Assembly (NCBI GenBank): GCA_944385035.1
Contig: CALWVV010000009.1
Span: forward strand, 37,367-101,366
DNA from: an uncultured Oscillospiraceae bacterium
GTDB lineage: Bacteria; Bacillota; Clostridia; Oscillospirales; Oscillospiraceae
Length of the DNA: 64,000 nt
Direction: 5' to 3'
Position numbers and translations under genes: made by a program. Below are positions 1 to 64,000 of this stretch, one piece after another. The notes under the pieces are model-generated. The model was not told the DNA's origin. It searched no databases and saw only the letters and a program-made list of their open reading frames with translations. Every line of letters begins with the position of its first letter. Position 1 is the first letter of the stretch.

Positions 1-5
1 GGAGC

Positions 6-890
6 ATGATGGGACGGCAGAGCGGTCAGATGAGTATGGTAATTCTGGATATAGCAGAATTGATCCCAAATGATCACTTACTTCGGAAAATCGATCAGCT
101 GGTTTCATTTGACTTTATTTACGATCTTGTGGTACCGTATTACCCTGCAAATGGCCGCCCATCTGTTGACCCTGTCAGTATGTTCAAAATGTTGCTGGTA
201 GGATACCTTTACGGAATCAAGTCAGAACGCCGACTTGTCCAGGAAATTCAGCTAAATATTGCTTATCGTTGGTTTTGTGGCTTTGAGCTTGGAGAAAAGA
301 TACCGGATCATTCTACATTCAGCAAAACAAGAGTACGCAAGTGGAATGAGAGTAGCTTGTTCCAACAGATCTTTCTGAAAATTGTCCGGTGCTGCATGGA
401 ACAGAAATTGATAGACGGCAAAGAGATGGCCTGCGATGGCAGCTATATCCCCGCTGAAGTTTCAAGGAACAGCTGGATCGATATAGAAGTTGAAGTCGAG
501 CAGAGTATGCAGAGCTATCTTGACGATCTGGACCAAGAACTTGCATCACAGCCGGGATTTAAGAAACCGCCGAGCCATACAGTTACTAAAAAGGTTACAA
601 CAAGCACAACAGATCCTGAGTGCGGTTATATCCACCACGGGAGCAAACGAGGTGTGGGATACCTCATGGAAGCGACCGTAGATTGTAAGCATGGGATTGT
701 TACAGGAGTAGACGTATTCCCGGCAAATGAAAAAGAAAGCCTCTTGGTTTTGCGGCATCTGGAACGGCAGCAAGAACAGTTGGGCCTTTCTATGGAGAAA
801 GTTGCTTTGGACAGAGGGTATGACACTGGTGCCGTTCACAGAGGTTTGGAATTATTGGGAAATTACGGGTCAATCCCAAATTCCGTGTAA
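6..890 (+). pseudogene. IS1182-type transposase, C-terminal part lost
   Basis: This is the N-terminal two-thirds of a DDE transposase of the IS1182 type. A DUF772-like N-terminal domain (about residues 10-110) is followed by the first catalytic Asp in CDGSYIP (D144) and the second in the DRGYDTG motif (about D273). The frame then loses similarity after LELLG and stops a few codons later, so the part that carries the catalytic Glu is missing; complete members are usually well over 400 residues. Loss of similarity coincides with a sequence that looks like the end of an IS256-type element (868-893), so I infer disruption by that insertion. No continuation of the gene is visible on the far side of the IS256-type element. 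GGAG just before the ATG is a possible ribosome site. The product should be inactive. Confidence 0.8.
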
Positions 891-893
891 ACA
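868..893. repeat. Probable right terminal inverted repeat of the IS256-type element
   Basis: Reading the minus strand downstream of the IS256-type transposase, the segment GTTTACACGGAATTTGG followed by GATTGACCC resembles the terminal repeats of IS256-family elements as I remember them. It sits exactly where the IS1182-type transposase frame goes wrong. A matching repeat was not found at the other end of the element (around 2282-2400), so this assignment rests on one end only. Confidence 0.4.
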
Positions 894-1042
894 CCATTTG
901 AGGTGCGAATAGAGCAAAATTTATTCAGGGCGGTAGCCGAGAAAATCCGGCTGCCGGCTTTTCAACAACATAATGCCGGTGGGGGTGGATGTCAAGGGCG
1001 GCGGAGTCGTTCATCTGCCCTTGGTATCCGGCCCCGGCGGTG

Positions 1043-2281
1043 TTACTCGGGCATACGCTCGGCAAAGTAGATAGCCATCTGTGCATGGATCAGGCTCCAG
1101 TCCTGCCGCCGTCCAGTCCACTTTTTCGTAATATCCATCATAGCCAGATACAGCATTTTCAGCAGGCTGTCATCGGTGGGAAAGACGGACTTGGACTTGG
1201 TCACCTTGCGCAGCTGGCGGTTGAAACCCTCAATGGCGTTGGTGGTGTAGATCAGCCTGCGCACTTCCTGGGGGTACTTGAAATAGGTGCTGAGATTGGC
1301 CCAGTTGGACCGCCAGGATTGGGAGATTTTCGGGTATTTCTTGTCCCAGCGCGCCCCAATGGCGTCCAGAGCATCCAGGGCTGCCTGCTCATCCACGGCG
1401 GCATAGACCGCCTTCAGATCGGTCATAAGGGCTTTCAGGTCCTTGTAGGACACATACTTGCTGGAATTGCGCAGCTGGTGGATGATACAGTTCTGGATCT
1501 CGGTCTGGGGGAAGGTAGCATGAATCGCCGCGTCAAACCCCGCCAGATTGTCGGTGCAGGCAATGAAAATATCCTCTACACCCCGGTTTTTCAAGCCATT
1601 GAGAACAGTTGCCCAGAACTTGGCGCTCTCATTTTCACCAACCCACATCCCCAGGACATCTTTCCGGCCATCCAGATTGACTCCAATGGCAATGTACACT
1701 GCTTTCTTCACAATCTGTCCTTCGCTGCGGACATGGTAGTGGATGGCATCCAGAAATACCACAGCGTAGATGGACTCCAGTGGCCGCTGCTGCCACTCTT
1801 TAGCGATGGGCAGGATCTTGTCGGTGATCCGGCTGATGGTACTGTCTGAAACAGAAATGCCGTAGATGTCCTGGATGTGGGTCTCAATGTCACCTGTGGT
1901 CATGCCCTTGGCGTACATGGACAGAATCTTCTCCTCAATGTCCTGACTGATGCTGGTTTGGTTCTTTTTCAGTACCTGAGGCTCAAATTCCCCCTTCCGG
2001 TCCCGGGGAACCGACACATCTACTTCGCCAAAGCTGGTACGCAACGTTTTGCTGCTGTGGCCGTTACGGCTGTTGTCTGTGTCCTTGTTCTTGTAGTCGT
2101 ATTTGCTGTAGCCCAGCTCATCATCCAGTTCTGCTTCCAGTCCATTCTCCATAAACTCGGCAATGGTTTCCTTGAACAGATTCTGAATGTCATCCATACT
2201 GCCGATGTTTGCCATCTGCAGCAACTCGCGAATCTTCTCTCGTCGGGCATTTTCTTCCGGGGTACGATTCTTTCTGGTCAT
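1043..2281 (-). CDS. IS256-family (Mutator-type) transposase
   Basis: A 412-residue transposase of the family's usual length. The DDE triad is visible: D178 in VVFLDAIHYH, D244 in IACTDNLAGF and E351 in TTNAIEGFNRQ. The N-terminal half carries the conserved GLEAELDDELGYSKYD segment and the SVPRDRKGEFEPQV block. The reading frame is intact, so the enzyme could be active. Its ATG overlaps the TGA of the truncated recombinase upstream (ATGA overlap), and GGAG lies 10 bases upstream within that gene, so it might be translated by coupling. The terminal repeat expected ahead of the gene is not present, so mobility in cis is doubtful even if the protein works. Confidence 0.93.
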   Translation of the reverse strand: MTRKNRTPEENARREKIRELLQMANIGSMDDIQNLFKETIAEFMENGLEAELDDELGYSKYDYKNKDTDNSRNGHSSKTLRTSFGEVDVSVPRDRKGEFEPQVLKKNQTSISQDIEEKILSMYAKGMTTGDIETHIQDIYGISVSDSTISRITDKILPIAKEWQQRPLESIYAVVFLDAIHYHVRSEGQIVKKAVYIAIGVNLDGRKDVLGMWVGENESAKFWATVLNGLKNRGVEDIFIACTDNLAGFDAAIHATFPQTEIQNCIIHQLRNSSKYVSYKDLKALMTDLKAVYAAVDEQAALDALDAIGARWDKKYPKISQSWRSNWANLSTYFKYPQEVRRLIYTTNAIEGFNRQLRKVTKSKSVFPTDDSLLKMLYLAMMDITKKWTGRRQDWSLIHAQMAIYFAERMPE

Positions 2282-2697
2282 ATACCGGTGGCTCCAATGG
2301 TCTCCACCAGAAGTTCCAGCCGTTCCCGTCCCAATTTGTGGGCCGTGTTCAGAAGCCGCTGGTAGTCATCCTTTGTCAGTTCACGGTCAGCATCCCGAAA
2401 CAGGCGGCGCTGGATTTTCAGAAACTTCACCCGGCACTCCCGCAGGTCGAGAAACTCCAGCAGACTGTTTAGGGCAGAGAGCATGGCATTGACTGTGGTC
2501 GGGGCGTAGTCCTGGGATACAAGGTGACTTTTCCATTCCGAGGTCAGTTCCTTGCTGATGTCACGACCATCAAGCCAGCAGGCAAACGCCCGGATATCCC
2601 GCAGATATTTTTCCGTGGTTGCGCCGCTCTTTTCCTCCATCTGAAGATGATGGGCGTATGCTCGGATTTGTTGTTGTGTCAATTGACGTTTCTTCAT
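2278..2697 (-). pseudogene. Tyrosine recombinase/integrase, catalytic domain missing
   Basis: These 139 residues form the N-terminal SAM-like core-binding domain of a XerC/D-type tyrosine recombinase (LTKDDYQRLL and LLVETIGATGI are family-typical). The normal protein continues after ATGI with the Arg-containing RVSEL segment and the R-H-R-Y catalytic domain, all absent here. The frame stops at the start codon of the IS256-type transposase. GGGAGG lies six bases ahead of the ATG, so the stump may still be translated. It probably marks the remains of an integrated element or a phase-variation recombinase. The product cannot recombine DNA. Confidence 0.8.
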
Positions 2698-2749
2698 AAA
2701 AATCCTCCCATTGGAATGATATTGCTATTGTACAGGAAATACGTAGACA

Positions 2750-2787
2750 ACAAAGCCCACAGCGGCAGATACCGCTGTGGGCTTTGT
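2750..2787. terminator. Perfect 16-bp hairpin, probable terminator
   Basis: ACAAAGCCCACAGCGG and its exact complement flank a six-base loop. T-rich sequence follows on the minus strand, the orientation that would end transcripts of the small zinc-ribbon gene to the right before the integrase stump. Confidence 0.6.
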
Positions 2788-2875
2788 ATGCTGTATGGAG
2801 GCTTTGCCGCTGGCACAGGAGGGATATACACTTTAAACTTTTCTTCATGACATTCCATTCTCCTGCGCTGTAAGG

Positions 2876-3079
2876 TTATCTTCTTGCCTGTGGGAACCGG
2901 TGAGGTTCTGCCACACACTGGTACAGCACTGCTCCGCAGCGGCGGCAAATCAGGTATTTTAAGCGATTTCCCAGCAGTCCGTGATACTTGAACGTGACCA
3001 GGGCTTCGCCGTGTTGCCAGCCTTCCCCAATGTCTTGCGAGCCGCAGTACTGGCATCTGGTAATGTGAACTTGTGTCAT
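2876..3079 (-). CDS. Small zinc-ribbon protein
   Basis: A 67-residue protein starting MTQVHITRC. I chose this ATG because GGGGAGGA precedes it at normal spacing; a longer frame from 3121 has no ribosome site. Two CxxC pairs (CQYCGS near residue 9 and CRRCGA near residue 46) should bind one zinc ion. The segment between them reads as a short beta-rich domain. No specific family function is recognised. It lies among mobile-element remnants and behind a strong hairpin, which suggests an accessory gene. Confidence 0.6.
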   Translation of the reverse strand: MTQVHITRCQYCGSQDIGEGWQHGEALVTFKYHGLLGNRLKYLICRRCGAVLYQCVAEPHRFPQARR

Positions 3080-3233
3080 AGTGTTCCTCCCCTCTCTATT
3101 TTGTTGGCTGCAAACACACAATACCGAGAGAGGATTCAGAAGTCCAGAGAATGTTGCTGCTCAAAATGGAGAAGATCAGAGATGATGAAATTGCAATACG
3201 CCCAAAAGCATTGTACGCCTGACCGCATAAAAA

Positions 3234-3524
3234 TCAGGCATCTCTCTCCGCTTCTTCCGCTGGAAAGGGATGCCTGTCCGTCTCAAAGTGATTCAATTCG
3301 TATGCCAGTTCCCATGCCAATTTAAACCCGCAGTAGAAACTGTCCATGGAGCGTCCTTCCGCAATCAGGCCCTGGTTATCCATGATCCGCAGCACCAGTT
3401 TTCTCTCTGGCTTTTCCAATCGCTCGATGAGCTGCTTGTGACAATCTTCAATTTCTTGCTCAGTCTCTGTCATGGGAAGTGGCGTGTAAAATCTGTTGTA
3501 GAGCTGTTTCAAAGTGTCGTTCAT
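3234..3524 (-). CDS. DUF6809-like small helical protein
   Basis: A 96-residue, acidic, helical protein beginning MNDTLKQLYNRFYTPLP. The start at 3524 is preferred over an upstream ATG at 3560 because AGGA lies just ahead of it. The pattern (an N-terminal LYNRFYTPLP, then LIERLEKPERKLVLRIMDN, then a SFYCGFKLAWELAYEL tail) matches small proteins common in Clostridia accessory regions, which I believe are grouped as DUF6809. Function is unknown. It is probably a cargo gene of the degraded element. Confidence 0.55.
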   Translation of the reverse strand: MNDTLKQLYNRFYTPLPMTETEQEIEDCHKQLIERLEKPERKLVLRIMDNQGLIAEGRSMDSFYCGFKLAWELAYELNHFETDRHPFPAEEAERDA

Positions 3525-3633
3525 ATGTCCTGCCCCCTTTATAGCAAGACACCATACCACAGGTCACCTGAAAAAGCCACCAAAATATTTGAATGGTTTC
3601 TAATCGTTTGGTCGCTTTGAAACATTGACATAA

Positions 3634-3674
3634 AAAATAGCCGCAAGCCACTTTTCGTGACTTGCGGCTATTTT
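3634..3674. terminator. Strong hairpin between accessory genes and the M23 gene
   Basis: AAAATAGCCGCAAG pairs perfectly with CTTGCGGCTATTTT around a 13-base loop that can itself pair partly. Runs of A and T flank both sides, so it can act in either direction. It is the nearest candidate terminator for the M23 peptidase gene, which ends at 3783. Confidence 0.65.
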
Positions 3675-3782
3675 CCCATTTTCGTCTGGGGTGACACCCC
3701 AGAGCATCTCTCAATCGGTCATTCTTGGTTTCGTGTCAAGATGTCCCTATGAGGAGTAGCCCTTTGCCCATCCTTTTTTTGA

Positions 3783-5309
3783 TTATCGCAAATAGTTCAG
3801 GGGGTTTACCGCGGTGCCCCGCACCCGGACCTCAAAGTGGCAGTGCACGCCGGTGCTGTTGCCGGTGCTGCCTGCTTTGGCAATGGCCTGGCCCTGATAG
3901 ACCTTGTCACCGGCCGAGACCAGCAGGGAGGAATTGTGGGCGTAATAGGTCTGGACCCCGTTGTCGTGGGTGATGATGACCAGGTAGCCGTAAGAGCCCT
4001 TCCAGCCGGCAAAGGTAACGGTGCCGCCGTCGGCGGCCTTGATCTTCTCTCCATAGGTGGCGTGGATGTCCAGGCCGGAGTGGTAATCGTAGTAGCCATA
4101 AAGATAGCGGCCGCCAAAGTAGGAGTTGATGCGGCGGCTGGAGGTGGGCCAGCTGTAGGTGCCGGTAGAGGCCGTCTTGGGCTTTTCCTTGGTACCCACG
4201 GCCTTGACGGTGGTGGTGGGCTCCCGCAGGGTGGTGGAGCTGATGATGGTCCGTTCCTGCTCGTAGCCGTTCACATAGACCACATCGGCTTCGATCTGGG
4301 CTTCGCCCTCCTCCCCCTGGGTAATGATCTTGCTGTCGCCCTTATACATGGAGCTGTCCTCCACGGTTTCCACCGGGCATTCAATGGCCTGGGTGTAAAC
4401 CTCGTGGTCCAGGGTCTGGACCGAGAGGGTGGGGATTTGTTCCTTTACGTTCAGCACGTCCCCGATCATCAGGCGGTTGATGTCGATGCCGGGGTTCAGG
4501 GCCTTTAGATCGCTGACGGACATGTCGTTGGCATAGGCGATGGCGTTGAAGGTATCGCCCTTTTCCACCGTATAGGTGGTTTCGCCGGTGGAGTTGGCCT
4601 CCAGGGCCTGGCGCATCTCGTCGGTGGTCATCAGGTCCTCCACAGCATAGACGTTACGCACCTGCAGGTTTTCTACAAACTCCGTTTTTACGGTATTTTC
4701 TGTGGTGTACTGGTCCTTCAGATCATCCAGCATGTTGGACAGGGAGTTTTCATCCTTCACCGCGCCGATGGCGCGGCCGTCCACCACCACTTCATAGGCC
4801 CGCAGTTCATCGCTTACCTCGTTGAGCTGTTCATAGAAATAATTGCGGATGGTCTGCTCGTCGTTGAGATCGCTTTTTAAGGTAAGGCCAAATTCATAAT
4901 CCACCTGGGCTTCCACCTGGTAATCATAGCCCAGCAGCTGGGAGCCCTGGTTTTCCACGGTGGCGATGGCGTGGTCCACAATGCTCTGATCGGCCACCAC
5001 GCCCACCTGCTCCCCATCCACCACCACGGCATAGCTGGTGGAATAGAGGGTGGTCAGGGTAAGGGCAGAGCCTAAGGCAGCCGAGACCAAAATAAATGTA
5101 ATGGGGCCTACGGCCCGGTTGCCCGCCGCCGCCCCGTGAAAGAGGTGGGTCCAGCGGCGAATGTGGATGCGGGACCACTCCCGGCCTACCTTGTAGTAGA
5201 GCATAAGCTTTTTCTTCCGGGGGGACTGGTCAATTCGCTCCCAAAGGGAGGTAAATGTTTCATTTAGTTTGGCGGCAAGTTCCTGAAGCCGCGCCTGAAG
5301 CTGTTCCAT
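3783..5309 (-). CDS. LysM / G5 / M23 peptidoglycan endopeptidase, membrane-anchored
   Basis: A 508-residue wall hydrolase. Basic N-terminal residues 1-66 are probably cytoplasmic, a single membrane segment spans about 69-92, and the rest lies outside. A LysM module (about 245-290, starting TYTVEKGDTFNAIA) binds glycan, a G5 domain follows (about 295-373), and the C-terminal M23 peptidase domain (405-508) has zinc ligands H410 and D414 in HSGLDIH and H489/H491 in VHCHFEV. The expected activity is cleavage of peptide cross-links during wall growth. GAGGT eight bases ahead supports the ATG. A near-consensus promoter lies upstream and a WalR-like box covers its start point, which fits regulation by the essential wall-stress two-component system. 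The gene sits alone between a mobile scar and a divergent typA region. Confidence 0.92.
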   Translation of the reverse strand: MEQLQARLQELAAKLNETFTSLWERIDQSPRKKKLMLYYKVGREWSRIHIRRWTHLFHGAAAGNRAVGPITFILVSAALGSALTLTTLYSTSYAVVVDGEQVGVVADQSIVDHAIATVENQGSQLLGYDYQVEAQVDYEFGLTLKSDLNDEQTIRNYFYEQLNEVSDELRAYEVVVDGRAIGAVKDENSLSNMLDDLKDQYTTENTVKTEFVENLQVRNVYAVEDLMTTDEMRQALEANSTGETTYTVEKGDTFNAIAYANDMSVSDLKALNPGIDINRLMIGDVLNVKEQIPTLSVQTLDHEVYTQAIECPVETVEDSSMYKGDSKIITQGEEGEAQIEADVVYVNGYEQERTIISSTTLREPTTTVKAVGTKEKPKTASTGTYSWPTSSRRINSYFGGRYLYGYYDYHSGLDIHATYGEKIKAADGGTVTFAGWKGSYGYLVIITHDNGVQTYYAHNSSLLVSAGDKVYQGQAIAKAGSTGNSTGVHCHFEVRVRGTAVNPLNYLR

Positions 5310-5360
5310 CTGGGGTTACCTCGCTTCTGTCAAAGAAAAAATGACAAAGTTGCAATAAGA

Positions 5361-5377
5361 GTTACAAAACGGTAACA
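5361..5377 (-). promoter_or_regulatory. WalR-like direct-repeat box at the M23 gene start point
   Basis: On the minus strand the sequence TGTTAC-CGTTT-TGTAAC matches the published WalR (YycF) consensus TGTWAH-N5-TGTWAH at every defined position. It spans roughly -5 to +13 relative to the predicted start of transcription, a repressing position. The neighbouring gene is exactly the kind of wall hydrolase WalR controls in other Firmicutes. No binding data; this is a sequence inference. Confidence 0.6.
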
Positions 5378-5379
5378 AT

Positions 5380-5408
5380 ACTATACACAAATTTATTTTT
5401 GCCGTCAA
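5380..5408 (-). promoter_or_regulatory. Sigma-A-type promoter of the M23 peptidase gene
   Basis: TTGACG (5403-5408) and TATAGT (5380-5385) are separated by 17 bases, close to the housekeeping consensus. Confidence 0.75.
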
Positions 5409-5445
5409 CCCCTTTGCCCAAAAAGCGTGGAAAAAATTGTACAAA

Positions 5446-5480
5446 AAAAGAATGCCGGGAGGTTTTCCCGGCATTCTTTT
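5446..5480 (-). terminator. Intrinsic terminator after the small membrane-protein gene
   Basis: A 15-bp perfect stem (arm TCCCGGCATTCTTTT) with a five-base loop. On the minus strand it is followed by seven T residues. Confidence 0.8.
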
Positions 5481-5535
5481 AACAAATCTTGTCCAGACTA
5501 TAACGAATTACGAAACGGAAGAAGGGGAGCCGGAC

Positions 5536-5823
5536 TTAAAAGAGGTTCAGTGCAAAGGAGAGGGTCATGACGATCACACCCAGACTGGCACAGGCGTCCA
5601 GCACCCAGGCGGCCCATTCCCGGCGTCGGCCGCGCTTTTTTCCAGTGGAGGGCAAAAGGGTGAGCTGGGGCTTTTGCACCGGAGCCGGCGGTCTGGGGCG
5701 TTCCAGTTTGGGGGCCAGGCTCCCCTCCTGGGTCAGGGCGAGCTTACGGCGGAACTCAGACAAATCCACCAGATTGCCCTCATGGCGAATGAAATTGGAA
5801 GTGGCGTAGTAGACCGTTTTCAT
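5536..5823 (-). CDS. Small basic protein with C-terminal membrane segment, unknown function
   Basis: A 95-residue protein starting MKTVYYATSNFIRHEG. The start is set by GGAGGG eight bases upstream; the longer frame to 5991 is not supported. The N-terminal 35 residues look structured, about residues 40-68 are proline- and basic-rich, and the last 26 residues form one hydrophobic helix ending at the C-terminus, so the protein is probably tail-anchored with its N-terminus in the cytoplasm. I do not recognise a family. The gene has its own near-consensus promoter and terminator, so it is monocistronic, and a perfect inverted repeat lies in its leader. It is divergent from typA. Confidence 0.6.
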   Translation of the reverse strand: MKTVYYATSNFIRHEGNLVDLSEFRRKLALTQEGSLAPKLERPRPPAPVQKPQLTLLPSTGKKRGRRREWAAWVLDACASLGVIVMTLSFALNLF

Positions 5824-5866
5824 GCGAGATCCCTCCGTTTCGTTTTGACCAAATTTTATGGGAAAG

Positions 5867-5888
5867 ATAGTCCGAAAAAACGGACTAT
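5867..5888 (-). promoter_or_regulatory. Inverted repeat in the leader of the small membrane-protein gene
   Basis: ATAGTCCG and CGGACTAT flank a six-base homopolymer, about 30-50 bases after the predicted start of transcription. It could be an operator or an RNA hairpin. Confidence 0.4.
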
Positions 5889-5925
5889 TCTGACATCTTA
5901 CAACAAAATTCGTGCCTCTGGCTAT

Positions 5926-5954
5926 AAAATACAACAAACGTTCCATAATGTCAA
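5926..5954 (-). promoter_or_regulatory. Promoter of the small membrane-protein gene
   Basis: TTGACA (5949-5954) is separated by 17 bases from TATTTT (5926-5931). The leader is about 95 bases. Confidence 0.6.
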
Positions 5955-6068
5955 GAGAAATTCGAACATTTTTTCCATTCTTGAAATCCATGGAACAGGT
6001 CCTTCTATGGGAAACAGACGAAAAAGAGGCAAAAAGGTTCCTGGTTCATAATTTTTTTCTTCTCCTGG

Positions 6069-6097
6069 TTGCGTTTTGGAGAAAATAGAGGTATAAT
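6069..6097 (+). promoter_or_regulatory. Promoter of typA
   Basis: TTGCGT (6069-6074), 17 bases, TATAAT (6092-6097). AGAGGTG lies ahead of the typA ATG. Confidence 0.7.
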
Positions 6098-6135
6098 AGC
6101 CAATCGTTGAGAAATCCAAGAGAGGTGCAGCTTCC

Positions 6136-7965
6136 ATGCGGAATGAAAAACTGAGAAACGTAGCAATTATTGCCCACGTCGACCATGGCAAGACCACCCT
6201 GGTAGACGAGCTGCTCAAGCAGTCGGGCGTATACCGAGAGAACCAGACCGTGGTGGACCGGGTCATGGACTCCAACGACCTGGAGCGGGAGCGCGGCATC
6301 ACCATTACGGCCAAAAATACCGCTGTACAGTACGGCGATATTAAGATCAACATTGTGGACACTCCGGGCCACGCCGACTTCGGCGGCGAGGTGGAGCGCA
6401 TTTTGAAGATGGTCAACGGCGTCATCCTGCTGGTGGACGCCGCCGAGGGCCCCATGCCCCAGACCCGCTTTGTGCTGAGCAAGGCCCTGGAGCTGGGCCA
6501 CCGGGTCATCGTGGTGGTCAACAAGATCGACCGCCCCGACCAGCGGGTGTACGAGGTCATTGACGAGGTGCTGGAGCTGCTGATGGACCTGGATGCCACC
6601 GACGAGCAGCTGGACTCCCCCATGCTCTTCTGCTCCGGCCGCCAGGGTACCGCTTCTGTCCAGCCTGACGTGGCCGGCAGCGACCTGAAGCCCCTGTTTG
6701 ACGCTATTGTGGAGTATATCCCCGCCCCCGAGGTGGACCTGGAGGCCCCCTTCCAGATGCTGGTCTCCTCCATTGACTACAACGAGTTTGTGGGCCGGAT
6801 CGCCATCGGCCGCATTGAGCGGGGCGTCATTAAGCAGAACCAGGAGATCGCTGTGTGCAACTACCACGACCCCGATGCCCCCGCTAAGAAGGCCAAGGCG
6901 GCCACCCTCTATGAGTTTGACGGCCTGGCCAAGGTCCCCGTGCAGCAGGCGGAGGCGGGCAACATCATCGCCATGAGCGGCATGGGCGAGATCACCATCG
7001 GCGATACCATCTGCGCCCCCGAGTGCATCGAGCCCATCGAATTTGTAAAGATCTCCGCCCCCACCATTGAGATGACCTTCTCCGTCAACGACTCCCCCTT
7101 TGCCGGCCGGGAGGGCAAGTTTGTCACCAGCCGCCAGCTGCGGGAGCGACTGTTCCGGGAGACCATGAAGGACGTGTCCCTCCGGGTCACCGAGGTGGAG
7201 GGTTCCACCGACTCCTTCAATGTGGCCGGCCGGGGCGAGATGTCCCTGTCCATTCTCATCGAGACCATGCGCCGGGAAGGCTATGAGCTTCAGGTCTCTC
7301 CCCCCCGTGTGCTCTACCAGGAGATCGACGGCGTGAAGTGCGAGCCTGTGGAGCGCCTGGTGGTGGACGTCCCCGCCGACTGTGTAGGCGCGGTGATGGA
7401 GAAGATCGGCTCCCGCAAGGGCGACCTGCTGGAGATGAATCCTGTGGGCGACCGGATGAAGGTAGAGTTCCTGGTCCCCTCCCGCGGCCTGTTCGGCTAC
7501 CGGAATGAGTTTTTGACTGACACCAAGGGCGAGGGCATCATGGCCTCCGTCTTTGACAGCTACCAGCCCCTGAAGGGCGAGATCAGCCGCCGTTCCACCG
7601 GCTCCCTGGTGGCCTTCGAGACCGGCGAAGCCGTGACCTACGGCCTTTACAATGCCCAGGAGCGCGGCAGCCTGTTCATTGGTCCGGGCACGCCTGTTTA
7701 CGCCGGCATGGTGGTGGGTGTTACCCCCAAGAACGAGGATATCTCCGTCAACGTGTGCAAGAAGAAGCAGCTGACCAACATGCGGGCCTCCGGCTCCGAT
7801 GAGGCCCTGCGCCTGGTGACTCCCCGGACCCTGTCTCTGGAGCAGTGCCTGGAGTTCCTGGCAGATGATGAGCTGCTGGAGTGCACCCCTGAGAACCTGC
7901 GTCTGCGCAAGCGGATCCTGGACCACGGCGAACGGATGCGCGAGGCTTCCAAGAAGAAACAGTAA
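6136..7965 (+). CDS. typA: Ribosome-associated GTPase TypA/BipA
   Basis: A 609-residue translational GTPase of full family length. G motifs are intact: AHVDHGKT (13-20), RGIT (53-56), DTPGH (75-79) and NKID (129-132). EF-G-like domains II, III and V follow, then the BipA-specific C-terminal domain (from about 480). The family binds the 70S ribosome and supports 50S assembly and stress adaptation. The gene is monocistronic, with its own promoter and a strong terminator two bases after the stop codon. Confidence 0.97.
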
Positions 7966-7968
7966 GAA

Positions 7969-8008
7969 AAACGCCCCGTATTTTATGCTGATAAAATACG
8001 GGGCGTTT
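7969..8008 (+). terminator. Terminator of typA
   Basis: A 17-bp perfect stem (AAACGCCCCGTATTTTA and complement) with a six-base loop, starting just past the typA stop codon. Confidence 0.8.
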
Positions 8009-8105
8009 GATCATTTCAGGCGGTCTGGCCGAAAGGGAAAGCCGGAACACTTCCACTCTCCCCCCAGCGGGAAAGGGGGGCTGCAGGGGATTTTTATGCT
8101 TTTCC

Positions 8106-8134
8106 TTGCCTTTTCTTTTGGCAAAGGGTATAAT
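8106..8134 (+). promoter_or_regulatory. Promoter of pncB
   Basis: TTGCCT (8106-8111), 17 bases, TATAAT (8129-8134). AAGGAGG precedes the pncB start. Confidence 0.7.
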
Positions 8135-8184
8135 AAATCAAAATCGGGTGTCTTGTCACCCCCCCTTGAAGGAGGCTTTCCGCG

Positions 8185-9633
8185 ATGAAAGCGAAAACCA
8201 ATCTTACCATGCTCTGCGACTTTTATGAGCTGACCATGGCCAACGGCTATTTCCAGACCGGCCTGAAAGACCGCATCTGCTACTTTGATGTATTTTACCG
8301 CTCCGTCCCCGATAAGGGTGGCTTTTCCATCGCCGCCGGCCTTGCCCAGGTGGTGGAATACATTCAGGACCTGTGCTTTGATGAGGAGGATCTGGAGTAC
8401 CTGCGGGGCAAGGGCTGCTTTAACGAGGCGTTTTTGGACTTCCTGAAACACTTTAAATTTACCGGCGACATCTGGGCGGTGCCCGAGGGGACTCCGGTCT
8501 TCCCCAACGAGCCCATTCTCACCGTCCGGGCCCCCGCCATTCAGGCCCAGTTTGTGGAGACCTTTGTGCTGCTCACCCTGAACCATCAGAGCCTTATTGC
8601 CACCAAATCCAACCGGATCGTCCGGGCGGCGGAGGGGCGGCCTGTGGCGGAGTTCGGTTCCCGCCGGGCCCAGGGTTCGGACGGAGCCCTGCTGGGTGCA
8701 CGGGCCAGCTACATTGCCGGCTGCGCCGCCACCGCCTGCACCATGGCCGATCAGCGGTACGGCTCTCCCGCTACCGGGACCATGGCTCACTCCTGGGTGC
8801 AGATGTTCCCCGATGAGTATACCGCCTTTAAAACCTACTGCCAGCTGTATCCCAACAATGCCACCCTGCTGGTGGACACCTACAACGTGCTGAAATCCGG
8901 TGTGCCCAACGCCATCCGGGCCTTCCAGGAGGTCCTTCTCCCCCAGGGGATCACCAAGTGCGGCATTCGGCTGGACTCGGGCGATCTGACCTATCTGTCT
9001 CAAAAGGCCCGGCAGATGCTGGACGATGCCGGTCTGACCGACTGCAAGATCGTGGTGTCCAACGCCCTGGATGAGTATATCATCCGGGATCTGGTGCGCC
9101 AGGGGGCGCGGATCGACTCCTTCGGCGTGGGCGAGCGGCTCATCACCTCCCGCAGTGAGCCGGTGTTCGGCGGAGTGTATAAGCTGGCCGCCATTGAGGA
9201 TGACCAGGGGAACATCATTCCCAAGATCAAGATCAGCGAAAATCCCGCCAAGATCACCACCCCCCACTTCAAGAAGGTGTACCGCATCTTCTCCAAGGAC
9301 ACCGGAAAGGCGGAGGCGGACCTCATCTGCCTCCACGATGAGGAGTTTGACTTTGACGCGCCTCTGGAGCTCTTTGACCCCGATGCCACCTGGAAGCGGA
9401 AGACCTTTACCAACATTGAAGCACGGGAACTGATGGTGCCCATTTTCCAGAAGGGCGAGCTGGTCTATCAGGTCCCCGACCTGCAGGCCAGCCGGGCCTA
9501 CTGCCAACGGCAGGTGGATTCCCTGTGGGACGAGGTCAAGCGCTTTGAAAATCCCCACAACTACTATGTGGACCTGAGCCAGAAGCTGTGGGACATTAAG
9601 CAGAGTCTGCTCAACCGCCACGATATGAAATAA
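8185..9633 (+). CDS. pncB: Nicotinate phosphoribosyltransferase
   Basis: This 482-residue enzyme makes nicotinate mononucleotide from nicotinate and PRPP with ATP, in NAD salvage. Family marks seen are the N-terminal TMLCDFYELTMANGYF, the EFGSRRAQG segment, and the GTMAHSWV motif with H202, the His that is phosphorylated in the family. The second half contains the phosphate-binding RLDSGDL and GVGERL segments. Length and colinearity fit the Firmicutes type. Its PRPP supply is made by the prs gene further along the window. It is monocistronic, with promoter and downstream hairpin. Confidence 0.95.
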   Translation: MKAKTNLTMLCDFYELTMANGYFQTGLKDRICYFDVFYRSVPDKGGFSIAAGLAQVVEYIQDLCFDEEDLEYLRGKGCFNEAFLDFLKHFKFTGDIWAVPEGTPVFPNEPILTVRAPAIQAQFVETFVLLTLNHQSLIATKSNRIVRAAEGRPVAEFGSRRAQGSDGALLGARASYIAGCAATACTMADQRYGSPATGTMAHSWVQMFPDEYTAFKTYCQLYPNNATLLVDTYNVLKSGVPNAIRAFQEVLLPQGITKCGIRLDSGDLTYLSQKARQMLDDAGLTDCKIVVSNALDEYIIRDLVRQGARIDSFGVGERLITSRSEPVFGGVYKLAAIEDDQGNIIPKIKISENPAKITTPHFKKVYRIFSKDTGKAEADLICLHDEEFDFDAPLELFDPDATWKRKTFTNIEARELMVPIFQKGELVYQVPDLQASRAYCQRQVDSLWDEVKRFENPHNYYVDLSQKLWDIKQSLLNRHDMK

Positions 9634-9642
9634 CCAAGGAAC

Positions 9643-9667
9643 GTGCCCCGGCCATTGGCCGGGGCAC
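9643..9667 (+). terminator. Hairpin after pncB
   Basis: GTGCCCCGGCC and its complement flank a three-base loop, ten bases after the stop codon. The T tract is weak. Confidence 0.55.
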
Positions 9668-9685
9668 ATGATTTGGAAGAATAAA

Positions 9686-9715
9686 AAACAGCCCGGTCTT
9701 TTGACCGGGCTGTTT
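9686..9715 (-). terminator. Terminator of secG
   Basis: A 13-bp stem (AAACAGCCCGGTC and complement) with a TTTT loop. A run of T follows on the minus strand, just after the secG stop codon. Confidence 0.8.
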
Positions 9716-9724
9716 GAACGTTTA

Positions 9725-9961
9725 TCAGATGATGCACAGGATCAGGGTCAGCAGGATCCAGACGATGGCCACCCACTTGGTCATCTTAGCCAGCTTGGCA
9801 TCCACGCTCTTGGCCTTGTTCTTGGACAGGAAGGTATCGGCGCCGCCGGCAATGGCTCCGGACAGGCCGGCGCTCTTGCCGGACTGGAGCATGACCACAG
9901 CGATGACAGCCAGCCCACACAGGACCTGGACGATGGTAAGGATCAGATTCAGCGTTTCCAT
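9725..9961 (-). CDS. secG: Protein-export membrane protein SecG
   Basis: A 78-residue protein with two membrane helices (about 4-24 and 58-77) joined by the conserved VVMLQSGKSAGLSGAIAGG loop, the family signature. It is the small accessory subunit of the SecYEG translocon. AAAGGAA precedes the ATG. It is transcribed alone from a promoter with an unusual palindrome between its -35 and -10 elements. Confidence 0.95.
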   Translation of the reverse strand: METLNLILTIVQVLCGLAVIAVVMLQSGKSAGLSGAIAGGADTFLSKNKAKSVDAKLAKMTKWVAIVWILLTLILCII

Positions 9962-10038
9962 TTGTTCTCGTTCCTTTCAAGGCCCCTGGGGGGCAAGTAT
10001 TTCACAAAATTGACCGGAAATGCCCGGAAGTACAGAAG

Positions 10039-10067
10039 ATTGTACCACAAATGTGGATAGATTGCAA
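10039..10067 (-). promoter_or_regulatory. secG promoter with palindromic spacer
   Basis: TTGCAA (10062-10067), 17 bases, TACAAT (10039-10044). The spacer contains the palindrome CCACATTTGTGG (10045-10056 on the opposite strand reading). A related palindrome lies about 60 bases upstream. Confidence 0.6.
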
Positions 10068-10105
10068 GACTTTCCCGAAATTTTCCCCGAAACCGGGAAA
10101 AACTA

Positions 10106-10118
10106 CCACAAGTTGTGG
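10106..10118. promoter_or_regulatory. Second CCACAA-n-TTGTGG palindrome upstream of secG
   Basis: CCACAAGTTGTGG is a perfect palindrome around one central base and has the same flanks (TCC...GGTA on the minus strand) as the copy inside the secG promoter. It could be a paired operator site. Confidence 0.4.
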
Positions 10119-10141
10119 ACAAATTTCCGGTGTCCACACCA

Positions 10142-11056
10142 TCAGGTGGAAGGTTCTTCCCCTTCTGCCGGGCGGCGGTAATAGACGATGCCGTTTTGGC
10201 AGATGGTCTCCAGCAGTCCCCGGTCGGTGAGGTACTCCACAAAGAAGCGGATGTTGCGCTCAAAGCGCAGGGCCCGCCGGGGCTTTTTGGTAAAAAGCTC
10301 GTCCTGGATGCACACAGCCTCATTGATCTGGCTGGCGGACATGGGCCGGTGGATAAGGGAGAGAATTTCCTCCGCCCGGCGGCGCAGGAGGGCCTGGTTT
10401 TCGTCCACAAGCTCCTCCAGCTCCTCCTGGGAACAGGTTCCCCGGTGGGCCATGATATACTGCGCACAGGAAAGGCCCCGGAGCTTTTCCCGGCTGTCTG
10501 CAGCGGCCTGATGACTGAGGTTATAGGGCAGTTTTGCTTTCAGCATTTCGTGGCTGAGCAGGGCATCGGCGGTGTAGCATACGTGGTCCGGGGTAATGGT
10601 ACAGATGTGCCCGGCGGAGTGGCCGGGGGTGTGGAGGATCTGAAAGTCTGCTCCGCAGAAGGAAAAGGTCCCGTCCTCTGGGGGGATGATCACATCGGGG
10701 GTGTGGACCATGCAGGAGGATTCCCGAGCGACCATATCCGGGGGCAGCGTGAGAAAGTAACATTTCAGGGTCAAAATGTTGGCACACATGGCGGCTTCCG
10801 GAGCCGTGAGGGCAATCTTTGTGCCGTATTTCTGCTGAAAATACCCACTGTTTCCACAGTGGTCCACATGGGCGTGGGAGCAGAGAACGCCCACCGGGCG
10901 AAGGCCCTGGGACAAAAGAGCCTGCTCCAGCTCCTCCCGTTCCTCCAACAGTCCGGTATCCAGCAGGATACACCGGCTCTCGTCCAGTTTATAGAAGGGG
11001 ATGAGCTCCATGGCCTCCGCCACCCAGGTGTTTCCCTTAATTTGCCTCAGTTCCAT
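10142..11056 (-). CDS. MBL-fold metal-dependent hydrolase
   Basis: A 304-residue metallo-beta-lactamase-fold protein with the metal motif [10 protein letters not shown] (near residue 60), a TPGHSAGH His, the CYTADALLS Asp region and a late MAHRG His, so a dinuclear metal site is likely. The C-terminal 80 residues look like the winged-helix extension of LACTB2-type RNases and hydrolases. Substrate is not evident; hydroxyacylglutathione-like or nucleic-acid substrates are both possible. GAGGAGG supports the ATG. The gene overlaps the end of mnmG by 20 bases, so it is the second gene of an mnmG operon. Confidence 0.85.
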
Positions 11057-12944
11057 GAGCGCTGCCTCCTCTCTCCTCCCCCTGCTTCAAATAGACCATC
11101 AGGACCGCCACATCTGCGGGGGACACGCCGGACACCCGGCTAGCCTGGCCCAGGTTCCGGGGCCGGATGGCAGAGAGCTTCTGCCGGGCCTCCAGACGCA
11201 GGCCGGAGATGGACAGATAGTCCAGGTCCGGGGGCAGGGGCCGCTCCTCCAGGCGCTTGACCTCTTCCACCTGGCGCAGCTGGCGGTCGATGTAGCCGGC
11301 GTACTTGATGGTGATCTCCGCCTCGCTGACGACCTTGGGGGGAAGCTGGGGCCGCTGAGGGTCAAAGGGGGTGAGGTCGGCATAGGTGAGCCGGGGGCGG
11401 CGGAGCAGGTCGCTGAGCCGGGCCCCGTCCTTCACCGGGGGTTCGCCCCGGTCCTCCAGCAGCTTGTTAAGCTCGGGAGAGGGGGGCGTGCCGGTGCGCT
11501 CCAGGCGCTGTACCTCTTTGTCCACCATGCGGTACTTTTCCAGCACCGCTTCATATTGTGTCCGGGAAATCAGGCCCAATTCATAGCCCAGGGGGGTGAG
11601 CCGCCGGTCGGCGTTGTCCTGGCGGTGCAGGAGCCGGTACTCCGTGCGGGAGGTCATCATCCGGTAGGGCTCATTGGTGCCCTTGGTCACCAGGTCATCA
11701 ATGAGCACGCCGATGTACCCCTGATCCCGGCGCAGGATAAAGGGAGGCTTGCCCAAAATCTTCAGGGCTGCGTTGACCCCGGCCACGAACCCCTGGACGG
11801 CGGCCTCCTCATAGCCGGAGGAGCCGTTGAACTGTCCCGCCCCGTAGAGGCCGGGGACGGACTTGACTTCCAGGGTGGCCTCCAGCTGGGTGGGGTCCAC
11901 GCAGTCATATTCGATGGCGTAGGCGCACCGGGTCATTTCCGCCTGCTCCAGGCCGGGGATGGTGTGGAGCATCTGGATCTGTACCTCCTCGGGCAGCGAG
12001 GAGGAAAAACCCTGGATGTACAGCTCCTCGGTGTCCAGGCCCATAGGCTCGATAAACAGCTGGTGGCGCTCCTTGTCCGGGAAACGGTCCACCTTGGTCT
12101 CAATGGAGGGGCAGTACCGGGGGCCTACTCCCTCAATGGTGCCGTCAAACAGAGGGGAACGGTGCATATTGGCCCAGATGATGTCATGGGTGTGCTGGTT
12201 GGTGTAGGTGAGGTAGCATACCGCCTGATTTTTTGGGGGTGTCTCGGTCTGGAAGGAGAAGGCCTGGCCGTCCTCGTCCCCCACCTGGAGCTCCATTTTG
12301 GAGAAATCCACCGACCGGGCGTTGACCCGTGGGGGTGTTCCCGTTTTAAACCGGCGGATGGATAAGCCCAGCTTCAGAAGGCTCTGGGTCAGGGGCAGGG
12401 CGGCGGACAGGCCGTCCGGTCCGGAGTCCCGGACCACCTCCCCCACCACGATGCGGCCCCCCAGATAGGTGCCGGTGGCCACCACGGCGGCCTTCACGGC
12501 ATAGGTGGCTCCGGTGTGGGTGACCACCCCGGACACGGCTCCATTCTCCGTGAGGATCTCCACCACCTCTGCCTGCTTGACCCACAGGTTTTCCTGCTTT
12601 TCCAGGGTGTGCTTCATAATTTTCTGATATTCCCGGCGGTCGGCCTGGGCCCGGAGGGACCAGACGGCAGGGCCCTTGCTCCGGTTCAGAAGGCGGTACT
12701 GAATGCAGGCCTTGTCCGCGGCACGGGCCATCTCACCCCCCAGGGCGTCCAGCTCCCGGACCAGGTGGCCCTTCCCGGTGCCGCCAATGGCGGGGTTGCA
12801 GGGCATGTTGCCCACCGCGTCCAGATTGACGGTGAAGCACAGGGTTTTAAGGCCCATCCGGGCGGCGGCCAGAGCAGCCTCGATGCCTGCGTGTCCCGCC
12901 CCGATGACGGCAATATCAAATGTTCCGGCAAAATAGGTAGTCAT
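11037..12944 (-). CDS. mnmG: tRNA uridine-5-carboxymethylaminomethyl modification enzyme MnmG (GidA)
   Basis: A 635-residue FAD protein which, with MnmE, installs the cmnm5 group on wobble uridine of tRNAs. The dinucleotide motif GAGHAG is at 15-20. [15 protein letters not shown], the two-cysteine region and the C-terminal MnmE-binding helical domain are all recognisable. The start at 12944 ([10 protein letters not shown]) follows GAGGA and matches the family N-terminus; a longer open frame upstream is chance. A promoter at 12979-13007 serves it, divergent from tadA, so two tRNA-modification genes share one control region. Confidence 0.97.
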
Positions 12945-12978
12945 AGGCGAAAATCCTCTGTCTCTAAATTCGCTGGCT

Positions 12979-13007
12979 ATTGTATCACGATTTTGCGCCC
13001 AGTACAA
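12979..13007 (-). promoter_or_regulatory. Promoter of mnmG
   Basis: TTGTAC (13002-13007), 17 bases, TACAAT (12979-12984). Confidence 0.65.
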
Positions 13008-13026
13008 GTAAGCTCCCGCTTTCCGG

Positions 13027-13055
13027 TTGCGAAAAACGGCGGGATAGGGTACACT
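13027..13055 (+). promoter_or_regulatory. Promoter of tadA
   Basis: TTGCGA (13027-13032), 17 bases, TACACT (13050-13055), only about 30 bases before the start codon. Confidence 0.55.
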
Positions 13056-13088
13056 GGAGAAAACAGCAAAAAAGGCGGGAGAAGGGAA

Positions 13089-13532
13089 ATGGACCACGAA
13101 TACTATATGGGAAAGGCTCTGGAGCTGGCCCAGGAGGCCCAGGCGGACGGGGACGTGCCGGTGGGCTGTGTCATTGTCCGGGACGGAGAGATCATCGGCC
13201 GGGGCCGGAACCGCCGGGAGGCCAATGGAGATGCCACCGCCCACGCGGAGCTGGATGCCATTCGGGACGCCTGCCAGCGGACGGGAAGCTGGCGGCTGCA
13301 CGGCTGCACCCTCTATGTGACCCTGGAGCCCTGCCCCATGTGCGCCGGGGGGATCATCAACGCCCGTGTGGAAGAGGTGCGCTATGGAGCCAAAGATGAA
13401 AAGGCCGGGTGCTGCGGGTCGGTCCTGAACCTCTTTGAGGAGCGCTTCAACCACCATCCCAGGATCTATCAGGGGCCGCTGACCGGGCCGTGCGAGGAGA
13501 TTCTCCAGCGCTTTTTTGAAACTCTGCGCTGA
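13089..13532 (+). CDS. tadA: tRNA-specific adenosine deaminase TadA
   Basis: A 147-residue zinc deaminase that converts A34 of tRNA-Arg(ACG) to inosine. The catalytic HAE (52-54) and PCPMC (81-85) motifs are intact, and the C-terminal NHHPRIYQG segment is typical of TadA rather than free-nucleoside deaminases. The start at 13089 is preferred because of GGGAGAAGGG just upstream and the match of [14 protein letters not shown] to the family. Confidence 0.95.
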
Positions 13533-13540
13533 GGAAAAGA

Positions 13541-13557
13541 TTTAATTCTTTTGTAAC
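13541..13557 (+). promoter_or_regulatory. Response-regulator-like box, copy 1
   Basis: TTTAAT-TCTTT-TGTAAC, two hexamers with 11-base periodicity, as used by OmpR-family regulators (WalR, CiaR and PhoP boxes have this layout). The 19-base string 13540-13558 recurs exactly at 13745-13763. In both copies a TAT-type -10 element lies 32 bases after the box. The second half-site and its preceding T run also match the box at the M23 gene. Confidence 0.55.
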
Positions 13558-13602
13558 ATTTGCAGAGAACTTTTTTAATGATTCTTGGATATACTCATAC
13601 TC

Positions 13603-13678
13603 GCAAGGCAAGAACATCTTTTCATTCTATCCTCCAATTTCTTGAAAGGCTGATGGGTCGCTCCATCAGCCTTTCCTC
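13603..13678 (+). ncRNA. Candidate small RNA 1 (csRNA-like)
   Basis: The predicted transcript of about 75 nt starts at GCAAG, 7-8 bases after TATACT (13590-13595), and ends in a 13-bp hairpin with a six-base loop (13644-13675). Its single-stranded middle (13620-13635, TTTCATTCTATCCTCC) is the exact complement of an ideal ribosome site plus AUG-AAA. Layout resembles the CiaR-controlled csRNAs of streptococci. The T tract after the hairpin is short. The alternative is that the complementary strand encodes a 16-codon peptide from that same ribosome site. Confidence 0.4.
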
Positions 13679-13745
13679 CATTGTGGGGGAAGATGTGGAA
13701 AACTTTTTGCTGCGAAGGTTGGTTTTTCGGAAATTTTGGAATGTA

Positions 13746-13762
13746 TTTAATTCTTTTGTAAC
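13746..13762 (+). promoter_or_regulatory. Response-regulator-like box, copy 2
   Basis: The same TTTAAT-TCTTT-TGTAAC box, 205 bases after copy 1, with the -10-like TATCAT (13795-13800) at the same distance. A weak -35 element fits an activator-dependent promoter. Confidence 0.55.
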
Positions 13763-13807
13763 AACTGGGGATGGAATTGTTAATAACTTTCCCGTATCAT
13801 AACATCT

Positions 13808-13892
13808 GCAAGAGACAGTTCGTTTCATTTTAATCCTCTTTTTCAACGGGAACCCCGGCGCCTTGGAGCAGGCGCCGGGATTTTCGTTTTTG
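13808..13892 (+). ncRNA. Candidate small RNA 2 (csRNA-like paralogue)
   Basis: The predicted transcript of about 85 nt again starts at GCAAG at the same offset from the box. It contains TTTCATTTTAATCCTC (13823-13838), the complement of a ribosome site plus AUG-AAA. It ends in the GC-rich hairpin 13854-13879 followed by ATTTTCGTTTTT, a convincing intrinsic terminator on this strand. Confidence 0.45.
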
Positions 13893-13918
13893 GAGCAAGG
13901 CCATGTGTTCCAAAGCAG

Positions 13919-13952
13919 AAAAAGCGCCCCGGCGAAAGCCGGGGCGCTTTTT
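13919..13952. terminator. Bidirectional terminator at the thiolase end
   Basis: A 15-bp stem (AAAAAGCGCCCCGGC and complement) with a GAAA loop and T runs in both directions. It ends thiolase transcripts and backs up the sRNA terminator. Confidence 0.85.
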
Positions 13953-13969
13953 TATCAATTGGGAAGCGA

Positions 13970-15229
13970 TCAGCACTTCTCGAAGATGGTGGCAACACCC
14001 ATGCCGCCGCCAATGCACAGGGTGGCAAGACCCTTCTTGGCGTCGTCACGCTTCTGCATCTCGTGGAGCAGGGTGACGATGATGCGGGCGCCGGAAGCAC
14101 CAACGGGGTGACCCAGGGCGATGGCGCCGCCGTTGACGTTGACCTTGCTCATGTCGAAGCCCAGCTCACGGGCCACGGCGATGGACTGGGCGGCAAAGGC
14201 CTCGTTGGCCTCCACCAGGTCCATGTCCTCGATCTTCAGGCCGGCCTTCTCCATGGCCTGGCGGGAAGCGGGAACGGGACCCACACCCATGATCTTGGGA
14301 TCCACGCCGCCCTGGCCCCAGGAAATGAGCTTGGCCATGGGCTTGAGACCGTACTTCTCCACAGCCTCGCCGGAGGCCAGGATGATGGCGGCAGCGCCGT
14401 CGTTGATGCCGGAGGCGTTGGCGGCGGTGACGCGCTGAACATGCTTCTTGGCGTCGGCCTCGTGGATCTGAGTGGGCTCAAAGGTGTGGACGATCTCGTC
14501 CTCCACGCCCTCGGGGCCTACGGGGAAAGCGCCGCGCAGCTTGGCGATGCTCTCAGGAGTGACGCCGGCGCGGGGGAACTCGTCCACCTTAAACTCCACG
14601 GTCTCCTTCTTCTTCTTGATCATCACGGGGACGATCTCGTCGTTGAAGCGGCCGGAGTTGAGGGCGGCCTCGGCCTTGTTCTGGGAGGAGGCGGCGAACT
14701 CGTCCAGCTCTTCCCGTGTGATGCCCCACACGTCGCAGATGTTCTCAGCGGTGGTGCCCATGTGGTAGTTATTGTAAGCGTCCCACAGGCCGTCCTTGAT
14801 CATGGTGTCCATCATCTTGTTGTCGCCCATACGAGCGCCCCAGCGGGCGGCGGGGATGGCATAGGGGGCGGCGGACATATTCTCAGTACCGCCGGCAACC
14901 ACGATGTCGGCGTCGCCGGCAGCGATGGTACGGCCGGCCTCAATAACAGACTTCATGCCGGAGCCGCACACCATGCCCACGGTGTAGGCGGGGACGGAGG
15001 TGGGCACACCGGCCTTCAGGGCGGCCTGGCGGGCCACGTTCTGGCCCAGGCCGGCGGTGAGGATACAACCGAACATGACTTCATCCACCTGCTCGGGCTT
15101 CACGTTGGCCCGATTGAGGGCCTCCTTAATGACAACCGCGCCCAGATCAGCAGCGGGAGTATCCTTCAGAGAACCACCGAAGGAGCCGATGGCGGTGCGG
15201 CAGCAGCTAACAACATAAATGTCTTTCAT
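13970..15229 (-). CDS. Acetyl-CoA acetyltransferase (thiolase)
   Basis: This 419-residue biosynthetic-type thiolase condenses two acetyl-CoA to acetoacetyl-CoA, the entry to butyrate formation in this kind of anaerobe. Catalytic residues are C88 (VCGSGMK), H374 (GHPVGASG) and C405 (LCIGGGMG). The enzyme is about 25 residues longer than the usual 390-395 because of an insertion before [10 protein letters not shown] (roughly residues 230-260, containing [17 protein letters not shown]). GGAGG precedes the ATG. It is monocistronic, with promoter and terminator; other butyrate genes are not in this window. Confidence 0.95.
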
Positions 15230-15300
15230 AGTGTTTACCTCCAGTCGTTTGATAACGGCGCCCGGCCTGAGCGCCCTGATTTTAATCCGCTCTTTCTGTC

Positions 15301-15329
15301 ATCATAGCAGAGCGTGAAAGAAAAAGCAA
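15301..15329 (-). promoter_or_regulatory. Promoter of the thiolase gene
   Basis: TTGCTT (15324-15329), 17 bases, TATGAT (15301-15306). Confidence 0.65.
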
Positions 15330-15374
15330 TAAAATTTTCTTTGTTTTGGAAGGATTGGCCCCTGCGCCGGGAAA

Positions 15375-15968
15375 TCAGCCGTTGAATTTCCCCATGGCCC
15401 GGTCCAGGCCCTCGCTGAGGATACACTCCACCGCGTCAGCAGCCCGTTTGACGGCGGCATCGATGGCCTTCTTATCCTCCCCCTGGAACTTGCCCAGTAC
15501 CCAGTCGGCCAGGTCATAGTCCGGGTGGGGCTTCTCCCCCACCCCCACCCGCAGACGGGGGAACTGGTCGGTGCCCAGGTGCTGGATAATATTTTTCAGG
15601 CCGTTGTGGCCCCCGGCGGAACCCTTCAGGCGGATGCGCAGCCGGCCCACGGCCAGGGCCGTGTCGTCCGAGACCACCAGGATGTGGTCAGGGGAAATTT
15701 TGTAAAAATCCGCCGCCTGGCGCACGGCCTCCCCGGACAGGTTCATATAGGTAATGGGCTTCATCACCAGCACCTTTTCCCCGGAAATGGTGAAAAGGTT
15801 GGTCAGGGCCTTGAATTTCAGCTTCTGGATGGGTTTCTTTTGCCGCTCGGCGATCTCGTCGGCTACCATAAACCCCACATTGTGCCGGGTGTTTTCATAC
15901 TTGTCCCCAGGGTTGCCCAGACACACCAGCAGCCAGCCGGCTCCCCCGGAATCTTTTTTAAACAGCAT
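15375..15968 (-). CDS. pth: Peptidyl-tRNA hydrolase
   Basis: A 197-residue enzyme that frees tRNA from prematurely released peptidyl-tRNA. CLGNPGDKYENTRHNVGF carries the catalytic H29 and N19, VVSDDTALAVG the partner Asp (D101), and GSAGGHNGL the conserved peptide-binding loop. It follows prs on the same strand, the order seen in many Firmicutes (glmU-prs-pth), but a terminator lies between prs and pth, so read-through or a weak separate promoter must serve it. GAGGAA precedes the ATG. Confidence 0.95.
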   Translation of the reverse strand: MLFKKDSGGAGWLLVCLGNPGDKYENTRHNVGFMVADEIAERQKKPIQKLKFKALTNLFTISGEKVLVMKPITYMNLSGEAVRQAADFYKISPDHILVVSDDTALAVGRLRIRLKGSAGGHNGLKNIIQHLGTDQFPRLRVGVGEKPHPDYDLADWVLGKFQGEDKKAIDAAVKRAADAVECILSEGLDRAMGKFNG

Positions 15969-15994
15969 AGTCTTTCCTCGCTTAATGCTTAAAA

Positions 15995-16026
15995 CACAGG
16001 GGCGGGTAAAGCTACCCGCCCCTGTG
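15995..16026 (-). terminator. Terminator between prs and pth
   Basis: A 14-bp perfect stem (CACAGGGGCGGGTA and complement) with an AAGC loop, followed by TTTT on the minus strand. Confidence 0.75.
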
Positions 16027-16046
16027 CTGGCGTCATCAAATGGTTC

Positions 16047-17030
16047 TTACAGGAACAGAGGAGATACGGAGGTCTCCATGTAGATGTGGCTGATGGCCTC
16101 GGCAAACATATGAGCCACGGAGATGTACTTGATCTTGTCGCACTGCAGGCCCTCTCTGGGGGGAATGGTGTTGAGGAACATGACCTCGGTGAGGACACTG
16201 TCCGTGATGCGCTGGACGGCGGGGCCGGAGAGCACACCGTGGGAGGCGCAGGCGGTGACGTCCTTGGCGCCGCCGATCTCCACCAGGGCCTTGGCGGCGT
16301 GGCACAGGCTTCCGCCGGTGTCCACCATGTCGTCCAGGAGGATGACGTGCTGGTCCTTCACGTCGCCGATGATGTTCATGACCTCAGAGGAGTTGGCCTT
16401 CTGACGGCGCTTATCCACAATGGCCAGAGGCATGCCCAGCTTCTGGGCGAAGGCACGGGCACGGGCCACGGAGCCCACGTCGGGAGAGACGACCATGGTG
16501 TCGTCGCTGTTGTCCTTGAACTTGCGGTTGAAGTAGTCCACAAAGATGGGGGAGCCCAGCAGGTTGTCCACGGGGATGTCAAAGAAGCCCTGGATCTGGT
16601 TGGCGTGCAGGTCCATGGTCAGCACCCGGTCGGCGCCGGCCTGGGTAATGAGGTTGGCCACCAGCTTGGCGGAAATGGGATCGCGGGGCTTGGTCTTGCG
16701 GTCCTGACGGGCATAGCCGAAGTAGGGGATCACAGCGGTGATCCGGCCGGCGGAGGCACGCTTCAGGGCGTCGATCATAATGAGCAGCTCCATGAGCGCG
16801 TCATTGACGGTGCCGGGCTTGCCGTCCTTCACAAAGGAGCAGGTGGACTGGACGACGAACACGTCGGAACCACGGACGGTCTCATAGATGGAGGCAAAAT
16901 TCTCTCCGTCAGAGAAGCTGCCTACCTCGCAGTTGCCCAGAGGGATGCCCAGCTCCATGCAGATGTCCTTGGCCAGCTTGGGGTTGGAATTGCCGGTGAA
17001 AACCTTGATGTCCTTCCCGTGTGCAATCAT
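16047..17030 (-). CDS. prs: Ribose-phosphate pyrophosphokinase
   Basis: A 327-residue PRPP synthase. The start at 17030 (MIAHGKDIKVFTGN) is set by GGAGG nine bases upstream; the extra 17 codons of the longer frame lack a ribosome site. Visible motifs are the ATP loop YFGYARQDRK, MDLHANQIQGFF, and the PRPP-binding DDMVDTGGSL (233-242). The product feeds purine, pyrimidine, NAD and histidine synthesis. It lies just downstream of the stand-alone GlmU domain, as in the classical glmU-prs pair. Confidence 0.96.
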   Translation of the reverse strand: MIAHGKDIKVFTGNSNPKLAKDICMELGIPLGNCEVGSFSDGENFASIYETVRGSDVFVVQSTCSFVKDGKPGTVNDALMELLIMIDALKRASAGRITAVIPYFGYARQDRKTKPRDPISAKLVANLITQAGADRVLTMDLHANQIQGFFDIPVDNLLGSPIFVDYFNRKFKDNSDDTMVVSPDVGSVARARAFAQKLGMPLAIVDKRRQKANSSEVMNIIGDVKDQHVILLDDMVDTGGSLCHAAKALVEIGGAKDVTACASHGVLSGPAVQRITDSVLTEVMFLNTIPPREGLQCDKIKYISVAHMFAEAISHIYMETSVSPLFL

Positions 17031-17129
17031 AGTTGAAATCCTCCAAATCTTTTTTGGGTCGGCGCAGCATCTGCCGCCCATTGTAAATATGCGGATGGGT
17101 CTATTGCCGGTGGAATCTTGTCCACAACG

Positions 17130-17813
17130 TTACTTTTTTCCTTTTTTCTCCCGGTTGGCTGCCGCCCAGCCCTCCTTCACCTGCTGGCGGCTGCGGCCGA
17201 TGACCATGGCGTCCACCGGGATATCCTCGGTCACGGTGGTGGCGGCGGCGATAAAGGCCCCGTCGCCGATCTTCACCGGGGGAACGAAATTGGTGTTGCA
17301 GCCCACAAAGACGTTGCTGCCGATGGTGGTGCGGTGCTTGTGGAAGCCGTCGTAGTTGCAGGTGACGGTACCGCAGCCGAAGTTGCAGTTGTCGCCCACG
17401 TCGCTGTCGCCCACATAGGTGAGATGGGCCATCTTGGTTCCCTTGCCCAGGTTGCAGTTTTTCAGCTGGACAAAGGCGCCGATTTTGGAGCCCTCCCCCA
17501 CCACACAGTGGGGCCGGATGTGGGTGTAGGGGCCAATCTGGCAGCCCGGCTCGATCTGGCTCTCCTCGCACTGGGAGGCGTTGATGGTGCAGTTATCCCC
17601 CACCTGGCAGTCGGTGAGCATCACGTTGGGGCCCAGCTGGCAGTTGGCGCCCACGGTGGTCTTGCCCCGGAGAATGGTGCCGGGCAGCAGCAGGGTGCCG
17701 GGGCCGACGGTGACCTCCTCTTCCACATAGACGCTGGAAGGGTCCATCATCACAACGCCGGACTGAAGCAGCTGTTCCCGCTTTGCCTGAAAAGCGGCTT
17801 GGTAGTCTTTCAT
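17130..17813 (-). CDS. Stand-alone GlmU C-terminal acetyltransferase domain
   Basis: This 227-residue left-handed beta-helix protein corresponds to the second half of GlmU, which acetylates glucosamine-1-phosphate. Residues 1-25 match the linker that joins the two GlmU domains, so the whole pyrophosphorylase domain (about 230 residues) is absent, not just out of frame. Active-site equivalents are present: R100, K117, the catalytic H130 (KMAHLTYVGD), and N153-Y154 of TCNYDG. The C-terminal GRSRQQVKEGWA tail is also GlmU-like. The gene lies directly before prs, the normal glmU place, so it is probably the cell's true acetyltransferase, with uridylyltransfer done by another protein. GGAGG-type ribosome site and extended -10 promoter upstream. 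Confidence 0.85.
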   Translation of the reverse strand: MKDYQAAFQAKREQLLQSGVVMMDPSSVYVEEEVTVGPGTLLLPGTILRGKTTVGANCQLGPNVMLTDCQVGDNCTINASQCEESQIEPGCQIGPYTHIRPHCVVGEGSKIGAFVQLKNCNLGKGTKMAHLTYVGDSDVGDNCNFGCGTVTCNYDGFHKHRTTIGSNVFVGCNTNFVPPVKIGDGAFIAAATTVTEDIPVDAMVIGRSRQQVKEGWAAANREKKGKK

Positions 17814-17865
17814 GGTTCCTCCTGATCAAAACGCCCCGAAAAAGGGCAAAAAATTAACTGTGTTC

Positions 17866-17871
17866 ATTATA
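17866..17871 (-). promoter_or_regulatory. Extended -10 promoter of glmU(C)-prs
   Basis: TGCTATAAT on the minus strand gives TATAAT with the upstream TG of an extended -10 element; no good -35 is seen. Confidence 0.5.
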
Positions 17872-17967
17872 GCATATTATTTTGTCTTTTTCCATGACAA
17901 TCCAAAATTTTTCAAAATGTCAAGAAACCAAATATAACCAGTGAAAATCTGTGAAATATTGCAAAAA

Positions 17968-17994
17968 CCGCCCCTCCCTGTGTGGGAGAGGCGG
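17968..17994 (-). terminator. Terminator of the pro/HD operon
   Basis: CCGCCCCTCCC pairs with GGGAGAGGCGG (one bulge) around a TGTG loop. TTTTT follows on the minus strand. Confidence 0.65.
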
Positions 17995-18008
17995 CCATTT
18001 GTTTGTGT

Positions 18009-18509
18009 TTAGCAGACAGATGTCAGCGGACGTACCCCCAGGCGCTCCCGCAGGCGGGAGGGGCGGCAGATCCGGGACAACTCCAGTCCGGCGCAGACCG
18101 TGTCCACCAGGTCCACCAGCCAGGCCTCCAGAGACCGGGGCAGGGCACCTCCCAGCGGCCACATGTGAGAGAGAATGATATTCTCCTCCTTGCGGGTGAG
18201 TTTGGTGACCCGAGCGGCGTTTCGGGCGGCAAAGCGGGGGTGGTCGAAGCACTGGTTGCCCGGATGGGCGGATTTATCTTTGGAATCGTACAGGTACAGG
18301 TCATGGAGCAATCCTCCCCGTGCGGCGGCATGGGCATCCAGACGGAGAAAGCGGGCCACACGGTAGGAATTGTAGGCCACAAACAGGGAGTGATCCAGGG
18401 TGGTGACGGGACCGTGGTGTTTCCATCGGCCCATCATCCGCACTAGGTCGGAATCCAACAGTTCGCGGGTCAGTTCCAAGAATTCATGCTCACGGATTTT
18501 CAGGCTCAT
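18009..18509 (-). CDS. HD-domain phosphohydrolase
   Basis: A 166-residue HD-fold protein, start set at MSLKIREHEF by AAGGA upstream (a longer open frame is not supported). The metal set is H40 (TTLDHSLFVA), H69-D70 (GLLHDLYLYD), a later His in HPGNQCFDHPR and an Asp in LVDLVDTVCAG. Proteins of this size and pattern are uncharacterised phosphohydrolases in Firmicutes; substrate unknown. It is the last gene behind proC-proB-proA on the same strand, about 90 bases after proA, and ahead of a terminator. Confidence 0.8.
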   Translation of the reverse strand: MSLKIREHEFLELTRELLDSDLVRMMGRWKHHGPVTTLDHSLFVAYNSYRVARFLRLDAHAAARGGLLHDLYLYDSKDKSAHPGNQCFDHPRFAARNAARVTKLTRKEENIILSHMWPLGGALPRSLEAWLVDLVDTVCAGLELSRICRPSRLRERLGVRPLTSVC

Positions 18510-18600
18510 TGGAATCAGTCCTTTCCGGGCGCAAGCCCATTGTTCTATCTTCATCTTACACCAAAGTGGTTCAAATGTCATTTCATAAATTTTTACAAAT

Positions 18601-19857
18601 TCACCGTGTCTGTCCCGTCCCCTTGATGAGGAACTGATAGGTGCACAGCTCCTGCAGTCCCAGGGGTCCGCGGGCGTGGAGCTTCTGGGTGGAGATGCCC
18701 ATCTCACAGCCCAGGCCAAACTCGCCCCCATCGGTAAAGCGGGTGGAGGCGTTCCAGTAGACGGCGGCGGAGTCCACCTGCCGGAGGAAGGCCTTTGCAC
18801 GGGCCTCGTCCCCGGTCACAATGGCCTCGCTGTGGCCGGTGGAGTGCTCGGCAATGTGGGAAACCGCCTGCTCCACCCCGTCCACCACCTTGACGGCCAG
18901 GATGTAGTCCAGAAATTCGGTGTCAAAGTCCTGGGCTCCGGCCGGAGTTCCGGGAATGATGGCGGCCGCCGTTTCGTCCAGCCGCAGCTCCACGGGGGGC
19001 AGGCCCTGGGCGCAGCGGTCATCCACCAGGCGCTTATGAAGCCGGGGCAGGAACTCCCCGGCAATGGAGCGCTCCACCAGGCACACCTCGGCGGCGTTGC
19101 ACACGCTGGGCCGGGAGCACTTGGCGTTTTCCACAATGGCCAGGGCCATGTCCAGGTCGGCATAGCGGTCCACATAGATGTGGCAGATGCCCGTGCCCGT
19201 CTCCAGCACCGGGACGGCGGCGTTGTCCACACAGGCCCGGATGAGACCCGCGCCCCCACGGGGGATGAGCAGGTCAATGAGGCCCCGTGCGGCCATCAGC
19301 TCGTTGGCGGAGGCGCGGGAGGTGTCCTCCACCAGCTGGAGGGCAGCGGCGGGCAGGCCGGCCTGAGTAAGGCCCTCCTTCAGGGCGTCTACAATGGCGG
19401 CGGCGGAGCGGTGGGCCTCCTTGCCGCTGCGCAGCACACAGGCGCTTCCTGCCTTCAGGGCCAGGGCGGCGGCGTCGGAGGTGACGTTGGGCCGGGACTC
19501 GTAGATGATGGCAATGACCCCCATGGGGACAGCGGTCTTTTCAATGACCAGGCCGTTGGGCCGCTGTACCCGGCTTCGTACCTCCCCCACCGGGTCGGGC
19601 AGGGCGGCCACCTCCCGAATGCCCTGGGCCATACCGGCGATGCGCTGGGGGCTGAGGGCCAGGCGATCCAGCATGACAGCAGAGATGGTCCCACGGGCCG
19701 CCTCCAGGTCCAGGGCATTGGCGGCTAAAATGGCGCTCTCATGGGCTACGAGGGCATCCGCCATGGCCAGCAGGGCCTGGTTTTTGGCCGCGGTGTCGGC
19801 CAGAGCCATGGCCCCCTTGGCTCCCTTTGCCTGCAAAAGAAGTTCCTGTGTGGTCAT
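18601..19857 (-). CDS. proA: Glutamate-5-semialdehyde dehydrogenase
   Basis: The 418-residue second enzyme of proline synthesis. It reduces gamma-glutamyl phosphate with NADPH. C253 in the RPSVCNAAE motif is the catalytic Cys, and the N-terminal [10 protein letters not shown]-type region and [12 protein letters not shown] are family-typical. The start at 19857 follows GGAGGG and comes one base after the proB stop codon, so the two are translationally linked, matching the need to channel the labile phosphate. Confidence 0.96.
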
Positions 19858-19858
19858 G

Positions 19859-20638
19859 TCAGATTCCCTCCTTGTTCCTGGACAAAAACCGGGTGCCCAC
19901 GGCCTTGCCCTCGGCAATGTCATAAAGGCGATCGGGATGTTCTCCGTTGGTGATCACCATGTCGCACCCGGCGGCGGTGACCATCTTGGCGGCCCGGAGC
20001 TTGGTGGCCATGCCGCCGGTGCCCAGGCTGGAGCCCACGCCCCCGGCCAGGGCCTCCACTTCGGGGGTGACCTCCTCCACCACGGGGATGAGCCGGGCGG
20101 TGGGGTCCTTCCGGGGGTCGGCGGTGTAGAGCCCCTCAATGTCGGAGAGGAGCACCAGCAGATCGGCCTTCACGGAGCAGGCCACAATGGCCCCCAGGGT
20201 GTCGTTGTCCCCCACCTTGATCTCCTCGGTGGCGATGGTGTCGTTTTCGTTGATGACGGGCAGCGCGCCCAGCTCCAGCAGCCGGGCCATGGTGTTTTCA
20301 AAGTTCTGCCGCCGGTCGGGGTGGTCCACGTCCTCACTGGTGAGGAGGATCTGGGCCACGGTGTGGTTATACTGGGCAAAAAGCTTATCATAGGTGTACA
20401 TGAGCTCGCACTGGCCCACGGCGGCGGCGGCCTGCTTGGTGGGCATGTCGGCGGGCCGGCCGGGGAGGTTCAGCTTGCCCACCCCCATGCCGATGGCCCC
20501 GGAAGAGACCAGGATCATCTCATGGCCCGCATTTTTCAGATCGGAGAGCACCTTGACCAGCTCCTCCACATGGCGGATGTTCAGCCGCCCGGTGGCGTGG
20601 GCCAGGGTGGAGGTGCCCACCTTCACCACAATTCTCAT
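19859..20638 (-). CDS. proB: Glutamate 5-kinase, short form without PUA domain
   Basis: A 259-residue amino-acid kinase that phosphorylates glutamate for proline synthesis. [17 protein letters not shown], the NENDT segment, the [11 protein letters not shown] nucleotide region and GTGGMATKL are all present. The C-terminal PUA domain found in about 370-residue enzymes is missing, as in several Firmicutes, which usually affects feedback control by proline. It is followed at once by proA. Confidence 0.95.
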
Positions 20639-20680
20639 AAACGAAACCCCCTGTGTGTTTGATCGAAGATAAGGAGATTT

Positions 20681-21490
20681 TTACTTGGCCAGGGCCAGGG
20701 TTTTCTCATAGGCGGCAATGACCGCGTCCATGGCGGCCGCCCGGAAGCCCCGCTGCTCCAGGATACGCACCCCCTGGATGGTGGTGCCGCCGGGAGAGCA
20801 CACCGCGTCTTTCAGCGCGCCGGGGTGCTTGCCGCTCTCCAGCACCATCTGGGCCGCCCCCGCCGCCATCTGGGCGGCGTAGCGCAGGGCCTTGTCCCTT
20901 GGCAGGCCGCAGGCCACTCCGCCGTCGGCCAGAGCTTCTAAAAAGAGGTAGGCAAAGGCCGGACCGCAGCCGGACACAGCGCTGGAGGCGTCAATGAGGG
21001 ACTCCGGCACCGGGTCGATGAGCCCCGCCGGGGCCATAAGGGCGGCAAAGGCGTCCAGCTCCTCCTGGGCGACGTCCAGGCCGCAGTACTGGACCACCCC
21101 CACGCCCAGAGCGCTGGGAGTGTTGGGCATCATGCGGATGACGGGATAGTTTCCCCCGGCCAGGGCCCGGATCTTTTCACAGGTAAGGCTGGCGGCCATG
21201 GTCACCAGGATGAAACGGTCCCGGCGCTGCTCCAGGATGGGGGCGATGCCTTCCAGCATCCCGGCCATCATCTGGGGCTTGACCCCCAGGAAGATGAGCT
21301 GGCACTCCTGGGCCACGGCGGCATTGTCCGCCGCCTCCCCTCCCCCAGGCAGCTCCTGGGCCAGAGCCTGGGCTTTGGCCGGGGTGCGGTTAGAGAGCAG
21401 AATACGCCCGGCCAGGCCGCTTTTGGCGGCGGCGGTGGCAATGGCGCTGCCCATGTTCCCGGTACCGATGAAACCAATGCAGTTGTACAT
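20681..21490 (-). CDS. proC: Pyrroline-5-carboxylate reductase
   Basis: The 269-residue last enzyme of proline synthesis. The NAD(P) motif GTGNMG is at 9-14, and the C-terminal SAVSGCGPAFAYLF, the GTT-type SPGGTTIQGV and the dimer helices are conserved. The start at 21490 follows TAGGAGGA. It is the first gene of proC-proB-proA, so the whole pathway from glutamate is in one operon. Confidence 0.96.
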   Translation of the reverse strand: MYNCIGFIGTGNMGSAIATAAAKSGLAGRILLSNRTPAKAQALAQELPGGGEAADNAAVAQECQLIFLGVKPQMMAGMLEGIAPILEQRRDRFILVTMAASLTCEKIRALAGGNYPVIRMMPNTPSALGVGVVQYCGLDVAQEELDAFAALMAPAGLIDPVPESLIDASSAVSGCGPAFAYLFLEALADGGVACGLPRDKALRYAAQMAAGAAQMVLESGKHPGALKDAVCSPGGTTIQGVRILEQRGFRAAAMDAVIAAYEKTLALAK

Positions 21491-21552
21491 GGCAAATCCT
21501 CCTACTGCCGCTTCCCCGCAGGTGGGCGGCAAAACATTTTGAGATTAGGGCT

Positions 21553-21558
21553 ATTGTA
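21553..21558 (-). promoter_or_regulatory. Probable -10 element of the pro operon
   Basis: TACAAT on the minus strand, about 60 bases before proC; the -35 region is weak. It is back to back with the ytrA promoter. Confidence 0.4.
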
Positions 21559-21615
21559 TCACAGGATTGGGGAGAAGGGGAAGTGAAAGATGTGGGAAGA
21601 AAAAGATAAGAAAAC

Positions 21616-21632
21616 CTTAAGAAAACCTTAAT
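21616..21632 (+). promoter_or_regulatory. Direct-repeat activator-type box upstream of ytrA
   Basis: CTTAAG-AAAAC-CTTAAT lies within two exact tandem copies of AAGAAAACCTT (21608-21618 and 21619-21629). The box ends 22 bases before the -10 element, the usual place for an OmpR-family activator on a promoter lacking a -35. Confidence 0.45.
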
Positions 21633-21654
21633 GGCATTTGCCGCCGGGATGAAA

Positions 21655-21660
21655 TATACT
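21655..21660 (+). promoter_or_regulatory. -10 element of the ytrA-ABC operon
   Basis: TATACT, with no good -35 at 16-18 bases. The direct-repeat box occupies the region just upstream. Confidence 0.55.
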
Positions 21661-21663
21661 ATG

Positions 21664-21684
21664 TGTACTAATACAGCTAGTACA
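21664..21684 (+). promoter_or_regulatory. Operator palindrome of the YtrA-type regulator
   Basis: TGTACTA and TAGTACA, perfect inverted arms with a seven-base centre, overlapping the predicted transcription start. The form and place fit autorepression by the GntR/YtrA protein encoded next. Confidence 0.65.
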
Positions 21685-21747
21685 GTTCGCTCCACCTTTG
21701 TGGGCGGAGCGCGTAAAACCGGGAAATCCCGGAGAGAGGAGGAAACC

Positions 21748-22119
21748 ATGCTCCATTTGGATTATCGGGATGCCCGACCCATTTACGAGCAGGTGAAAGA
21801 CGGGCTGCGCCGTCTGATGGTCACCGGCGTCATCCGGGAGGGGGAAAAGCTTCCCTCCGTGCGGACCATGGCCGGGACGCTGGCCATCAACCCCAACACC
21901 ATCCAGCGGGCCTATGAGGCCCTGGAGGCGGAGGGATATGTCTATTCCGTGCCGGGGAAGGGCTCCTTTGCCGCCCCCAATACGGGAGTGGATGAAGGAC
22001 GGCGCACCGAGCTATACCGGGTCTTTGACCAGGCGGCGGCGGAGCTGCTGTTTTTGGGGGTCAAGGGCCAGGAGCTGCGCGGCAGGATCGGCCGTTTGGA
22101 GGGAGGAAAAAACGGATGA
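21748..22119 (+). CDS. GntR-family (YtrA type) transcriptional regulator
   Basis: A 123-residue protein with an N-terminal winged helix (about 8-75: IYEQVKDGLRRLMVTG, then LPSVRTMAGTLAINPNTIQRAYEALE) and a short C-terminal helical dimer tail, which defines the YtrA subfamily. GGAGGAAACC precedes the ATG. It heads an operon with an ABC exporter. Members of this group usually repress their own operon and respond to wall-active antibiotics or envelope stress. The last codons overlap the next gene (ATGA). Confidence 0.9.
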   Translation: MLHLDYRDARPIYEQVKDGLRRLMVTGVIREGEKLPSVRTMAGTLAINPNTIQRAYEALEAEGYVYSVPGKGSFAAPNTGVDEGRRTELYRVFDQAAAELLFLGVKGQELRGRIGRLEGGKNG

Positions 22120-23018
22120 TACAGGTCAACAATGTGGTCAAGACCTTTGATGGGTTCCGGGCCCTGGACGGGCTCAGCATGCATGCGGAGAAGGGTTCCA
22201 TCTACGGTCTGGTGGGCCCCAACGGAGCGGGAAAATCCACCATTCTCCGTCACATTATGGGCATCTACCGCCCGGATTCCGGGTCGGTGCTGGTGGATGG
22301 GCAGCCGGTGTATGAAAACCCGGCGGTGAAGGCAAAGATCGCCGCCATTCCCGACGAGCTCTACTACTTTACTTCCGCCACCACACGGGATATGATGCAT
22401 TTTTACCGGGGGCTCTATCCCCAGTTTGACAACAAGCGCTACGAGGCCCTGAAGGAGGCCTTCCCCGAGGTGGATGAAAAGCAGCCCATCCGCCGCCTCA
22501 GCAAAGGCATGCAGAAGCAGAGCGCCTTTTGGCTCACCCTGTGCTGCAATCCTGAGGTGCTGGTGCTGGATGAGCCGGTGGACGGCCTGGACCCGGTGAT
22601 GCGCCGCCAGGTGTGGTCCCTGCTTATGGGCGACGTGTCCCAGCGGGGGACCACGGTGCTGGTGTCCTCCCACAACCTGCGGGAGCTGGAGGATGTGTGT
22701 GACCATGTGGGGGTGCTGTCCCACGGAAAGGTGCTGCTGGAGCGCTCCCTTACCGACCTTCAGGACAATGTGGTCAAGCTGCAGATCGCCTTTGCCGACG
22801 GCCAGCTGCCCCAGCTGCCGGAGGATCTGAACCTGCTCCACACCACTCAGGTGGGGAGGGTCTATACCCTCATCGTCCGGGGCAATCCTGCGGACATCCG
22901 CAAGCGTATGGCGCAATATAACCCCATTCTCATGGAGGCGCTGCCCCTGAGTCTGGAGGAGATCTTTATTTATGAAATGGGAGGTGAGGACTATGGCGTT
23001 CGGGACATCGTGCTTTAA
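22116..23018 (+). CDS. ABC transporter ATP-binding protein
   Basis: A 300-residue ATPase. Walker A GPNGAGKST is at 34-42, the signature LSKGM at 128-132 and Walker B with VLDEPVDGLD at about 147-159. It resembles the YtrB/BcrA-type exporters with a C-terminal extension of about 80 residues. It should pair with the membrane protein that follows. The start overlaps the regulator's stop codon, so translation is coupled. Confidence 0.93.
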   Translation: MIQVNNVVKTFDGFRALDGLSMHAEKGSIYGLVGPNGAGKSTILRHIMGIYRPDSGSVLVDGQPVYENPAVKAKIAAIPDELYYFTSATTRDMMHFYRGLYPQFDNKRYEALKEAFPEVDEKQPIRRLSKGMQKQSAFWLTLCCNPEVLVLDEPVDGLDPVMRRQVWSLLMGDVSQRGTTVLVSSHNLRELEDVCDHVGVLSHGKVLLERSLTDLQDNVVKLQIAFADGQLPQLPEDLNLLHTTQVGRVYTLIVRGNPADIRKRMAQYNPILMEALPLSLEEIFIYEMGGEDYGVRDIVL

Positions 23019-24894
23019 TGGAACCCTGTACCGCAAGTCCCTGGCCCGGTTCTGGCCCCTGTGGGGGCTGTGGGGCCTCATTTGGATGTTCCTGATTCCC
23101 CTGCGTATGCTCAACAACTATTTTGAGATTCTGCGCTGGAGTGGAAGCATGGGAGAGGCCCGGCAGAGCATCTATCAGGATGCCCAGCGGCTGGGTGAGC
23201 TGCTGACTCCGGGGGTGTGGCTGGCCTGCGCCTTCGGGGTGCTGGCGGCCATGGCGGTGTTCGGGTATCTCTACTCCACCCGCTCTGCCTGCATGATGCA
23301 CGCCCTGCCCCTGCGGCGGGAGAGCCTTTTTATCACCCAGTATCTGGCGGGCCTGTCCTTCCTGCTGCTGCCCCTGGCGGCAGTGGGAGTCATTACTCTG
23401 GCGGCAGAGCTGATCCTGATCCCCTCGGGACAGTGGGCGCTCACCGTCCCCAGCCTGGGGGTGGTGCTGCTGATCCAGGCGGGGGTGTGCATCTTCTTCT
23501 TCTCCTTTGCCAGCTTCTGCGCCATGTTTACCGGGCACATCCTGGCCCTGCCCGCCTTTTACCTGATTTTCAACGGATTGGTCTATGTGGTTTACTATCT
23601 GGTGACCATGCTCCTGCGGCAGTTCTTTTACGGATATAACGCCAGCTACTACAACTTCTGGGTGACCTGCTGCACTCCGGTCTATGCCCTGAGCGAGGCC
23701 TGCCGGTGGGAATTGACCAGCTTTTCTGATCGTACGATGACGGTAGAAGATTGGCACCTGGCCTCCCCCACCATGGTGGCGGTCTATGCCGGGGTGGGCG
23801 TGCTGTTCGCCCTGGCGGCTCTCAGCGTCTACCGCCGCCGCCATGTGGAGAGTGCGGGCGATGTGGTGTCGGTGAAGGTGGTGCGGCCCATCTTCAAGTA
23901 TGGTGTGGCCCTGTGCTCCGGCCTTTGCCTGGGCGTATTTACGGCAAGCTTTTTCAACTGGCGCAACGATCCCCCCACGGGGCTGATTGTCTGCGTGCTC
24001 CTTTGGACGGCGGTGGGCTACTTTGCCGCCGAAATGCTGCTGAAAAAGTCCTTCCGGGTGTGGAAGGCCTGGAAGGGCGGCGTGGCCGCCGTGGCGGTGA
24101 TGGGCCTTTTGTGCGCGGTGTGCGTTTTCGACCTGTTTGGGGTGGAGAAGCGGGTGCCCAGTGTGGACAGTGTGGAAAAGGTCTACTTCTACGGAGACAT
24201 CGGTTACCCCTATGATGACGGACGGCTGCATTTTGACAACACCAGCGACCCCAGGCTGATTGAAATGGTCACCCAGCTCCATCAGAAGGCTGTGGAGGAG
24301 AAAGGCCGGGCCCAGCAGGTGGGTGGGGACGACTATATCTATTTCAATATCGACTACACCCTGAAAAACGGTTCCACCATCAGCCGAAATTATACCAGCA
24401 TTCCGGTCTACAAAGACGAGCTCCAGGATCCGGATACCCTCACCGGCTGGGCCCAGGGGATGCTGGAGGACCGGGAACTCATCGAGCAGATGTATAACTT
24501 TGACTACTATGAGCAGGGCCAGCTTACCCAGACCTATCTTGTGGATGTCTGGCAGGAGAAGGAGGAGTACTTTGGGACCCTCTTCCTGGAGGACCAGTCC
24601 CTTGCCGATCTGCGCAAGCTGTGGGAGGCGGTGCGTCTGGACTTTGAGGAAGGGAACATCGGCGTACACACCCTCTTCACCGACCCCGGCCAGGGCGACA
24701 TGAACCCGAAGCTGGAGTTTACCTGGGTTTTTGAGACGGATAGCAGAAGCCCCACCTCAGACCGGGAGGGCTCCAAGTCTATCCTCTATGAGGACTGCAC
24801 CATTGCCGTCACGCCCCAGGCAAAGCACACCCTGGCCTGCCTGGAGGAGATGGGATTGCCCAACGGGGGCTATCGGCTCTTCCACGACAATTAA
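22993..24894 (+). CDS. ABC-2 type permease with large extracytoplasmic C-terminal domain
   Basis: A 633-residue membrane protein. The start MAFGTSCFNG follows GGAGGTGAGG and lies inside the end of the ATPase gene (26-base overlap). Hydrophobic segments fall at about 20-45, 75-95, 115-150, 160-180, 190-215, 255-275, 300-320, 330-350 and 365-385. From about 390 to the end there is a soluble domain with no membrane segment, likely outside the cell. The permease-plus-soluble-domain layout fits exporters that remove or sense peptides and antibiotics. A clean terminator follows. Confidence 0.8.
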   Translation: MAFGTSCFNGTLYRKSLARFWPLWGLWGLIWMFLIPLRMLNNYFEILRWSGSMGEARQSIYQDAQRLGELLTPGVWLACAFGVLAAMAVFGYLYSTRSACMMHALPLRRESLFITQYLAGLSFLLLPLAAVGVITLAAELILIPSGQWALTVPSLGVVLLIQAGVCIFFFSFASFCAMFTGHILALPAFYLIFNGLVYVVYYLVTMLLRQFFYGYNASYYNFWVTCCTPVYALSEACRWELTSFSDRTMTVEDWHLASPTMVAVYAGVGVLFALAALSVYRRRHVESAGDVVSVKVVRPIFKYGVALCSGLCLGVFTASFFNWRNDPPTGLIVCVLLWTAVGYFAAEMLLKKSFRVWKAWKGGVAAVAVMGLLCAVCVFDLFGVEKRVPSVDSVEKVYFYGDIGYPYDDGRLHFDNTSDPRLIEMVTQLHQKAVEEKGRAQQVGGDDYIYFNIDYTLKNGSTISRNYTSIPVYKDELQDPDTLTGWAQGMLEDRELIEQMYNFDYYEQGQLTQTYLVDVWQEKEEYFGTLFLEDQSLADLRKLWEAVRLDFEEGNIGVHTLFTDPGQGDMNPKLEFTWVFETDSRSPTSDREGSKSILYEDCTIAVTPQAKHTLACLEEMGLPNGGYRLFHDN

Positions 24895-24897
24895 GGC

Positions 24898-24931
24898 AAA
24901 AAAACGGATGGCAAACGCCATCCGTTTTTTT
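24898..24931 (+). terminator. Terminator of the ytrA-ABC operon
   Basis: ACGGATGGC pairs with GCCATCCGT around an AAAC loop, flanked by seven A and seven T, immediately after the permease stop codon. Confidence 0.9.
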
Positions 24932-25018
24932 AAGCCTATTGAAAAGTCCTGCTGCAAGGAGTTCTGACGCCCGCAGGCGGCAGAATAAAATTTCATTTTG
25001 CCGCTGTTTCCATGGGAT

Positions 25019-27382
25019 TTATCCGGTGATGGTAGTGCCCGCCGAGCGCTGGCCCAGCATGTGCAGCAGCAGGGCATGCTCCCCCCGGCCGTCCAGGATG
25101 GAGACCTCCCCTACCCCGGCGCGGATGGCATGGACGCAGCCCCGGACCTTGGGGGCCATGCCCCCGGCAATGAGCCCGGTATCGATGAGCTCCTCCGCCC
25201 GCTTGATGTCCATGCGGTCCACCGCGGTTTTGCTGTTGTGGCTGTCGATGAGGATGCCTCCCACGTCGGTGAGGAATACCAGGTGCTCGGCCCCCAGGGC
25301 CTCGGCCACCGCACGGGCGGCGTCGTCGGCGTTGCAGTTGAGGCTCCCCCCGTCCTCACCCAGAGCGATGGGAGAGACGACGGGAACAAAGTCCGCGTCC
25401 AGGAGGGTATTTAATACCTTGGGATTGACTTTGGTGATCTCCCCCACCCGTCCCAGAGCGGGGTCCTTCACCGCGGCGGTGATGAGACTGCCGTCCTTGC
25501 CGGAGATCCCCACGCCGGACACCTCCAGCCGGGCCAGGTCGGCCACGATGGCCTTGTTCACCTGGGCGGACAGGGCCAGCTCGGCGGTCTCCAGGGTGGT
25601 TTCATCGGTGTAGCGGTAGCCGTTTACAAAGTGGGTGGGTACCTGGAGCTTGTCCAAAAGGGCGGTAATGTGCTTGCCGCCTCCGTGGACCAGCACCACC
25701 CGCATGCCCACCATCCGCAGGGCGGCCACGTCCTGGAGGGTGGTGTCCTGGTCGGACGCTGCCCCGATGGCCGAGCCGCCGTATTTTACCACCACGGTCT
25801 TTCCCTCGTGGCGCTTGAGGATGGGGAGAATGGACAGCAGGTTTCGCACCTTCTCCATGCCGTCCAGGCCGTGCTGCACGTCGTATTCCTGGAGAAAGGT
25901 GTGGACATAGTCCACGTCCGAGGGAGTGTCGATATACTGGTTGCCCCGCTTCTGCCGGGTCTCCGCCCCCTTGCCGGTGATAAGCAGGACGGAGGGCGCA
26001 TGGCAGCCCAGAATGGCTTGGCGGATGGCCTCTCCCCGGTTGGGCTCGATGGAATATTCACAGTTTTCCTTTGCCACATACTGGGAAATCTCCCGGCAGA
26101 TGTCCAGGGTGTCCTCCTCCCCGCTGTCCTCCTCGGTGAGGATGACAAGGTCGGAGTACTTGCCCGAGATCTCCCCCAGATCCTTTCGCCGGTCCAGGGC
26201 CTTTTTGCCGGGGCAGCCAAAGACCGTGACCACCCGGCGGCCGGGGTACTCCGCCTGGACAGAGCGGAACAGGGTCTCAAAGCTCATGCGGTTGTGGGCG
26301 TAATCCACAATGGCGATGACCGTGTCGTCGGCGTTGGAGTAGACCTCCATCCGTCCGGGGACACGGGCCTTCATCAGGCCCACATAGATGCACCGCTCGG
26401 GGATCTGGAGCCCCTCGCACACGGCGATGGCAGCCAGGGCGTTTTCCACGTTGAACAGGCCGGGCATGGTCAGCCGGAACTCCCGGAAAAAGCGGCGGGT
26501 GCGCACCCGGAAGAGAATGTCGTTGCCCCGCTTGCGCACCTGGGAGGCAAAGACGTCTGCCTGCTCGTTTTTCTGGGAGAAGGTATAGACCGGCTTTCCG
26601 GCCCCCTGGGCTGCGGCCAGGATCCGGTCGGCGTGTTCGCAGTCCAGGTTGACGCAGTTGACGGCCCCCTGGGCAAAGATCTTCAGCTTGGAGGAGAAGT
26701 AGTCCTCAAAGTCCGGGTGCTCAATGGGGGAAATGTGGTCGTAGCCGATGTTGAGGAAGCAGGTGGCGGCAAAGTCGGTACACAGGGAGCGGTGGTACTT
26801 CAGGGCCTGGCTGGACACCTCCATGGTGAGGTACTCCATCCCCGACTGGGCTCCGTGGGCAAAGTGGCGCTGGAGCTCCAGAGGCTCGGGGGTGGTCAGG
26901 TGGGACTCAAAGCGCTCCACCCCGTCGTAGGTGTCGATGGAGGAGACGATGCCGCTCTCCTGCCCTCCTTTTTCCGCCATATACTCGTCCAGAATATACT
27001 TCAGGTAATAGGCGGTGGAGGATTTGCCCTTGGTGCCTGTAAGGCCGATGACCTTTAACCGCCCGGAGGGGTGGTCGTAGAAGAGGTCGGCCAGGGGGGC
27101 AATGGTCCGGCGCATGTCATGGACCAAAATGCCCGGCAGTCCCGCCTGGGGATAGGGGGTTTCGCTCACATAGGCAATGGCCCCCTTCTCCCGTGCCATG
27201 TCCAGAAATTCCGGCTTGAAGTGGGCGCCCTTGCAGAGAAACAGGGTGCCGGGCACCACCTCACGGGAGTCGTAAGAGACCAGGGCAATGGGGGAATTTT
27301 GGTCCATTTCCGGGGAAATGGGGGCGGAGAGCAGGTTCTCTTTCTCCAGCAGGGCGAGATATTCCTTCAGTGTGTGTACCAT
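25019..27382 (-). CDS. MurE-type Mur ligase fused to an ArgB-type acetylglutamate kinase domain
   Basis: A 787-residue two-domain protein. Residues 1 to about 500 are a complete MurE ligase: UDP-binding N-domain (VSYDSREVVPGTLFL), P-loop GLTGTKGKSS (113-122), TTPEPLELQ, the carbamyl-Lys region SSKLKIF (231-237), DYAHN (360-364) and C-terminal GKGAETRQ. The position of the DNPR motif that selects meso-diaminopimelate reads EEDSG (417-421), so the added amino acid is probably not mDAP. From M509 the protein is an N-acetylglutamate-kinase-type amino-acid kinase: KYGGSA, VHGGGKHI, GYRYTDETT, GVGISGKDG, GGMAPKV. No ribosome site precedes M509, so this is a real fusion. GAGGTG precedes the start, 12 bases after the racemase gene. 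Last gene of the cluster; the fused kinase's substrate is unknown. Confidence 0.88.
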   Translation of the reverse strand: MVHTLKEYLALLEKENLLSAPISPEMDQNSPIALVSYDSREVVPGTLFLCKGAHFKPEFLDMAREKGAIAYVSETPYPQAGLPGILVHDMRRTIAPLADLFYDHPSGRLKVIGLTGTKGKSSTAYYLKYILDEYMAEKGGQESGIVSSIDTYDGVERFESHLTTPEPLELQRHFAHGAQSGMEYLTMEVSSQALKYHRSLCTDFAATCFLNIGYDHISPIEHPDFEDYFSSKLKIFAQGAVNCVNLDCEHADRILAAAQGAGKPVYTFSQKNEQADVFASQVRKRGNDILFRVRTRRFFREFRLTMPGLFNVENALAAIAVCEGLQIPERCIYVGLMKARVPGRMEVYSNADDTVIAIVDYAHNRMSFETLFRSVQAEYPGRRVVTVFGCPGKKALDRRKDLGEISGKYSDLVILTEEDSGEEDTLDICREISQYVAKENCEYSIEPNRGEAIRQAILGCHAPSVLLITGKGAETRQKRGNQYIDTPSDVDYVHTFLQEYDVQHGLDGMEKVRNLLSILPILKRHEGKTVVVKYGGSAIGAASDQDTTLQDVAALRMVGMRVVLVHGGGKHITALLDKLQVPTHFVNGYRYTDETTLETAELALSAQVNKAIVADLARLEVSGVGISGKDGSLITAAVKDPALGRVGEITKVNPKVLNTLLDADFVPVVSPIALGEDGGSLNCNADDAARAVAEALGAEHLVFLTDVGGILIDSHNSKTAVDRMDIKRAEELIDTGLIAGGMAPKVRGCVHAIRAGVGEVSILDGRGEHALLLHMLGQRSAGTTITG

Positions 27383-27394
27383 AGGGCACCTCTT

Positions 27395-28111
27395 TTATTT
27401 GATGAAAATATGGCGCAGGGGCTTGCCGCAGGCCTGGACGGCCCGCTCGGCCAGCACGGCCATGGCGTCGGTGTAGAAGGGAGGCAGGTGGTGCTTGTCG
27501 GCAAAGACGGACAGCTCCGTGCAGGCCAGCACCCCGCAGTCGCAGCCCTGACTGAGCAGGTCCTGATGGATGTCGGCAAATTTTTGGGGGTCGCCGTCCC
27601 GCCCGGCTTTGATGTCGTCGTAAATGAGAGACATGACCAGCTCCTGGGCCTGGGGAGAAGGAATGACCGCCTGTATTCCCACAGCAGAAAATTCCTTTTG
27701 GTATAGGCCAGTCTGGATGGTTCCGTCGGTGGCCAGGATCCCAGGCCGCTTTTTTCCCTGGGCGGCCAGCAGGCGGGCAGTTTCCCGGATCATGTGGAGA
27801 ATGGGAATGGAGATCTGCTCCTGCACCCGGTCCAGAAAAAAGTGGGAGGTGTTGCAGGGCACGGCGATGGCGGTACAGCCCGCCGACTCCAGCAGACGGG
27901 CGTCGGAGAGCAGGCGGGAGTAGACCGCCTGCCGGGCCATTTCGCTGCCCAGAATGGCGGCAGTGCGGTCGGGCATGTCGCTGTCCGAGAGGATCAGGGC
28001 GTTGACGTGCTCCTGGTCGGTGTGGGCATCGGTGCGGTCGATGACAAATTGATAAAAGGTGTTAGTGGCCTGGGGCCCCATGCCGCCCAGGACGCCGAGA
28101 CGTTTGTTCAT
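27395..28111 (-). CDS. Aspartate/glutamate racemase family protein
   Basis: A 238-residue cofactor-independent racemase of the Asp/Glu racemase superfamily. Both catalytic cysteines are present: C86 in VPCNTSHFF and C197 in LACTELSVF. The N-terminal LGVLGGMGPQAT is the hallmark of the RacX/YgeA/aspartate racemase branch. It begins three bases after the stop codon of the D-aspartate-ligase-like gene, so the likely role is to supply D-Asp (or another D-amino acid) to that ligase. Substrate is inferred from context. Confidence 0.88.
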   Translation of the reverse strand: MNKRLGVLGGMGPQATNTFYQFVIDRTDAHTDQEHVNALILSDSDMPDRTAAILGSEMARQAVYSRLLSDARLLESAGCTAIAVPCNTSHFFLDRVQEQISIPILHMIRETARLLAAQGKKRPGILATDGTIQTGLYQKEFSAVGIQAVIPSPQAQELVMSLIYDDIKAGRDGDPQKFADIHQDLLSQGCDCGVLACTELSVFADKHHLPPFYTDAMAVLAERAVQACGKPLRHIFIK

Positions 28112-28114
28112 AGT

Positions 28115-29335
28115 TTAATCCTCGCTGGGTACCTTGTTGTACTGGTCAAAGCGCTTGATGTTGCCCAGGTGGTTTTTCCACACCCGAATCCGGCGCTTCA
28201 GAGAGCTGTCCCCGGAGTAGACCAGGGAGTGGCAGTCGGCCCCTGCCTTGATGAGGGCGCGCATCTCCGGATGGTACTTCTTGGGGGTAAACTTGAAGGC
28301 CACCTTCCGGGGCACCATCCGCCACAGGGAGCGGTTTTTGGTCATGCGGAAGGGAAGCTCCTTCCCCTCCACATAGTCCTCCACCACCAGCTTTGCGATG
28401 TTGTGCCCCGCCCCGGTGACATAGTAGTTGCTCCGGCCCTGGCGGCAGTTGATCTCAAAGGCCTTGTACTTGCCGTCCCGGCGGTCGTACTTGATGTCAA
28501 AGTTGGAGAAGCCCACAAAGTGGAGGCTCTCCAGCAGGGCTTTGATGTTCTCCTCCAGGGCCTCATCGTGCTCGGTGATGATGACGGCGTGGTTGCCGAT
28601 GCCGTGGGGGGAGTGCTCTTCCAGAAGCACGTGGCCCAGGCACATGAGCTTCACCTTGCCATTGTGGTCGGAGTAGTTGGTCAGTACCCGCATGTAGCTG
28701 TCGTCTCCGGGAATAAACTCCTGGAGCACCATGTGGTCGGCGTAGCCGGCGGCGTAGACATGGTCCAGGCTTTCAAGCAGCTCCTCCCAGCTCTGGCAGA
28801 TGTACACCTTGGCCAGGGAGTGGTCGCCGCAGGCCCAGTAGGCCACAGAGTCCGCAGGCTTGGCGATGTAGGGCGGCCCCCAGGGAAGGGAGAAGTCGTG
28901 GCCCATGGACTTGTCGTAAATGAAGGTAGCTGGGTGATCCACCCCGTGCTGGTCGCACAGCTCATAGAACTTCTCCTTGTTGATCAGGGTGTCCAGCAGT
29001 TCCCCGTCAATGTAGGGGGCAATGACATTGTCCGGCAGGTTGTCCCTGCAGTGGGCCGCCAGCTGGACATAGCTGTCGCCACAGCCCAGCAGGAGGATCT
29101 TCTTGTCCGGGAACTCACGGGAAACCGCCTCTACATTCCGGCGGAAGGCATCCATATCCTCGTTTTCCGGGCACACCCGGTAGTCGATGATGGCGCTGCC
29201 GTGGCAGGGAAAGGAGGGGTATTTGCCAAAGGCAATGGAGCGCACCCCATAGGCCTCGTGAAAGGCACGGGCCACGCTGTATACGTTGATGTCGCCGCCG
29301 AAGAGAAGGGGCTGGAAGGGAAGGGCTTGATTCAT
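28115..29335 (-). CDS. ATP-grasp ligase, D-aspartate ligase homologue
   Basis: This 406-residue ATP-grasp enzyme resembles, from memory, the D-aspartate ligase of Enterococcus faecium (AslFm, 424 residues) along its length: LLFGGDINVYSVARAFHEAYG at the N-terminus, APYID with LINKEKFYELC, the ATP-grasp core VLQEFIPGDDSYMRVL, MCLGHVLLEEHSPHGIGNH, and the metal-binding FSNFDIKYDRRDGKYKAFEIN. That family activates D-Asp at its beta-carboxyl and attaches it to the side chain of the third stem-peptide residue. Next to a racemase and a MurE-like ligase, a role in the peptidoglycan cross-bridge is likely. AAGGAAG precedes the ATG. Confidence 0.82.
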   Translation of the reverse strand: MNQALPFQPLLFGGDINVYSVARAFHEAYGVRSIAFGKYPSFPCHGSAIIDYRVCPENEDMDAFRRNVEAVSREFPDKKILLLGCGDSYVQLAAHCRDNLPDNVIAPYIDGELLDTLINKEKFYELCDQHGVDHPATFIYDKSMGHDFSLPWGPPYIAKPADSVAYWACGDHSLAKVYICQSWEELLESLDHVYAAGYADHMVLQEFIPGDDSYMRVLTNYSDHNGKVKLMCLGHVLLEEHSPHGIGNHAVIITEHDEALEENIKALLESLHFVGFSNFDIKYDRRDGKYKAFEINCRQGRSNYYVTGAGHNIAKLVVEDYVEGKELPFRMTKNRSLWRMVPRKVAFKFTPKKYHPEMRALIKAGADCHSLVYSGDSSLKRRIRVWKNHLGNIKRFDQYNKVPSED

Positions 29336-29392
29336 AACAGAATAACTTCCTTTGTTGTAGTAGTTGTCATACAGGATGGGACCTGTGAGAGC

Positions 29393-30460
29393 TTATCGGT
29401 ATTCAATCTGGCAGCCCTTGGCAAACAGGGGGTCCAGGTCGAAAATGGCCAAATCGCCGCTGGAGCACTTCAGGTTGGTCACGTCCAGCAGGGTCTCCCC
29501 TGCCCCGATGGGGCCCAGGAGCTTGGCCCGCTGGTCGCCGATGCGCACGGTGCGGTGTTTGTTCCGGCGCCAGGCGTGGAAAAAGGCCCAGAAGCCGCTC
29601 TCTCTGGGACGGGTGACTCCGTAGCCGTTCTGGTAGCCCACGGGGAGCACCGCCACACGGGTGGGCTTTTTCAGGACGATGGGCCGGTCGGTGCCGATGA
29701 TGTGGCCCTTGGGCAGCCACCGCACCTCCGCCAGGGGGACCTCCCCATAGCCCACGGTTTTCAGCCGGTCATCCTTGGTGCGCCGGCACCGGCCCAGGAT
29801 GGCCGAGCCCGCCCGCACCGCGTCCAGCCGGGCGCCGTCGTTGTGAAGCAGGGCGAAGGAGCCCGCCGCATGTACAAGGCCCGTCTCAAACCCGGCCTTG
29901 TGAATGACATCCAGCACCTGGGAGAACTGCTCCAGCTGCTGCTGGGCCTGAACGTCCTTGAGCTTGGCGGCGTGAAGCTGGGTGTAAATGCCGGAAAGGG
30001 CCACGTTGGGCAGGGAGCGGTAGGCCAGCAGGATCTTCTCCGGCTCGCTGACCAGAAAGCCGCCGAATCCCATGCCCGTGTCCACCTGGATGTGGGCGTC
30101 CACCACGGTGGAGCGGTTTTCCGCCAGGGCGTTGAGGGCCATGCCCGTGTCCACCGAGGAGATGGTGCACACCACATTCAGGTCCACCAGCCGCTCCAGC
30201 TCCTCCCGGTCGGTGGTGGAGCGGAGCATTAAAATCTCCTCGTCCACAAAGCCCGCCTGGCGCAGCTTCTCGGCCTCTTTGACCTCAGACACGGCAAACC
30301 GGCCGATGCCCTCCGCGCGCAGCAGCTGAGCCAGGGGGACGATGCCCGCTCCGCCCCCGTCGCCGGTGAGCACCCCAAAGATGGCCGCCCCCGCGGCCCG
30401 GTCCTTAATGACGGAGAGGTTGTGCTTCACCGCCGACTTGTCAATGATCAGCTTGCGCAT
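29393..30460 (-). CDS. Alanine-racemase-fold protein lacking the PLP lysine
   Basis: This 355-residue fold-type III protein has the two-domain alanine racemase layout: N-terminal barrel with HIQVDTGMGFGGF and a C-terminal beta domain with VGYQNGYG and LLDVTNL. At the place of the cofactor motif (usually V-x-K-A-N-A-Y-G-H-G) it reads V-L-T-G-D-G-G-G-A-G at 30-39, so the Schiff-base lysine is T32 and the Tyr and His of the motif are also gone. Two bases differ from a Lys codon, which makes a single read error unlikely. It may be a non-catalytic partner or a lysine-independent enzyme. The start at 30460 is chosen by GGGGG upstream. First gene of the cluster. Confidence 0.8.
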   Translation of the reverse strand: MRKLIIDKSAVKHNLSVIKDRAAGAAIFGVLTGDGGGAGIVPLAQLLRAEGIGRFAVSEVKEAEKLRQAGFVDEEILMLRSTTDREELERLVDLNVVCTISSVDTGMALNALAENRSTVVDAHIQVDTGMGFGGFLVSEPEKILLAYRSLPNVALSGIYTQLHAAKLKDVQAQQQLEQFSQVLDVIHKAGFETGLVHAAGSFALLHNDGARLDAVRAGSAILGRCRRTKDDRLKTVGYGEVPLAEVRWLPKGHIIGTDRPIVLKKPTRVAVLPVGYQNGYGVTRPRESGFWAFFHAWRRNKHRTVRIGDQRAKLLGPIGAGETLLDVTNLKCSSGDLAIFDLDPLFAKGCQIEYR

Positions 30461-30557
30461 AAAAAGGCCCCCTTTTTTTATCTCGGGATGGTTCCGATCC
30501 AATTTGGTTCCTGCATTCCCAAAGCGCGTGTACCTTCACGACATACCATATCACTTT

Positions 30558-30586
30558 ATTTTACCACCCATTGGGGGAAATAGCAA
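30558..30586 (-). promoter_or_regulatory. Promoter of the Alr-like / D-Asp ligase / racemase / MurE-ArgB cluster
   Basis: TTGCTA (30581-30586), 17 bases, TAAAAT (30558-30563). The four genes are colinear with gaps of 57, 3 and 12 bases, so one transcript is likely. Confidence 0.65.
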
Positions 30587-30625
30587 TGAAAAAGGTGGGC
30601 CTGGCCGTCTCCAGCCCGGTTTCGG

Positions 30626-30654
30626 TTGCATTCCAGGGGCGGTTGGTGTAAAAT
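30626..30654 (+). promoter_or_regulatory. Promoter of the zinc-ribbon / PNP / amidohydrolase operon
   Basis: TTGCAT (30626-30631), 17 bases, TAAAAT (30649-30654). Confidence 0.65.
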
Positions 30655-30713
30655 ATATCCACACTTGGTGAAATTATAAGGAAAATTTGAATACTGGAAA
30701 GGAGCGCGCAGGT

Positions 30714-31106
30714 ATGGACGACAAGGTAAAGGATCTGCTGGACCGAATCCGGGGAACCGCCAGCGTGGCGGCGGATGCCGCCGCCGACACTGCCCGTGTG
30801 GCCGGAAAAAAGGCCGGCCAGATGGTGGATGTGGCCAAGCTCAATGTGCAGCTGTTTGACCTGAACGGGGACTATAACGAGGTTATGCGCCAGCTGGGCC
30901 AGGTGATGTACGACACCCACAAGGGGCAGGCCCCTGAGGGTGACCCGGTGACCCAGCTTCTTATAAAAGCAGATGAGCTTGCAGAGAAAATTGCCGAGGT
31001 AAAGGCCCGGATCGCAGACCTGCGCCAGGCCCAGACCTGTCCCGCCTGCGGCGCTCCCTGCGGGAAGGGCGACAAATTCTGCCGCACCTGCGGCCAGGCA
31101 CTTTAA
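30714..31106 (+). CDS. Helical protein with C-terminal zinc ribbon, unknown function
   Basis: A 130-residue protein. The start at 30714 (MDDKVKDLLDRIRG) follows AAGGAG. The N-terminal 45 residues are alanine-rich and helical, residues 50-105 form a likely coiled coil (QLGQVMYDTH ... LAEKIAEVKARIADL), and the last 25 carry a CxxC-x9-CxxC zinc ribbon (CPACGAPC ... CRTCGQAL). No signal peptide or membrane segment. It is a common type of Clostridia hypothetical protein; function not known. It is 12 bases ahead of the purine phosphorylase gene in the same transcript. Confidence 0.7.
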   Translation: MDDKVKDLLDRIRGTASVAADAAADTARVAGKKAGQMVDVAKLNVQLFDLNGDYNEVMRQLGQVMYDTHKGQAPEGDPVTQLLIKADELAEKIAEVKARIADLRQAQTCPACGAPCGKGDKFCRTCGQAL

Positions 31107-31118
31107 GGAGGAAAAAAC

Positions 31119-31943
31119 ATGCAGTATACCATGGAACAGTATGAGGCCAGCGCACAGGCCATCCGCAGTCAGTTGGGGGATTTTGTCCCCAAGGTAGCAA
31201 TGGTGCTGGGTTCCGGCCTGGGCTATCTGGGGGACGAGGTGGAAAACCCCATCGCCATCCCCTACGGAGACATTCCCCACTTTAAGTCCTCCACCGCCCC
31301 CGGCCACAAGGGCCGGCTGGTGTTCGGCACCCTGGAGGGCCAGAAGGTGGCGGTGATGCAGGGCCGCATGCACCACTATGAGGGCTATTCCTATGAGGAC
31401 GTGTCCTATGCGGTGCGGGTGCTGCGCCTGCTGGGGTGCGACACCTTGATCGTCACCAACGCCGCCGGCTGTGTGAACACCCAGTGGGAGGCCGGTGACC
31501 TCATGCTCATCACCGACCAAATCAAGCTCTTCTCCGAGTCCCCCCTCCGGGGCGAGAACCTGCCCGCCTTCGGCGAGCGCTTCCCCGATGTGTCCCACCT
31601 CTATACCCTGCGTCTGCAGGAGCTGGCCCGCCAGACGGCCAAGGAGATGGGCATCCCCCTGCGGGAGGGCGTCTACTTCTATTGCTACGGCCCCCAGTAC
31701 GAGACCCCTGCCGAGGTCCGGGCTGCCCGGATTCTGGGCGGCGATGCGGTGGGCATGTCCACCGCCCCCGAGGCCATCGTGGCCGGCCACTGCGGCATGG
31801 AGATTTTGGGCCTGACCCTGCTCTCCAACATGGCCGCCGGTATTCTGGACCAGCCCCTTACCGAAAAAGAGGTGCTGGATGCCGCTGAGGCCGCACGGGA
31901 GAAATTTTCCGGCCTGGTGCGTGCCTGCCTGAAGAAGCTGTAA
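31119..31943 (+). CDS. Purine nucleoside phosphorylase (trimeric type)
   Basis: This 274-residue enzyme cleaves inosine and guanosine (or related purine nucleosides) with phosphate. It shows the phosphate loop VLGSGLGYL, the GRMHHYEGY motif, VTNAAGCVN and the purine-binding YGPQYETPAEVRAARILGGDAVGMST (split reading, about 190-218), with NMAAGI near the end. AAGGAGG precedes the ATG. It is followed after 11 bases by an amidohydrolase of the deaminase group, so purine salvage is the shared theme. Confidence 0.94.
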   Translation: MQYTMEQYEASAQAIRSQLGDFVPKVAMVLGSGLGYLGDEVENPIAIPYGDIPHFKSSTAPGHKGRLVFGTLEGQKVAVMQGRMHHYEGYSYEDVSYAVRVLRLLGCDTLIVTNAAGCVNTQWEAGDLMLITDQIKLFSESPLRGENLPAFGERFPDVSHLYTLRLQELARQTAKEMGIPLREGVYFYCYGPQYETPAEVRAARILGGDAVGMSTAPEAIVAGHCGMEILGLTLLSNMAAGILDQPLTEKEVLDAAEAAREKFSGLVRACLKKL

Positions 31944-31954
31944 GGAGTTTTACT

Positions 31955-33256
31955 ATGTCTGTACTGTTCCAACATGTCACCGTTCTCACCATGGACCCCG
32001 CCCAGCCCCTGCTGAAGGACGCCTATGTGGCGGTGGAGGGGACCACCATCGCCTCTGTGGGGACCCAGCGTCCCCAGGGGGAGTTTGACCGGGTGGTGGA
32101 CGGCAAGGGCCAGGTGCTCATGCCCGGCCTCATCAACTGCCACACCCATGTGCCCATGACCCTCATGCGGGGTTATGGCGGCGGCCATGATCTGCAGCAC
32201 TGGCTCAGCGACTATATTTTCCCCGCCGAGGCCAAGCTGGACGAGCGGGCAGTGGCCGCCGGGGCGGCCCTGGGCCTGGCGGAGATGATCGCCACAGGCA
32301 CCACCTGCATTGTGGATATGTATATGAAGACCGGCACCATCGCCCAGCAGGTGATGGACGCCGGCATCAGCGCCAACCTCTCCTGCGGCGGGCTCTACTT
32401 CGGCGACCCCAAGGACTTCTCCCCTGACAAGTGCACCGACTGCCGAAACCAGCAGGAGCTTATGCAGCAGTGGCACGGAGCGGGAGACGGCCAGATCCTG
32501 GTGGATGCCTCCATCCACGGGGAATACACCTCCAGTGCCCCCCTGTGGCAGTGGACCGCGGACTTTGCCCAGAAGAACAAGCTGGGCATGCATGTGCACA
32601 TTTCCGAAACCAAGCTGGAGCATGAGCAGAGTCTGGAGCGCCACGGGAAAACGCCCCTGGCCGTTCTGGACCAGTATGGCGTATGGGAGCGGGGCGGCAC
32701 GGCCGCCCACTGCGTGTGGGTGAGCGACGAGGACATGGCCATCATGGCCCAAAAGCATGTCACCGCCGTGCACAACCCCGTGTCCAACCTGAAGCTGGGC
32801 TCCGGCGTGGCACGGGTGCCCCAGATGCTAAAGGCCGGGGTCAATGTGGCCCTGGGCACCGACGGGGTGTCTTCCAACAACAGCGCCGACCTCTTTGAGG
32901 AGATCAAGCTGGCCGCCATGCTTCACAAGGGCGTCAGCCGGGACCCCATGGCCGTCACGGCCCGCCAGGCACTGGAGATGGCCACGGTGAACGCCGCACG
33001 GGCCCTGGGCCGGAACACCGGCGTGGTAGCGCCGGGGAAGGTGGCCGACCTCATCCTGGTGGACTTTAACCGCCCCAACCTGATCCCCTGCCACGATGTG
33101 GAGGAAAACCTGGTGTTTGCCGCACGGGGGGGCGATGTGTCCATGAATATGGCACGGGGCAAGATCATATATGAAAAGGGAGAGTTTTTCACCCTGGACC
33201 TGGAAAAGATCCGTTCCGAGGTGGAGAACTATGCCCTGCCCCTTATTTTTGGTTGA
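31955..33256 (+). CDS. Amidohydrolase, MTA/SAH or related aminohydrolase type
   Basis: A 433-residue metal-dependent deaminase of the TrzN/AtzB/MtaD group. Metal ligands seen are H63 and H65 (NCHTHVPMTL), a His in HVHISET, a His in TAAHCVW and the Asp in LGTDGVSSNN. The closest well-known functions are 5-methylthioadenosine / S-adenosylhomocysteine deaminase, which fits next to a purine nucleoside phosphorylase, but guanine or triazine-type substrates cannot be excluded from sequence alone. Confidence 0.87.
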   Translation: MSVLFQHVTVLTMDPAQPLLKDAYVAVEGTTIASVGTQRPQGEFDRVVDGKGQVLMPGLINCHTHVPMTLMRGYGGGHDLQHWLSDYIFPAEAKLDERAVAAGAALGLAEMIATGTTCIVDMYMKTGTIAQQVMDAGISANLSCGGLYFGDPKDFSPDKCTDCRNQQELMQQWHGAGDGQILVDASIHGEYTSSAPLWQWTADFAQKNKLGMHVHISETKLEHEQSLERHGKTPLAVLDQYGVWERGGTAAHCVWVSDEDMAIMAQKHVTAVHNPVSNLKLGSGVARVPQMLKAGVNVALGTDGVSSNNSADLFEEIKLAAMLHKGVSRDPMAVTARQALEMATVNAARALGRNTGVVAPGKVADLILVDFNRPNLIPCHDVEENLVFAARGGDVSMNMARGKIIYEKGEFFTLDLEKIRSEVENYALPLIFG

Positions 33257-33271
33257 TGTAGGAGGCTTCCT

Positions 33272-35128
33272 ATGGCCCAGCGTAATTCTCCGCCCCGCCG
33301 GCTGAGCGGGCAAAAGCAAAACACCTTCTTTGGCGGCGCGGCCATTCTGGCTGTGGGTATTCTGGTGGTCAAGGTCATCGGGATGTTCTATAAAATTCCG
33401 CTGACCAACATCATTGGAGAGCAGGGCACTGCGGACTTTACCAACGCCTATAATATTTATACCGTGCTGCTCACCATCTCCACCGCAGGCCTGCCGGTGG
33501 CGGTGTCCAAAATGGTGAGTGAAGCCAATGCCCTGGGGCGCCAAAACCAGGTGCGCAAGATTTTCCGCCTGTCTTTGACGGTGTTTTTGACCTTGGGAGG
33601 CATCTCCTTCCTCGTTATGTTCTTCCAGGCGGAGATGCTGGCGGGCATGATGAACGACGACAAGGCCGCCATCGGCATCCGGGCGCTGGCCCCGGCGGTG
33701 GTGTGTGTGGGCTGCCTGTCTGCCTTCCGGGGCTATGCCCAGGGACACGGAGACATGGCGCCCACCGCCATTTCCCAGATCATCGAGGCCCTGTGCAAGC
33801 TGGTGGTGGGTCTGGGTCTGGCCTATTGGCTCATCAAAAGCGGAGCGGGACAGAGCAACGCCGCCGCCGGCGCCATCACCGGCGTCACCGTGGGCACCGT
33901 GGTTGCAGTGGTCTACATGGCCCTGCACCATGTGAAAAAGAACCTGGAGGAGCCCCGGCTGTCCAGAGATGAGCCGGAAGCGGCGGGCAGGATTCTTAAG
34001 GAGCTGCTCCAGATCGCCATCCCCATCACCCTCAGCTCCTCCATGGTGGGCATTGTGACCGTCATTGATTCCGCTTTGGTCCAGGGACAGGTGCAGAAGG
34101 TGCTGCTGGAGGACCCCAGCAGCTGGGCCCTGTACGCGGGGGTGGCGGATTTTGCCCCCCTGCAGGATGCCATTGACGCCTGGAAGCAGGCCATGGGCGC
34201 GGGGGCACAGGTCACCATGACCACGCTGACAGAGCAGCTGAAGGCCGCCGCAGCGGCCCAGCATCCCAATGCCATCCAGACGGCCGCCCTGGCCGTGGAC
34301 GAGGTGCTTCAGGACCTGAGCCGCACCCTCTATGGCAACTACTCCGGTGCCATCAACATCTATAACCTGCCCACCTCCCTCATGGCCGCCATCACCGCCT
34401 CGGTGATTCCCGCCGTCTCCGGCGGATTGGCCCGCCGTGACCGGAAAGGAGCGGCCCGGATCTCCGGTTCTGCCCTGCGCATTACCGCCCTGCTCTCCTT
34501 CCCCATGGGCATCGGCCTGTTTGTGCTGGGCACGCCCATTGTCCGGCTGCTGTTTGCCAGCCTCAATGCGGAGCTGGCCGGTTCTCTGCTGTCCACCCTG
34601 GGGCTGACGGCTATCTTCTCCTGTGTGACCCTGGTGTGCAACTCGGTGCTCCAGGCCTATGGCTTTGTGATTTTGCCCGTCATCGTCATGGTGCTGGGCG
34701 GAATCGTGAAAATTGTCACCAACTATAACCTGGTGGGCACCGCCCAGATCGGCATCTACGGAGCCCCCACGGGCAGCGTACTGTGCTTTGCCCTGTGCCT
34801 GATCCTCGACCTGGCGATCATCGCACGGGTCATCCCCCACCGGCCCAAGTTTGGCCCCATCTTCCTAAAACCCTTCCTTGCCTCGGCCATGATGGGTGCG
34901 GCGGCCTGGGCGGTGTATGGCCTATTGTACCGGGTGCTGTCCTATGTGCCCGATGGAGAGACCGAGCGGGTCATCACCTGGATGGGCAACGCGGTGGCCA
35001 CCTTAGGCGCCATCGGCGTGGCTATGATCGTGTATGTGGTGCTGGTGGCGGCGCTGCGGGCCGTGTCACGGGAGGACCTGGCCCTGATGCCCAAAGGGGA
35101 CAAAATTGCGAAGCTGCTGAGAATTTGA
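33272..35128 (+). CDS. MurJ/SpoVB-type lipid flippase (MOP superfamily)
   Basis: A 618-residue polytopic membrane protein with about 14 hydrophobic helices. The N-terminal FFGGAAILAVGILVVKVIGM and YKIPLTNIIGEQGTADFTNAY match the Firmicutes SpoVB/YabM/MurJ-like group that moves lipid-linked wall precursors or polysaccharides. It is longer than the usual 520-550 because of a soluble insertion of about 85 residues (roughly 271-355) in a loop before NIYNLPTSLMAA. It is followed by mazG, hup and rqcP, matching the yabM-mazG-yabO order in Bacillus. Confidence 0.88.
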   Translation: MAQRNSPPRRLSGQKQNTFFGGAAILAVGILVVKVIGMFYKIPLTNIIGEQGTADFTNAYNIYTVLLTISTAGLPVAVSKMVSEANALGRQNQVRKIFRLSLTVFLTLGGISFLVMFFQAEMLAGMMNDDKAAIGIRALAPAVVCVGCLSAFRGYAQGHGDMAPTAISQIIEALCKLVVGLGLAYWLIKSGAGQSNAAAGAITGVTVGTVVAVVYMALHHVKKNLEEPRLSRDEPEAAGRILKELLQIAIPITLSSSMVGIVTVIDSALVQGQVQKVLLEDPSSWALYAGVADFAPLQDAIDAWKQAMGAGAQVTMTTLTEQLKAAAAAQHPNAIQTAALAVDEVLQDLSRTLYGNYSGAINIYNLPTSLMAAITASVIPAVSGGLARRDRKGAARISGSALRITALLSFPMGIGLFVLGTPIVRLLFASLNAELAGSLLSTLGLTAIFSCVTLVCNSVLQAYGFVILPVIVMVLGGIVKIVTNYNLVGTAQIGIYGAPTGSVLCFALCLILDLAIIARVIPHRPKFGPIFLKPFLASAMMGAAAWAVYGLLYRVLSYVPDGETERVITWMGNAVATLGAIGVAMIVYVVLVAALRAVSREDLALMPKGDKIAKLLRI

Positions 35129-35227
35129 CATAAATTTCCACATTATAGGGAAAACTGGGGGAAGTGGAGCCATTTCCCCCTCTTTTCTGTGGAAAATAGA
35201 AAAATAGCTTGATAAGGAAGAGGAACT

Positions 35228-36046
35228 GTGGTAAATTCTCAATGTAACGCCCAGTATCAGATGGATGATTTGCTGGAAATTATGAAGACCCTGCGTGCTC
35301 CGGGGGGCTGTCCCTGGGACCGGGAACAGACCCACCAGTCCATCCGGCAGAACATGCTGGAGGAGGCCTATGAGGCTGCCGACGCCATTGACCATGAAGA
35401 CATGGAGAACCTGAAGGAGGAGCTGGGTGACGTACTGCTCCAGGTGGTGTTTCACGCCCGCATGGCCCAGGAGGCCGGACAGTTCACCTTTGACGATGTG
35501 GTGGACGGTGTGTGCCGAAAGCTCGTTTACCGCCACCCCCATGTGTTTGGCGCAGTGGAGGCGGAGGACGCCCAGGGGGCCCTCAGTACCTGGGACGCCC
35601 AGAAGCGCCGGGAGAAGGGCCAGCGCACCACCGCCGATGCCATGGACTGCGTGGCCCGAGCCATGCCCGCCCTTATGCGGGCGGAGAAAATCCAGGGAAA
35701 AGCCCGAAAGGCGGGCTTTGACTGGGAGGAGGTCTCCCCTGCCCTGGACAAGCTGTCCGAAGAGGTCGGGGAGCTTCGGCAGGCGGTGAGGGAGCACTCC
35801 AATGTGGAGGAGGAGCTGGGCGACCTGCTCTTTGCTGCGGTGAAGGTAGGCCGGTTTGCCGGTGTGGACAGTGAGACCGCCCTCCAAAAGGCCTGTGAGA
35901 AATTTATCCGGCGGTTCCGCCGGGTGGAGCAGTCCGCAGGCGGACCCTTAACCGGGTTGGATGTGCCTGAGCTGGAACGGCTTTGGCAGAAGGCCAAATG
36001 GGAAGAGCGCGCCCAAACATCAAACGACAACTTAAAAGCCCCCTGA
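35228..36046 (+). CDS. mazG: Nucleoside triphosphate pyrophosphohydrolase MazG
   Basis: A 272-residue protein starting at GTG (GAGGA upstream). It has two MazG domains, each with the metal-binding ExxE-x-ExxD pattern: [10 protein letters not shown] with EELGDVLLQ (about 45-80) and [11 protein letters not shown] with EELGDLLFA (about 178-205). The N-terminal [17 protein letters not shown] is the family signature. It breaks down non-canonical or alarm nucleotides. A hairpin overlaps its stop codon. Confidence 0.94.
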
Positions 36047-36116
36047 TTCCAGGGCTTTAAGTATAGATCAGCGGCAGCCGGGAAAGACTGCCAACATGTA
36101 CAGGAGGAAAAATGAC

Positions 36117-36392
36117 ATGAATAAAACCGAACTGATTGCCGCCGTGGCCGAGAAGGCGGAGCTGTCCAAGAAGGACGCCGAGGCCGCCATTACCGCCGCC
36201 ATCGAGGCCATTACTGAGGCGCTTCAGAAGGAAGAGAAGGTTCAGCTGGTGGGCTTTGGTTCCTTTGAGGTGAAGAAGCGCGCTGAGCGCATGGGCCGCA
36301 ACCCCCAGACCAAGGAGGCCATTCCCATTCCTGCCTCCAAGGCTCCGGTGTTCAAGGCCGGCAAGGCTCTGAAGGACGCTGTGTCCAAGTAA
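36117..36392 (+). CDS. hup: DNA-binding protein HU
   Basis: A 91-residue histone-like protein: [22 protein letters not shown] helical base, [22 protein letters not shown] beta arm, and C-terminal helix. The start at 36117 follows GGAGGAAAAATGAC. It is placed between mazG and rqcP, a common Firmicutes order. Confidence 0.97.
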
Positions 36393-36402
36393 TCTCCAAG
36401 AA

Positions 36403-36437
36403 AAGCGGGGGACGCTGTGTCACGGCGTCCCCCGCTT
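36403..36437 (+). terminator. Hairpin after hup
   Basis: AAGCGGGGGACGC pairs perfectly with GCGTCCCCCGCTT around a nine-base loop; no T tract on the plus strand, so it may be a partial terminator or an RNA-stability hairpin. Confidence 0.55.
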
Positions 36438-36462
36438 ATGTGTTAGAATAGGAGCGATCATT

Positions 36463-36705
36463 GTGCGATTGGATAAATGGCTGAAAGTTTCCCGGCTCAT
36501 CAAGCGCCGCACCGTGGCCAACGAGGCCTGCGACAATGCCCGTGTCACCGCCAACGGCCGGCCGGTGAAAGCCAGCTATGACGTGAAGGTGGGCGACCAG
36601 CTGGAGCTGAAATTCGGTACCAACACCGTCAAGGTGGAGGTGCTGGTGGTGGCCGACAATGTGGGCAAGGCAGACGCGGCGGCCATGTACCGGGAGGTAC
36701 TCTGA
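36463..36705 (+). CDS. rqcP: S4-domain RNA-binding protein RqcP (YabO, Hsp15-like)
   Basis: An 80-residue S4 protein (MRLDKWLKVSRLIKRRTVANEAC ... NGRPVKASYDVKVGD) with a GTG start and AGGAG upstream. The family binds stalled 50S subunits and helps RqcH add Ala tails in ribosome quality control. Its place after mazG and hup is the classical yabO place. Confidence 0.92.
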   Translation: MRLDKWLKVSRLIKRRTVANEACDNARVTANGRPVKASYDVKVGDQLELKFGTNTVKVEVLVVADNVGKADAAAMYREVL

Positions 36706-36706
36706 G

Positions 36707-37777
36707 ATGGTCCTGAGGGCGGGATATTGGAAAAAAGGTCTGGCTCTGGTGTTGGCCCTGGCCCTGACCCTGTTAGGGGGCTGCCAGCGCCAGCCGGAGA
36801 AGCATGACAGGCAGGTCTTCGCCATGGACACCATTATGACCCTGACCGTTTACGGCGACGGATTGACCCAGACAGCGGAAGAGGTGCTGGCAGAGCTGGA
36901 GTATGAAGTGAAGTGGCTGGAGGGCTTTTATTCCGCCACCGATCCCCAGGGTGATCTGTACCGTCTGAACGCTGCCAACGGGGAACCAACAGAGGTCAAC
37001 AACCCCACGGCCAGTCTTTTGCGGGAGGCTATAGAGCTGTGCGCGCTTACCGGCGGGGCCCTGGATATCACCGCCTACCCGGCGGTGGAGGCCTGGGGCT
37101 TTATCTCCGGAGACTACCGGGTGCCCGCTGCGGAGGAGCTGGCGGAGCTGGCCCAGAAGATCGACTATACCCGCATCGTCCTGGGGGAGGAGACGGAGAG
37201 CGGGCGGTTTGTCTCCCTCCCCGCCGGGATGGAGGCGGAGCTGGGGGCGGTGGCCAAGGGCAAGCTTGCGGATACCCTGGCTGGTATTTTGGCCGCCTGC
37301 GACGTCCACACCGCCCTGCTGGACCTGGGCCAGAGCACCATTATGGCCGTGGGCGCCAAGCCCGACGGCTCCCCCTGGCGCATCGCCGTCCAGGACCCGG
37401 CGGGAGCGGGCTATCTGGGAGTGATCGAGCTCACCGATCTGGCAGTAGGCACCTCCGGGGGCTACCAGCGGTTTTTTGAGCAGGACGGGGAGACCTACTG
37501 GCACATCTTAGACCCCGCCACCGCCGCCCCCGCCCGCAGCGGCCTCACCTCGGTGACGGTGGTGGGTCCCTCGGGCCTTGTGTGCGACGGGCTGTCCACA
37601 GCCCTGTTTGTCATGGGCCTGGAGGAAGGCGCCCAGTTCTGGCGCGACCACCCGGAGCTGGAAATTGAGGTCCTCTTTGTTACGGAGGACGGGACCCTAT
37701 ACGTAACCCCTGGCATGGACGAGCGGTTCTCCCTGGCCCAGGGCTATGAGGACCGGGAGGTACAGGTGCTGACATGA
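36707..37777 (+). CDS. apbE: FAD:protein FMN transferase ApbE, lipoprotein
   Basis: A 356-residue protein with a lipoprotein signal peptide (basic N-terminus, hydrophobic 11-21, lipobox LLGGC with C26). The core has AMDTIMTLTVYG, GGALDITAYPAVEAWGF, LDLGQSTIMAVG and VGTSGGYQR, all typical of ApbE. It attaches FMN to Thr/Ser of flavoproteins such as Rnf or Nqr subunits outside the membrane. The start at 36707 follows GGGAGG. The next gene (NusG-II domain) overlaps, and this pair often accompanies Rnf-type or Gx-transporter genes. Confidence 0.93.
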   Translation: MVLRAGYWKKGLALVLALALTLLGGCQRQPEKHDRQVFAMDTIMTLTVYGDGLTQTAEEVLAELEYEVKWLEGFYSATDPQGDLYRLNAANGEPTEVNNPTASLLREAIELCALTGGALDITAYPAVEAWGFISGDYRVPAAEELAELAQKIDYTRIVLGEETESGRFVSLPAGMEAELGAVAKGKLADTLAGILAACDVHTALLDLGQSTIMAVGAKPDGSPWRIAVQDPAGAGYLGVIELTDLAVGTSGGYQRFFEQDGETYWHILDPATAAPARSGLTSVTVVGPSGLVCDGLSTALFVMGLEEGAQFWRDHPELEIEVLFVTEDGTLYVTPGMDERFSLAQGYEDREVQVLT

Positions 37778-38148
37778 GCAAAAACGCCAAGATCATTTTG
37801 ATCCTGCTGTTGGCGGCAGCGGTCCTCTCGGTGGGATTTCTTCTGCTGCAAAGGGAGCAGCCCGCCTCCCCGGTGGCCCGGATCACCCTGGACGGGGAAG
37901 TGCTGGAGGAGATTCCTCTGGATGAGGTGGAGGAGAGCTACTCCTTTACCGTGGACAGCGAGGGGGGCTGCAATACCATTTTGGTGGAGCCCGGCCGCAT
38001 CCGGGTGAGCGAGGCGGACTGCCCCGACCAGGTATGCGTCAGCCAGGGGTTTATTTCCGACGGCACCGTCCCGGTGGTGTGTCTGCCCCACAAGCTGATG
38101 ATCGAGATCGTGGGGGGAGGGAGCGCCTTTGACGCCGCAGCCGGTTAA
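37774..38148 (+). CDS. NusG domain II-containing membrane-anchored protein
   Basis: A 124-residue protein with an N-terminal membrane anchor (about 6-25) and an extracytoplasmic NusG-II-type beta domain (about 35-115), including CPDQVCVSQGFI and VVCLPHKLMIEI with paired cysteines. It overlaps apbE by four bases (ATGA). The apbE / NusG-II / Gx-transporter trio is common in Clostridia, but its exact biochemical task is unknown to me. Confidence 0.85.
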   Translation: MSKNAKIILILLLAAAVLSVGFLLLQREQPASPVARITLDGEVLEEIPLDEVEESYSFTVDSEGGCNTILVEPGRIRVSEADCPDQVCVSQGFISDGTVPVVCLPHKLMIEIVGGGSAFDAAAG

Positions 38149-38644
38149 AGGAGTGGGGCGCCTGACCCGCCTGGCCCTGCTTACCGCCATCGCCCTGACC
38201 ATCTTTATGGTGGAGGCCCAGCTGCCGGTGGTCACCATCGTGCCGGGCATCAAGCTGGGCCTTGCCAACATCGTCACTGTGTACGCCATGTTTACCCTGG
38301 GGCCTGGAGATACCCTGATGATGTTAGCGGGGCGGATTTTTCTGGGGGCGGTGTTTTCCGGGCAGATGATGACCCTCATCTACTCCGCCGCCGGGGGTTT
38401 CCTCAGCTGGTGCGTGCTCCTTCTCCTGCGCAAGATGCTGGACCACAGGCAGATCTGGCTGTGCAGTCCGGTGGCCGGGGTATTTCACAACCTGGGTCAG
38501 CTGTTGGCCGCAGCGGCAGTGATGAAGACCTGGACGGTGCTGGCCTATCTCCCCTACCTGGTTCTGGCAGGGATCATCGCCGGACTTTTCACCGGCGTGG
38601 CCGCCCAAGCCCTTATGAACCGCCTGGAGCGGCTGAAGCAGTAA
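38129..38644 (+). CDS. Gx transporter family / heptaprenyl diphosphate synthase component I-like membrane protein
   Basis: A 171-residue protein with about five hydrophobic segments and the VVTIVPGIKLGLANIVTVYA and GRIFLGAVFSG motifs of the HepPP_synt_I / Gx transporter family. The start is probably TTG at 38129 (GGGAGGGAG upstream), inside the end of the preceding gene. The family resembles ECF-type substrate-binding S components. Substrate is unknown; a quinone or isoprenoid link has been suggested from old annotation only. Confidence 0.82.
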   Translation: MTPQPVKGVGRLTRLALLTAIALTIFMVEAQLPVVTIVPGIKLGLANIVTVYAMFTLGPGDTLMMLAGRIFLGAVFSGQMMTLIYSAAGGFLSWCVLLLLRKMLDHRQIWLCSPVAGVFHNLGQLLAAAAVMKTWTVLAYLPYLVLAGIIAGLFTGVAAQALMNRLERLKQ

Positions 38645-38663
38645 TCGTTGGGAGGAAAACACC

Positions 38664-39455
38664 ATGAAGATTTACGCGCTCATGGAAAACACCCCTTATG
38701 AGCCGGCCTTTGCCGCGGAGCACGGTCTGAGCCTCTATCTGGAGACCGACCGGCACAAGATCCTCTTTGACACCGGAGCCTCCGGGGCCTTTGCAGACAA
38801 CGCAGAGCGGCTGGGGGTGGATCTGTCCCAGGTGGAGCTGGCTATCCTCTCCCACGACCATTACGACCACGGGGGCGGTCTGGCCCGTTTTCTGGAAGTG
38901 AATGACCACGCCCCCATCTACCTCAGCGCCCACGCCTTTGGCAAGCGGTACAACGGGGTGGGCAAGTACATCGGGCTTGACCCTGCCCTCCGGGAGAATG
39001 GACGGCTGCGGTTTGTGGAGGATGTTCTGGAGCTGGATGACCAGTTATCCCTGTATTCCTGTAATCAAAAGCCAAAAAAATACCCGCTGGACAGTGCGGG
39101 GCTGACGGAGGAGCGGGACGGGGAACAAAAGCCCGACCAATTTCTCCATGAGCAGTACCTGATGGTCCGGGAGAAGGGGAAAAAGGTGCTCATCAGCGGC
39201 TGCTCCCACAAGGGGATTTTGAACATCATGGACTGGCTGGAGCCCGATGTGCTCATCGGGGGCTTCCACTTTATGAAGCAGGAGGTCACGCCCCAGGGAA
39301 ACCCCGTCCTGGACCAGGCGGCCCATGTGCTCCGGGCGCACAAGACGGCCTACTACACCTGCCACTGCACGGGCCAGGAGCCCTTCCAATACCTGAAGGA
39401 CCGCATGGGTGAGCAGCTTCAGTACCTGGCCTCCGGGCAGGTCATCACAGTATAA
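38664..39455 (+). CDS. MBL-fold metallohydrolase
   Basis: A 263-residue metallo-beta-lactamase-fold protein with SHDHYDHGGGL (about 65-75), ISGCSHKGI, IGGFH and CHCTGQ. The last pattern is typical of the branch annotated after the archaeal dihydropterin-related enzyme (MJ0301-like). True substrate unknown. GGGAGG precedes the ATG and it is 20 bases after the Gx-transporter gene, so it closes this operon, followed by a terminator. Confidence 0.85.
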   Translation: MKIYALMENTPYEPAFAAEHGLSLYLETDRHKILFDTGASGAFADNAERLGVDLSQVELAILSHDHYDHGGGLARFLEVNDHAPIYLSAHAFGKRYNGVGKYIGLDPALRENGRLRFVEDVLELDDQLSLYSCNQKPKKYPLDSAGLTEERDGEQKPDQFLHEQYLMVREKGKKVLISGCSHKGILNIMDWLEPDVLIGGFHFMKQEVTPQGNPVLDQAAHVLRAHKTAYYTCHCTGQEPFQYLKDRMGEQLQYLASGQVITV

Positions 39456-39467
39456 TCAAGGGAACGA

Positions 39468-39498
39468 AAAGGGCCGCCGGACAATCCGGCGGCCCTTT
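39468..39498. terminator. Convergent terminator after the MBL gene
   Basis: A 14-bp perfect stem (AAAGGGCCGCCGGA and complement) with a three-base loop. It lies between convergent genes and can serve both. Confidence 0.75.
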
Positions 39499-39527
39499 GT
39501 GCTGCGGGGGGCAGGAAAATATTTCGC

Positions 39528-40259
39528 TTATCCCAGAGTATGATTCAGCGTGTCCCAGAGAACGGTGCTCCGCCAATTGGAATCAGAGGAGACAAGAATT
39601 TCTTCCAGCGGCTGGGTATAGGCGATACCCTGGGCATCCTGAAAGACCGCGCTGATGGTCAGGGTGTGCCCGGATGGGAAGGAAAGATAGGTGTACCCGG
39701 TGTAAATGGTCCCTTCCAACACCTCCAGAGGAAGGGTGTGGACCTGGCCGTCTCCGTCCAGCAGCTGGAGGGAGACCTCCATCCCCTCCACCTGCCGGGC
39801 CATGGTGAGATAGAAGGTGTAGTCAATGTGGGTTTGATCTCCCCACACACTCACGTCCAGATCAAAGTCGGCCACCAGGGGCTGCTCTGGGTCCAGGGCG
39901 TTCTGCTCCGCCGCCAGCTGCTGCTCTACCCCGCCCAGCCGCCAGCCCAGATAGGCGGTAGTCCCCAGAGACAGGAGGGTCAGCAGAGCCAGGATGATGA
40001 CCCCCACACGCCACAGGCGGGGCAGGGCCAGTACGATCTTGGGTTCCGGCCCGGCGTCCCCGGTCTCTACCTGGAGCAGGTCATTGAGGGACACCCCAAA
40101 AAGCTTGCCCATGGCGATGAGCTTGTCCACCTCGGGGACGGCTCCGTCCATCTCCCAGCGGGAGATGGCCTGGCGGGAGACCCCCAGCTTCTCCCCCAGG
40201 GCCTCCTGAGAGAGGTTCTGCTGCTTTCGTAATTCTTGAATCCGCTGGCCCAGGGTCAT
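39528..40259 (-). CDS. Membrane-anchored XRE-family regulator (paralogue 1)
   Basis: A 243-residue protein: helix-turn-helix domain at 1-62 (LSQEALGEKLGVSRQAISRWE), one membrane helix (about 84-106), then an extracytoplasmic domain of about 135 residues with beta-rich character. It should bind DNA from the membrane and respond to an outside signal. GGAGG lies eight bases before the ATG. Its DNA-binding domain differs from the next gene's at only four of the first 62 residues, while the outer domains are not similar. Confidence 0.85.
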   Translation of the reverse strand: MTLGQRIQELRKQQNLSQEALGEKLGVSRQAISRWEMDGAVPEVDKLIAMGKLFGVSLNDLLQVETGDAGPEPKIVLALPRLWRVGVIILALLTLLSLGTTAYLGWRLGGVEQQLAAEQNALDPEQPLVADFDLDVSVWGDQTHIDYTFYLTMARQVEGMEVSLQLLDGDGQVHTLPLEVLEGTIYTGYTYLSFPSGHTLTISAVFQDAQGIAYTQPLEEILVSSDSNWRSTVLWDTLNHTLG

Positions 40260-40344
40260 CTAAGACACCTCCTGTGTGGAATCTTGGAAGGAAGGATATG
40301 TGCTGCTGTGGGAAAGGGCCCCACTGCGGCGGTTTTTTCTGCGG

Positions 40345-41238
40345 TCAGGAAAGTTCCAGCTGGCAGCCGGGAACCTGTCTGGCCACGGAAAGGGGAAGAT
40401 CAGCAACGCAAGGAACGTATTGCTCCTGAATGGAGAGGGTGCTGACGGTAAAGTTGTTTCCCCGCTGGGCATCGGTGCCGATGGTGAGGAAATTCTCGAT
40501 GGTGGCGGTGCGTCCGGTGCCGGTCTCCCGCAGCTCGATGGCGGCCACCGTTACTACCTCCCCGCCGTAGTCGGGCAGAGTCAGCGTGGCACGGCTGTCC
40601 CCGAACAGGGGCGTTTTCACAGGCAGATATTCGATCCGCTCCCACTGGCGCTTGTCCTTGGGCACCTCAGTGCCGTCGGGATATTCCCCCCAGGGGTCAT
40701 AGCCCTCGATTTTGGTCTCCAGACCGGTGACCTTCCAACCCTTCAGCCCCTCGGCCAGCTGGAAGGAAAACCGAATGGTCAAATCCTCGCTGCCTCTGGC
40801 CTGGGGAAAGCCCATGGAGATGTGGCCAAAGGAGACATCCCAGTCCTGGAACAGACGACGGCCGTCACAGGGGACGTATGGCTCAGAGGCGGCGGCGGAA
40901 ACTGCAATCTGACGGCGAAGGGACTGGTTTTCCTGCCACAGAAGGAGGGAAGGAAGGGCGCAGAGAAGCAAAATTACGATCAAACCAGCCGCGGAAACCA
41001 GCTTTCGCCGGGGCCATTGCCTGACCTGCGGCCGGGCGGGCTTGCTGAGCCCCAGCAGCTCGTCCAGGGAAACGCCAAAGAGCTTGCTCATGGCAATGAG
41101 CTTGTCCACCTCGGGGACGGCCCCGTCCATCTCCCACCGGGAGATGGCCTGGCGGGAGACCCCCAGCTTCTCCCCCAGGGCCTCTTGGGAGAGGTTATGC
41201 TGTTTTCTTAGTTCCTGAATCCGCTGGCCCAGGGTCAT
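40345..41238 (-). CDS. Membrane-anchored XRE-family regulator (paralogue 2)
   Basis: A 297-residue protein of the same layout: HTH 1-62, membrane helix (about 80-100), extracytoplasmic domain of about 195 residues. The ATG at 41238 follows AAAGGAGG by eight bases; a GTG three codons earlier overlaps that ribosome site and is unlikely. The near-identical HTH next to an unrelated sensor domain suggests duplication followed by sensor replacement or gene conversion of the HTH. The two proteins probably recognise the same DNA site. Confidence 0.85.
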   Translation of the reverse strand: MTLGQRIQELRKQHNLSQEALGEKLGVSRQAISRWEMDGAVPEVDKLIAMSKLFGVSLDELLGLSKPARPQVRQWPRRKLVSAAGLIVILLLCALPSLLLWQENQSLRRQIAVSAAASEPYVPCDGRRLFQDWDVSFGHISMGFPQARGSEDLTIRFSFQLAEGLKGWKVTGLETKIEGYDPWGEYPDGTEVPKDKRQWERIEYLPVKTPLFGDSRATLTLPDYGGEVVTVAAIELRETGTGRTATIENFLTIGTDAQRGNNFTVSTLSIQEQYVPCVADLPLSVARQVPGCQLELS

Positions 41239-41268
41239 GGCGGCCACCTCCTTTGGTTTGGTGTTTCC

Positions 41269-41274
41269 AGTATA
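41269..41274 (-). promoter_or_regulatory. Possible -10 of the XRE pair
   Basis: TATACT on the minus strand, about 35 bases before the start codon; the -35 is weak. Confidence 0.3.
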
Positions 41275-41279
41275 AGGGA

Positions 41280-41311
41280 AAGGGACGGAAAGTGGCTACC
41301 ATCCGTCCCTT
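41280..41311. terminator. Hairpin between the GH13 gene and the XRE gene
   Basis: AAGGGACGGA pairs with TCCGTCCCTT around a 12-base loop, downstream of the GH13 stop codon on the same strand. The T tract is interrupted. It also lies just upstream of the XRE promoter, so an operator role is possible. Confidence 0.5.
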
Positions 41312-41363
41312 ACAGCTTGTCAATCTGTGGTTGCACCCCCTGTCCCGCAAGGGATTGGGGGTT

Positions 41364-43214
41364 TTATTTTAATTCCATGAGAACGCCCGACTGAGGAGGC
41401 ACCGTCAGAGAGAAACCGCTCTCCTCCATCTCCACATTGGCCCGGCCCAGGATGGCCTCGGGTTTTCCCTCCCCCTCCAGGAACATGGCCTGGGGAGTTT
41501 CGCTGGCGTTAAAGGCGCACAGCAGGCGCTGCTTCCCCTCCCGGCGGACAAAGGCCAGCAGGGGCCCCTTGCCGTAGACGTAGCGGATGGAGCCCCGGCG
41601 CAGGGCCTGGTACTTTTTCCGCACCTGGCCCAGAGCCCGGTACCAGTCCATCAGCTCCCGGTCCTCATGGCCCCAGGGGTAGGTCTGGCGGTTGAAGGGG
41701 TCCTCAAAGCCCTCCATACCCGCCTCATCTCCGTAGTAGATGGTGGGGGAACCGGGGAAGCAGAACAGCAGCAGACTGGCCGCCCGCAGCAGGTCCTTAC
41801 CCCGGCGGCGCTGCTTGGGAGAGAGACGGAAGTTGGCCCGCCACTCTTTGGACTGGTCCCGGTACTCCCCGCCCGCCCCCATGAGGGTGAGGAAACGGGG
41901 GGTGTCATGGGTGTCCAGAGAGTTCATGGCGGAGTAGAAGGCAAAGGCCGGGTAATTTTCCCGGATGGTCTCCATGCTCTCCACAAAGTGCTCCCCTCCC
42001 CCGCCGGTGAAGAAGGCCAGAATGGCGCTGCGCAGGGGGTAGTTCATCAGTCCGTCACAGTGGCCGCCCAGAATGTGCTTGCGGCGCACTCCATAGGCAA
42101 TTTTGGTGGAGCCGTCTTCCCACACCTCGCCGATGACCACAGCGTCGGGCTTCTCCTCCCGTGCGGCCTGATGGATGCCGTGGACAAAGTCGTCGGGCAG
42201 CTCGTCGGCTACGTCCAGCCGCCAGCCGTCCGCTCCCGCCCGGAGCCACCGGCGCACCACACTGTCCGGTCCGGCAAAGATGAAATTGCGGTAGTCGGGA
42301 TTGCTCTCGTTGACGGCGGGCAGGGAGTAGATGCCCCACCAGCTCTCATACTTCTTGGGCCACTGGATGAAGTTGAACCAGGGGCGGTAGGGGGAGTCCC
42401 AGCTCTGGCTGGCGCCTACATCGGGATAGAAGCCGTCGCCGTTAAAGTAGCGGCTCACAAAGCCCGTGTGGTTGAACACACCGTCCAGCATGACCCGCAT
42501 GCCCCGCTTGTGGGCCTCCTGGCACAGGTGGGAAAAGTCCTCGTTGGTGCCCAGCATGGGGTCCACCCGGCTGTAGTCAGCAGTGCCGTAGCGGTGGTTT
42601 TCCGCCGCCTCAAAGATGGGGTTGAAGTACAGCGTCTCTACCCCCAGGCTTTTCAGATAGTCCAGCTGTTCCATCACACCCTTAAAATCGCCGCCGAAGA
42701 AGTCCCGGTTGCGCACCTCTCCCTTGTGGTCGGGGCGGTATTCGGGGGACTCCTCCCAGTTTTGGTGGACGGTGCGGCCTCCCACCAGGCCGGTGGGGTC
42801 GGGGATACGGCTGCGGCGGAAGCGGTCGGGGAAAATCTGATAGGTGACGCCCTCTCCAAACCAGGTGGGGACAGCCTGGGAACCGTCGTACACGGTGAGC
42901 TGATAAGGGCCCAGCTCCTGCTTGCGCCCGTCCAGACGCTCCAGCTTAAAGGAGTACCACACCAGGCCCACATAGTCCTGGGTGTCCAGCTGGGTGGAAA
43001 AGACGTCCTGACTCAGCTCAAAGCCCTGCCAGGGCATGGGGATGGTCACCGTTTTGTTGTCCCAGCTTTCAAACCGGGCCGTGAGAGCGGCATGGGAAAA
43101 CCCCTCGGCACGGGGCGGGCGGAGAGAAAAGCGAACCGCGGTCCCGGAGGACACGGCCCCGTAGGGGCTTTTATAGCGCTCGTCCCGAGAATTGTAGGTA
43201 GGTTGATAGGTCAA
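41364..43214 (-). CDS. GH13 alpha-glucan hydrolase (neopullulanase/cyclomaltodextrinase-like)
   Basis: A glycoside hydrolase of about 616 residues with no signal peptide, so cytoplasmic. In the 619-residue frame counted from a GTG at 43223, the N-terminal beta domain spans 1-115, the catalytic barrel about 120-520 and a C-terminal beta domain follows. The catalytic residues are D337 (GWRLDVADE), E366 (VIGEVWE) and D440 (SLDTHDTPR). I place the start at TTG 43214 because GGAG lies eight bases before it, whereas the GTG touches that site. It should cut imported malto-oligosaccharides or cyclodextrins. It is the last gene after the uridine-kinase-like gene. Confidence 0.9.
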   Translation of the reverse strand: MTYQPTYNSRDERYKSPYGAVSSGTAVRFSLRPPRAEGFSHAALTARFESWDNKTVTIPMPWQGFELSQDVFSTQLDTQDYVGLVWYSFKLERLDGRKQELGPYQLTVYDGSQAVPTWFGEGVTYQIFPDRFRRSRIPDPTGLVGGRTVHQNWEESPEYRPDHKGEVRNRDFFGGDFKGVMEQLDYLKSLGVETLYFNPIFEAAENHRYGTADYSRVDPMLGTNEDFSHLCQEAHKRGMRVMLDGVFNHTGFVSRYFNGDGFYPDVGASQSWDSPYRPWFNFIQWPKKYESWWGIYSLPAVNESNPDYRNFIFAGPDSVVRRWLRAGADGWRLDVADELPDDFVHGIHQAAREEKPDAVVIGEVWEDGSTKIAYGVRRKHILGGHCDGLMNYPLRSAILAFFTGGGGEHFVESMETIRENYPAFAFYSAMNSLDTHDTPRFLTLMGAGGEYRDQSKEWRANFRLSPKQRRRGKDLLRAASLLLFCFPGSPTIYYGDEAGMEGFEDPFNRQTYPWGHEDRELMDWYRALGQVRKKYQALRRGSIRYVYGKGPLLAFVRREGKQRLLCAFNASETPQAMFLEGEGKPEAILGRANVEMEESGFSLTVPPQSGVLMELK

Positions 43215-43261
43215 AGAGATCACTCCAAATAGTTTGGAATCGGAAAAAGGGAGCTGGCCGC

Positions 43262-44200
43262 TCAGTGATATTTGTAGCTCCCACCGCCGATAAATTCCCG
43301 CAGCAGGGAGTCTTTGGCCACCAGGGCGGGGTCGATGGCCTCAAAATACTGGAAAGCGTCCACCAGCTGAAGCATCTCGTCATGGCGCTCGTTGTCCTCG
43401 GGAACGCTGCGGAGAATGGGGACGGCGTAGTTTTTCATCACCGACACCTCATAGGGCAGAGAGGAGTCAAAGATAATATCCGCCCGGTTTTTAAAGGGGG
43501 AGATATAGAGCTTCTCTCCCCGGCGGACGTTGGCCCACATGTCCAGGGTCTCGGCCACCTCGGTGCCCCGGAAGCTATAGTCCCGTACGGCCCGGCGGGT
43601 CAGGCGCATCCAGGTGCCTTTAAAGCGGAGGATGGCCCCCTCGTTGACGTTGGAGCGGGCGGAAATATAAAGCTTGGTGGCCTCCGGGTGGCGGCCGGCA
43701 ATGTCGTCGTTCAGGGCGTGGATGCCCTCAAAAATAACGATCTCGTTTTTTTCCAGCTTCATGGGCGTGCCCAGCGAGTCGTTTCGCATCTGGCGGGCAA
43801 ACTCAAATTTGGGGATGATGATCTCCTCCCCACGGGACAGAGCGGAAAAGTGCTGGTCCAGCAGCTCCATATCCATGCACAGGGGGGACTCGTAGTCGAT
43901 GTCGCCCTCGGGCGTGCGGGGCGCGGTCTTTCGGTTGAGGGTTTTGAAGTAGTTGTCCATGGCCACCGCACGGGAGCCCACGCCCCGGCGCTGGAGCTCC
44001 TCCGCGATTTTCATAGCCGTGGTGGTCTTTCCCGAACCGGAAGGGCCGGACAGCAGCACAATGGGGCTTTTGTCCAGATTGGACAGAATTTTGTCCGCGG
44101 CCAGGGAGACCCGCTGGTGATAGGCCTGGTCACATTCGGCCAGAAATTCCGTTACATCGCTCTGAATCCGTTTGTTGATTTCCTGCAGTTGGTAAGCCAT
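43262..44200 (-). CDS. Uridine kinase-like P-loop NTPase
   Basis: This 312-residue protein of the phosphoribulokinase/uridine kinase family has P-loop GPSGSGKTT (near residue 51), MDNYFKTLNRKTAPRTPEG, the DYESPLCMDMELL region and VIFEGIHALND. The start at 44200 (MAYQLQEINK) follows AAAGGAG. An N-terminal region of about 40 helical residues before the P-loop and a C-terminal extension of about 90 residues distinguish it from Udk; such forms are widespread in Clostridia with unproven substrate. It is 28 bases after hemZ. Confidence 0.85.
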   Translation of the reverse strand: MAYQLQEINKRIQSDVTEFLAECDQAYHQRVSLAADKILSNLDKSPIVLLSGPSGSGKTTTAMKIAEELQRRGVGSRAVAMDNYFKTLNRKTAPRTPEGDIDYESPLCMDMELLDQHFSALSRGEEIIIPKFEFARQMRNDSLGTPMKLEKNEIVIFEGIHALNDDIAGRHPEATKLYISARSNVNEGAILRFKGTWMRLTRRAVRDYSFRGTEVAETLDMWANVRRGEKLYISPFKNRADIIFDSSLPYEVSVMKNYAVPILRSVPEDNERHDEMLQLVDAFQYFEAIDPALVAKDSLLREFIGGGSYKYH

Positions 44201-44228
44201 AGGCGCTCCTTTCCGATCTGCCGCCCCA

Positions 44229-45732
44229 TCAGGGAGCAAAAAAGGCGGCAATTTCCCCCCGCTGCTGTGCCAGCTTTTCCCGTGCGGACAGATAGTCGTG
44301 GGGGTATTTTGGGTTGGTAAGGCGGAGAATTTTCCCGCTGTTTGGCTCGATGAGCTTGGTCACGCCGCCCCCGCCCAGGGAGATGACGGTGTGCAGCTCT
44401 TCCATCATCACAATGTTATAAAGGCTCTCCGTGCCCGGCACGGCCCAGCCCACATTTTCCAGAGAGCCGGACATATACTTCTGCCGGTAGAGGTAATAGG
44501 GCAGATAGCCCGCGGCGGACAGCTTCTCCCGTGAGAAGTCCAGCATATGGGCGGTCTCCTCCCCCGAGGGCAGCGCCCCGCCCCGCTCCATCAAGGTGGA
44601 GCCCTTCTTCAGGGCCAGGGTGTGGACGGTGATGTTTTCCGGGCAGAGGGCCATGACCCCCTCCAGAGAGCGGCAAAAGCCCGCAAAGCTGTCTCGGGGC
44701 AGTCCGGCGATCAGGTCCATGTTGATGGAGGCAAAGCCCACCTTTCTGGCCATGGCGTAGGCCTCCAGAATATCCTGGGCGGTGTGCCGCCGGCCGATGG
44801 CCTGGAGGACGGGCTCCTCCAAGGTCTGGGGGTTAATGGAGATACGGCCGATGCCCTGCTCCTTCAGCACCTGCAGCTTTTCCCAGGTAATGGTGTCCGG
44901 CCGTCCTGCCTCCACGGTGTATTCGGTGCAGCCCTCCAGGGGCAAAACCCGGCGGCAGCGGCCCAGCAGGCCCTCCAGCTGTTCCGGAGACAGGGTGGTG
45001 GGAGTGCCGCCGCCCATGTAAAAGGAGCGCACGGAAAGGCCCAGCTCCCGGAGAAGCCGGCCCATGGCATCGATTTCCTCCTCCAGAGCCTCCACATAGG
45101 GGTCTACCAGCTTCAGGGTCCGGCCCACATCGGCGGAGACGAAGGAACAGTAGGCGCACCGGGTGGGACAGAAGGGGATGCCGATGTAGAGGGATACCTC
45201 CCTCTCCCGAAGGGAGCGCTGGACGGCCAGACTGGCCTTGGCGCAGTCCACCGCCAGCCGGGCGCGCTGGGGCGACACCCGGTACTCCCGCTCCAGCTGC
45301 TCCTGGGCCTGGGCCGGGGAGGCCCCGGCGGCCATGGAGCGGGTGGGCAGCTTCACTGGGCGCACCCCGGTGAGGGCCCCCCAGGGGGGCTCCTGCCCCA
45401 GCAGCGTGACCCCCGCCTGGTAAAAGGCCAGCTTCAAGGCATGCTGAAGGGTGTGGTAGACCGCCTCAGGGGGCTGCTTCAGTTCATGGGCAGGAAAGCG
45501 GGACTGGCCCTGGGCCTGGGCGCCGTTTCGTTGGACCGAAGCCCGCAGCACCCCCTCCTCCCCATCCAGAGACAGGGAGAAGCAGGCAAAGGGCTCCTCT
45601 TCCAGGGTATGGGGCGGCTGGGCCGGGTATTCCGGCTTTTCTCCAGGGAAAAGGGTGAGCATCATCTGCTCGGCGGCGTAATGATACCGCTCCGGCTGCC
45701 AAAGAGCGGCATCCGTGTAAAAATAGAGCTTC
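44229..45732 (-). CDS. hemZ: Oxygen-independent coproporphyrinogen III oxidase-like radical SAM protein HemZ (start codon TTG at 45732-45734)
   Basis: A 501-residue radical SAM protein. The Fe-S motif is C189-x3-C193-x2-C196 in FCPTRCAYC, then YMGGGTPTTL and the HemN-type C-terminal region. A DUF-like N-terminal domain of about 170 residues precedes the radical SAM core, as in B. subtilis HemZ. The TTG codon (45734-45732) overlaps the stop codon of the MBL gene (TTGA) and GGGAGG lies 11-16 bases upstream. Whether it makes haem or acts as another radical SAM dehydrogenase cannot be told here, since no other haem genes are present. Confidence 0.9.
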
Positions 45733-46345
45733 AACGGGACATAGCCTCCCGCATATAGGGGTTAAACCGGCGCTCCTGATCCAGAGTGGAGGTGCCCCCA
45801 TGGCCGGGCAACACGTGGAAGTTGCCCTCCAGCCCGCCCAGGCGCTTCAGGGAGGAGAGGATCTCCTCATAGCTGCCTCCGGCCAGATCGGTGCGGCCGC
45901 AGTCGCCGGCAAAGAGGGTGTCCCCGGTAAAGAGCACGTCTGCCGCCTTTAAAGTGACCGAACCCTTGGAGTGGCCGGGGGTGTGCAGGACCTCAATGGT
46001 CAGGCTGCCCAGAGGAAGGGTGTCTCCCTCGTCATAGGTGAGCAGGCCCTCCACCTGTCCGGCCAGGGGGAACAGGCGGCTGCCTGCCCCGTTGGCGTCG
46101 GCCTGGTGGATGTAGATCTTGGCCTGGGGCCAGGCCTCGTGGAGCTGGGGCACGGCGGTGGTATGGTCATAGTGGCCGTGGGTCAGCAGGATATACTCCA
46201 CCTGGGCATCTTCCTTTTCCATGACGGACAAAATCCGCTCGGCCTCGTCTCCGGGATCAATGACGGCGGCCACATGGGCCTGCTCGTCTTCCAGAATGTA
46301 GCAGTTGGTGCCGATGGGGCCCACCTGCATGACGTTTACTTTCAT
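45731..46345 (-). CDS. MBL-fold hydrolase, glyoxalase II-like
   Basis: A 204-residue protein with THGHYDHTTAV, HTPGHSKGSV, FTGDTLFAGDCGRTD and VLPGHGG, the full metal set of the glyoxalase II / YqgX-type branch. The ATG at 46345 follows GGAGGG by seven bases. Such short hydroxyacylglutathione-hydrolase-like enzymes are common in Firmicutes that lack glutathione; thioester or persulfide substrates are possible. It lies between dtd and hemZ in the relA operon. Confidence 0.9.
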   Translation of the reverse strand: MKVNVMQVGPIGTNCYILEDEQAHVAAVIDPGDEAERILSVMEKEDAQVEYILLTHGHYDHTTAVPQLHEAWPQAKIYIHQADANGAGSRLFPLAGQVEGLLTYDEGDTLPLGSLTIEVLHTPGHSKGSVTLKAADVLFTGDTLFAGDCGRTDLAGGSYEEILSSLKRLGGLEGNFHVLPGHGGTSTLDQERRFNPYMREAMSR

Positions 46346-46357
46346 GGGCAATCCCTC

Positions 46358-46798
46358 CTACTGTTCGGTATCATATAAAATGGTCACCGGGCCGTCGTTT
46401 ACCGAGGCAACCTTCATGTCTGCGCCAAACCGGCCGTGTTCCACAGAAAAGCCCCGCTGGCGGCACTGGTCCATAAACCGCTCGTAGAGAGGGATGGCCA
46501 GGTCGGGCTTGGCGGCCTTGGAAAAGCCGGGGCGGCGGGAGGAGGTGTCGGCATAGAGGGTAAACTGGCTGATGACCAGCATGGAACCGCCCACCTGCTC
46601 CAGACTTAAATTCATTTTACCCTGTTCATCCTCAAAAACCCGCAGATTGCAGATTTTTTCGGCCAGCTTGTCGCATACGGCCTCGGTGTCGTTGGGGCCT
46701 ACTCCAAGCAAAATAAGGTAGCCCTGTTCAATGGCCCCCTCTACCTTCCCGTCGATGGTGACGCTGGCGGAGGAAACACGGGTGACGACTGCACGCAT
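46358..46798 (-). CDS. dtd: D-aminoacyl-tRNA deacylase
   Basis: A 146-residue enzyme that removes D-amino acids (and Gly from tRNA-Ala) from tRNA. The two signature motifs are SQFTLYAD and the Gly-cisPro region NDGPVT near the C-terminus. The start MRAVVTRVSSASV follows AAGGAG. It is directly downstream of relA, its classical place. Confidence 0.96.
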   Translation of the reverse strand: MRAVVTRVSSASVTIDGKVEGAIEQGYLILLGVGPNDTEAVCDKLAEKICNLRVFEDEQGKMNLSLEQVGGSMLVISQFTLYADTSSRRPGFSKAAKPDLAIPLYERFMDQCRQRGFSVEHGRFGADMKVASVNDGPVTILYDTEQ

Positions 46799-46817
46799 AG
46801 AGTTTCTCCTTGTTTCG

Positions 46818-49055
46818 TTACTTGCCAGAGGCTCTGGCCACATGGTAGACCCCCTGGATGTTGTTGAGCTTGTTGATAACGGTGGCCAGCTCGTCCTTGT
46901 CCTTGACCTCCAGCACCATGTTCACAATGGCATGGCCGTCGGGCATGGAGCGGGCGGACAGGGCGTTGACCTTTACCTTCGCGGTAGACAGGGCCATAGC
47001 CACGTCCAGGGTCAGACCGTCCCGGTCCTTGGAGGACAGCTCCAGAGCGGTCTTGTAGTTGGGCAGCTTGCTGTCCACCCAGGATACCTTCACCCAGCGG
47101 TCGGCTTCCTCGGGCTTTCGCTTGTCCGGGGCGGCGTTGGGACAGTCGGAGCGGTGGACGGATACGCCGTAGCCACGGGTGATAAAGCCCACCACCGGGT
47201 CGCCGGGGACGGGGGTACAGCACTTGGCAAACTTCACCAGGCAGTTGCCCAGCCCCTCCACGACGATGCCCGAGTCGGACTTCACTGCAGTACCGGCCGC
47301 AGCCACAGGGACGCCCGCGGCGGTGCCGGGAACGATCACGCTCTCTGCAGTGGTTTTGGATGCGGCGGCGGCCTTTTCCGCCTGGAGCCGGCCCAGGCGG
47401 AGCATCTCGTCCCGCACACGGGCCACTGCCTTGGCGGCGGTGGTGCCCCCGTAGCCGATGGAGGCGTACAGCTCATCCAATGTGCCGCAGCGCACTTTAT
47501 GAAGAATGTGGGGCAGGACCTCGTCGGCGGTGACGGCGGCCAGGGAGAGCTTGGCGTGTTTGAGCTCCGACTCAAAGGCGGCCCGGCCGGTGGCGATGTT
47601 CTCCTCCCGGCGCTCCTTTTTAAACCACTGGCGGATCTTGTTGCGGGCCTCGTTGGATTTACACAGCTTCAGCCAGTCCCGGCTGGGGCCCTTGGCGGAC
47701 TTGGAGGTGAGCACCTCCACAATGTCGCCGTTTTTCAGGACCGTTTCATAGGGGACCATGCGCCCGTTGACACGGGCGCCCACCATGCTGTTGCCCACAG
47801 CAGAGTGGATGTTATAGGCAAAGTCGATGGGGGTGGCGCCGGCGGGGAGATTGACCACGTCGCCGTTGGGGGTAAAGACAAACACCTCGTCGGCAAACAG
47901 GTCCACCTTCATGGTGGAGACAAACTCCTCCGCGTCGGTGTCCTGCTGGCTTTCCAGAAGCTTGCGGACCCATTCAAATTCCTGCTCGGTGCCCAGGTTC
48001 TTGTTGGCCATGCCCTGCTTGTACTTCCAGTGGGCGGCTACGCCGTACTCGGCGGTCTGGTGCATCTCCCAGGTGCGGATCTGCACTTCAAAGGGGATGC
48101 CCTCCCGGCCGATGACGGTGGTGTGGAGGGACTGGTACATGTTGGGCTTGGGGGTGCCGATATAGTCCTTGAACCGGCCCAGTACCGGCTTGAACATATC
48201 GTGGATGCAGCCCAGGACGTTATAGCACTCGGGGATGTCGTCCACAATGACCCGGAAAGCGTAAAGGTCGAAAATCTCATCCAGGGTCTTGTTCTGGGCG
48301 TACATTTTCCGGTAAATGGAGTAGATGTGCTTCACCCGGCCATAGACGGTGCAGTGGATGCCCTCCTGGCTCAGGCGCTGCTGGATACGGTGCTGGATGC
48401 CCGCCAGAAATTCCTCGTGGGCGGCGGAGCGCTCGGCCAGCTGGTCCTCGATCTCCTTATAGCCGATGGGGTCCAGATACCGCAGGGACAGGTCCTCCAG
48501 CTCCCACTTCACCCGCTGCATACCTAAGCGGTGGGCGATGGGGGCGTAGATCTCCATGGTCTCCAGGCTCTTCTCCCGCTGCTTTTTGGGGGACTGGTAC
48601 TCCATGGTGCGCATGTTGTGCAGCCGGTCGCACACCTTGATGAGGATGACCCGGATGTCACGGCTCATGGCAATGAGCATCTTGCGCAGATTTTCCATCT
48701 GCTCCTCTTCTTTGGTGACATACTGCACCCTGGTCAGCTTGGTGACCCCTTCCACCAGCTCGGCCACCGTGGGTCCAAACTTTTTGGCGATCTCCTCGTG
48801 GGTGGAGGCAGTGTCCTCGATGCAGTCGTGGAGCAGGGCGGCAATGACGCTGTCCACGTCCAGCTCCAGGTCGGCCACGATCTCCGCCACGGCGATGGGG
48901 TGGATGATATAGGGCTCGCCGCTTTTGCGCAGCTGGCCGTGGTGGGAGGCATCGGCGTAGGTAAAGGCGTCAAACAGCCGCTTGGTATCCAAATTGGGTG
49001 TATAGGTGGAAACCTTTCGTTCCAGGGCATGATAGCTCTCCAGAATGGGATCCAT
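46818..49055 (-). CDS. relA: Bifunctional (p)ppGpp synthetase/hydrolase RelA/SpoT
   Basis: A 745-residue Rel protein with all domains: HD hydrolase (about 45-150; H52, H76-D77 in LLHDCIEDT), synthetase (236-346, with GRVKHIYSIYRKM and YQSLHT), TGS (391-451), helical/zinc-finger region and C-terminal ACT (about 670-745). Both active sites look intact, so it can make and remove the alarmone. GAGGTG precedes the ATG. It follows recJ by 18 bases and precedes dtd. Confidence 0.97.
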   Translation of the reverse strand: MDPILESYHALERKVSTYTPNLDTKRLFDAFTYADASHHGQLRKSGEPYIIHPIAVAEIVADLELDVDSVIAALLHDCIEDTASTHEEIAKKFGPTVAELVEGVTKLTRVQYVTKEEEQMENLRKMLIAMSRDIRVILIKVCDRLHNMRTMEYQSPKKQREKSLETMEIYAPIAHRLGMQRVKWELEDLSLRYLDPIGYKEIEDQLAERSAAHEEFLAGIQHRIQQRLSQEGIHCTVYGRVKHIYSIYRKMYAQNKTLDEIFDLYAFRVIVDDIPECYNVLGCIHDMFKPVLGRFKDYIGTPKPNMYQSLHTTVIGREGIPFEVQIRTWEMHQTAEYGVAAHWKYKQGMANKNLGTEQEFEWVRKLLESQQDTDAEEFVSTMKVDLFADEVFVFTPNGDVVNLPAGATPIDFAYNIHSAVGNSMVGARVNGRMVPYETVLKNGDIVEVLTSKSAKGPSRDWLKLCKSNEARNKIRQWFKKERREENIATGRAAFESELKHAKLSLAAVTADEVLPHILHKVRCGTLDELYASIGYGGTTAAKAVARVRDEMLRLGRLQAEKAAAASKTTAESVIVPGTAAGVPVAAAGTAVKSDSGIVVEGLGNCLVKFAKCCTPVPGDPVVGFITRGYGVSVHRSDCPNAAPDKRKPEEADRWVKVSWVDSKLPNYKTALELSSKDRDGLTLDVAMALSTAKVKVNALSARSMPDGHAIVNMVLEVKDKDELATVINKLNNIQGVYHVARASGK

Positions 49056-49073
49056 AAAATCACCTCGGTTGAG

Positions 49074-51164
49074 TTAGGAAAGTGGGGCGTCTGGGTGGGA
49101 GCCGCACTCCAGAATGCTCCGCAGACGCTTCAGAAGAGCAGAATCTTCCAAATCCACCTTGCGCTCTACCGGGCGCAGGGTGATTTGAAGGCGGTCGGTG
49201 CGGTGGGTCAGGTAAATGAGGCCGCGCTCCTCCATCACCTTCAGGCACAGCATGGTGCGGGCGGGTACCTCCCGCTGCCGGCTGGACCGGGAGACGGCAC
49301 GGGCAATGCGTACGGGAGTGTCCTCCACCACGCTGCCCGCGGCAGACTGGCGCTCCAGCCACCGCCACAGCCAGACAAAATCCTCCCGGCTGGGGAGCAG
49401 TACCTGAGCCTCCTGAACGGAGAGGACCTCTCCCCGGACAAATTTTTCATAGATCGCGCGCTCCAGCTGGGCACGGGAGGGAACCACCCGCAGGTCGACC
49501 ACCTGGAGCTGGAGGTCCCGCCGCCCCCGGAACTCATTGATCTGAGGGTAAAAGACCAGGTCCACCCGGCAGCCGGGATAGAGCCCGGTCTCCTCCGCGT
49601 CGGCAGAAAACCAGATGGCGTCCAGGCTGACGCCCCTGGCCTCCAGGCGCATTTTCAGGTGCCGTCCCCGGCCCACCTGGGACAGGGTGTGCACCTGGGC
49701 CCCCTGCAGGAGCAAAATGGGGCGGGGGTTGCCGGTACCGCAGGGCTCCAGCCGGTCCAGGGCCTCCACCGCCTCCACCGAAAGCATCTGGGGCTGGACG
49801 GCCATATCCACTTCCAGCACCGAGGGCAGCTCCGCCCCCTGGCAATTCTGGGCCAGAGTCTGACGAAGAGCCTGGGCCAGGGCGGGAATATTTTCCTCCC
49901 GCACGGTAAAGCCGGCGGCCAGGGCGTGCCCGCCGAAGTTCTCCAGCAGGTGGGAGCAGGAGGAGAGCAGCTCGAAGAGATTGACGCCCCCCCAAGAGCG
50001 GCAGGAGCCCTTGCCCATGCCCTGGTCCAGACAAATCATAAAGCAGGGACAGGCGTATTTTTCCGCCAAACGGGAGGCCACAATGCCCACCACGCCCTGA
50101 TGCCACTGGCTTCCGGCCAGGAGGATGGCCCCCTGCTGGGGGGCGTCGGTGAGGTGGCGGACGCACTGGTGAAAAATTTCGCCCTCCAGGCCCTGGCGCT
50201 CCCGGTTAAGCTCGCACAGCTCCATGGCCAGCTCGTCGGCCCGAACGGGGTCCTGGGTGAGCAGCAGCTCCACCGCCACCTCCGCCCGGCCGAGGCGGCC
50301 GGAGGCGTTGATGCGGGGAGCCAGGGTATATCCTACGGAGACGGAGGTAATGTCTTTATCCTCCAGTCCAACACACCGCAGCAGGCTGGCCAGACCCACC
50401 CGCCGGGGAGGATTGAGCCGGGACAGCCCCAGGCTGACGATAGCCCGGTTCTCTCCTTCCATGGGCATAACGTCGGCTACGGTGCCGATGGCGGCCAGGT
50501 CACAATATTCTTCCAAAACTGCGCCGGCCTGCTCCGGGCCGGCCACGGCCATGGCCAGCTTCAGGGCCACGCCCACACCGGCAAGTCCCTTAAAGGGGTA
50601 GGGGCAGTCCGGGCGGTGGGGATCCACTACCGCGGCGGCGGCGGGCAGGGCGTCTTTGCAGGTATGGTGGTCGGTGATGACCACCTCCATCCCAAGACGG
50701 TTGGCAAGCTCCGTCTCCTCCACGGCGGTGATGCCGCAGTCCACGGTGAGAATGAGGTTTACTCCCTGTTGGGCCAGGGTCTGCACGGCCTCCAGATTAA
50801 GGCCATATCCCTCCTCTAACCGGCAGGGGATATAAGCAAGCACCTTTCCGCCCCGTTCCTGCAGGAACCGGGTCAGCAGACAGGTGGAGGTGATCCCATC
50901 CACATCATAATCGCCGTAAACGGCGATCACCTCGCCGCGCTCCAAGGCCAGGCGCACACGGGCGGCCGCCCGGTCCATATCCTTCATCTGATGTGGAGAG
51001 AGGATGGGTTCCTTTCTGGGAGAGAGAAGCTGGCGGACCTGTTCCGGATCGGCGATCCCTCTGGCAGACAGGATGGCGGCCAAGAGGGAAGGCACTCCCG
51101 CCGCCTCCAAAGCAGATTGATCTTCAGGACAGGGAGCGGCCACCTGCCAGTGTTTGTATTTCAT
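49074..51164 (-). CDS. recJ: Single-stranded-DNA exonuclease RecJ
   Basis: A 696-residue DHH-superfamily exonuclease. Motif I DYDVDG is at 85-90, VDCGIT and DHH (165-167) follow, and DHHA1 shows GGHALAAGF. An OB-fold region and a C-terminal extension of about 130 residues complete the Firmicutes form. The start MKYKHWQVAAP at 51164 follows GGGGGTG; the extra upstream codons begin with TTG and are unlikely. It heads the recJ-relA-dtd-MBL-hemZ-kinase-GH13 run. Confidence 0.95.
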   Translation of the reverse strand: MKYKHWQVAAPCPEDQSALEAAGVPSLLAAILSARGIADPEQVRQLLSPRKEPILSPHQMKDMDRAAARVRLALERGEVIAVYGDYDVDGITSTCLLTRFLQERGGKVLAYIPCRLEEGYGLNLEAVQTLAQQGVNLILTVDCGITAVEETELANRLGMEVVITDHHTCKDALPAAAAVVDPHRPDCPYPFKGLAGVGVALKLAMAVAGPEQAGAVLEEYCDLAAIGTVADVMPMEGENRAIVSLGLSRLNPPRRVGLASLLRCVGLEDKDITSVSVGYTLAPRINASGRLGRAEVAVELLLTQDPVRADELAMELCELNRERQGLEGEIFHQCVRHLTDAPQQGAILLAGSQWHQGVVGIVASRLAEKYACPCFMICLDQGMGKGSCRSWGGVNLFELLSSCSHLLENFGGHALAAGFTVREENIPALAQALRQTLAQNCQGAELPSVLEVDMAVQPQMLSVEAVEALDRLEPCGTGNPRPILLLQGAQVHTLSQVGRGRHLKMRLEARGVSLDAIWFSADAEETGLYPGCRVDLVFYPQINEFRGRRDLQLQVVDLRVVPSRAQLERAIYEKFVRGEVLSVQEAQVLLPSREDFVWLWRWLERQSAAGSVVEDTPVRIARAVSRSSRQREVPARTMLCLKVMEERGLIYLTHRTDRLQITLRPVERKVDLEDSALLKRLRSILECGSHPDAPLS

Positions 51165-51231
51165 TTGGTGGACACCCCCAGTCAGTCTTACCCGCAAAAA
51201 GGTAGGTACAATACGGCATATTAACTTTTTT

Positions 51232-51261
51232 ATTATAGCATAGAGGACAGAAAACCTTCAA
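51232..51261 (-). promoter_or_regulatory. Promoter of the recJ-relA operon
   Basis: TTGAAG (51256-51261), 18 bases, TATAAT (51232-51237), with TG one base ahead of the -10 (extended type). Confidence 0.65.
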
Positions 51262-51600
51262 GATAAAATCCAGGGGCGCTTTTCTTTTTTCGGCCGAAGG
51301 AGGCTTGTGAAAAAAGAATAAAATAATTTTGGCGAAAATTCTGGAAAAATTACGGTTTCAGACGGTCGGGGCGAAAAACAGAAAAAGACAGAAACCCAAA
51401 AATTACCAGAAATAGCTGGGGAAAAGATCAAATAAAATGGGAAAAACAGGTGGTTTTTGTCTACTTTGTGCAGAAAAATGTAGCAAGCTAAATGACAGAA
51501 AACTTTCATGAACTAATTCAACCTAGCAATGGAAAGCTAACAAACCAGGGGAAAATTGAAATAGAGCACAAATAACTTTTTTGAAACGCCAAAGTTTTTG
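51262..51600. other. AT-rich intergenic stretch, nothing recognised
   Basis: Rich in A and T compared with the rest of the window. No supported gene, no strong hairpin with T tract, and no RNA family that I recognise. Confidence 0.5.
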
Positions 51601-51629
51601 TTGATTTAACACAAAATACGTGCTATGAT
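51601..51629 (+). promoter_or_regulatory. Promoter of the histidine permease gene
   Basis: TTGATT (51601-51606), 17 bases, TATGAT (51624-51629). It implies an untranslated leader of about 165 bases. Confidence 0.6.
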
Positions 51630-51635
51630 AAGGGC

Positions 51636-51799
51636 AAGCGGGACGCCTCCGCAGAGGGGCCTTCATGTTTAGGAAAAACTTCTTCTTGGCGATGGGAGTC
51701 GTCAATTTGGGATGGGAGAAGCTGTGATGGGCATGAGGGAGCGGAGCGTTTCGAAAAAAGCAACCGTAAGAGGAAAGAAGAAAGAGGGGTAACAATTTT
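51636..51799 (+). other. Long leader of the permease gene, possible cis-regulatory RNA
   Basis: About 165 purine-rich bases with three GATGGG repeats (near 51692, 51710 and 51726). It lacks the T-box motif and no known riboswitch is recognised. Confidence 0.3.
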
Positions 51800-53122
51800 A
51801 TGGAAATCCTATTAAACCCGGTAACCGTATCGGTCCTGGTCCTGTGTGTGCTCAGCTTGCTGAAGCTGAACGTACTGCTGTCCATGCTGATCGCCTGTGT
51901 GGTCGGCGGCCTTGTGGGCGGTATTCCCATTTATAGCGAGACCGAGTCCACGATCTTCGGCATCCTGACCGGCGGCTTTGCCGGCAACGCCACCACCGCC
52001 CTGGCTTACATCCTGCTGGGCACCTTCGCTACCGCCATTGCCACCACCGGCCTGGCTGACATCCTCTCCAAGAAGATGTCCAAGGTCATCGGCGGCAACA
52101 AGCTGATTCTGCTGGGCATGATCACCATCATCGCCTGCCTGTCTCAGAACCTGATTCCCATCCACATTGCTTACATTCCCATCCTCATCCCCCCCATGCT
52201 GAGCATGATGAACAAGATGAAGCTGGACCGCCGCGCCGTGGCTTGTGCCCTGGCCTTTGGTCATAAGGCTCCTTACATCACCATCCCCTTCGGCTTCGGC
52301 CTGATCTTCCAGGGCATCATTGCTGACAACCTGACTGCCAACGGCATGGAAGTGACCGTCAGCGACGTTACTGCTGCCAACTGGTCTCTGGGCGTGGCCA
52401 TGTTCATCGGCCTGCTGATCGCCGTGTTTGTTACCTATCGCAAGCCCCGTGAGTATCAGATGCTCGAGGCCGACACCTCCGCTTCCGATGCTGTCAGCGA
52501 GAAGCTGGAGTACCGTCACTATGTGACCCTGGTCGCCATCGTGGCCGTGGTCGTGGTCCAGATCTTCAGCCAGGACCTGGCTCTGTCCGCTCTGGCCGGC
52601 ATTCTGGTCATGATCGTCTTCGGCGCCATCAAGTGGAAGGAGATCGACGAGCAGCTGGCCGGCGGCGTGCAGCTGATGGGCCTGATCGCTTTCGTTATGC
52701 TGATTGCTGGCGGCTATGCTGACGTTATGAAGGCTACCGGCGGCGTTGAGGCTCTGGTTGAGGCCGGTATCCACGCCATGGGCGGCAGCAAGATCATTGC
52801 CGCTACCGTGATCACTCTGATCGGCCTGCTGGTTACCATGGGTATCGGCACCTCCTTCGGTACCGTCCCCGTTCTGGCCGTGCTGTTCGTGCCTCTGTGC
52901 GAGAGCATTGGCTTCTCCCCCGCTGCTACCATCCTGCTGATGTCCGCTGCTGCTGCTCTGGGTGACGCCGGCTCCCCCGCCTCCGATACCACCCTTGGCC
53001 CCACGTCCGGTCTGAGCGCCGACGGCCAGCACGATCACATCTGGGACACCTGCGTGCCCACTTTCCTGCACTTCAACATCCCCCTGATGATCTGCGCCAT
53101 CGTTGTGGCTCAGTTCATCTAA
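51800..53122 (+). CDS. YuiF-type Na+/H+ antiporter-family amino-acid permease, probably for histidine
   Basis: A 440-residue membrane protein with about 11-12 helices, of the NhaC/GntP-like ion-transporter group that includes B. subtilis YuiF. Conserved features include SQNLIPIHIAYIPILIPP, FGHKAPYITIPFGFGLIFQ and ALGDAGSPASDTTLGPTSGL. Comparative genomics has linked the YuiF group to histidine uptake, and here the next gene is histidine ammonia-lyase. Many Ala/Gly/Val codons end in T, unlike the C-ending neighbours, as does hutH; this may reflect high expression or separate origin. GAGGGG lies ten bases before the ATG. Confidence 0.85.
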   Translation: MEILLNPVTVSVLVLCVLSLLKLNVLLSMLIACVVGGLVGGIPIYSETESTIFGILTGGFAGNATTALAYILLGTFATAIATTGLADILSKKMSKVIGGNKLILLGMITIIACLSQNLIPIHIAYIPILIPPMLSMMNKMKLDRRAVACALAFGHKAPYITIPFGFGLIFQGIIADNLTANGMEVTVSDVTAANWSLGVAMFIGLLIAVFVTYRKPREYQMLEADTSASDAVSEKLEYRHYVTLVAIVAVVVVQIFSQDLALSALAGILVMIVFGAIKWKEIDEQLAGGVQLMGLIAFVMLIAGGYADVMKATGGVEALVEAGIHAMGGSKIIAATVITLIGLLVTMGIGTSFGTVPVLAVLFVPLCESIGFSPAATILLMSAAAALGDAGSPASDTTLGPTSGLSADGQHDHIWDTCVPTFLHFNIPLMICAIVVAQFI

Positions 53123-53142
53123 ATCCATCCCGAATTAAGGAG

Positions 53143-53177
53143 CTCTGGTTCGGCGGGTTTTTCACGCTGAACCAGAG
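53143..53177 (+). terminator. Hairpin between permease and hutH
   Basis: CTCTGGTTC pairs with GAACCAGAG, with further pairing inside, followed by TTTCC. It is probably a partial terminator that sets the permease:lyase ratio. Confidence 0.5.
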
Positions 53178-53216
53178 TTTCCAATGATTAACCACTCAAT
53201 ACAACCATCATTTACC

Positions 53217-53231
53217 ATCCGTACTACGGAT
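53217..53231. promoter_or_regulatory. Perfect palindrome ahead of hutH
   Basis: ATCCGTA-C-TACGGAT, seven-base arms around one base, about 25 bases before the hutH start. It could be an operator or small RNA hairpin that limits translation. Confidence 0.4.
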
Positions 53232-53253
53232 CAAGGAAGGAGACATCACAGTC

Positions 53254-54819
53254 ATGTACAATCCCAAAGAAGTAAAGCACGTTGTCCTGGATGGGCATAG
53301 CCTCACCCTGGAGACCTTTGTTGCAGTGGCCCGTTACGGCGCCACGGTCGAGCTGGCTGATTCCGCTCTGGAGGCCATGAAGAAGTCCCGCGCCCTGGCT
53401 GAGAAGATCGCTGAGGAGGGCCGTGTTGCCTATGGTATCACCACTGGCTTCGGCGACTTCCAGCGCGTGGCTGTCAGCAAGGAAATGAGCAACCAGCTGT
53501 CCACCAACCTGATCCTCAGTCACTGCACCGCCACTGGCGAGCCCTACGCCGAGGAAGTGGTGCGCGGCATGCTGCTGCTGCGTGCCAACGCCCTGTGCGT
53601 GGGCGTGTCCGGTGTGCGCCCCATCCTGGTGGAAATGATGATTGAGATGCTCAACAAGGGCGTCCACCCCGTGGTGCCTCAGAAGGGCTCCCTGGGCTCC
53701 TCCGGCGACCTGGCTCCTCTGGCCCACATGTCTCTGCCTCTGCTGGGCAAGGGCATGGCCATGTATCACGGCGAGAAGATGACCGGCGCCGAGGCTATGG
53801 CCAAGGCCGGCATCAAGACTCTGGACACCCTGGTGAGCAAGGAGGGCCTGGGCCTGACCAACGGCACCTGCGCCATGACCTCCGTGGGCTCCCTGGCCCT
53901 GTACGACACCATCTGCGCTGCTCAGCTGGGCGATGTGATCGGCTCTCTGGCCTTCGAGGGCCTGACCGGTCTGCGCAACGCCTTTGACCCCCGCATCCAC
54001 GCGGTCCGTGGCCAGAAGGGTCAGATGCTGGTAGCCAAGAACATGAAGATGCTGCTGGAAGGCTCCGAGATCCTGGACAACTGCCAGAACGACCGTGTTC
54101 AGGACGCCTATGCTCTGCGCTGCATTCCTCAGCTGCACGGCGCTGTCCGTGACGCCCTGGACTATGTCCTGGACAAGGTTGAGATCGAGCTCAATGCCGT
54201 CACCGATAACCCCCTGATGTTCCTGGAGGACGAGGCTGTTATCTCCGGCGGTAACTTCCATGGCGAGCCCATGGCGATCCCCTTCGATACTCTGGGCATT
54301 GCCTGCTCTGAGATCGCCGACGCTTCTGAGCGCCGTACCGAGCGTATGGTCAACGCCGCTCTGTCCAACGGCCTGACCCCCTTCCTCACCACCGAGGGCG
54401 GCGTGAACTCCGGCTACATGATCGTGCAGTATGCCGCCGCTTCCATGGTGTCTGAGAACAAGGTCTACGCTCACCCCGCTTCCGTGGACTCCATCCCCTC
54501 CTCCGCCAACCAGGAGGATATCGTGTCCATGGGCACCACCGCGGGCCGCAAGGCTGGCATGATCGTCCAGAACACCCTGTCCGTGCTGGCTCTGGAGCTG
54601 CTGACTGCCTGCCAGGCCATTGACATCCGCCGCCGCCTGAACACCCATGGCCAGGGCATCACCCCCCTGCATGAGGCTCTGTACAAGCACGTGCGTGAGA
54701 AGGTTGCCTTCTTCGAGCTGGACCGTGAGATCTGGCCCGACATCGCCGAGGTGGAGAAGATGGTCCGCAGCGGCGAGCTGCTGGAGATTGTCAAGGAGTA
54801 TATGCCTGACTTCCAGTAA
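53254..54819 (+). CDS. hutH: Histidine ammonia-lyase with Ser-Ser-Gly in place of the MIO Ala-Ser-Gly
   Basis: A 521-residue aromatic amino-acid lyase that converts L-His to urocanate and ammonia. H90 in LILSHCTATGEP matches the His that selects histidine as substrate. GNFHGEPMA, RRTERMVN and the ENKVYAHPASVDSIPSSANQ region (split) are also HutH-like. The cofactor triad reads G-S-L-G-S149-S150-G151-D-L-A-P, with Ser where Ala is normal. The usual QEDHVSM reads QEDIVSM. No urocanase or other hut gene follows, so urocanate may be the end product here or be used elsewhere. AAGGAGA precedes the ATG. Confidence 0.9.
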   Translation: MYNPKEVKHVVLDGHSLTLETFVAVARYGATVELADSALEAMKKSRALAEKIAEEGRVAYGITTGFGDFQRVAVSKEMSNQLSTNLILSHCTATGEPYAEEVVRGMLLLRANALCVGVSGVRPILVEMMIEMLNKGVHPVVPQKGSLGSSGDLAPLAHMSLPLLGKGMAMYHGEKMTGAEAMAKAGIKTLDTLVSKEGLGLTNGTCAMTSVGSLALYDTICAAQLGDVIGSLAFEGLTGLRNAFDPRIHAVRGQKGQMLVAKNMKMLLEGSEILDNCQNDRVQDAYALRCIPQLHGAVRDALDYVLDKVEIELNAVTDNPLMFLEDEAVISGGNFHGEPMAIPFDTLGIACSEIADASERRTERMVNAALSNGLTPFLTTEGGVNSGYMIVQYAAASMVSENKVYAHPASVDSIPSSANQEDIVSMGTTAGRKAGMIVQNTLSVLALELLTACQAIDIRRRLNTHGQGITPLHEALYKHVREKVAFFELDREIWPDIAEVEKMVRSGELLEIVKEYMPDFQ

Positions 54820-54834
54820 GAGAAAACACAAACT

Positions 54835-54886
54835 GCCCCCGGAGGGGAGGGACCCAGGCCCCTCTCCTCTGGGGGCTTCTATTTTT
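54835..54886 (+). terminator. Terminator after hutH
   Basis: GCCCCC (54835-54840) pairs with GGGGGC (54871-54876), with nearly complementary purine/pyrimidine arms inside and TTCTATTTTT after. Leaky read-through to the next gene is likely because that gene has no visible promoter. Confidence 0.6.
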
Positions 54887-54903
54887 ATCGGAGGAGAAAC
54901 ACC

Positions 54904-55686
54904 ATGAAGGTAAGCATTTTGCGGGCAAATCCGGCGGGAAACATTACCTTGTTTGTCCTGGACCCCGTTGAAAAGGCCGCGCGTGCGGAATTGGCGGGGC
55001 GGCTGATGGAAATTGAAGAGCTCCATGGGGAGCAAGTGGGCTTTCTCTGCCAGCCGGAGCAGGGCTGTGTGGGCCGGATGGAGATGGCCGGCGGTGAGTT
55101 CTGCGGCAACGCCACCCGTGCCTTTGGGATGCTGATGGCCAAGGAACATGGCGGCCTCAAGCAGGTGCAGGTGGAGGTCAGCGGATGTGACCACCCTGTC
55201 ACCGTGGATGTGGACCTGGAGGCGGGTACCGCCCGGTCCGAGATGCCCCTTCCCCTGTGGGTCAAAGAGGTGCAAGCGGGCGGCGTGACCGGAAAGCTGG
55301 TCCACCTGGGAGGGATCGCCCACCTGGTGGTGGAGCATGTAGAGCCCAGCCAGGCGTTTTTCGACCAGGTGGAGCCGGTATTTCAGGATATTTCCGGGCT
55401 GGATGCCTACGGCGTGATTTTCCTGGAGCCCGAGACGGGAAAGATGACCCCCTTGGTCAAGGTTCCCGCCGCCAACACCCTGGTTTGGGAGGGGAGCTGC
55501 GGCTCGGGTTCCCTGGCCTGTGCGGTGGCCCAGAGTGAAGGGCTGCCGGAGGGAGAATTTGCGCGGGACTATGTCCAGCCTGCCGGTGTGGTCCGGGCGG
55601 CTGTGGTGCGAACAAAGGGAGCCGTAACCGCCGCTTACATTGGCGGCCCGGTGATTTTGGACCCGGTGATCCAGGTTGACCGATAA
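54904..55686 (+). CDS. DapF-fold two-cysteine racemase, possible histidine racemase
   Basis: A 260-residue protein of the diaminopimelate epimerase superfamily. Two catalytic Cys equivalents are present: C67 in GGEFCGNATRAFG and C199 in WEGSCGSGSLACA. It lacks typical mDAP-binding segments, and its size and divergence resemble CntK, the histidine racemase of staphylopine synthesis. Coming directly after a permease and HutH, conversion of D-His to L-His (or the reverse) is the most economical role. This is inference. GGAGGAG precedes the ATG. Confidence 0.75.
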   Translation: MKVSILRANPAGNITLFVLDPVEKAARAELAGRLMEIEELHGEQVGFLCQPEQGCVGRMEMAGGEFCGNATRAFGMLMAKEHGGLKQVQVEVSGCDHPVTVDVDLEAGTARSEMPLPLWVKEVQAGGVTGKLVHLGGIAHLVVEHVEPSQAFFDQVEPVFQDISGLDAYGVIFLEPETGKMTPLVKVPAANTLVWEGSCGSGSLACAVAQSEGLPEGEFARDYVQPAGVVRAAVVRTKGAVTAAYIGGPVILDPVIQVDR

Positions 55687-55688
55687 GA

Positions 55689-55727
55689 AAAATCCCCGGC
55701 CAGCGTTCGAAGCTGGCCGGGGATTTT
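55689..55727. terminator. Bidirectional terminator after the racemase gene
   Basis: A 16-bp perfect stem (AAAATCCCCGGCCAGC and complement) with a seven-base loop. A T run follows on the minus strand and TTTT on the plus strand, between convergent genes. Confidence 0.8.
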
Positions 55728-55733
55728 ACATGA

Positions 55734-56078
55734 TCAAATAAAGGGAAAATTTTTCAGGGCCTGTTGGGAGGCTTCCTGCTCTTGCTCCGGCTTGAGCCGG
55801 TCCAGCACCAGCTGATATCCACCGGAGCCATAGCGCAGCTCTGTGTTGATGCGGGTGATGGTGGAATAGCTGGTGGGGACCTTTTCCCGCACACCGTCAT
55901 AGGTGTAGCCCTGTGCCAGCAGCTCAGCTACCTGAAACCGCTGGGCAAAGGCGGCAAGCTCCTGCACAGTAAACAGGTCTCCGAAAAAGCGATAGCATTC
56001 GTCAACATCCTGCAGGGTCAGGATCCCGTGGAATAGCTGGTTGATTGCCTGACTGCGGTTATTATCGACGTTGGACAT
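55734..56078 (-). CDS. YerC/YecD family TrpR-like DNA-binding protein
   Basis: A 114-residue helical protein with a TrpR-type helix-turn-helix (FAQRFQVAELLAQGYTYDGVREKVPTS, split at about residue 50-76, then STITRINTELRYG). The family is widespread in Firmicutes with unproven targets. I take the ATG at 56078 (MSNVDNNRSQ), with GAGGAGG a little far upstream; a TTG eight codons earlier is the alternative. It is transcribed alone from the promoter at 56115-56143. Confidence 0.88.
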   Translation of the reverse strand: MSNVDNNRSQAINQLFHGILTLQDVDECYRFFGDLFTVQELAAFAQRFQVAELLAQGYTYDGVREKVPTSYSTITRINTELRYGSGGYQLVLDRLKPEQEQEASQQALKNFPFI

Positions 56079-56114
56079 AGCCCATGAGGCCTCCTCACTC
56101 AATCAGTTGCGTTT

Positions 56115-56143
56115 ATTTTAACATAAAAAAGTGGATAAGTCAC
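56115..56143 (-). promoter_or_regulatory. Promoter of the YerC-like gene
   Basis: GTGACT (56138-56143), 17 bases, TAAAAT (56115-56120), with an upstream TG. Confidence 0.5.
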
Positions 56144-56198
56144 CTTAATTTATTGGGAGCACCTGACGTTGGACCGGGATGTCCTCTGGCCCCAGGCA

Positions 56199-56795
56199 TT
56201 ACATGGGACCGAATTTTTCCAAAGGCCACAGGGCAAAGACTACCTTGCCCAGGATATAGTCCTCATCAATGGGACCGACCATTTCATGGCGGCTGTCGGT
56301 GGAGGCGTTGCGGTTATCGCCCATGACAAAGATGGCCCCCTCAGGAATGTCCCAATGGGTATTGTACATCATGGGATTGGCGGGCAGATACATCTCTTCT
56401 TTGATATAGGGCTCATCCAGGGGTTCTCCGTCCACATAGACGGTGCCGGTGGAGTAGTCGATGTCCACGCTCTGTCCTCCGGTGGCGATGACCCGCTTGA
56501 CAATGGCCTTGCTGTGGAGAAGCTGGTCAGTCACCTGGTCCGTTTTGTTGAGCACCACAATATCTCCCTGTTTGGGCTGATAGCCCAGGGACCAGATGAG
56601 CATCATCTCCCCGTCCTTCAGGGTGTTGTCCATAGAATTTCCGTCCACCCTGGTCAGGCGGGCAAAGCAGTTAAACAGGACTACCGCCACCAGTACGCAG
56701 CCCATGAGCAGCTGCAGCCACTCAAACAGGTCGTTGCCCTTTCGGCGGGGCTGTTCCTGCTCCGGGGACTGAGGCAGGTCGTTCAATTCGTCCAT
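56199..56795 (-). CDS. lepB: Signal peptidase I
   Basis: A 198-residue membrane protease. One N-terminal membrane helix (about 24-45) anchors it, S54 (GNSMDNTL) is the nucleophile and K100 (AIVKRVIA) the general base, and FVMGDNRNASTDSR is the conserved box E. It cuts signal peptides of exported proteins on the outer face. AAGGAGG precedes the ATG and a strong promoter lies upstream. Confidence 0.96.
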   Translation of the reverse strand: MDELNDLPQSPEQEQPRRKGNDLFEWLQLLMGCVLVAVVLFNCFARLTRVDGNSMDNTLKDGEMMLIWSLGYQPKQGDIVVLNKTDQVTDQLLHSKAIVKRVIATGGQSVDIDYSTGTVYVDGEPLDEPYIKEEMYLPANPMMYNTHWDIPEGAIFVMGDNRNASTDSRHEMVGPIDEDYILGKVVFALWPLEKFGPM

Positions 56796-56830
56796 TGATG
56801 GGGCCTCCTTATGGGTATGAGGATAAGGGT

Positions 56831-56859
56831 ATTATACCGGGTTCTCTCCGGGAATGCAA
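56831..56859 (-). promoter_or_regulatory. Promoter of lepB
   Basis: TTGCAT (56854-56859), 17 bases, TATAAT (56831-56836), directly after the upstream gene. Confidence 0.75.
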
Positions 56860-56863
56860 CCCG

Positions 56864-59374
56864 CTAAAGCTCCAGACAGGTCACGCCGGGGATGCCTGCC
56901 ATCCGCGCCTGCTCCCGCCGGTGGCAGGAGAACAGCAGAAGCTGCTGCTCCTGTCCCAGCTCCCGCAGCAGGTCCAAGGCGGCCTGGAGGCGGCTGTCGT
57001 CAAAGGCGGTAAGGGCATCGTCGAGAAAGATGGGAGGACGTTCCGGCAGACACAGGTGACAGATGGCAAGCCGCACAGCCAGATAGAGCTGGTCCGCCGT
57101 GCCCCGTGAGAGGTACAGGGCGCTGTGGGGGAGCACATCCTCCTGTCCGCGCACAGAGCCCTCCAGCTCCCTGCTTAGGCTGACGGAAGGATATTGCCCC
57201 CCGGTGAGCCTGGCCAGGTATTCCCCGGCCAGGCGGTTGAGCTCGGGAGAAAAGCGCTCCTGCAGGCGGGCGTTGGCCTCTTCCATGGTTTTCATGGCCA
57301 GCTCCAGAGCGTCATATTCCAGTGTGCGCCGGGCCAGCTGCTCCGAGAGCGCAGAGAGACGCTCGGAGAGGACGGCCTCCTCTCCCATGGAGGCCAGAGC
57401 GCCCTGGGCCTGGTTCAGGCGGGTACGCAGCCCTTCCAGTTGGACCAGCACCTGTTCCAGGGCCTGCTGGGTCTCTTGAGGGGAACGCTGGGGGACCGGG
57501 CAATCCGGAAGAGCCTCCTCCCCCTCTGCCTTCAGGGCGGACAGCTTTCCTCGGGCCTGGTTCAGGGCCTGGTCCGTCTGTTCCCACTGGCGTGCCGCCG
57601 CCTCCAGCGCCGCCTGGGTCTGTGCCGGCGTGTGCACAGGCACAGGGGGTGCGGCGGAGCCATCGGCCTCCCGGCCGCCCTGGGCAGCCAGGTCGTCCAG
57701 CCGGCGCCGGCGCTCCTCCACACGTTCTCGCGCGGAAGAGAGCTCGTGGTCCAGGTTCAGGGCGCGGGACAGGGCGGCGGAGCAGCCGAATTCATTTTGG
57801 ACCTCCGGGGCAAAGGTGTGGACAAAATGGATGATGTCCGTCCAGCTATTTTCCCGCCGGGCCTTCCGGTCGTTGAGGGTGCCGCGGATGGTCTTGACCT
57901 GCTGAGCCGCATGCTCAGATTGCTGACAGCGGGCGGCGTAGTCCCGGACCAGGGCAGAGAGCTCCTCCTGGGACTGGACCTGATAGCGGTCAAACACCCC
58001 GCGCAGTCCGCGGGCGCCTTTCCTGCCCCGGCTCAGGGCGTAGACCCCGAACAGGGCCAGAGCTACGGCCAGAACGGGCAGACCGTAGGAGAACCACCAG
58101 GCGTTGGGGTATACCCCGACGTTAATGGAGAAATAGACCTGGAAAAAGACCACGATGGCCGCGGACAGGACAAAGGAGCCAATTCCGCGCAGCGTCCAGA
58201 CTTTGGCTTTGGCCTGGGCCTGTTCCCCAGCGTGCACCTGGCGCTCTACCTGCTCCCCGGCCTGCTCGCTGGTAAGTCCGTCAAAGTACTTGTCCCGTGC
58301 GGCGATCTGGGCCTGGACATAGGCCTCCTCGGCCTGGCGGAGAGCATCTTCCCCGGCTTTGATTTCTTCATCCAGTACTTTTAAATATTGAAGTTCCCCC
58401 TGGGCCCGCTTTACAAGCTCCTTTTCGGGGAGGGCGCCCCAACGCTCCGATTCCCGCTGCAGGGCATCCAGCTGCTGGCAGGCAGAGGCGAGGGCCTCCT
58501 TGGCCTGGGTATACCGCAGGTCCAGCTCCCGCCGGGCCAGTTGGGTGTGGAGGGCCTGTTCCTGTTGGAGATGCTGCTTTTCCTCGGCCAGAGCGTGAGA
58601 GCGCTGCTCCAGGGCGGAAATTTCCTTCTCCAGAGCGCTCCGAGCCAGGGCCTGGTGGATGCGCTGCTCCTGCTGAAGCTGACTGCGCTGCTCCTCCAGA
58701 GCGCGGACCTGCTCTTCCAGCTGATCTGCCTGCAGGGAGGCGGCGTTTCGTGCCGCCAGGTCCTCCCGGACCTGGGCGATCTCTCCCTCCAGCCGGGGGA
58801 TCTCCCCTACGCTCTTATTCACTTTGCGCTGATTCTGCCAGGCCTTCAGGCGGCTTTGCACCTGGGAGAAGGAGACCTCCTCTTCCCCGGTGGTGACCAG
58901 GGCGGCAATGCGCCGTTCCAGCTCCGGGGCGGCGGTGAGGGATAGTCCTCCCGCCCCCAAAAAGGCGGAACGGGAAAAAACAGGCAGGCCCACCCCGGTG
59001 AGCTGCTCGCCGCAGTTTGCGGCAGTAAGTTCGGGGACGGGCTCCTCGGTGCCGGTGTAGACGGCGGAAAAGGAACCAAAGGGGGTGTTACCCCGTGGGC
59101 CCCGGCGGATGGTGATGTCACGGCCCTTCCACTCCAAACGCATCTCCCCCTCCATGGGGGCGCCGGACCAGGGCTGATAATGGTTTTTGTCGGCCAAATA
59201 GCCCTTTTTGTCCCGGTCCCGTGTGTCGATGCCATAGAGCATGGCCTTCCAGAAGGCAGCCCAGGTGGATTTGCCTCCCTCGTTGGGAGCGTAGATGAGA
59301 TTGAGGCCTTCCTTGGGTTCCAGATGGGCCTTGTTCAGCTTGCCAAAGGTGGCAGTCATGGAGATCAGCTTCAT
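56864..59374 (-). CDS. SbcC/Rad50-like AAA ATPase (YhaN type)
   Basis: An 836-residue SMC-like ATPase: N-terminal Walker A APNEGGKST (29-37), long coiled coils, a pair of membrane helices in the middle (about 395-450) that is typical of YhaN and absent from SbcC, then coiled coil again and the C-terminal signature LSRGTADQLYL with Walker B IFLDDALTAFDD. The start at 59374 follows GAGGAGG and overlaps the stop codon of the nuclease gene (ATGA). With the YhaO-like nuclease it should form a membrane-linked DNA-end-processing complex. Confidence 0.88.
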   Translation of the reverse strand: MKLISMTATFGKLNKAHLEPKEGLNLIYAPNEGGKSTWAAFWKAMLYGIDTRDRDKKGYLADKNHYQPWSGAPMEGEMRLEWKGRDITIRRGPRGNTPFGSFSAVYTGTEEPVPELTAANCGEQLTGVGLPVFSRSAFLGAGGLSLTAAPELERRIAALVTTGEEEVSFSQVQSRLKAWQNQRKVNKSVGEIPRLEGEIAQVREDLAARNAASLQADQLEEQVRALEEQRSQLQQEQRIHQALARSALEKEISALEQRSHALAEEKQHLQQEQALHTQLARRELDLRYTQAKEALASACQQLDALQRESERWGALPEKELVKRAQGELQYLKVLDEEIKAGEDALRQAEEAYVQAQIAARDKYFDGLTSEQAGEQVERQVHAGEQAQAKAKVWTLRGIGSFVLSAAIVVFFQVYFSINVGVYPNAWWFSYGLPVLAVALALFGVYALSRGRKGARGLRGVFDRYQVQSQEELSALVRDYAARCQQSEHAAQQVKTIRGTLNDRKARRENSWTDIIHFVHTFAPEVQNEFGCSAALSRALNLDHELSSARERVEERRRRLDDLAAQGGREADGSAAPPVPVHTPAQTQAALEAAARQWEQTDQALNQARGKLSALKAEGEEALPDCPVPQRSPQETQQALEQVLVQLEGLRTRLNQAQGALASMGEEAVLSERLSALSEQLARRTLEYDALELAMKTMEEANARLQERFSPELNRLAGEYLARLTGGQYPSVSLSRELEGSVRGQEDVLPHSALYLSRGTADQLYLAVRLAICHLCLPERPPIFLDDALTAFDDSRLQAALDLLRELGQEQQLLLFSCHRREQARMAGIPGVTCLEL

Positions 59375-60456
59375 AGACGGCCCTCCTCTCCGTTTTCCAG
59401 GGCGGCTAGGCCGTACCGGGCGCACAGCTGATAGAGCTGGTTATCCGGCTCGGCCTGACATTTTTCCCACATGGAGCGCAGGAAGAGCCCGGTGAGGGAA
59501 TCCTCCTCCCGCCGGGCCCATAAATTCTGGGGCAGGCGGGTGTGATCCCGGAGGGTGAGGCCATAGCACAGGGGGGAGAGTGCACGCTCCAGAGCGGAGA
59601 GATCGGGGGCCTCGCACTCACCGGTGAGGAGGATGCGGAAAATATGCTGCGCGGCATCCTCCGGCAGGACCCCTTGCAGGGCGGTGGCCCCATGGGAAGC
59701 GCCGGTCAGGTCCACAGAGAGGATTTCGTACCGCCGCTGACACAGGGGGACAAACCGGGCCGTCACCTGGCCGGGCTCCGCCGCCACCAGGAGGACCCCC
59801 TTTGCTCCGGTCTCGTCAAAGCCCCGGCCCTCGGGGCAGCCGGGATAGGCCCAAAAGGTATCCCCTTCCCGCTGCAGGCCGCTGCACTGGTGGATGTGGC
59901 CCAGGGCCAGATAGGTCAGGCCGCTGGCGGCGATCTCCTCCCGTGTAATGGGGCCGTAGTCGCTTTGAGGGGCCACATCCCCGTGGAAACAGCCCAGGTG
60001 GAGCCGGCCATCCTCTGGGACATTCAGCCCCTCCAGCGGGGAGCGCTCCAGATGGGAAGTGCAGAAGGCCCGCCCCCAGACCGTGCACCCCAAGTCCGGC
60101 AGGTCGATGCCCTCTGGGGTCTGGGCGGAAAAAATATGGACATTGTCCGGCCAGGCAAGGCCGGCGTAGAGGCTGTGCTGGGACCAGGGGTCGTGATTGC
60201 CTGGGGCAATGAATACCGGGCAGGGGATGGAGCCCAGGGCCTGGGCCAGGGCCTGGACGGTTTCCCGGTAGATATGCATTCCGTCCAGCAGGTCGCCGGA
60301 GAGGAGAACCAGGTCGGCTCCCTCCGTCCGGGCCAGATCGGCCAGGCGCTGGGGCAGCTGCCGCAGCTCGCTGCGCCGCTGGGCGGAATGCTGGGGGCTG
60401 AGGCCGGAAAAGGGGCTGTCCAGATGAAAGTCCGCCCCGTGAATAATTTTTACCAT
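59371..60456 (-). CDS. SbcD/Mre11-like exonuclease (YhaO type)
   Basis: A 361-residue calcineurin-like nuclease with the full metal set: GADFHLDSPF, SGDLLDG, APGNHDPWS, GCFHGD and LGHIHQ. The C-terminal 150 residues are the partner-binding and capping region. The start at 60456 (MVKIIHGADF) follows GAGGAG, which lies in the last codons of ymdB, so translation is coupled. Confidence 0.9.
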   Translation of the reverse strand: MVKIIHGADFHLDSPFSGLSPQHSAQRRSELRQLPQRLADLARTEGADLVLLSGDLLDGMHIYRETVQALAQALGSIPCPVFIAPGNHDPWSQHSLYAGLAWPDNVHIFSAQTPEGIDLPDLGCTVWGRAFCTSHLERSPLEGLNVPEDGRLHLGCFHGDVAPQSDYGPITREEIAASGLTYLALGHIHQCSGLQREGDTFWAYPGCPEGRGFDETGAKGVLLVAAEPGQVTARFVPLCQRRYEILSVDLTGASHGATALQGVLPEDAAQHIFRILLTGECEAPDLSALERALSPLCYGLTLRDHTRLPQNLWARREEDSLTGLFLRSMWEKCQAEPDNQLYQLCARYGLAALENGEEGRL

Positions 60457-60460
60457 ACCA

Positions 60461-61237
60461 TTACTCCTCAATGTCCGCCCGGCTCACCGCCACGCACTTT
60501 TTCTTCTCCGTGTCAAAAGTAAACAGGCACGCGTTCAGCTTGCAGTTCCCCTCAGCCTCCTCATACCGGCGGGGAAGTCCGCCTAAAAAGAGGTTGATGG
60601 AGTGCTCGGGCTTAATCCCCAGCACCGAACGCCGGGGGCCCGTCATGCCAAGGTCCGTGACAAAGCCGGTGCCCTTTGGGAGGATCTGGCAGTCAGCGGT
60701 GGGCACATGGGTGTGGGTGCCCCACACAGCGGCCGCCCGGCCGTCCAGATACCAGGCCATGGCCCCCTTCTCGCTGGTGGCCTCGGCGTGGAAGTCCACC
60801 ACCGCCAGGTCATAATTGCCCCGGTTTAAGAGCCAGTCGGCGGATTTGAAGGGGCTGTCCAGGTTGGAATTGAGCTCCAGGCGGCCCATTAGGTTCAGGA
60901 CCGCGATGCGCATTCCCTGGCAGGAATAGACCCCCATCCCCCGTCCGGGTACCCGCCCGGCGTAATTGGCGGGGCGGAGTATGCGGGGTTCCTTGTCCAG
61001 ATAGTCTCCGATCTGGATTCGATTCCAGGTATGATTCCCCAATGTAATCACATCCGCCCCGGCCTCCAGCATCCGCCGGGCCTGGGCAGGGGTGACGCCC
61101 ACTCCTGAGGCGTTTTCCCCGTTGACTACGGTAAAGTGGGCCCCCAGTTCCTCCCGCAGGGAGGAGAGCCGGCGGGACAGGATGTCCTGTCCCCCCTCCC
61201 CTACCACGTCTCCTACGGCCAATAGCTTCAGCAGCAT
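60461..61237 (-). CDS. ymdB: YmdB-type metallophosphodiesterase
   Basis: A 258-residue phosphodiesterase with GDVVGEGG, NGENASG, GNHTWN, DFHAEATSEK and GTHTHVPT, the family's metal and phosphate ligands. B. subtilis YmdB hydrolyses 2',3'-cyclic nucleotides and affects biofilm and motility decisions. AAAGGAGGAG precedes the ATG. First gene of the ymdB-yhaO-yhaN run. Confidence 0.94.
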   Translation of the reverse strand: MLLKLLAVGDVVGEGGQDILSRRLSSLREELGAHFTVVNGENASGVGVTPAQARRMLEAGADVITLGNHTWNRIQIGDYLDKEPRILRPANYAGRVPGRGMGVYSCQGMRIAVLNLMGRLELNSNLDSPFKSADWLLNRGNYDLAVVDFHAEATSEKGAMAWYLDGRAAAVWGTHTHVPTADCQILPKGTGFVTDLGMTGPRRSVLGIKPEHSINLFLGGLPRRYEEAEGNCKLNACLFTFDTEKKKCVAVSRADIEE

Positions 61238-61287
61238 ACAAAACTCCTCCTTTGAGGCGATGTTGGTTCCATTCTATGATTGCTTCC

Positions 61288-61316
61288 ATTATATCGGATG
61301 GCGGACAAAACCGCAA
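61288..61316 (-). promoter_or_regulatory. Promoter of ymdB-yhaO-yhaN
   Basis: TTGCGG (61311-61316), 17 bases, TATAAT (61288-61293). Confidence 0.65.
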
Positions 61317-61324
61317 ACAAAAAA

Positions 61325-61350
61325 CAGGGGACGGCCAAAGCCGTCCCCTG
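61325..61350 (-). terminator. Terminator of pnp
   Basis: CAGGGGACGGC and its complement flank a four-base loop. TTTTTTGTTTG follows on the minus strand. Confidence 0.85.
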
Positions 61351-61362
61351 GGAAAGATAAAT

Positions 61363-63513
61363 TTACTTGATGGGCTCGCCGGCCTCTTTCTTGGCCTTGA
61401 TCTCCCTCAGAGCGTCCTTGTAGGAGAGGTTCACGCGGCCCTTGTCGTCAATATCGGTGACCTTGACCCAGATCATGTCGCCGATGTTGACCACGTCCTC
61501 CACCTTCTCCACCCGGTGCTCAGCCAACTTGGAGATGTGGACCATGCCGTCCTTGCCGGGGGCCAGCTCCACAAAGGCGCCGAACTGGAGGATGCGTACC
61601 ACCTTGCCGTAGTACAGCTCGCCCACCTGGGGCACGAAGACGATGGTCTCGATCATCTTCTTGGCGGCGTCGCAGGCCTCAGCGTTGGGGGAGGCGATGT
61701 GGATGGTGCCGTCGTCCTCGATGTCCACAGTGGCGCCGGAGTCAGCGGTGATCTTCTGGATGACGGAGCCGCCCTTGCCGATGACCTCGCGGATCTTGTC
61801 GGGGTCGATCTTCATGGTGATCATCTTGGGGGCGTACTTGCTCACCTCAGCGCGGGGAGCGGAGATGCAGGGGAGCATGATCTCGTCCAGGATGGCGAAG
61901 CGGGCGTCACGGGTGATGTCCAAGGCCTCCTTGATGATCTCATGGGTCAGACCGTCGTTCTTCAGGTCCATCTGGATGGCGGTGATACCGGCCTTGGTGC
62001 CGGCCACCTTGAAGTCCATCTCGCCGTGGAAGTCCTCCACGCCCTGGATGTCGATGAAGGTGGTGAAGCCGCCGTCATCGTCCTGGATGAGGCCGCAGGA
62101 GATGCCGGCCACGGGGGCCTTGATGGGCACGCCGGCGTCCATGAGGGCCAGGGTGGAGCCGCAGATGGAGCCCTGGGAGGTGGAGCCGTTGGAGGACAGC
62201 ACCTCAGAGACCACGCGGATGGCGTAGGGGAACTCGTCCACAGAGGGGAGCACCGGCACCAGGGCCCGCTCGGCCAGGGCGCCGTGGCCGTACTCCCGGC
62301 GGTTGGTGGACCGGGGAGCCTTGGCCTCGCCCACGGAGTAGGGCGGGAAGTTGTAGTGGTGCATATAGCGCTTCTCGGTCTCCTCCCAGATGGTGTCCAG
62401 CTTCTGAGAGGCGGCCAGGGTGTTCAGGGTGCACACGGACAGGACCTGGGTCTGGCCGCGGGTGAACAGGCCGGAGCCGTGGACCCGGGGCAGCACGCCC
62501 ACCTCGGCGGCCAGGGGGCGGATCTCGTTCTTGGCGCGGCCGTCCACACGGTGGCCCTCCAGCAGCCAGGCCTTGACGATCTTCTTCTGGAACTTGTAGG
62601 TGAACTCCTCCAGGAACTGGTCCATATCGGGGTACTCTTCCAGATACTTCTCATGCCACTTGTCGATCATGGCGTTCCAACGGGTCTCCCGGACATTCTT
62701 GTCATCGGTGTCCATGGCGGCCTTGGCCTCGTCCATGAACTCGTCCACGATCTTATCAAAGAGCTCCTGGTTGAACTGGGCGTGGTCGTACTCCATCTTG
62801 GGCTTGCCGATCTCAGCAACGATCTGGTCGATGAAGTCGATCTGCTTGCGGATCTCCTCGTGGGCCTTGACGATACCGGCATACATGATCTCGTCGGGGA
62901 TCTCGTCGGCGCCGGCCTCGATCATGACCACCTTCTCACGGGTGGCGGCCACGGTCACGTCCATGCGGGAGGTCTTGCGCTGCTCCTGGTTGGGGTTAAG
63001 GACGATCTGGCCGTCGCAGTAGCCCACCTCCAGGCAGCCGATGGGGCCGGCGAAGGGGATCTCAGAGTAGCTCACACAGGCGGAGGCGCCGATCATGGCG
63101 GCCACCTCGGGGGAGCAGTCGTAGTCCACGCTCATGACGGTGCACTGGATGCACACGTCGTTGCGGAAGTCGTAGGGGAACAGGGGGCGCATGGGCCGGT
63201 CGATGAGGCGGCTGGCCAGCACGGCGGGCAGAGAGGGGCGGCCCTCACGGCGCATGAAGGAGCCGGGGATGCGGCCCACGGCGTACAGCTTCTCCTCGAA
63301 CTCCACGCTCAGAGGGAAGAAGTCGATGCCGTCACGGGGACGGGGGGAGACGGTGACGGCCACCATCACGGTGGTGTCGCCATACTTGACCAGGGCGCTG
63401 GCGCTGGCCAGCTCGGCCACCTTGCCCACCTCGATGGTCAGGGGACGGCCGCACAGGTCCATGGTCCAGCTCTTGAAGTTAGGGAACTGCTTGTGCTTGA
63501 TCACAGTAGACAT
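61363..63513 (-). CDS. pnp: Polyribonucleotide nucleotidyltransferase
   Basis: A 716-residue phosphorolytic 3'-5' exoribonuclease. Two RNase PH domains (about 15-230 and 320-550) are joined by a helical linker, followed by a KH domain (IREVIGKGGSVIQKI) and an S1 domain (GKVVRILQFGAFVEL). GRREGRPSLPA-type FMRREGRPS and SNGSTSQGSICGSTLALMDAG (split) mark the active regions. The start MSTVIKHKQF at 63513 follows AAGGAG. It follows rpsO, the classical order, with two hairpins in the gap that may allow autoregulation. Confidence 0.96.
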   Translation of the reverse strand: MSTVIKHKQFPNFKSWTMDLCGRPLTIEVGKVAELASASALVKYGDTTVMVAVTVSPRPRDGIDFFPLSVEFEEKLYAVGRIPGSFMRREGRPSLPAVLASRLIDRPMRPLFPYDFRNDVCIQCTVMSVDYDCSPEVAAMIGASACVSYSEIPFAGPIGCLEVGYCDGQIVLNPNQEQRKTSRMDVTVAATREKVVMIEAGADEIPDEIMYAGIVKAHEEIRKQIDFIDQIVAEIGKPKMEYDHAQFNQELFDKIVDEFMDEAKAAMDTDDKNVRETRWNAMIDKWHEKYLEEYPDMDQFLEEFTYKFQKKIVKAWLLEGHRVDGRAKNEIRPLAAEVGVLPRVHGSGLFTRGQTQVLSVCTLNTLAASQKLDTIWEETEKRYMHHYNFPPYSVGEAKAPRSTNRREYGHGALAERALVPVLPSVDEFPYAIRVVSEVLSSNGSTSQGSICGSTLALMDAGVPIKAPVAGISCGLIQDDDGGFTTFIDIQGVEDFHGEMDFKVAGTKAGITAIQMDLKNDGLTHEIIKEALDITRDARFAILDEIMLPCISAPRAEVSKYAPKMITMKIDPDKIREVIGKGGSVIQKITADSGATVDIEDDGTIHIASPNAEACDAAKKMIETIVFVPQVGELYYGKVVRILQFGAFVELAPGKDGMVHISKLAEHRVEKVEDVVNIGDMIWVKVTDIDDKGRVNLSYKDALREIKAKKEAGEPIK

Positions 63514-63555
63514 GTTGACACTCCTTTTCTGAAATTGCTCGGAGCGCATACAGCC

Positions 63556-63612
63556 TTTTAGCACTTGAATCCGGGTCTGAACCCAGGTCAGGCGCGCATT
63601 CAACTGCTAAAA
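63556..63612 (-). promoter_or_regulatory. Long inverted repeat in the pnp leader
   Basis: TTTTAGCACTTGAAT (63556-63570) and ATTCAACTGCTAAAA (63598-63612) pair at 14 of 15 positions around a 27-base loop that can form its own small hairpin, ending about 45 bases before the pnp start. It is a candidate processing or autoregulatory stem. Confidence 0.5.
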
Positions 63613-63652
63613 AAACGGTTTGGCTCCGAATTTGGCTTAATCCATGTGTGAA

Positions 63653-63684
63653 CATAGGGCAGCGCGGTAAAACGCTGCCCTATG
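63653..63684 (-). terminator. Hairpin after rpsO
   Basis: CATAGGGCAGCG and its complement flank an eight-base loop. There is no T tract on the minus strand, so it may be an mRNA-stability or RNase III-type processing hairpin rather than a terminator. Confidence 0.45.
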
Positions 63685-63832
63685 AAACACAATTGTCACG
63701 CTGCGGATTGGGCGCGCGGCCGGGTCGCTTTCCCTGGGACTCCGGACACAAACAGCCGGGCTTCGCCCCGCTTGGTTTGTATCCGTCGCTCCGGTCCAAG
63801 CTCCCCTGCACGCCTATCCTGCGCGCTTCTTC

Positions 63833-64000
63833 TTACTTACGGATGCCCAGCTTGGCGATGATGGCGCGGTAACGCTCGATGTCCTTGGCCATCAGGTAGT
63901 CCAGCAGCTTGCGGCGCTTACCGATCATCTTGTACAGGCCGCGGCGGCTGTGGTTGTCGTGGATGTGCACCTTCAGGTGCTCGGTCAGCTCGTTGATGCG
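63833..64000 (-). CDS. rpsO: 30S ribosomal protein S15, C-terminal part
   Basis: The last 55 residues of S15, cut by the window edge. [20 protein letters not shown] and [17 protein letters not shown] (two adjoining segments) are the conserved rRNA-binding core, and the protein ends [15 protein letters not shown]. It lies upstream of pnp on the same strand, about 320 bases away. Confidence 0.96.

Follow-up and report, generated by a model that had tools for sequence, protein, structure and literature searches.

Organization and conservation of the operon

The locus described here raises the question of why a bacterium with an ordinary meso-diaminopimelate (mDAP) MurE should also carry a compact second set of genes for the third residue of the stem peptide and its cross-bridge. 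In the window (the whole 64,000-nucleotide stretch analysed, contig CALWVV010000009.1 of an uncultured Oscillospiraceae bacterium), four colinear genes lie on the minus strand in the order AlrL, Asl-type ATP-grasp ligase, RacD-like racemase, and MurE–ArgB fusion (787 amino acids, 27382–25019), with gaps of 57, 3, and 12 bases (Table 1). These coordinates, together with the Pfam and NCBIfam identities, confirm the layout given in the original prediction, which was made from the sequence alone. The most likely answer, as read from the genes, is that this second complete gene set builds a different wall, in which ornithine and D-aspartate would replace diaminopimelate.

Table 1. Features of the operon and its flanks (positions in the window)
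Feature	Position	Strand	Basis
Promoter-like site TTGCTA-17-TAAAAT, TG before second hexamer	30558–30586	-	Consensus match only; approximately 100 bases before first gene
AlrL, Alr-fold protein without PLP lysine, 355 aa	29393–30460	-	Pfam PF01168, 2.7e-44
Asl-type ATP-grasp ligase, predicted D-aspartate ligase, 406 aa	28115–29335	-	Homology and AlphaFold/Foldseek
RacD-like aspartate racemase, 238 aa	27395–28111	-	TIGR00035, 8e-62
MurE2 domain of fusion, residues 1–505, Lys/Orn-type MurE	25868–27382	-	TIGR01085, 289 bits
ArgB2 domain of fusion, residues 506–787 plus stop, N-acetylglutamate-kinase domain	25019–25867	-	TIGR00761, 238 bits
Terminator-like hairpin after operon, 16 pairs, 4-base loop	24897–24932	-	Sequence pattern

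The four genes had been predicted to stand behind one promoter. A promoter-like site does lie upstream, but the region contains four such matches where shuffled sequence gives 1.5 on average; because this excess is modest, a single promoter for all four genes is plausible rather than established. Control by an upstream T-box or riboswitch was considered and rejected, as no Rfam match reached the gathering score in positions 20000–36000 of the window or in nine named loci.

The cluster is kept well beyond one strain. Asl, the racemase, and MurE2 follow one another on the same strand in 22 of the 32 family loci and 47 of the 79 named ones, and the recurrence of this core order across the Clostridia means that it is more than chance. 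Of 110 loci, 80 have Asl and 75 have the racemase no more than 6 kb from MurE2. Among 150 family genomes, Asl occurred in all 32 with MurE2 and in four of the 118 without it (Fisher test, 1e-28, uncorrected for relatedness); these four genomes and one S. variabile record, which have Asl without MurE2, count against the reading proposed below. The window genome also encodes a DNPR-type murE (L069), a second argB (L070), an alr (L191), and dapF, so that the second, normal murE and argB sought in the original prediction are both present; by eye, the DNPR murE adjoins PBP-like and MraY-like genes. The genome further gave Spo0A matches over the cut-off. A sporulation link of the operon, to which these matches would point, was considered but not adopted, because expression cannot be read from sequence.

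The ligase domain of the fusion

The N-terminal part of the fusion, MurE2, is a genuine MurE of the lysine/ornithine (non-DAP) type. It scored 289 bits with TIGR01085 (cut-off 257), has an N-terminal UDP-substrate domain of the MurE type, and retains the ATP-site and carbamyl-lysine motifs, with GTKGK and K232 invariant across 19 alignment rows. Where mDAP enzymes have TDDNPR, the window protein has TEEDSG, with acidic residues at this site, and DNPR was found in none of the 109 MurE2 rows with a visible motif (L111 ends before it); Glu follows GKG in 107 of these 109. The arginine-containing DNPR motif binds the carboxylate of mDAP, and the MurE of Staphylococcus aureus uses Asp-406 and Glu-460 for lysine (PMC3829189).

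In the phylogenetic tree, MurE2 formed a clade (support 100/99) with the MurEs of Enterococcus faecalis (annotated as an L-lysine ligase; a close relative at 38.9%), L. curvatus, Vescimonas, and Collinsella, apart from the DNPR enzymes, although the Collinsella and Vescimonas sequences were flagged as long rows of unsure placement and the S. aureus enzyme was absent from the tree. MurE2 shares the LFxCKG..FK..YL signature and the missing arginine with the members of this clade. A point against the ornithine reading is that the MurE of Deinococcus, which has an ornithine wall, was placed, also on a long branch, with the DNPR enzymes. Among the NCBIfam models, the window MurE2 matched an mDAP-named model at 354 bits (cut-off 762) and the L-lysine model PRK14022 at 312 bits (cut-off 536), and in view of the latter score it was not filed as an L-lysine ligase; the L-lysine model was the best match for two of five other MurE2s.

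The kinase domain and a proposed supply of ornithine

The C-terminal domain, ArgB2, matched TIGR00761 at 238 bits (cut-off 151), and the window protein has the active-site motifs of NAG kinase (Lys, GGG, Arg, NxNAD, and GGMxPK). These motifs are intact in 33 of 41 fusions (one, L079, cut by the contig end), and eight fusions carry remnants. In contrast, the glycine equivalent to G287 of Corynebacterium glutamicum, located with a register set by our own spacing count, is absent from all 32 in-register ArgB2 sequences but present in all 21 housekeeping ArgBs. G287D is one of the ArgB changes listed as making the enzyme insensitive to arginine and raising ornithine (PMC6962107), and by the feedback glycine, ArgB2 does not qualify as an arginine-sensitive NAG kinase. 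The H268-equivalent was tried as a second feedback marker and proved non-diagnostic, occurring in only 7 of 21 housekeeping ArgBs. Relative to housekeeping ArgBs, from which 18 ArgB2 sequences separated as a clade of their own (100/100; 21 housekeeping sequences in the tree), ArgB2 also shows GGGPE to GGGKx (31 of 33), GLR to GYR (32 of 33), and NADT to NADD (32 of 33). The GLR/GYR position varies in any case, given that the NAG kinase of T. maritima has GHR there.

All eight remnants keep both ends of the kinase. In the L085–L088 group, dN/dS for the remnant was 0.42–0.72, against 0.12–0.26 for the other genes in the same four pairs; ArgB2 is decaying there, which indicates that it is dispensable, and the idea that these remnants are retained as arginine-sensing domains was rejected for this group on the same values.

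Relatives of MurE2 without the fusion exist, and some of them have an arginase-type gene nearby. Of the 110 loci, 8 carry such a gene no more than 6 kb from MurE2, in about three fusion-less lineages, whereas neither LysA nor an unfused ArgB was found within that distance in any of the 110. For the four of these eight arginases that were scanned, rocF was the best model, with scores of 182–213, below its cut-off of 227.6. An arginase-type gene was found in all six tested genomes of one fusion-less clade (6 of the 12 loci L097–L108) but in none of 18 tested with intact ArgB2 (from 21 named loci), and in two of the eight genomes with ArgB2 remnants. Because this contrast comes from one clade, and because the family sample does not repeat it, an exchange of ArgB2 for arginase is not general, and a strict either/or was rejected. 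In that sample, a single fusion-less MurE2 genome out of 18 gave an arginase match (G141, partial), and most had neither ArgB2 nor arginase; among the 13 family genomes with intact fusions, one query matched one (G030) and the other three, of which the window genome itself and G039 were weak (50–52 bits).

The companion genes

The Asl protein gave a weak Pfam ATP-grasp match, under the gathering score, but its AlphaFold2 model was confident (pLDDT 93.2), and Foldseek against the PDB returned an L-amino-acid ligase (3vot, 1.9e-17) and PylC (4ffl, 7e-16) at the top, with TM scores of 0.55–0.62. As modelled, the protein has the fold of an ATP-grasp carboxylate-amine ligase. It resembles three lactobacillar proteins (35–37% over 96–98%), two of which are annotated as carboxylate-amine ligases, and in relatives an asparagine synthase is found with Asl, which we liken to the D-Asn bridges of lactobacilli. 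The racemase is an Asp_Glu_race protein by profile, matched the aspartate racemase 1jfl in the PDB at 2e-44, and aligned both catalytic cysteines with it (PCNT and ACTE against PCNT and GCTE); it also exceeded the cut-off of the cysteate racemase model CuyB (202.5 against 190). In L. lactis, aslA and racD form one operon (PMC4155827).

AlrL probably starts at the ATG at 30460, although the open reading frame list places a TTG start at 30502. Pfam and NCBIfam confirm the Ala_racemase_N and Ala_racemase_C domains, but opposite VKADAYGHG of the genome's own Alr, AlrL has VLTGDGGGAG, so that the PLP lysine is missing, as originally noted. The lysine position is T, S, or A in 16 of 17 sequences (T in the window protein) and K only in L048, so AlrL does not qualify as an alanine racemase by its PLP lysine. 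Its dN/dS in nine pairs (0.08–0.36) falls within the values seen for the rest of the operon. AlrL is a degenerate Alr that purifying selection maintains, and the view that it has no place in a described route still holds; it may have begun as a racemase and now serve a conserved function of another kind, perhaps accessory or regulatory. Its AlphaFold model was unusable (pLDDT 47).

A probable second stem-and-bridge route and its alternatives

A modified stem or cross-bridge containing D-aspartate, as originally proposed, remains the best reading, and the operon is probably a self-contained second route of the A4beta type (L-Orn–D-Asp) beside the ordinary mDAP route. MurE2 would extend UDP-MurNAc-L-Ala-D-Glu by a diamino acid that lacks a second carboxylate, most likely L-ornithine; ArgB2, lacking the glycine of arginine feedback, would raise the ornithine supply next to MurE2; RacD would convert L-Asp to D-Asp; and Asl would form the cross-bridge by attaching D-Asp to the third residue at its side-chain amine. 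These substrates, including the choice of ornithine, are what we infer from the gene content. The kinase had been thought to lack a place in any described route, but ornithine supply would give it a simple one.

The same module could instead use L-lysine (A4alpha, L-Lys–D-Asp), with ArgB2 serving arginine metabolism or protein assembly. The close relationship to the lysine-type MurE of E. faecalis is consistent with this, as are the decay of ArgB2 in some carriers, the lack of arginase and unfused ArgB near most fusion-less MurE2 loci, and the approximately 400-fold poorer use of ornithine than lysine by S. aureus MurE (PMC3829189). We nevertheless consider lysine rather unlikely, because the enzyme fused to MurE2 belongs to the ornithine route, its feedback glycine is gone throughout, and the neighbouring genes include arginase-type genes but never LysA.

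That ArgB2 might act on the wall precursor itself, phosphorylating the gamma-carboxylate of an N-acyl-D-Glu (the end of UDP-MurNAc-L-Ala-D-Glu) or another wall carboxylate for MurE2, is suggested by the covalent fusion, by the three ArgB2-wide substitutions, and by the chemistry of MurE, which also passes through a gamma-glutamyl phosphate. This seems improbable, since MurE2 retains the motifs for its own catalysis, fusion-less relatives exist, the GYR position is variable anyway, and ornithine supply better fits the arginase neighbours. A non-wall product, such as a cyanophycin-like or capsule-like polymer, appears more improbable still. An ATP-grasp enzyme and a Mur ligase do occur together here, as in cyanophycin synthetase, but they lie in separate genes and the cyanophycin model matched at only 64 bits (cut-off 850); the MurE-type substrate domain, the position of MurE2 inside the MurE tree, and the asparagine synthase found with Asl in relatives all argue for the wall, and the low rank given to this alternative in the original prediction stands.

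On the preferred L-Orn–D-Asp route, we tentatively suggest that one cell may make two peptidoglycans, mDAP and L-Orn–D-Asp, from parallel stem routes, with the second third residue set partly by supply, through a feedback-freed NAG kinase fused to MurE or an adjacent arginase. The switch could be developmental (e.g., vegetative wall versus spore cortex) or environmental.

Relation to known wall systems

Collinsella has an L-Orn–D-Asp wall, and Lysinibacillus sphaericus has an L-Lys–D-Asp vegetative wall and an mDAP spore cortex. The latter likewise has two third-residue ligases in one organism, and the Spo0A matches of the window genome invite the comparison; the window system differs in its predicted ornithine and in its operon and fusion architecture. 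The AslA/Aslfm–RacD operons of Lactococcus, lactobacilli, and Enterococcus faecium similarly combine an ATP-grasp D-Asp ligase with an aspartate racemase, but the window adds a dedicated MurE fused to a NAG kinase and a degenerate Alr in front, and its host also keeps an mDAP-type MurE. MurE2 shares the CKG..FK N-domain signature and the loss of the DNPR arginine with the lysine-type MurEs of E. faecalis and S. aureus and with Collinsella MurE, differing in its C-terminal ArgB domain, in its presence as an additional copy in a genome with a DNPR MurE, and in the prediction of ornithine over lysine. ArgB2 has the fold family and active-site motifs of ArgB but is distinguished by its fusion, lost glycine, and separate clade. 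The suggestion that the whole pathway is undescribed was too broad, because L-Lys/L-Orn–D-Asp walls, aslA–racD operons, and lysine-type MurEs have been described (PMC4155827, PMC3829189). Among the matches listed from the openly licensed PMC literature, no paper addressed the MurE–ArgB fusion or this operon in its title or the start of its abstract.

If the proposed route is correct, gut Oscillospiraceae and Lachnospiraceae with an ordinary mDAP MurE would have a further type of wall chemistry at their disposal. Which host receptors recognize wall fragments depends on the third residue and its amidation, so this chemistry would matter for the sensing of gut bacteria by NOD receptors. A wall ligase would, moreover, owe part of its substrate choice to a supply enzyme fused to it, in keeping with the reported reliance of S. 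aureus MurE on a high lysine pool (PMC3829189). In the table of a 2024 review, Oscillibacter, Ruminococcus, and Lachnoclostridium appear without a peptidoglycan type (PMC11382707). Such chemistry may also be masked by annotation: neither the Collinsella nor the L. curvatus MurE has DNPR, yet both carry the record name of mDAP ligase.

The operon and its genomic setting

The operon most likely serves a second route to a stem peptide and bridge of the A4beta type (L-Orn-D-Asp), with ornithine supply built in. Its parts are of known kinds; new, as far as we know, are the MurE–ArgB fusion, the arginase pairing seen in relatives and the additional presence of a MurE carrying DNPR, the motif of mDAP-type enzymes. 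Ornithine is predicted over lysine as the third residue, and both walls may be made. Re-examination bore out the four genes with the gaps and domains originally given for them.

Features of the operon in the window
Feature	Position	Strand	Remark
Promoter-like site	30586-30558	minus	bounds operon upstream
AlrL (Alr-fold protein without the PLP lysine)	30460-29393	minus	domain confirmed by family scans
Asl-like ATP-grasp (predicted D-aspartate ligase)	29335-28115	minus	gap from AlrL 57
Aspartate-racemase-like	28111-27395	minus	gap from Asl 3; domain by family scans
MurE–ArgB fusion, 787 residues (MurE2, ArgB2)	27382-25019	minus	gap from racemase 12; domains by family scans
Terminator-like hairpin, 16 pairs	24932-24897	minus	bounds operon downstream

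The closest named relatives of the fusion were from an uncultured Oscillospiraceae (93%), Lawsonibacter MAGs (80–82%) and Flavonifractor sp. An100 (81%). A MurJ/Polysacc_synt-type flippase gene (33272–35128) is the fourth plus-strand gene past the operon's upstream end.

The operon's MurE is additional to a housekeeping copy. The assembly (2.52 Mb, 53 contigs, estimated completeness 89.5%) contains both normal genes that the original prediction proposed to seek: a TSDNPR-bearing MurE (L003/L069), flanked by PBP-like and MraY-like genes (both identified by eye), and a second ArgB (43% identity). It also holds an ordinary Alr with VKADAYGHG (L191), a DapF match above its cut-off and a LysA-like protein slightly below its own (281.7 vs 297.9). 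A DNPR MurE was likewise found in all eight genomes checked among the 32 MurE2-positive family genomes (the window's own, G145, G037, G077, G066, G128, G075 and G089). Two Spo0A matches above cut-off are nearly equal (C37:5234-5962, 278.8 bits; C23:20526-21254, 278.2 bits), reflecting either a second gene copy or contig duplication in a mixed assembly.

Conservation of the gene order

MurE2-type matches (≥419 bits; next best match 240) occurred in 32 of 150 family genomes, and in 13 of these the alignment ran through the end of ArgB2. Asl was present in all 32 (E up to 1e-25, identity 33–100%) and in four of the 118 genomes lacking MurE2 (Fisher p ~1e-28, uncorrected for relatedness). The cluster is conserved beyond one strain: the one-strand order Asl–racemase–MurE2 was shared by 22 of 32 family loci, including the window's own, and by 47 of 79 named loci. 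The named set comprises the best 80 of at least 597 matches and therefore leans to close relatives; its carriers include Claveliimonas bilis, Sellimonas caecigallum, Drancourtella massiliensis, Clostridium aminobutyricum and Sinanaerobacter chloroacetimidivorans. Among loci without this order, six family and 11 named loci were marked as truncated at a contig end, and in three family and 13 named loci the contig continued around a MurE2 with neither upstream Asl, racemase or AlrL nor ArgB2; in four of those 13 (L124, L125, L127, L147), Asl lay downstream. In L091, L109, L113 and L116, a recurring gene of ~465–470 residues, transporter-like by eye, lies downstream of MurE2, followed in most of them by a second of about equal length.

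The MurE2 domain and the third residue

The window's MurE2 has TEEDSG at the position of E. coli TDDNPR. DNPR was absent from all 109 MurE2 rows in which the motif region is visible (L111 ends before it); 16 of 17 further MurEs from the loci retrieved carried it. In a 64-row tree, MurE2 grouped with the MurE of E. faecalis, an annotated L-lysine ligase, and with those of L. curvatus, Vescimonas and Collinsella (100/99). Collinsella was its sister (100/96), although the tree program flagged five rows, Collinsella and Vescimonas among them, as long rows whose placement is uncertain. The MurE of Deinococcus, presumably an organism with an Orn wall, fell on another long branch with the DNPR enzymes. 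MurE2 and the Lys-type references share an N-domain loop two residues shorter (LFxCKG..FK..YL). The wall of Collinsella aerofaciens we take to be L-Orn-D-Asp (A4beta). Against NCBIfam models, the window's MurE2 scored 354 bits for the mDAP-named model (cut-off 762) and 312 for the L-Lys model (cut-off 536); of five other MurE2s, two matched the latter best and three scored on it no more than 12 bits below their best model. According to excerpts of Ruane and co-workers (PMC3829189), DNPR is needed mainly for the mDAP carboxylate, and S. aureus MurE handles the lysine amine with Asp-406 and Glu-460. The table of a review (PMC11382707, excerpt) places A4beta under Eubacterium and cites, among others, the paper that reclassified Collinsella.

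In C. aerofaciens, the MurE sister to MurE2 is annotated as an mDAP ligase and has an asparagine synthase gene immediately upstream (L162:3892-7446). On a replicon of Vescimonas fastidiosa, a MurE with TADDPD instead of DNPR (L163:5932-7419) is flanked by thyA and the gene of a substrate-binding protein; it falls on a long branch among Lys-type MurEs.

The proposed D-aspartate part and AlrL

The window's Asl matched three lactobacillar proteins (35–37% identity, 96–98% coverage); the L. crispatus homologue adjoins asnB, in line with D-Asp/D-Asn bridges. An operon of L. lactis combines aslA with racD (PMC4155827, excerpt). The nearest structures to the predicted Asl model (pLDDT 93.2), at moderate TM-scores (0.53–0.63), were an L-amino-acid ligase and PylC, the latter solved with L-lysine and L-lysine-N-epsilon-D-ornithine. 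The racemase has both cysteines of 1jfl; it also exceeds the cysteate racemase cut-off (202.5 vs 190), and its substrate is therefore inferred from the operon. Asl also occurs without MurE2, in S. variabile (L160:8001-11872) and in the three family genomes examined of four such, G005, G071 and G115 (L206, L207, L208), with asparagine synthase beside it in all four loci inspected and a racemase in three. By analogy, these would represent a second, lactobacillus-like D-Asn-bridge layout in Oscillospiraceae.

AlrL is a former racemase that has been kept, presumably for a role other than racemization. The PLP lysine position is T, S or A in 16 of 17 sequences; in L048 the K remains, and the GYxDG tyrosine, a residue with a role in Alr, is missing. 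AlrL lacks the C-terminal end of Alr, and its dN/dS (0.08–0.36) lies within its neighbours' range.

A proposed ornithine supply: ArgB2 and arginase

The original prediction held that the fused kinase fits no described cross-bridge route; this was not borne out, as ornithine supply would give ArgB2 a place. N-acetylglutamate-kinase motifs are kept in 33 of 41 fused domains (including L079, which ends at a contig end), and the 18 of these 33 that were included in a tree formed a single clade (100/100) separate from 21 housekeeping ArgBs. The residue equivalent to G287 of C. glutamicum ArgB, with the register taken from a spacing count, is Gly in 21/21 housekeeping ArgBs vs 0/32 ArgB2 domains; G287D is listed, in an excerpt of PMC6962107, among arginine-insensitive variants with raised ornithine. 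By dN/dS, ArgB2 and the other operon genes evolve alike in the window's group. The remaining eight domains are shrunken in-frame remnants of ~145–210 residues without the active site (L085-L089, L093, L110, L049), and those of L085-L088 are relaxed (dN/dS 0.42–0.72 vs 0.12–0.26 for the other operon genes).

Arginase genes near fusion-less MurE2 may be an independent pointer to ornithine. An arginase-family gene lay within 6 kb of MurE2 in eight of 110 loci, all fusion-less, with ~0.03 expected in that much sequence (at the 8/150 rate of one family, most arginase loci being from others). The same test found no LysA, no unfused ArgB and one other Alr. The arginase is immediately downstream of MurE2 in L137, L140 and L145, convergent in L118, L119 and L128, and part of a MurE2–asparagine synthase–Asl–arginase run in L124 (Pfam) and L125 (synthase by eye). 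For the four MurE2-adjacent arginases scanned, the arginase model rocF was best by a wide margin, all below its cut-off.

Among 32 genomes tested, an arginase-type gene was present in 0/18 with intact ArgB2 (of 21 such named loci), 2/8 with remnants (G128 and G152, over the rocF cut-off at 264 and 273 bits) and 6/6 of a fusion-less clade (of 12 loci, L097-L108); the 6/6 vs 0/18 contrast (Fisher 7e-6) concerns one clade. The arginases of these six are of the L124 type. The best model was rocF for L209, L210 and L211 (162–166), with a fourth, L213, at 169. The family sample counts against an ArgB2/arginase exchange as a general rule. Arginase matched there in 8/150 genomes with a first query and 9/150 with a second; among fusion-less MurE2 genomes it matched in 1/18, partially (G141), and among intact-fusion genomes in 1/13 and 3/13, respectively, two of the latter three being weak and one of these the window's own. 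In L124:6989-12759 and L125, putative genes for the third residue, its amidation, the D-Asp bridge and the supply of ornithine are adjacent.
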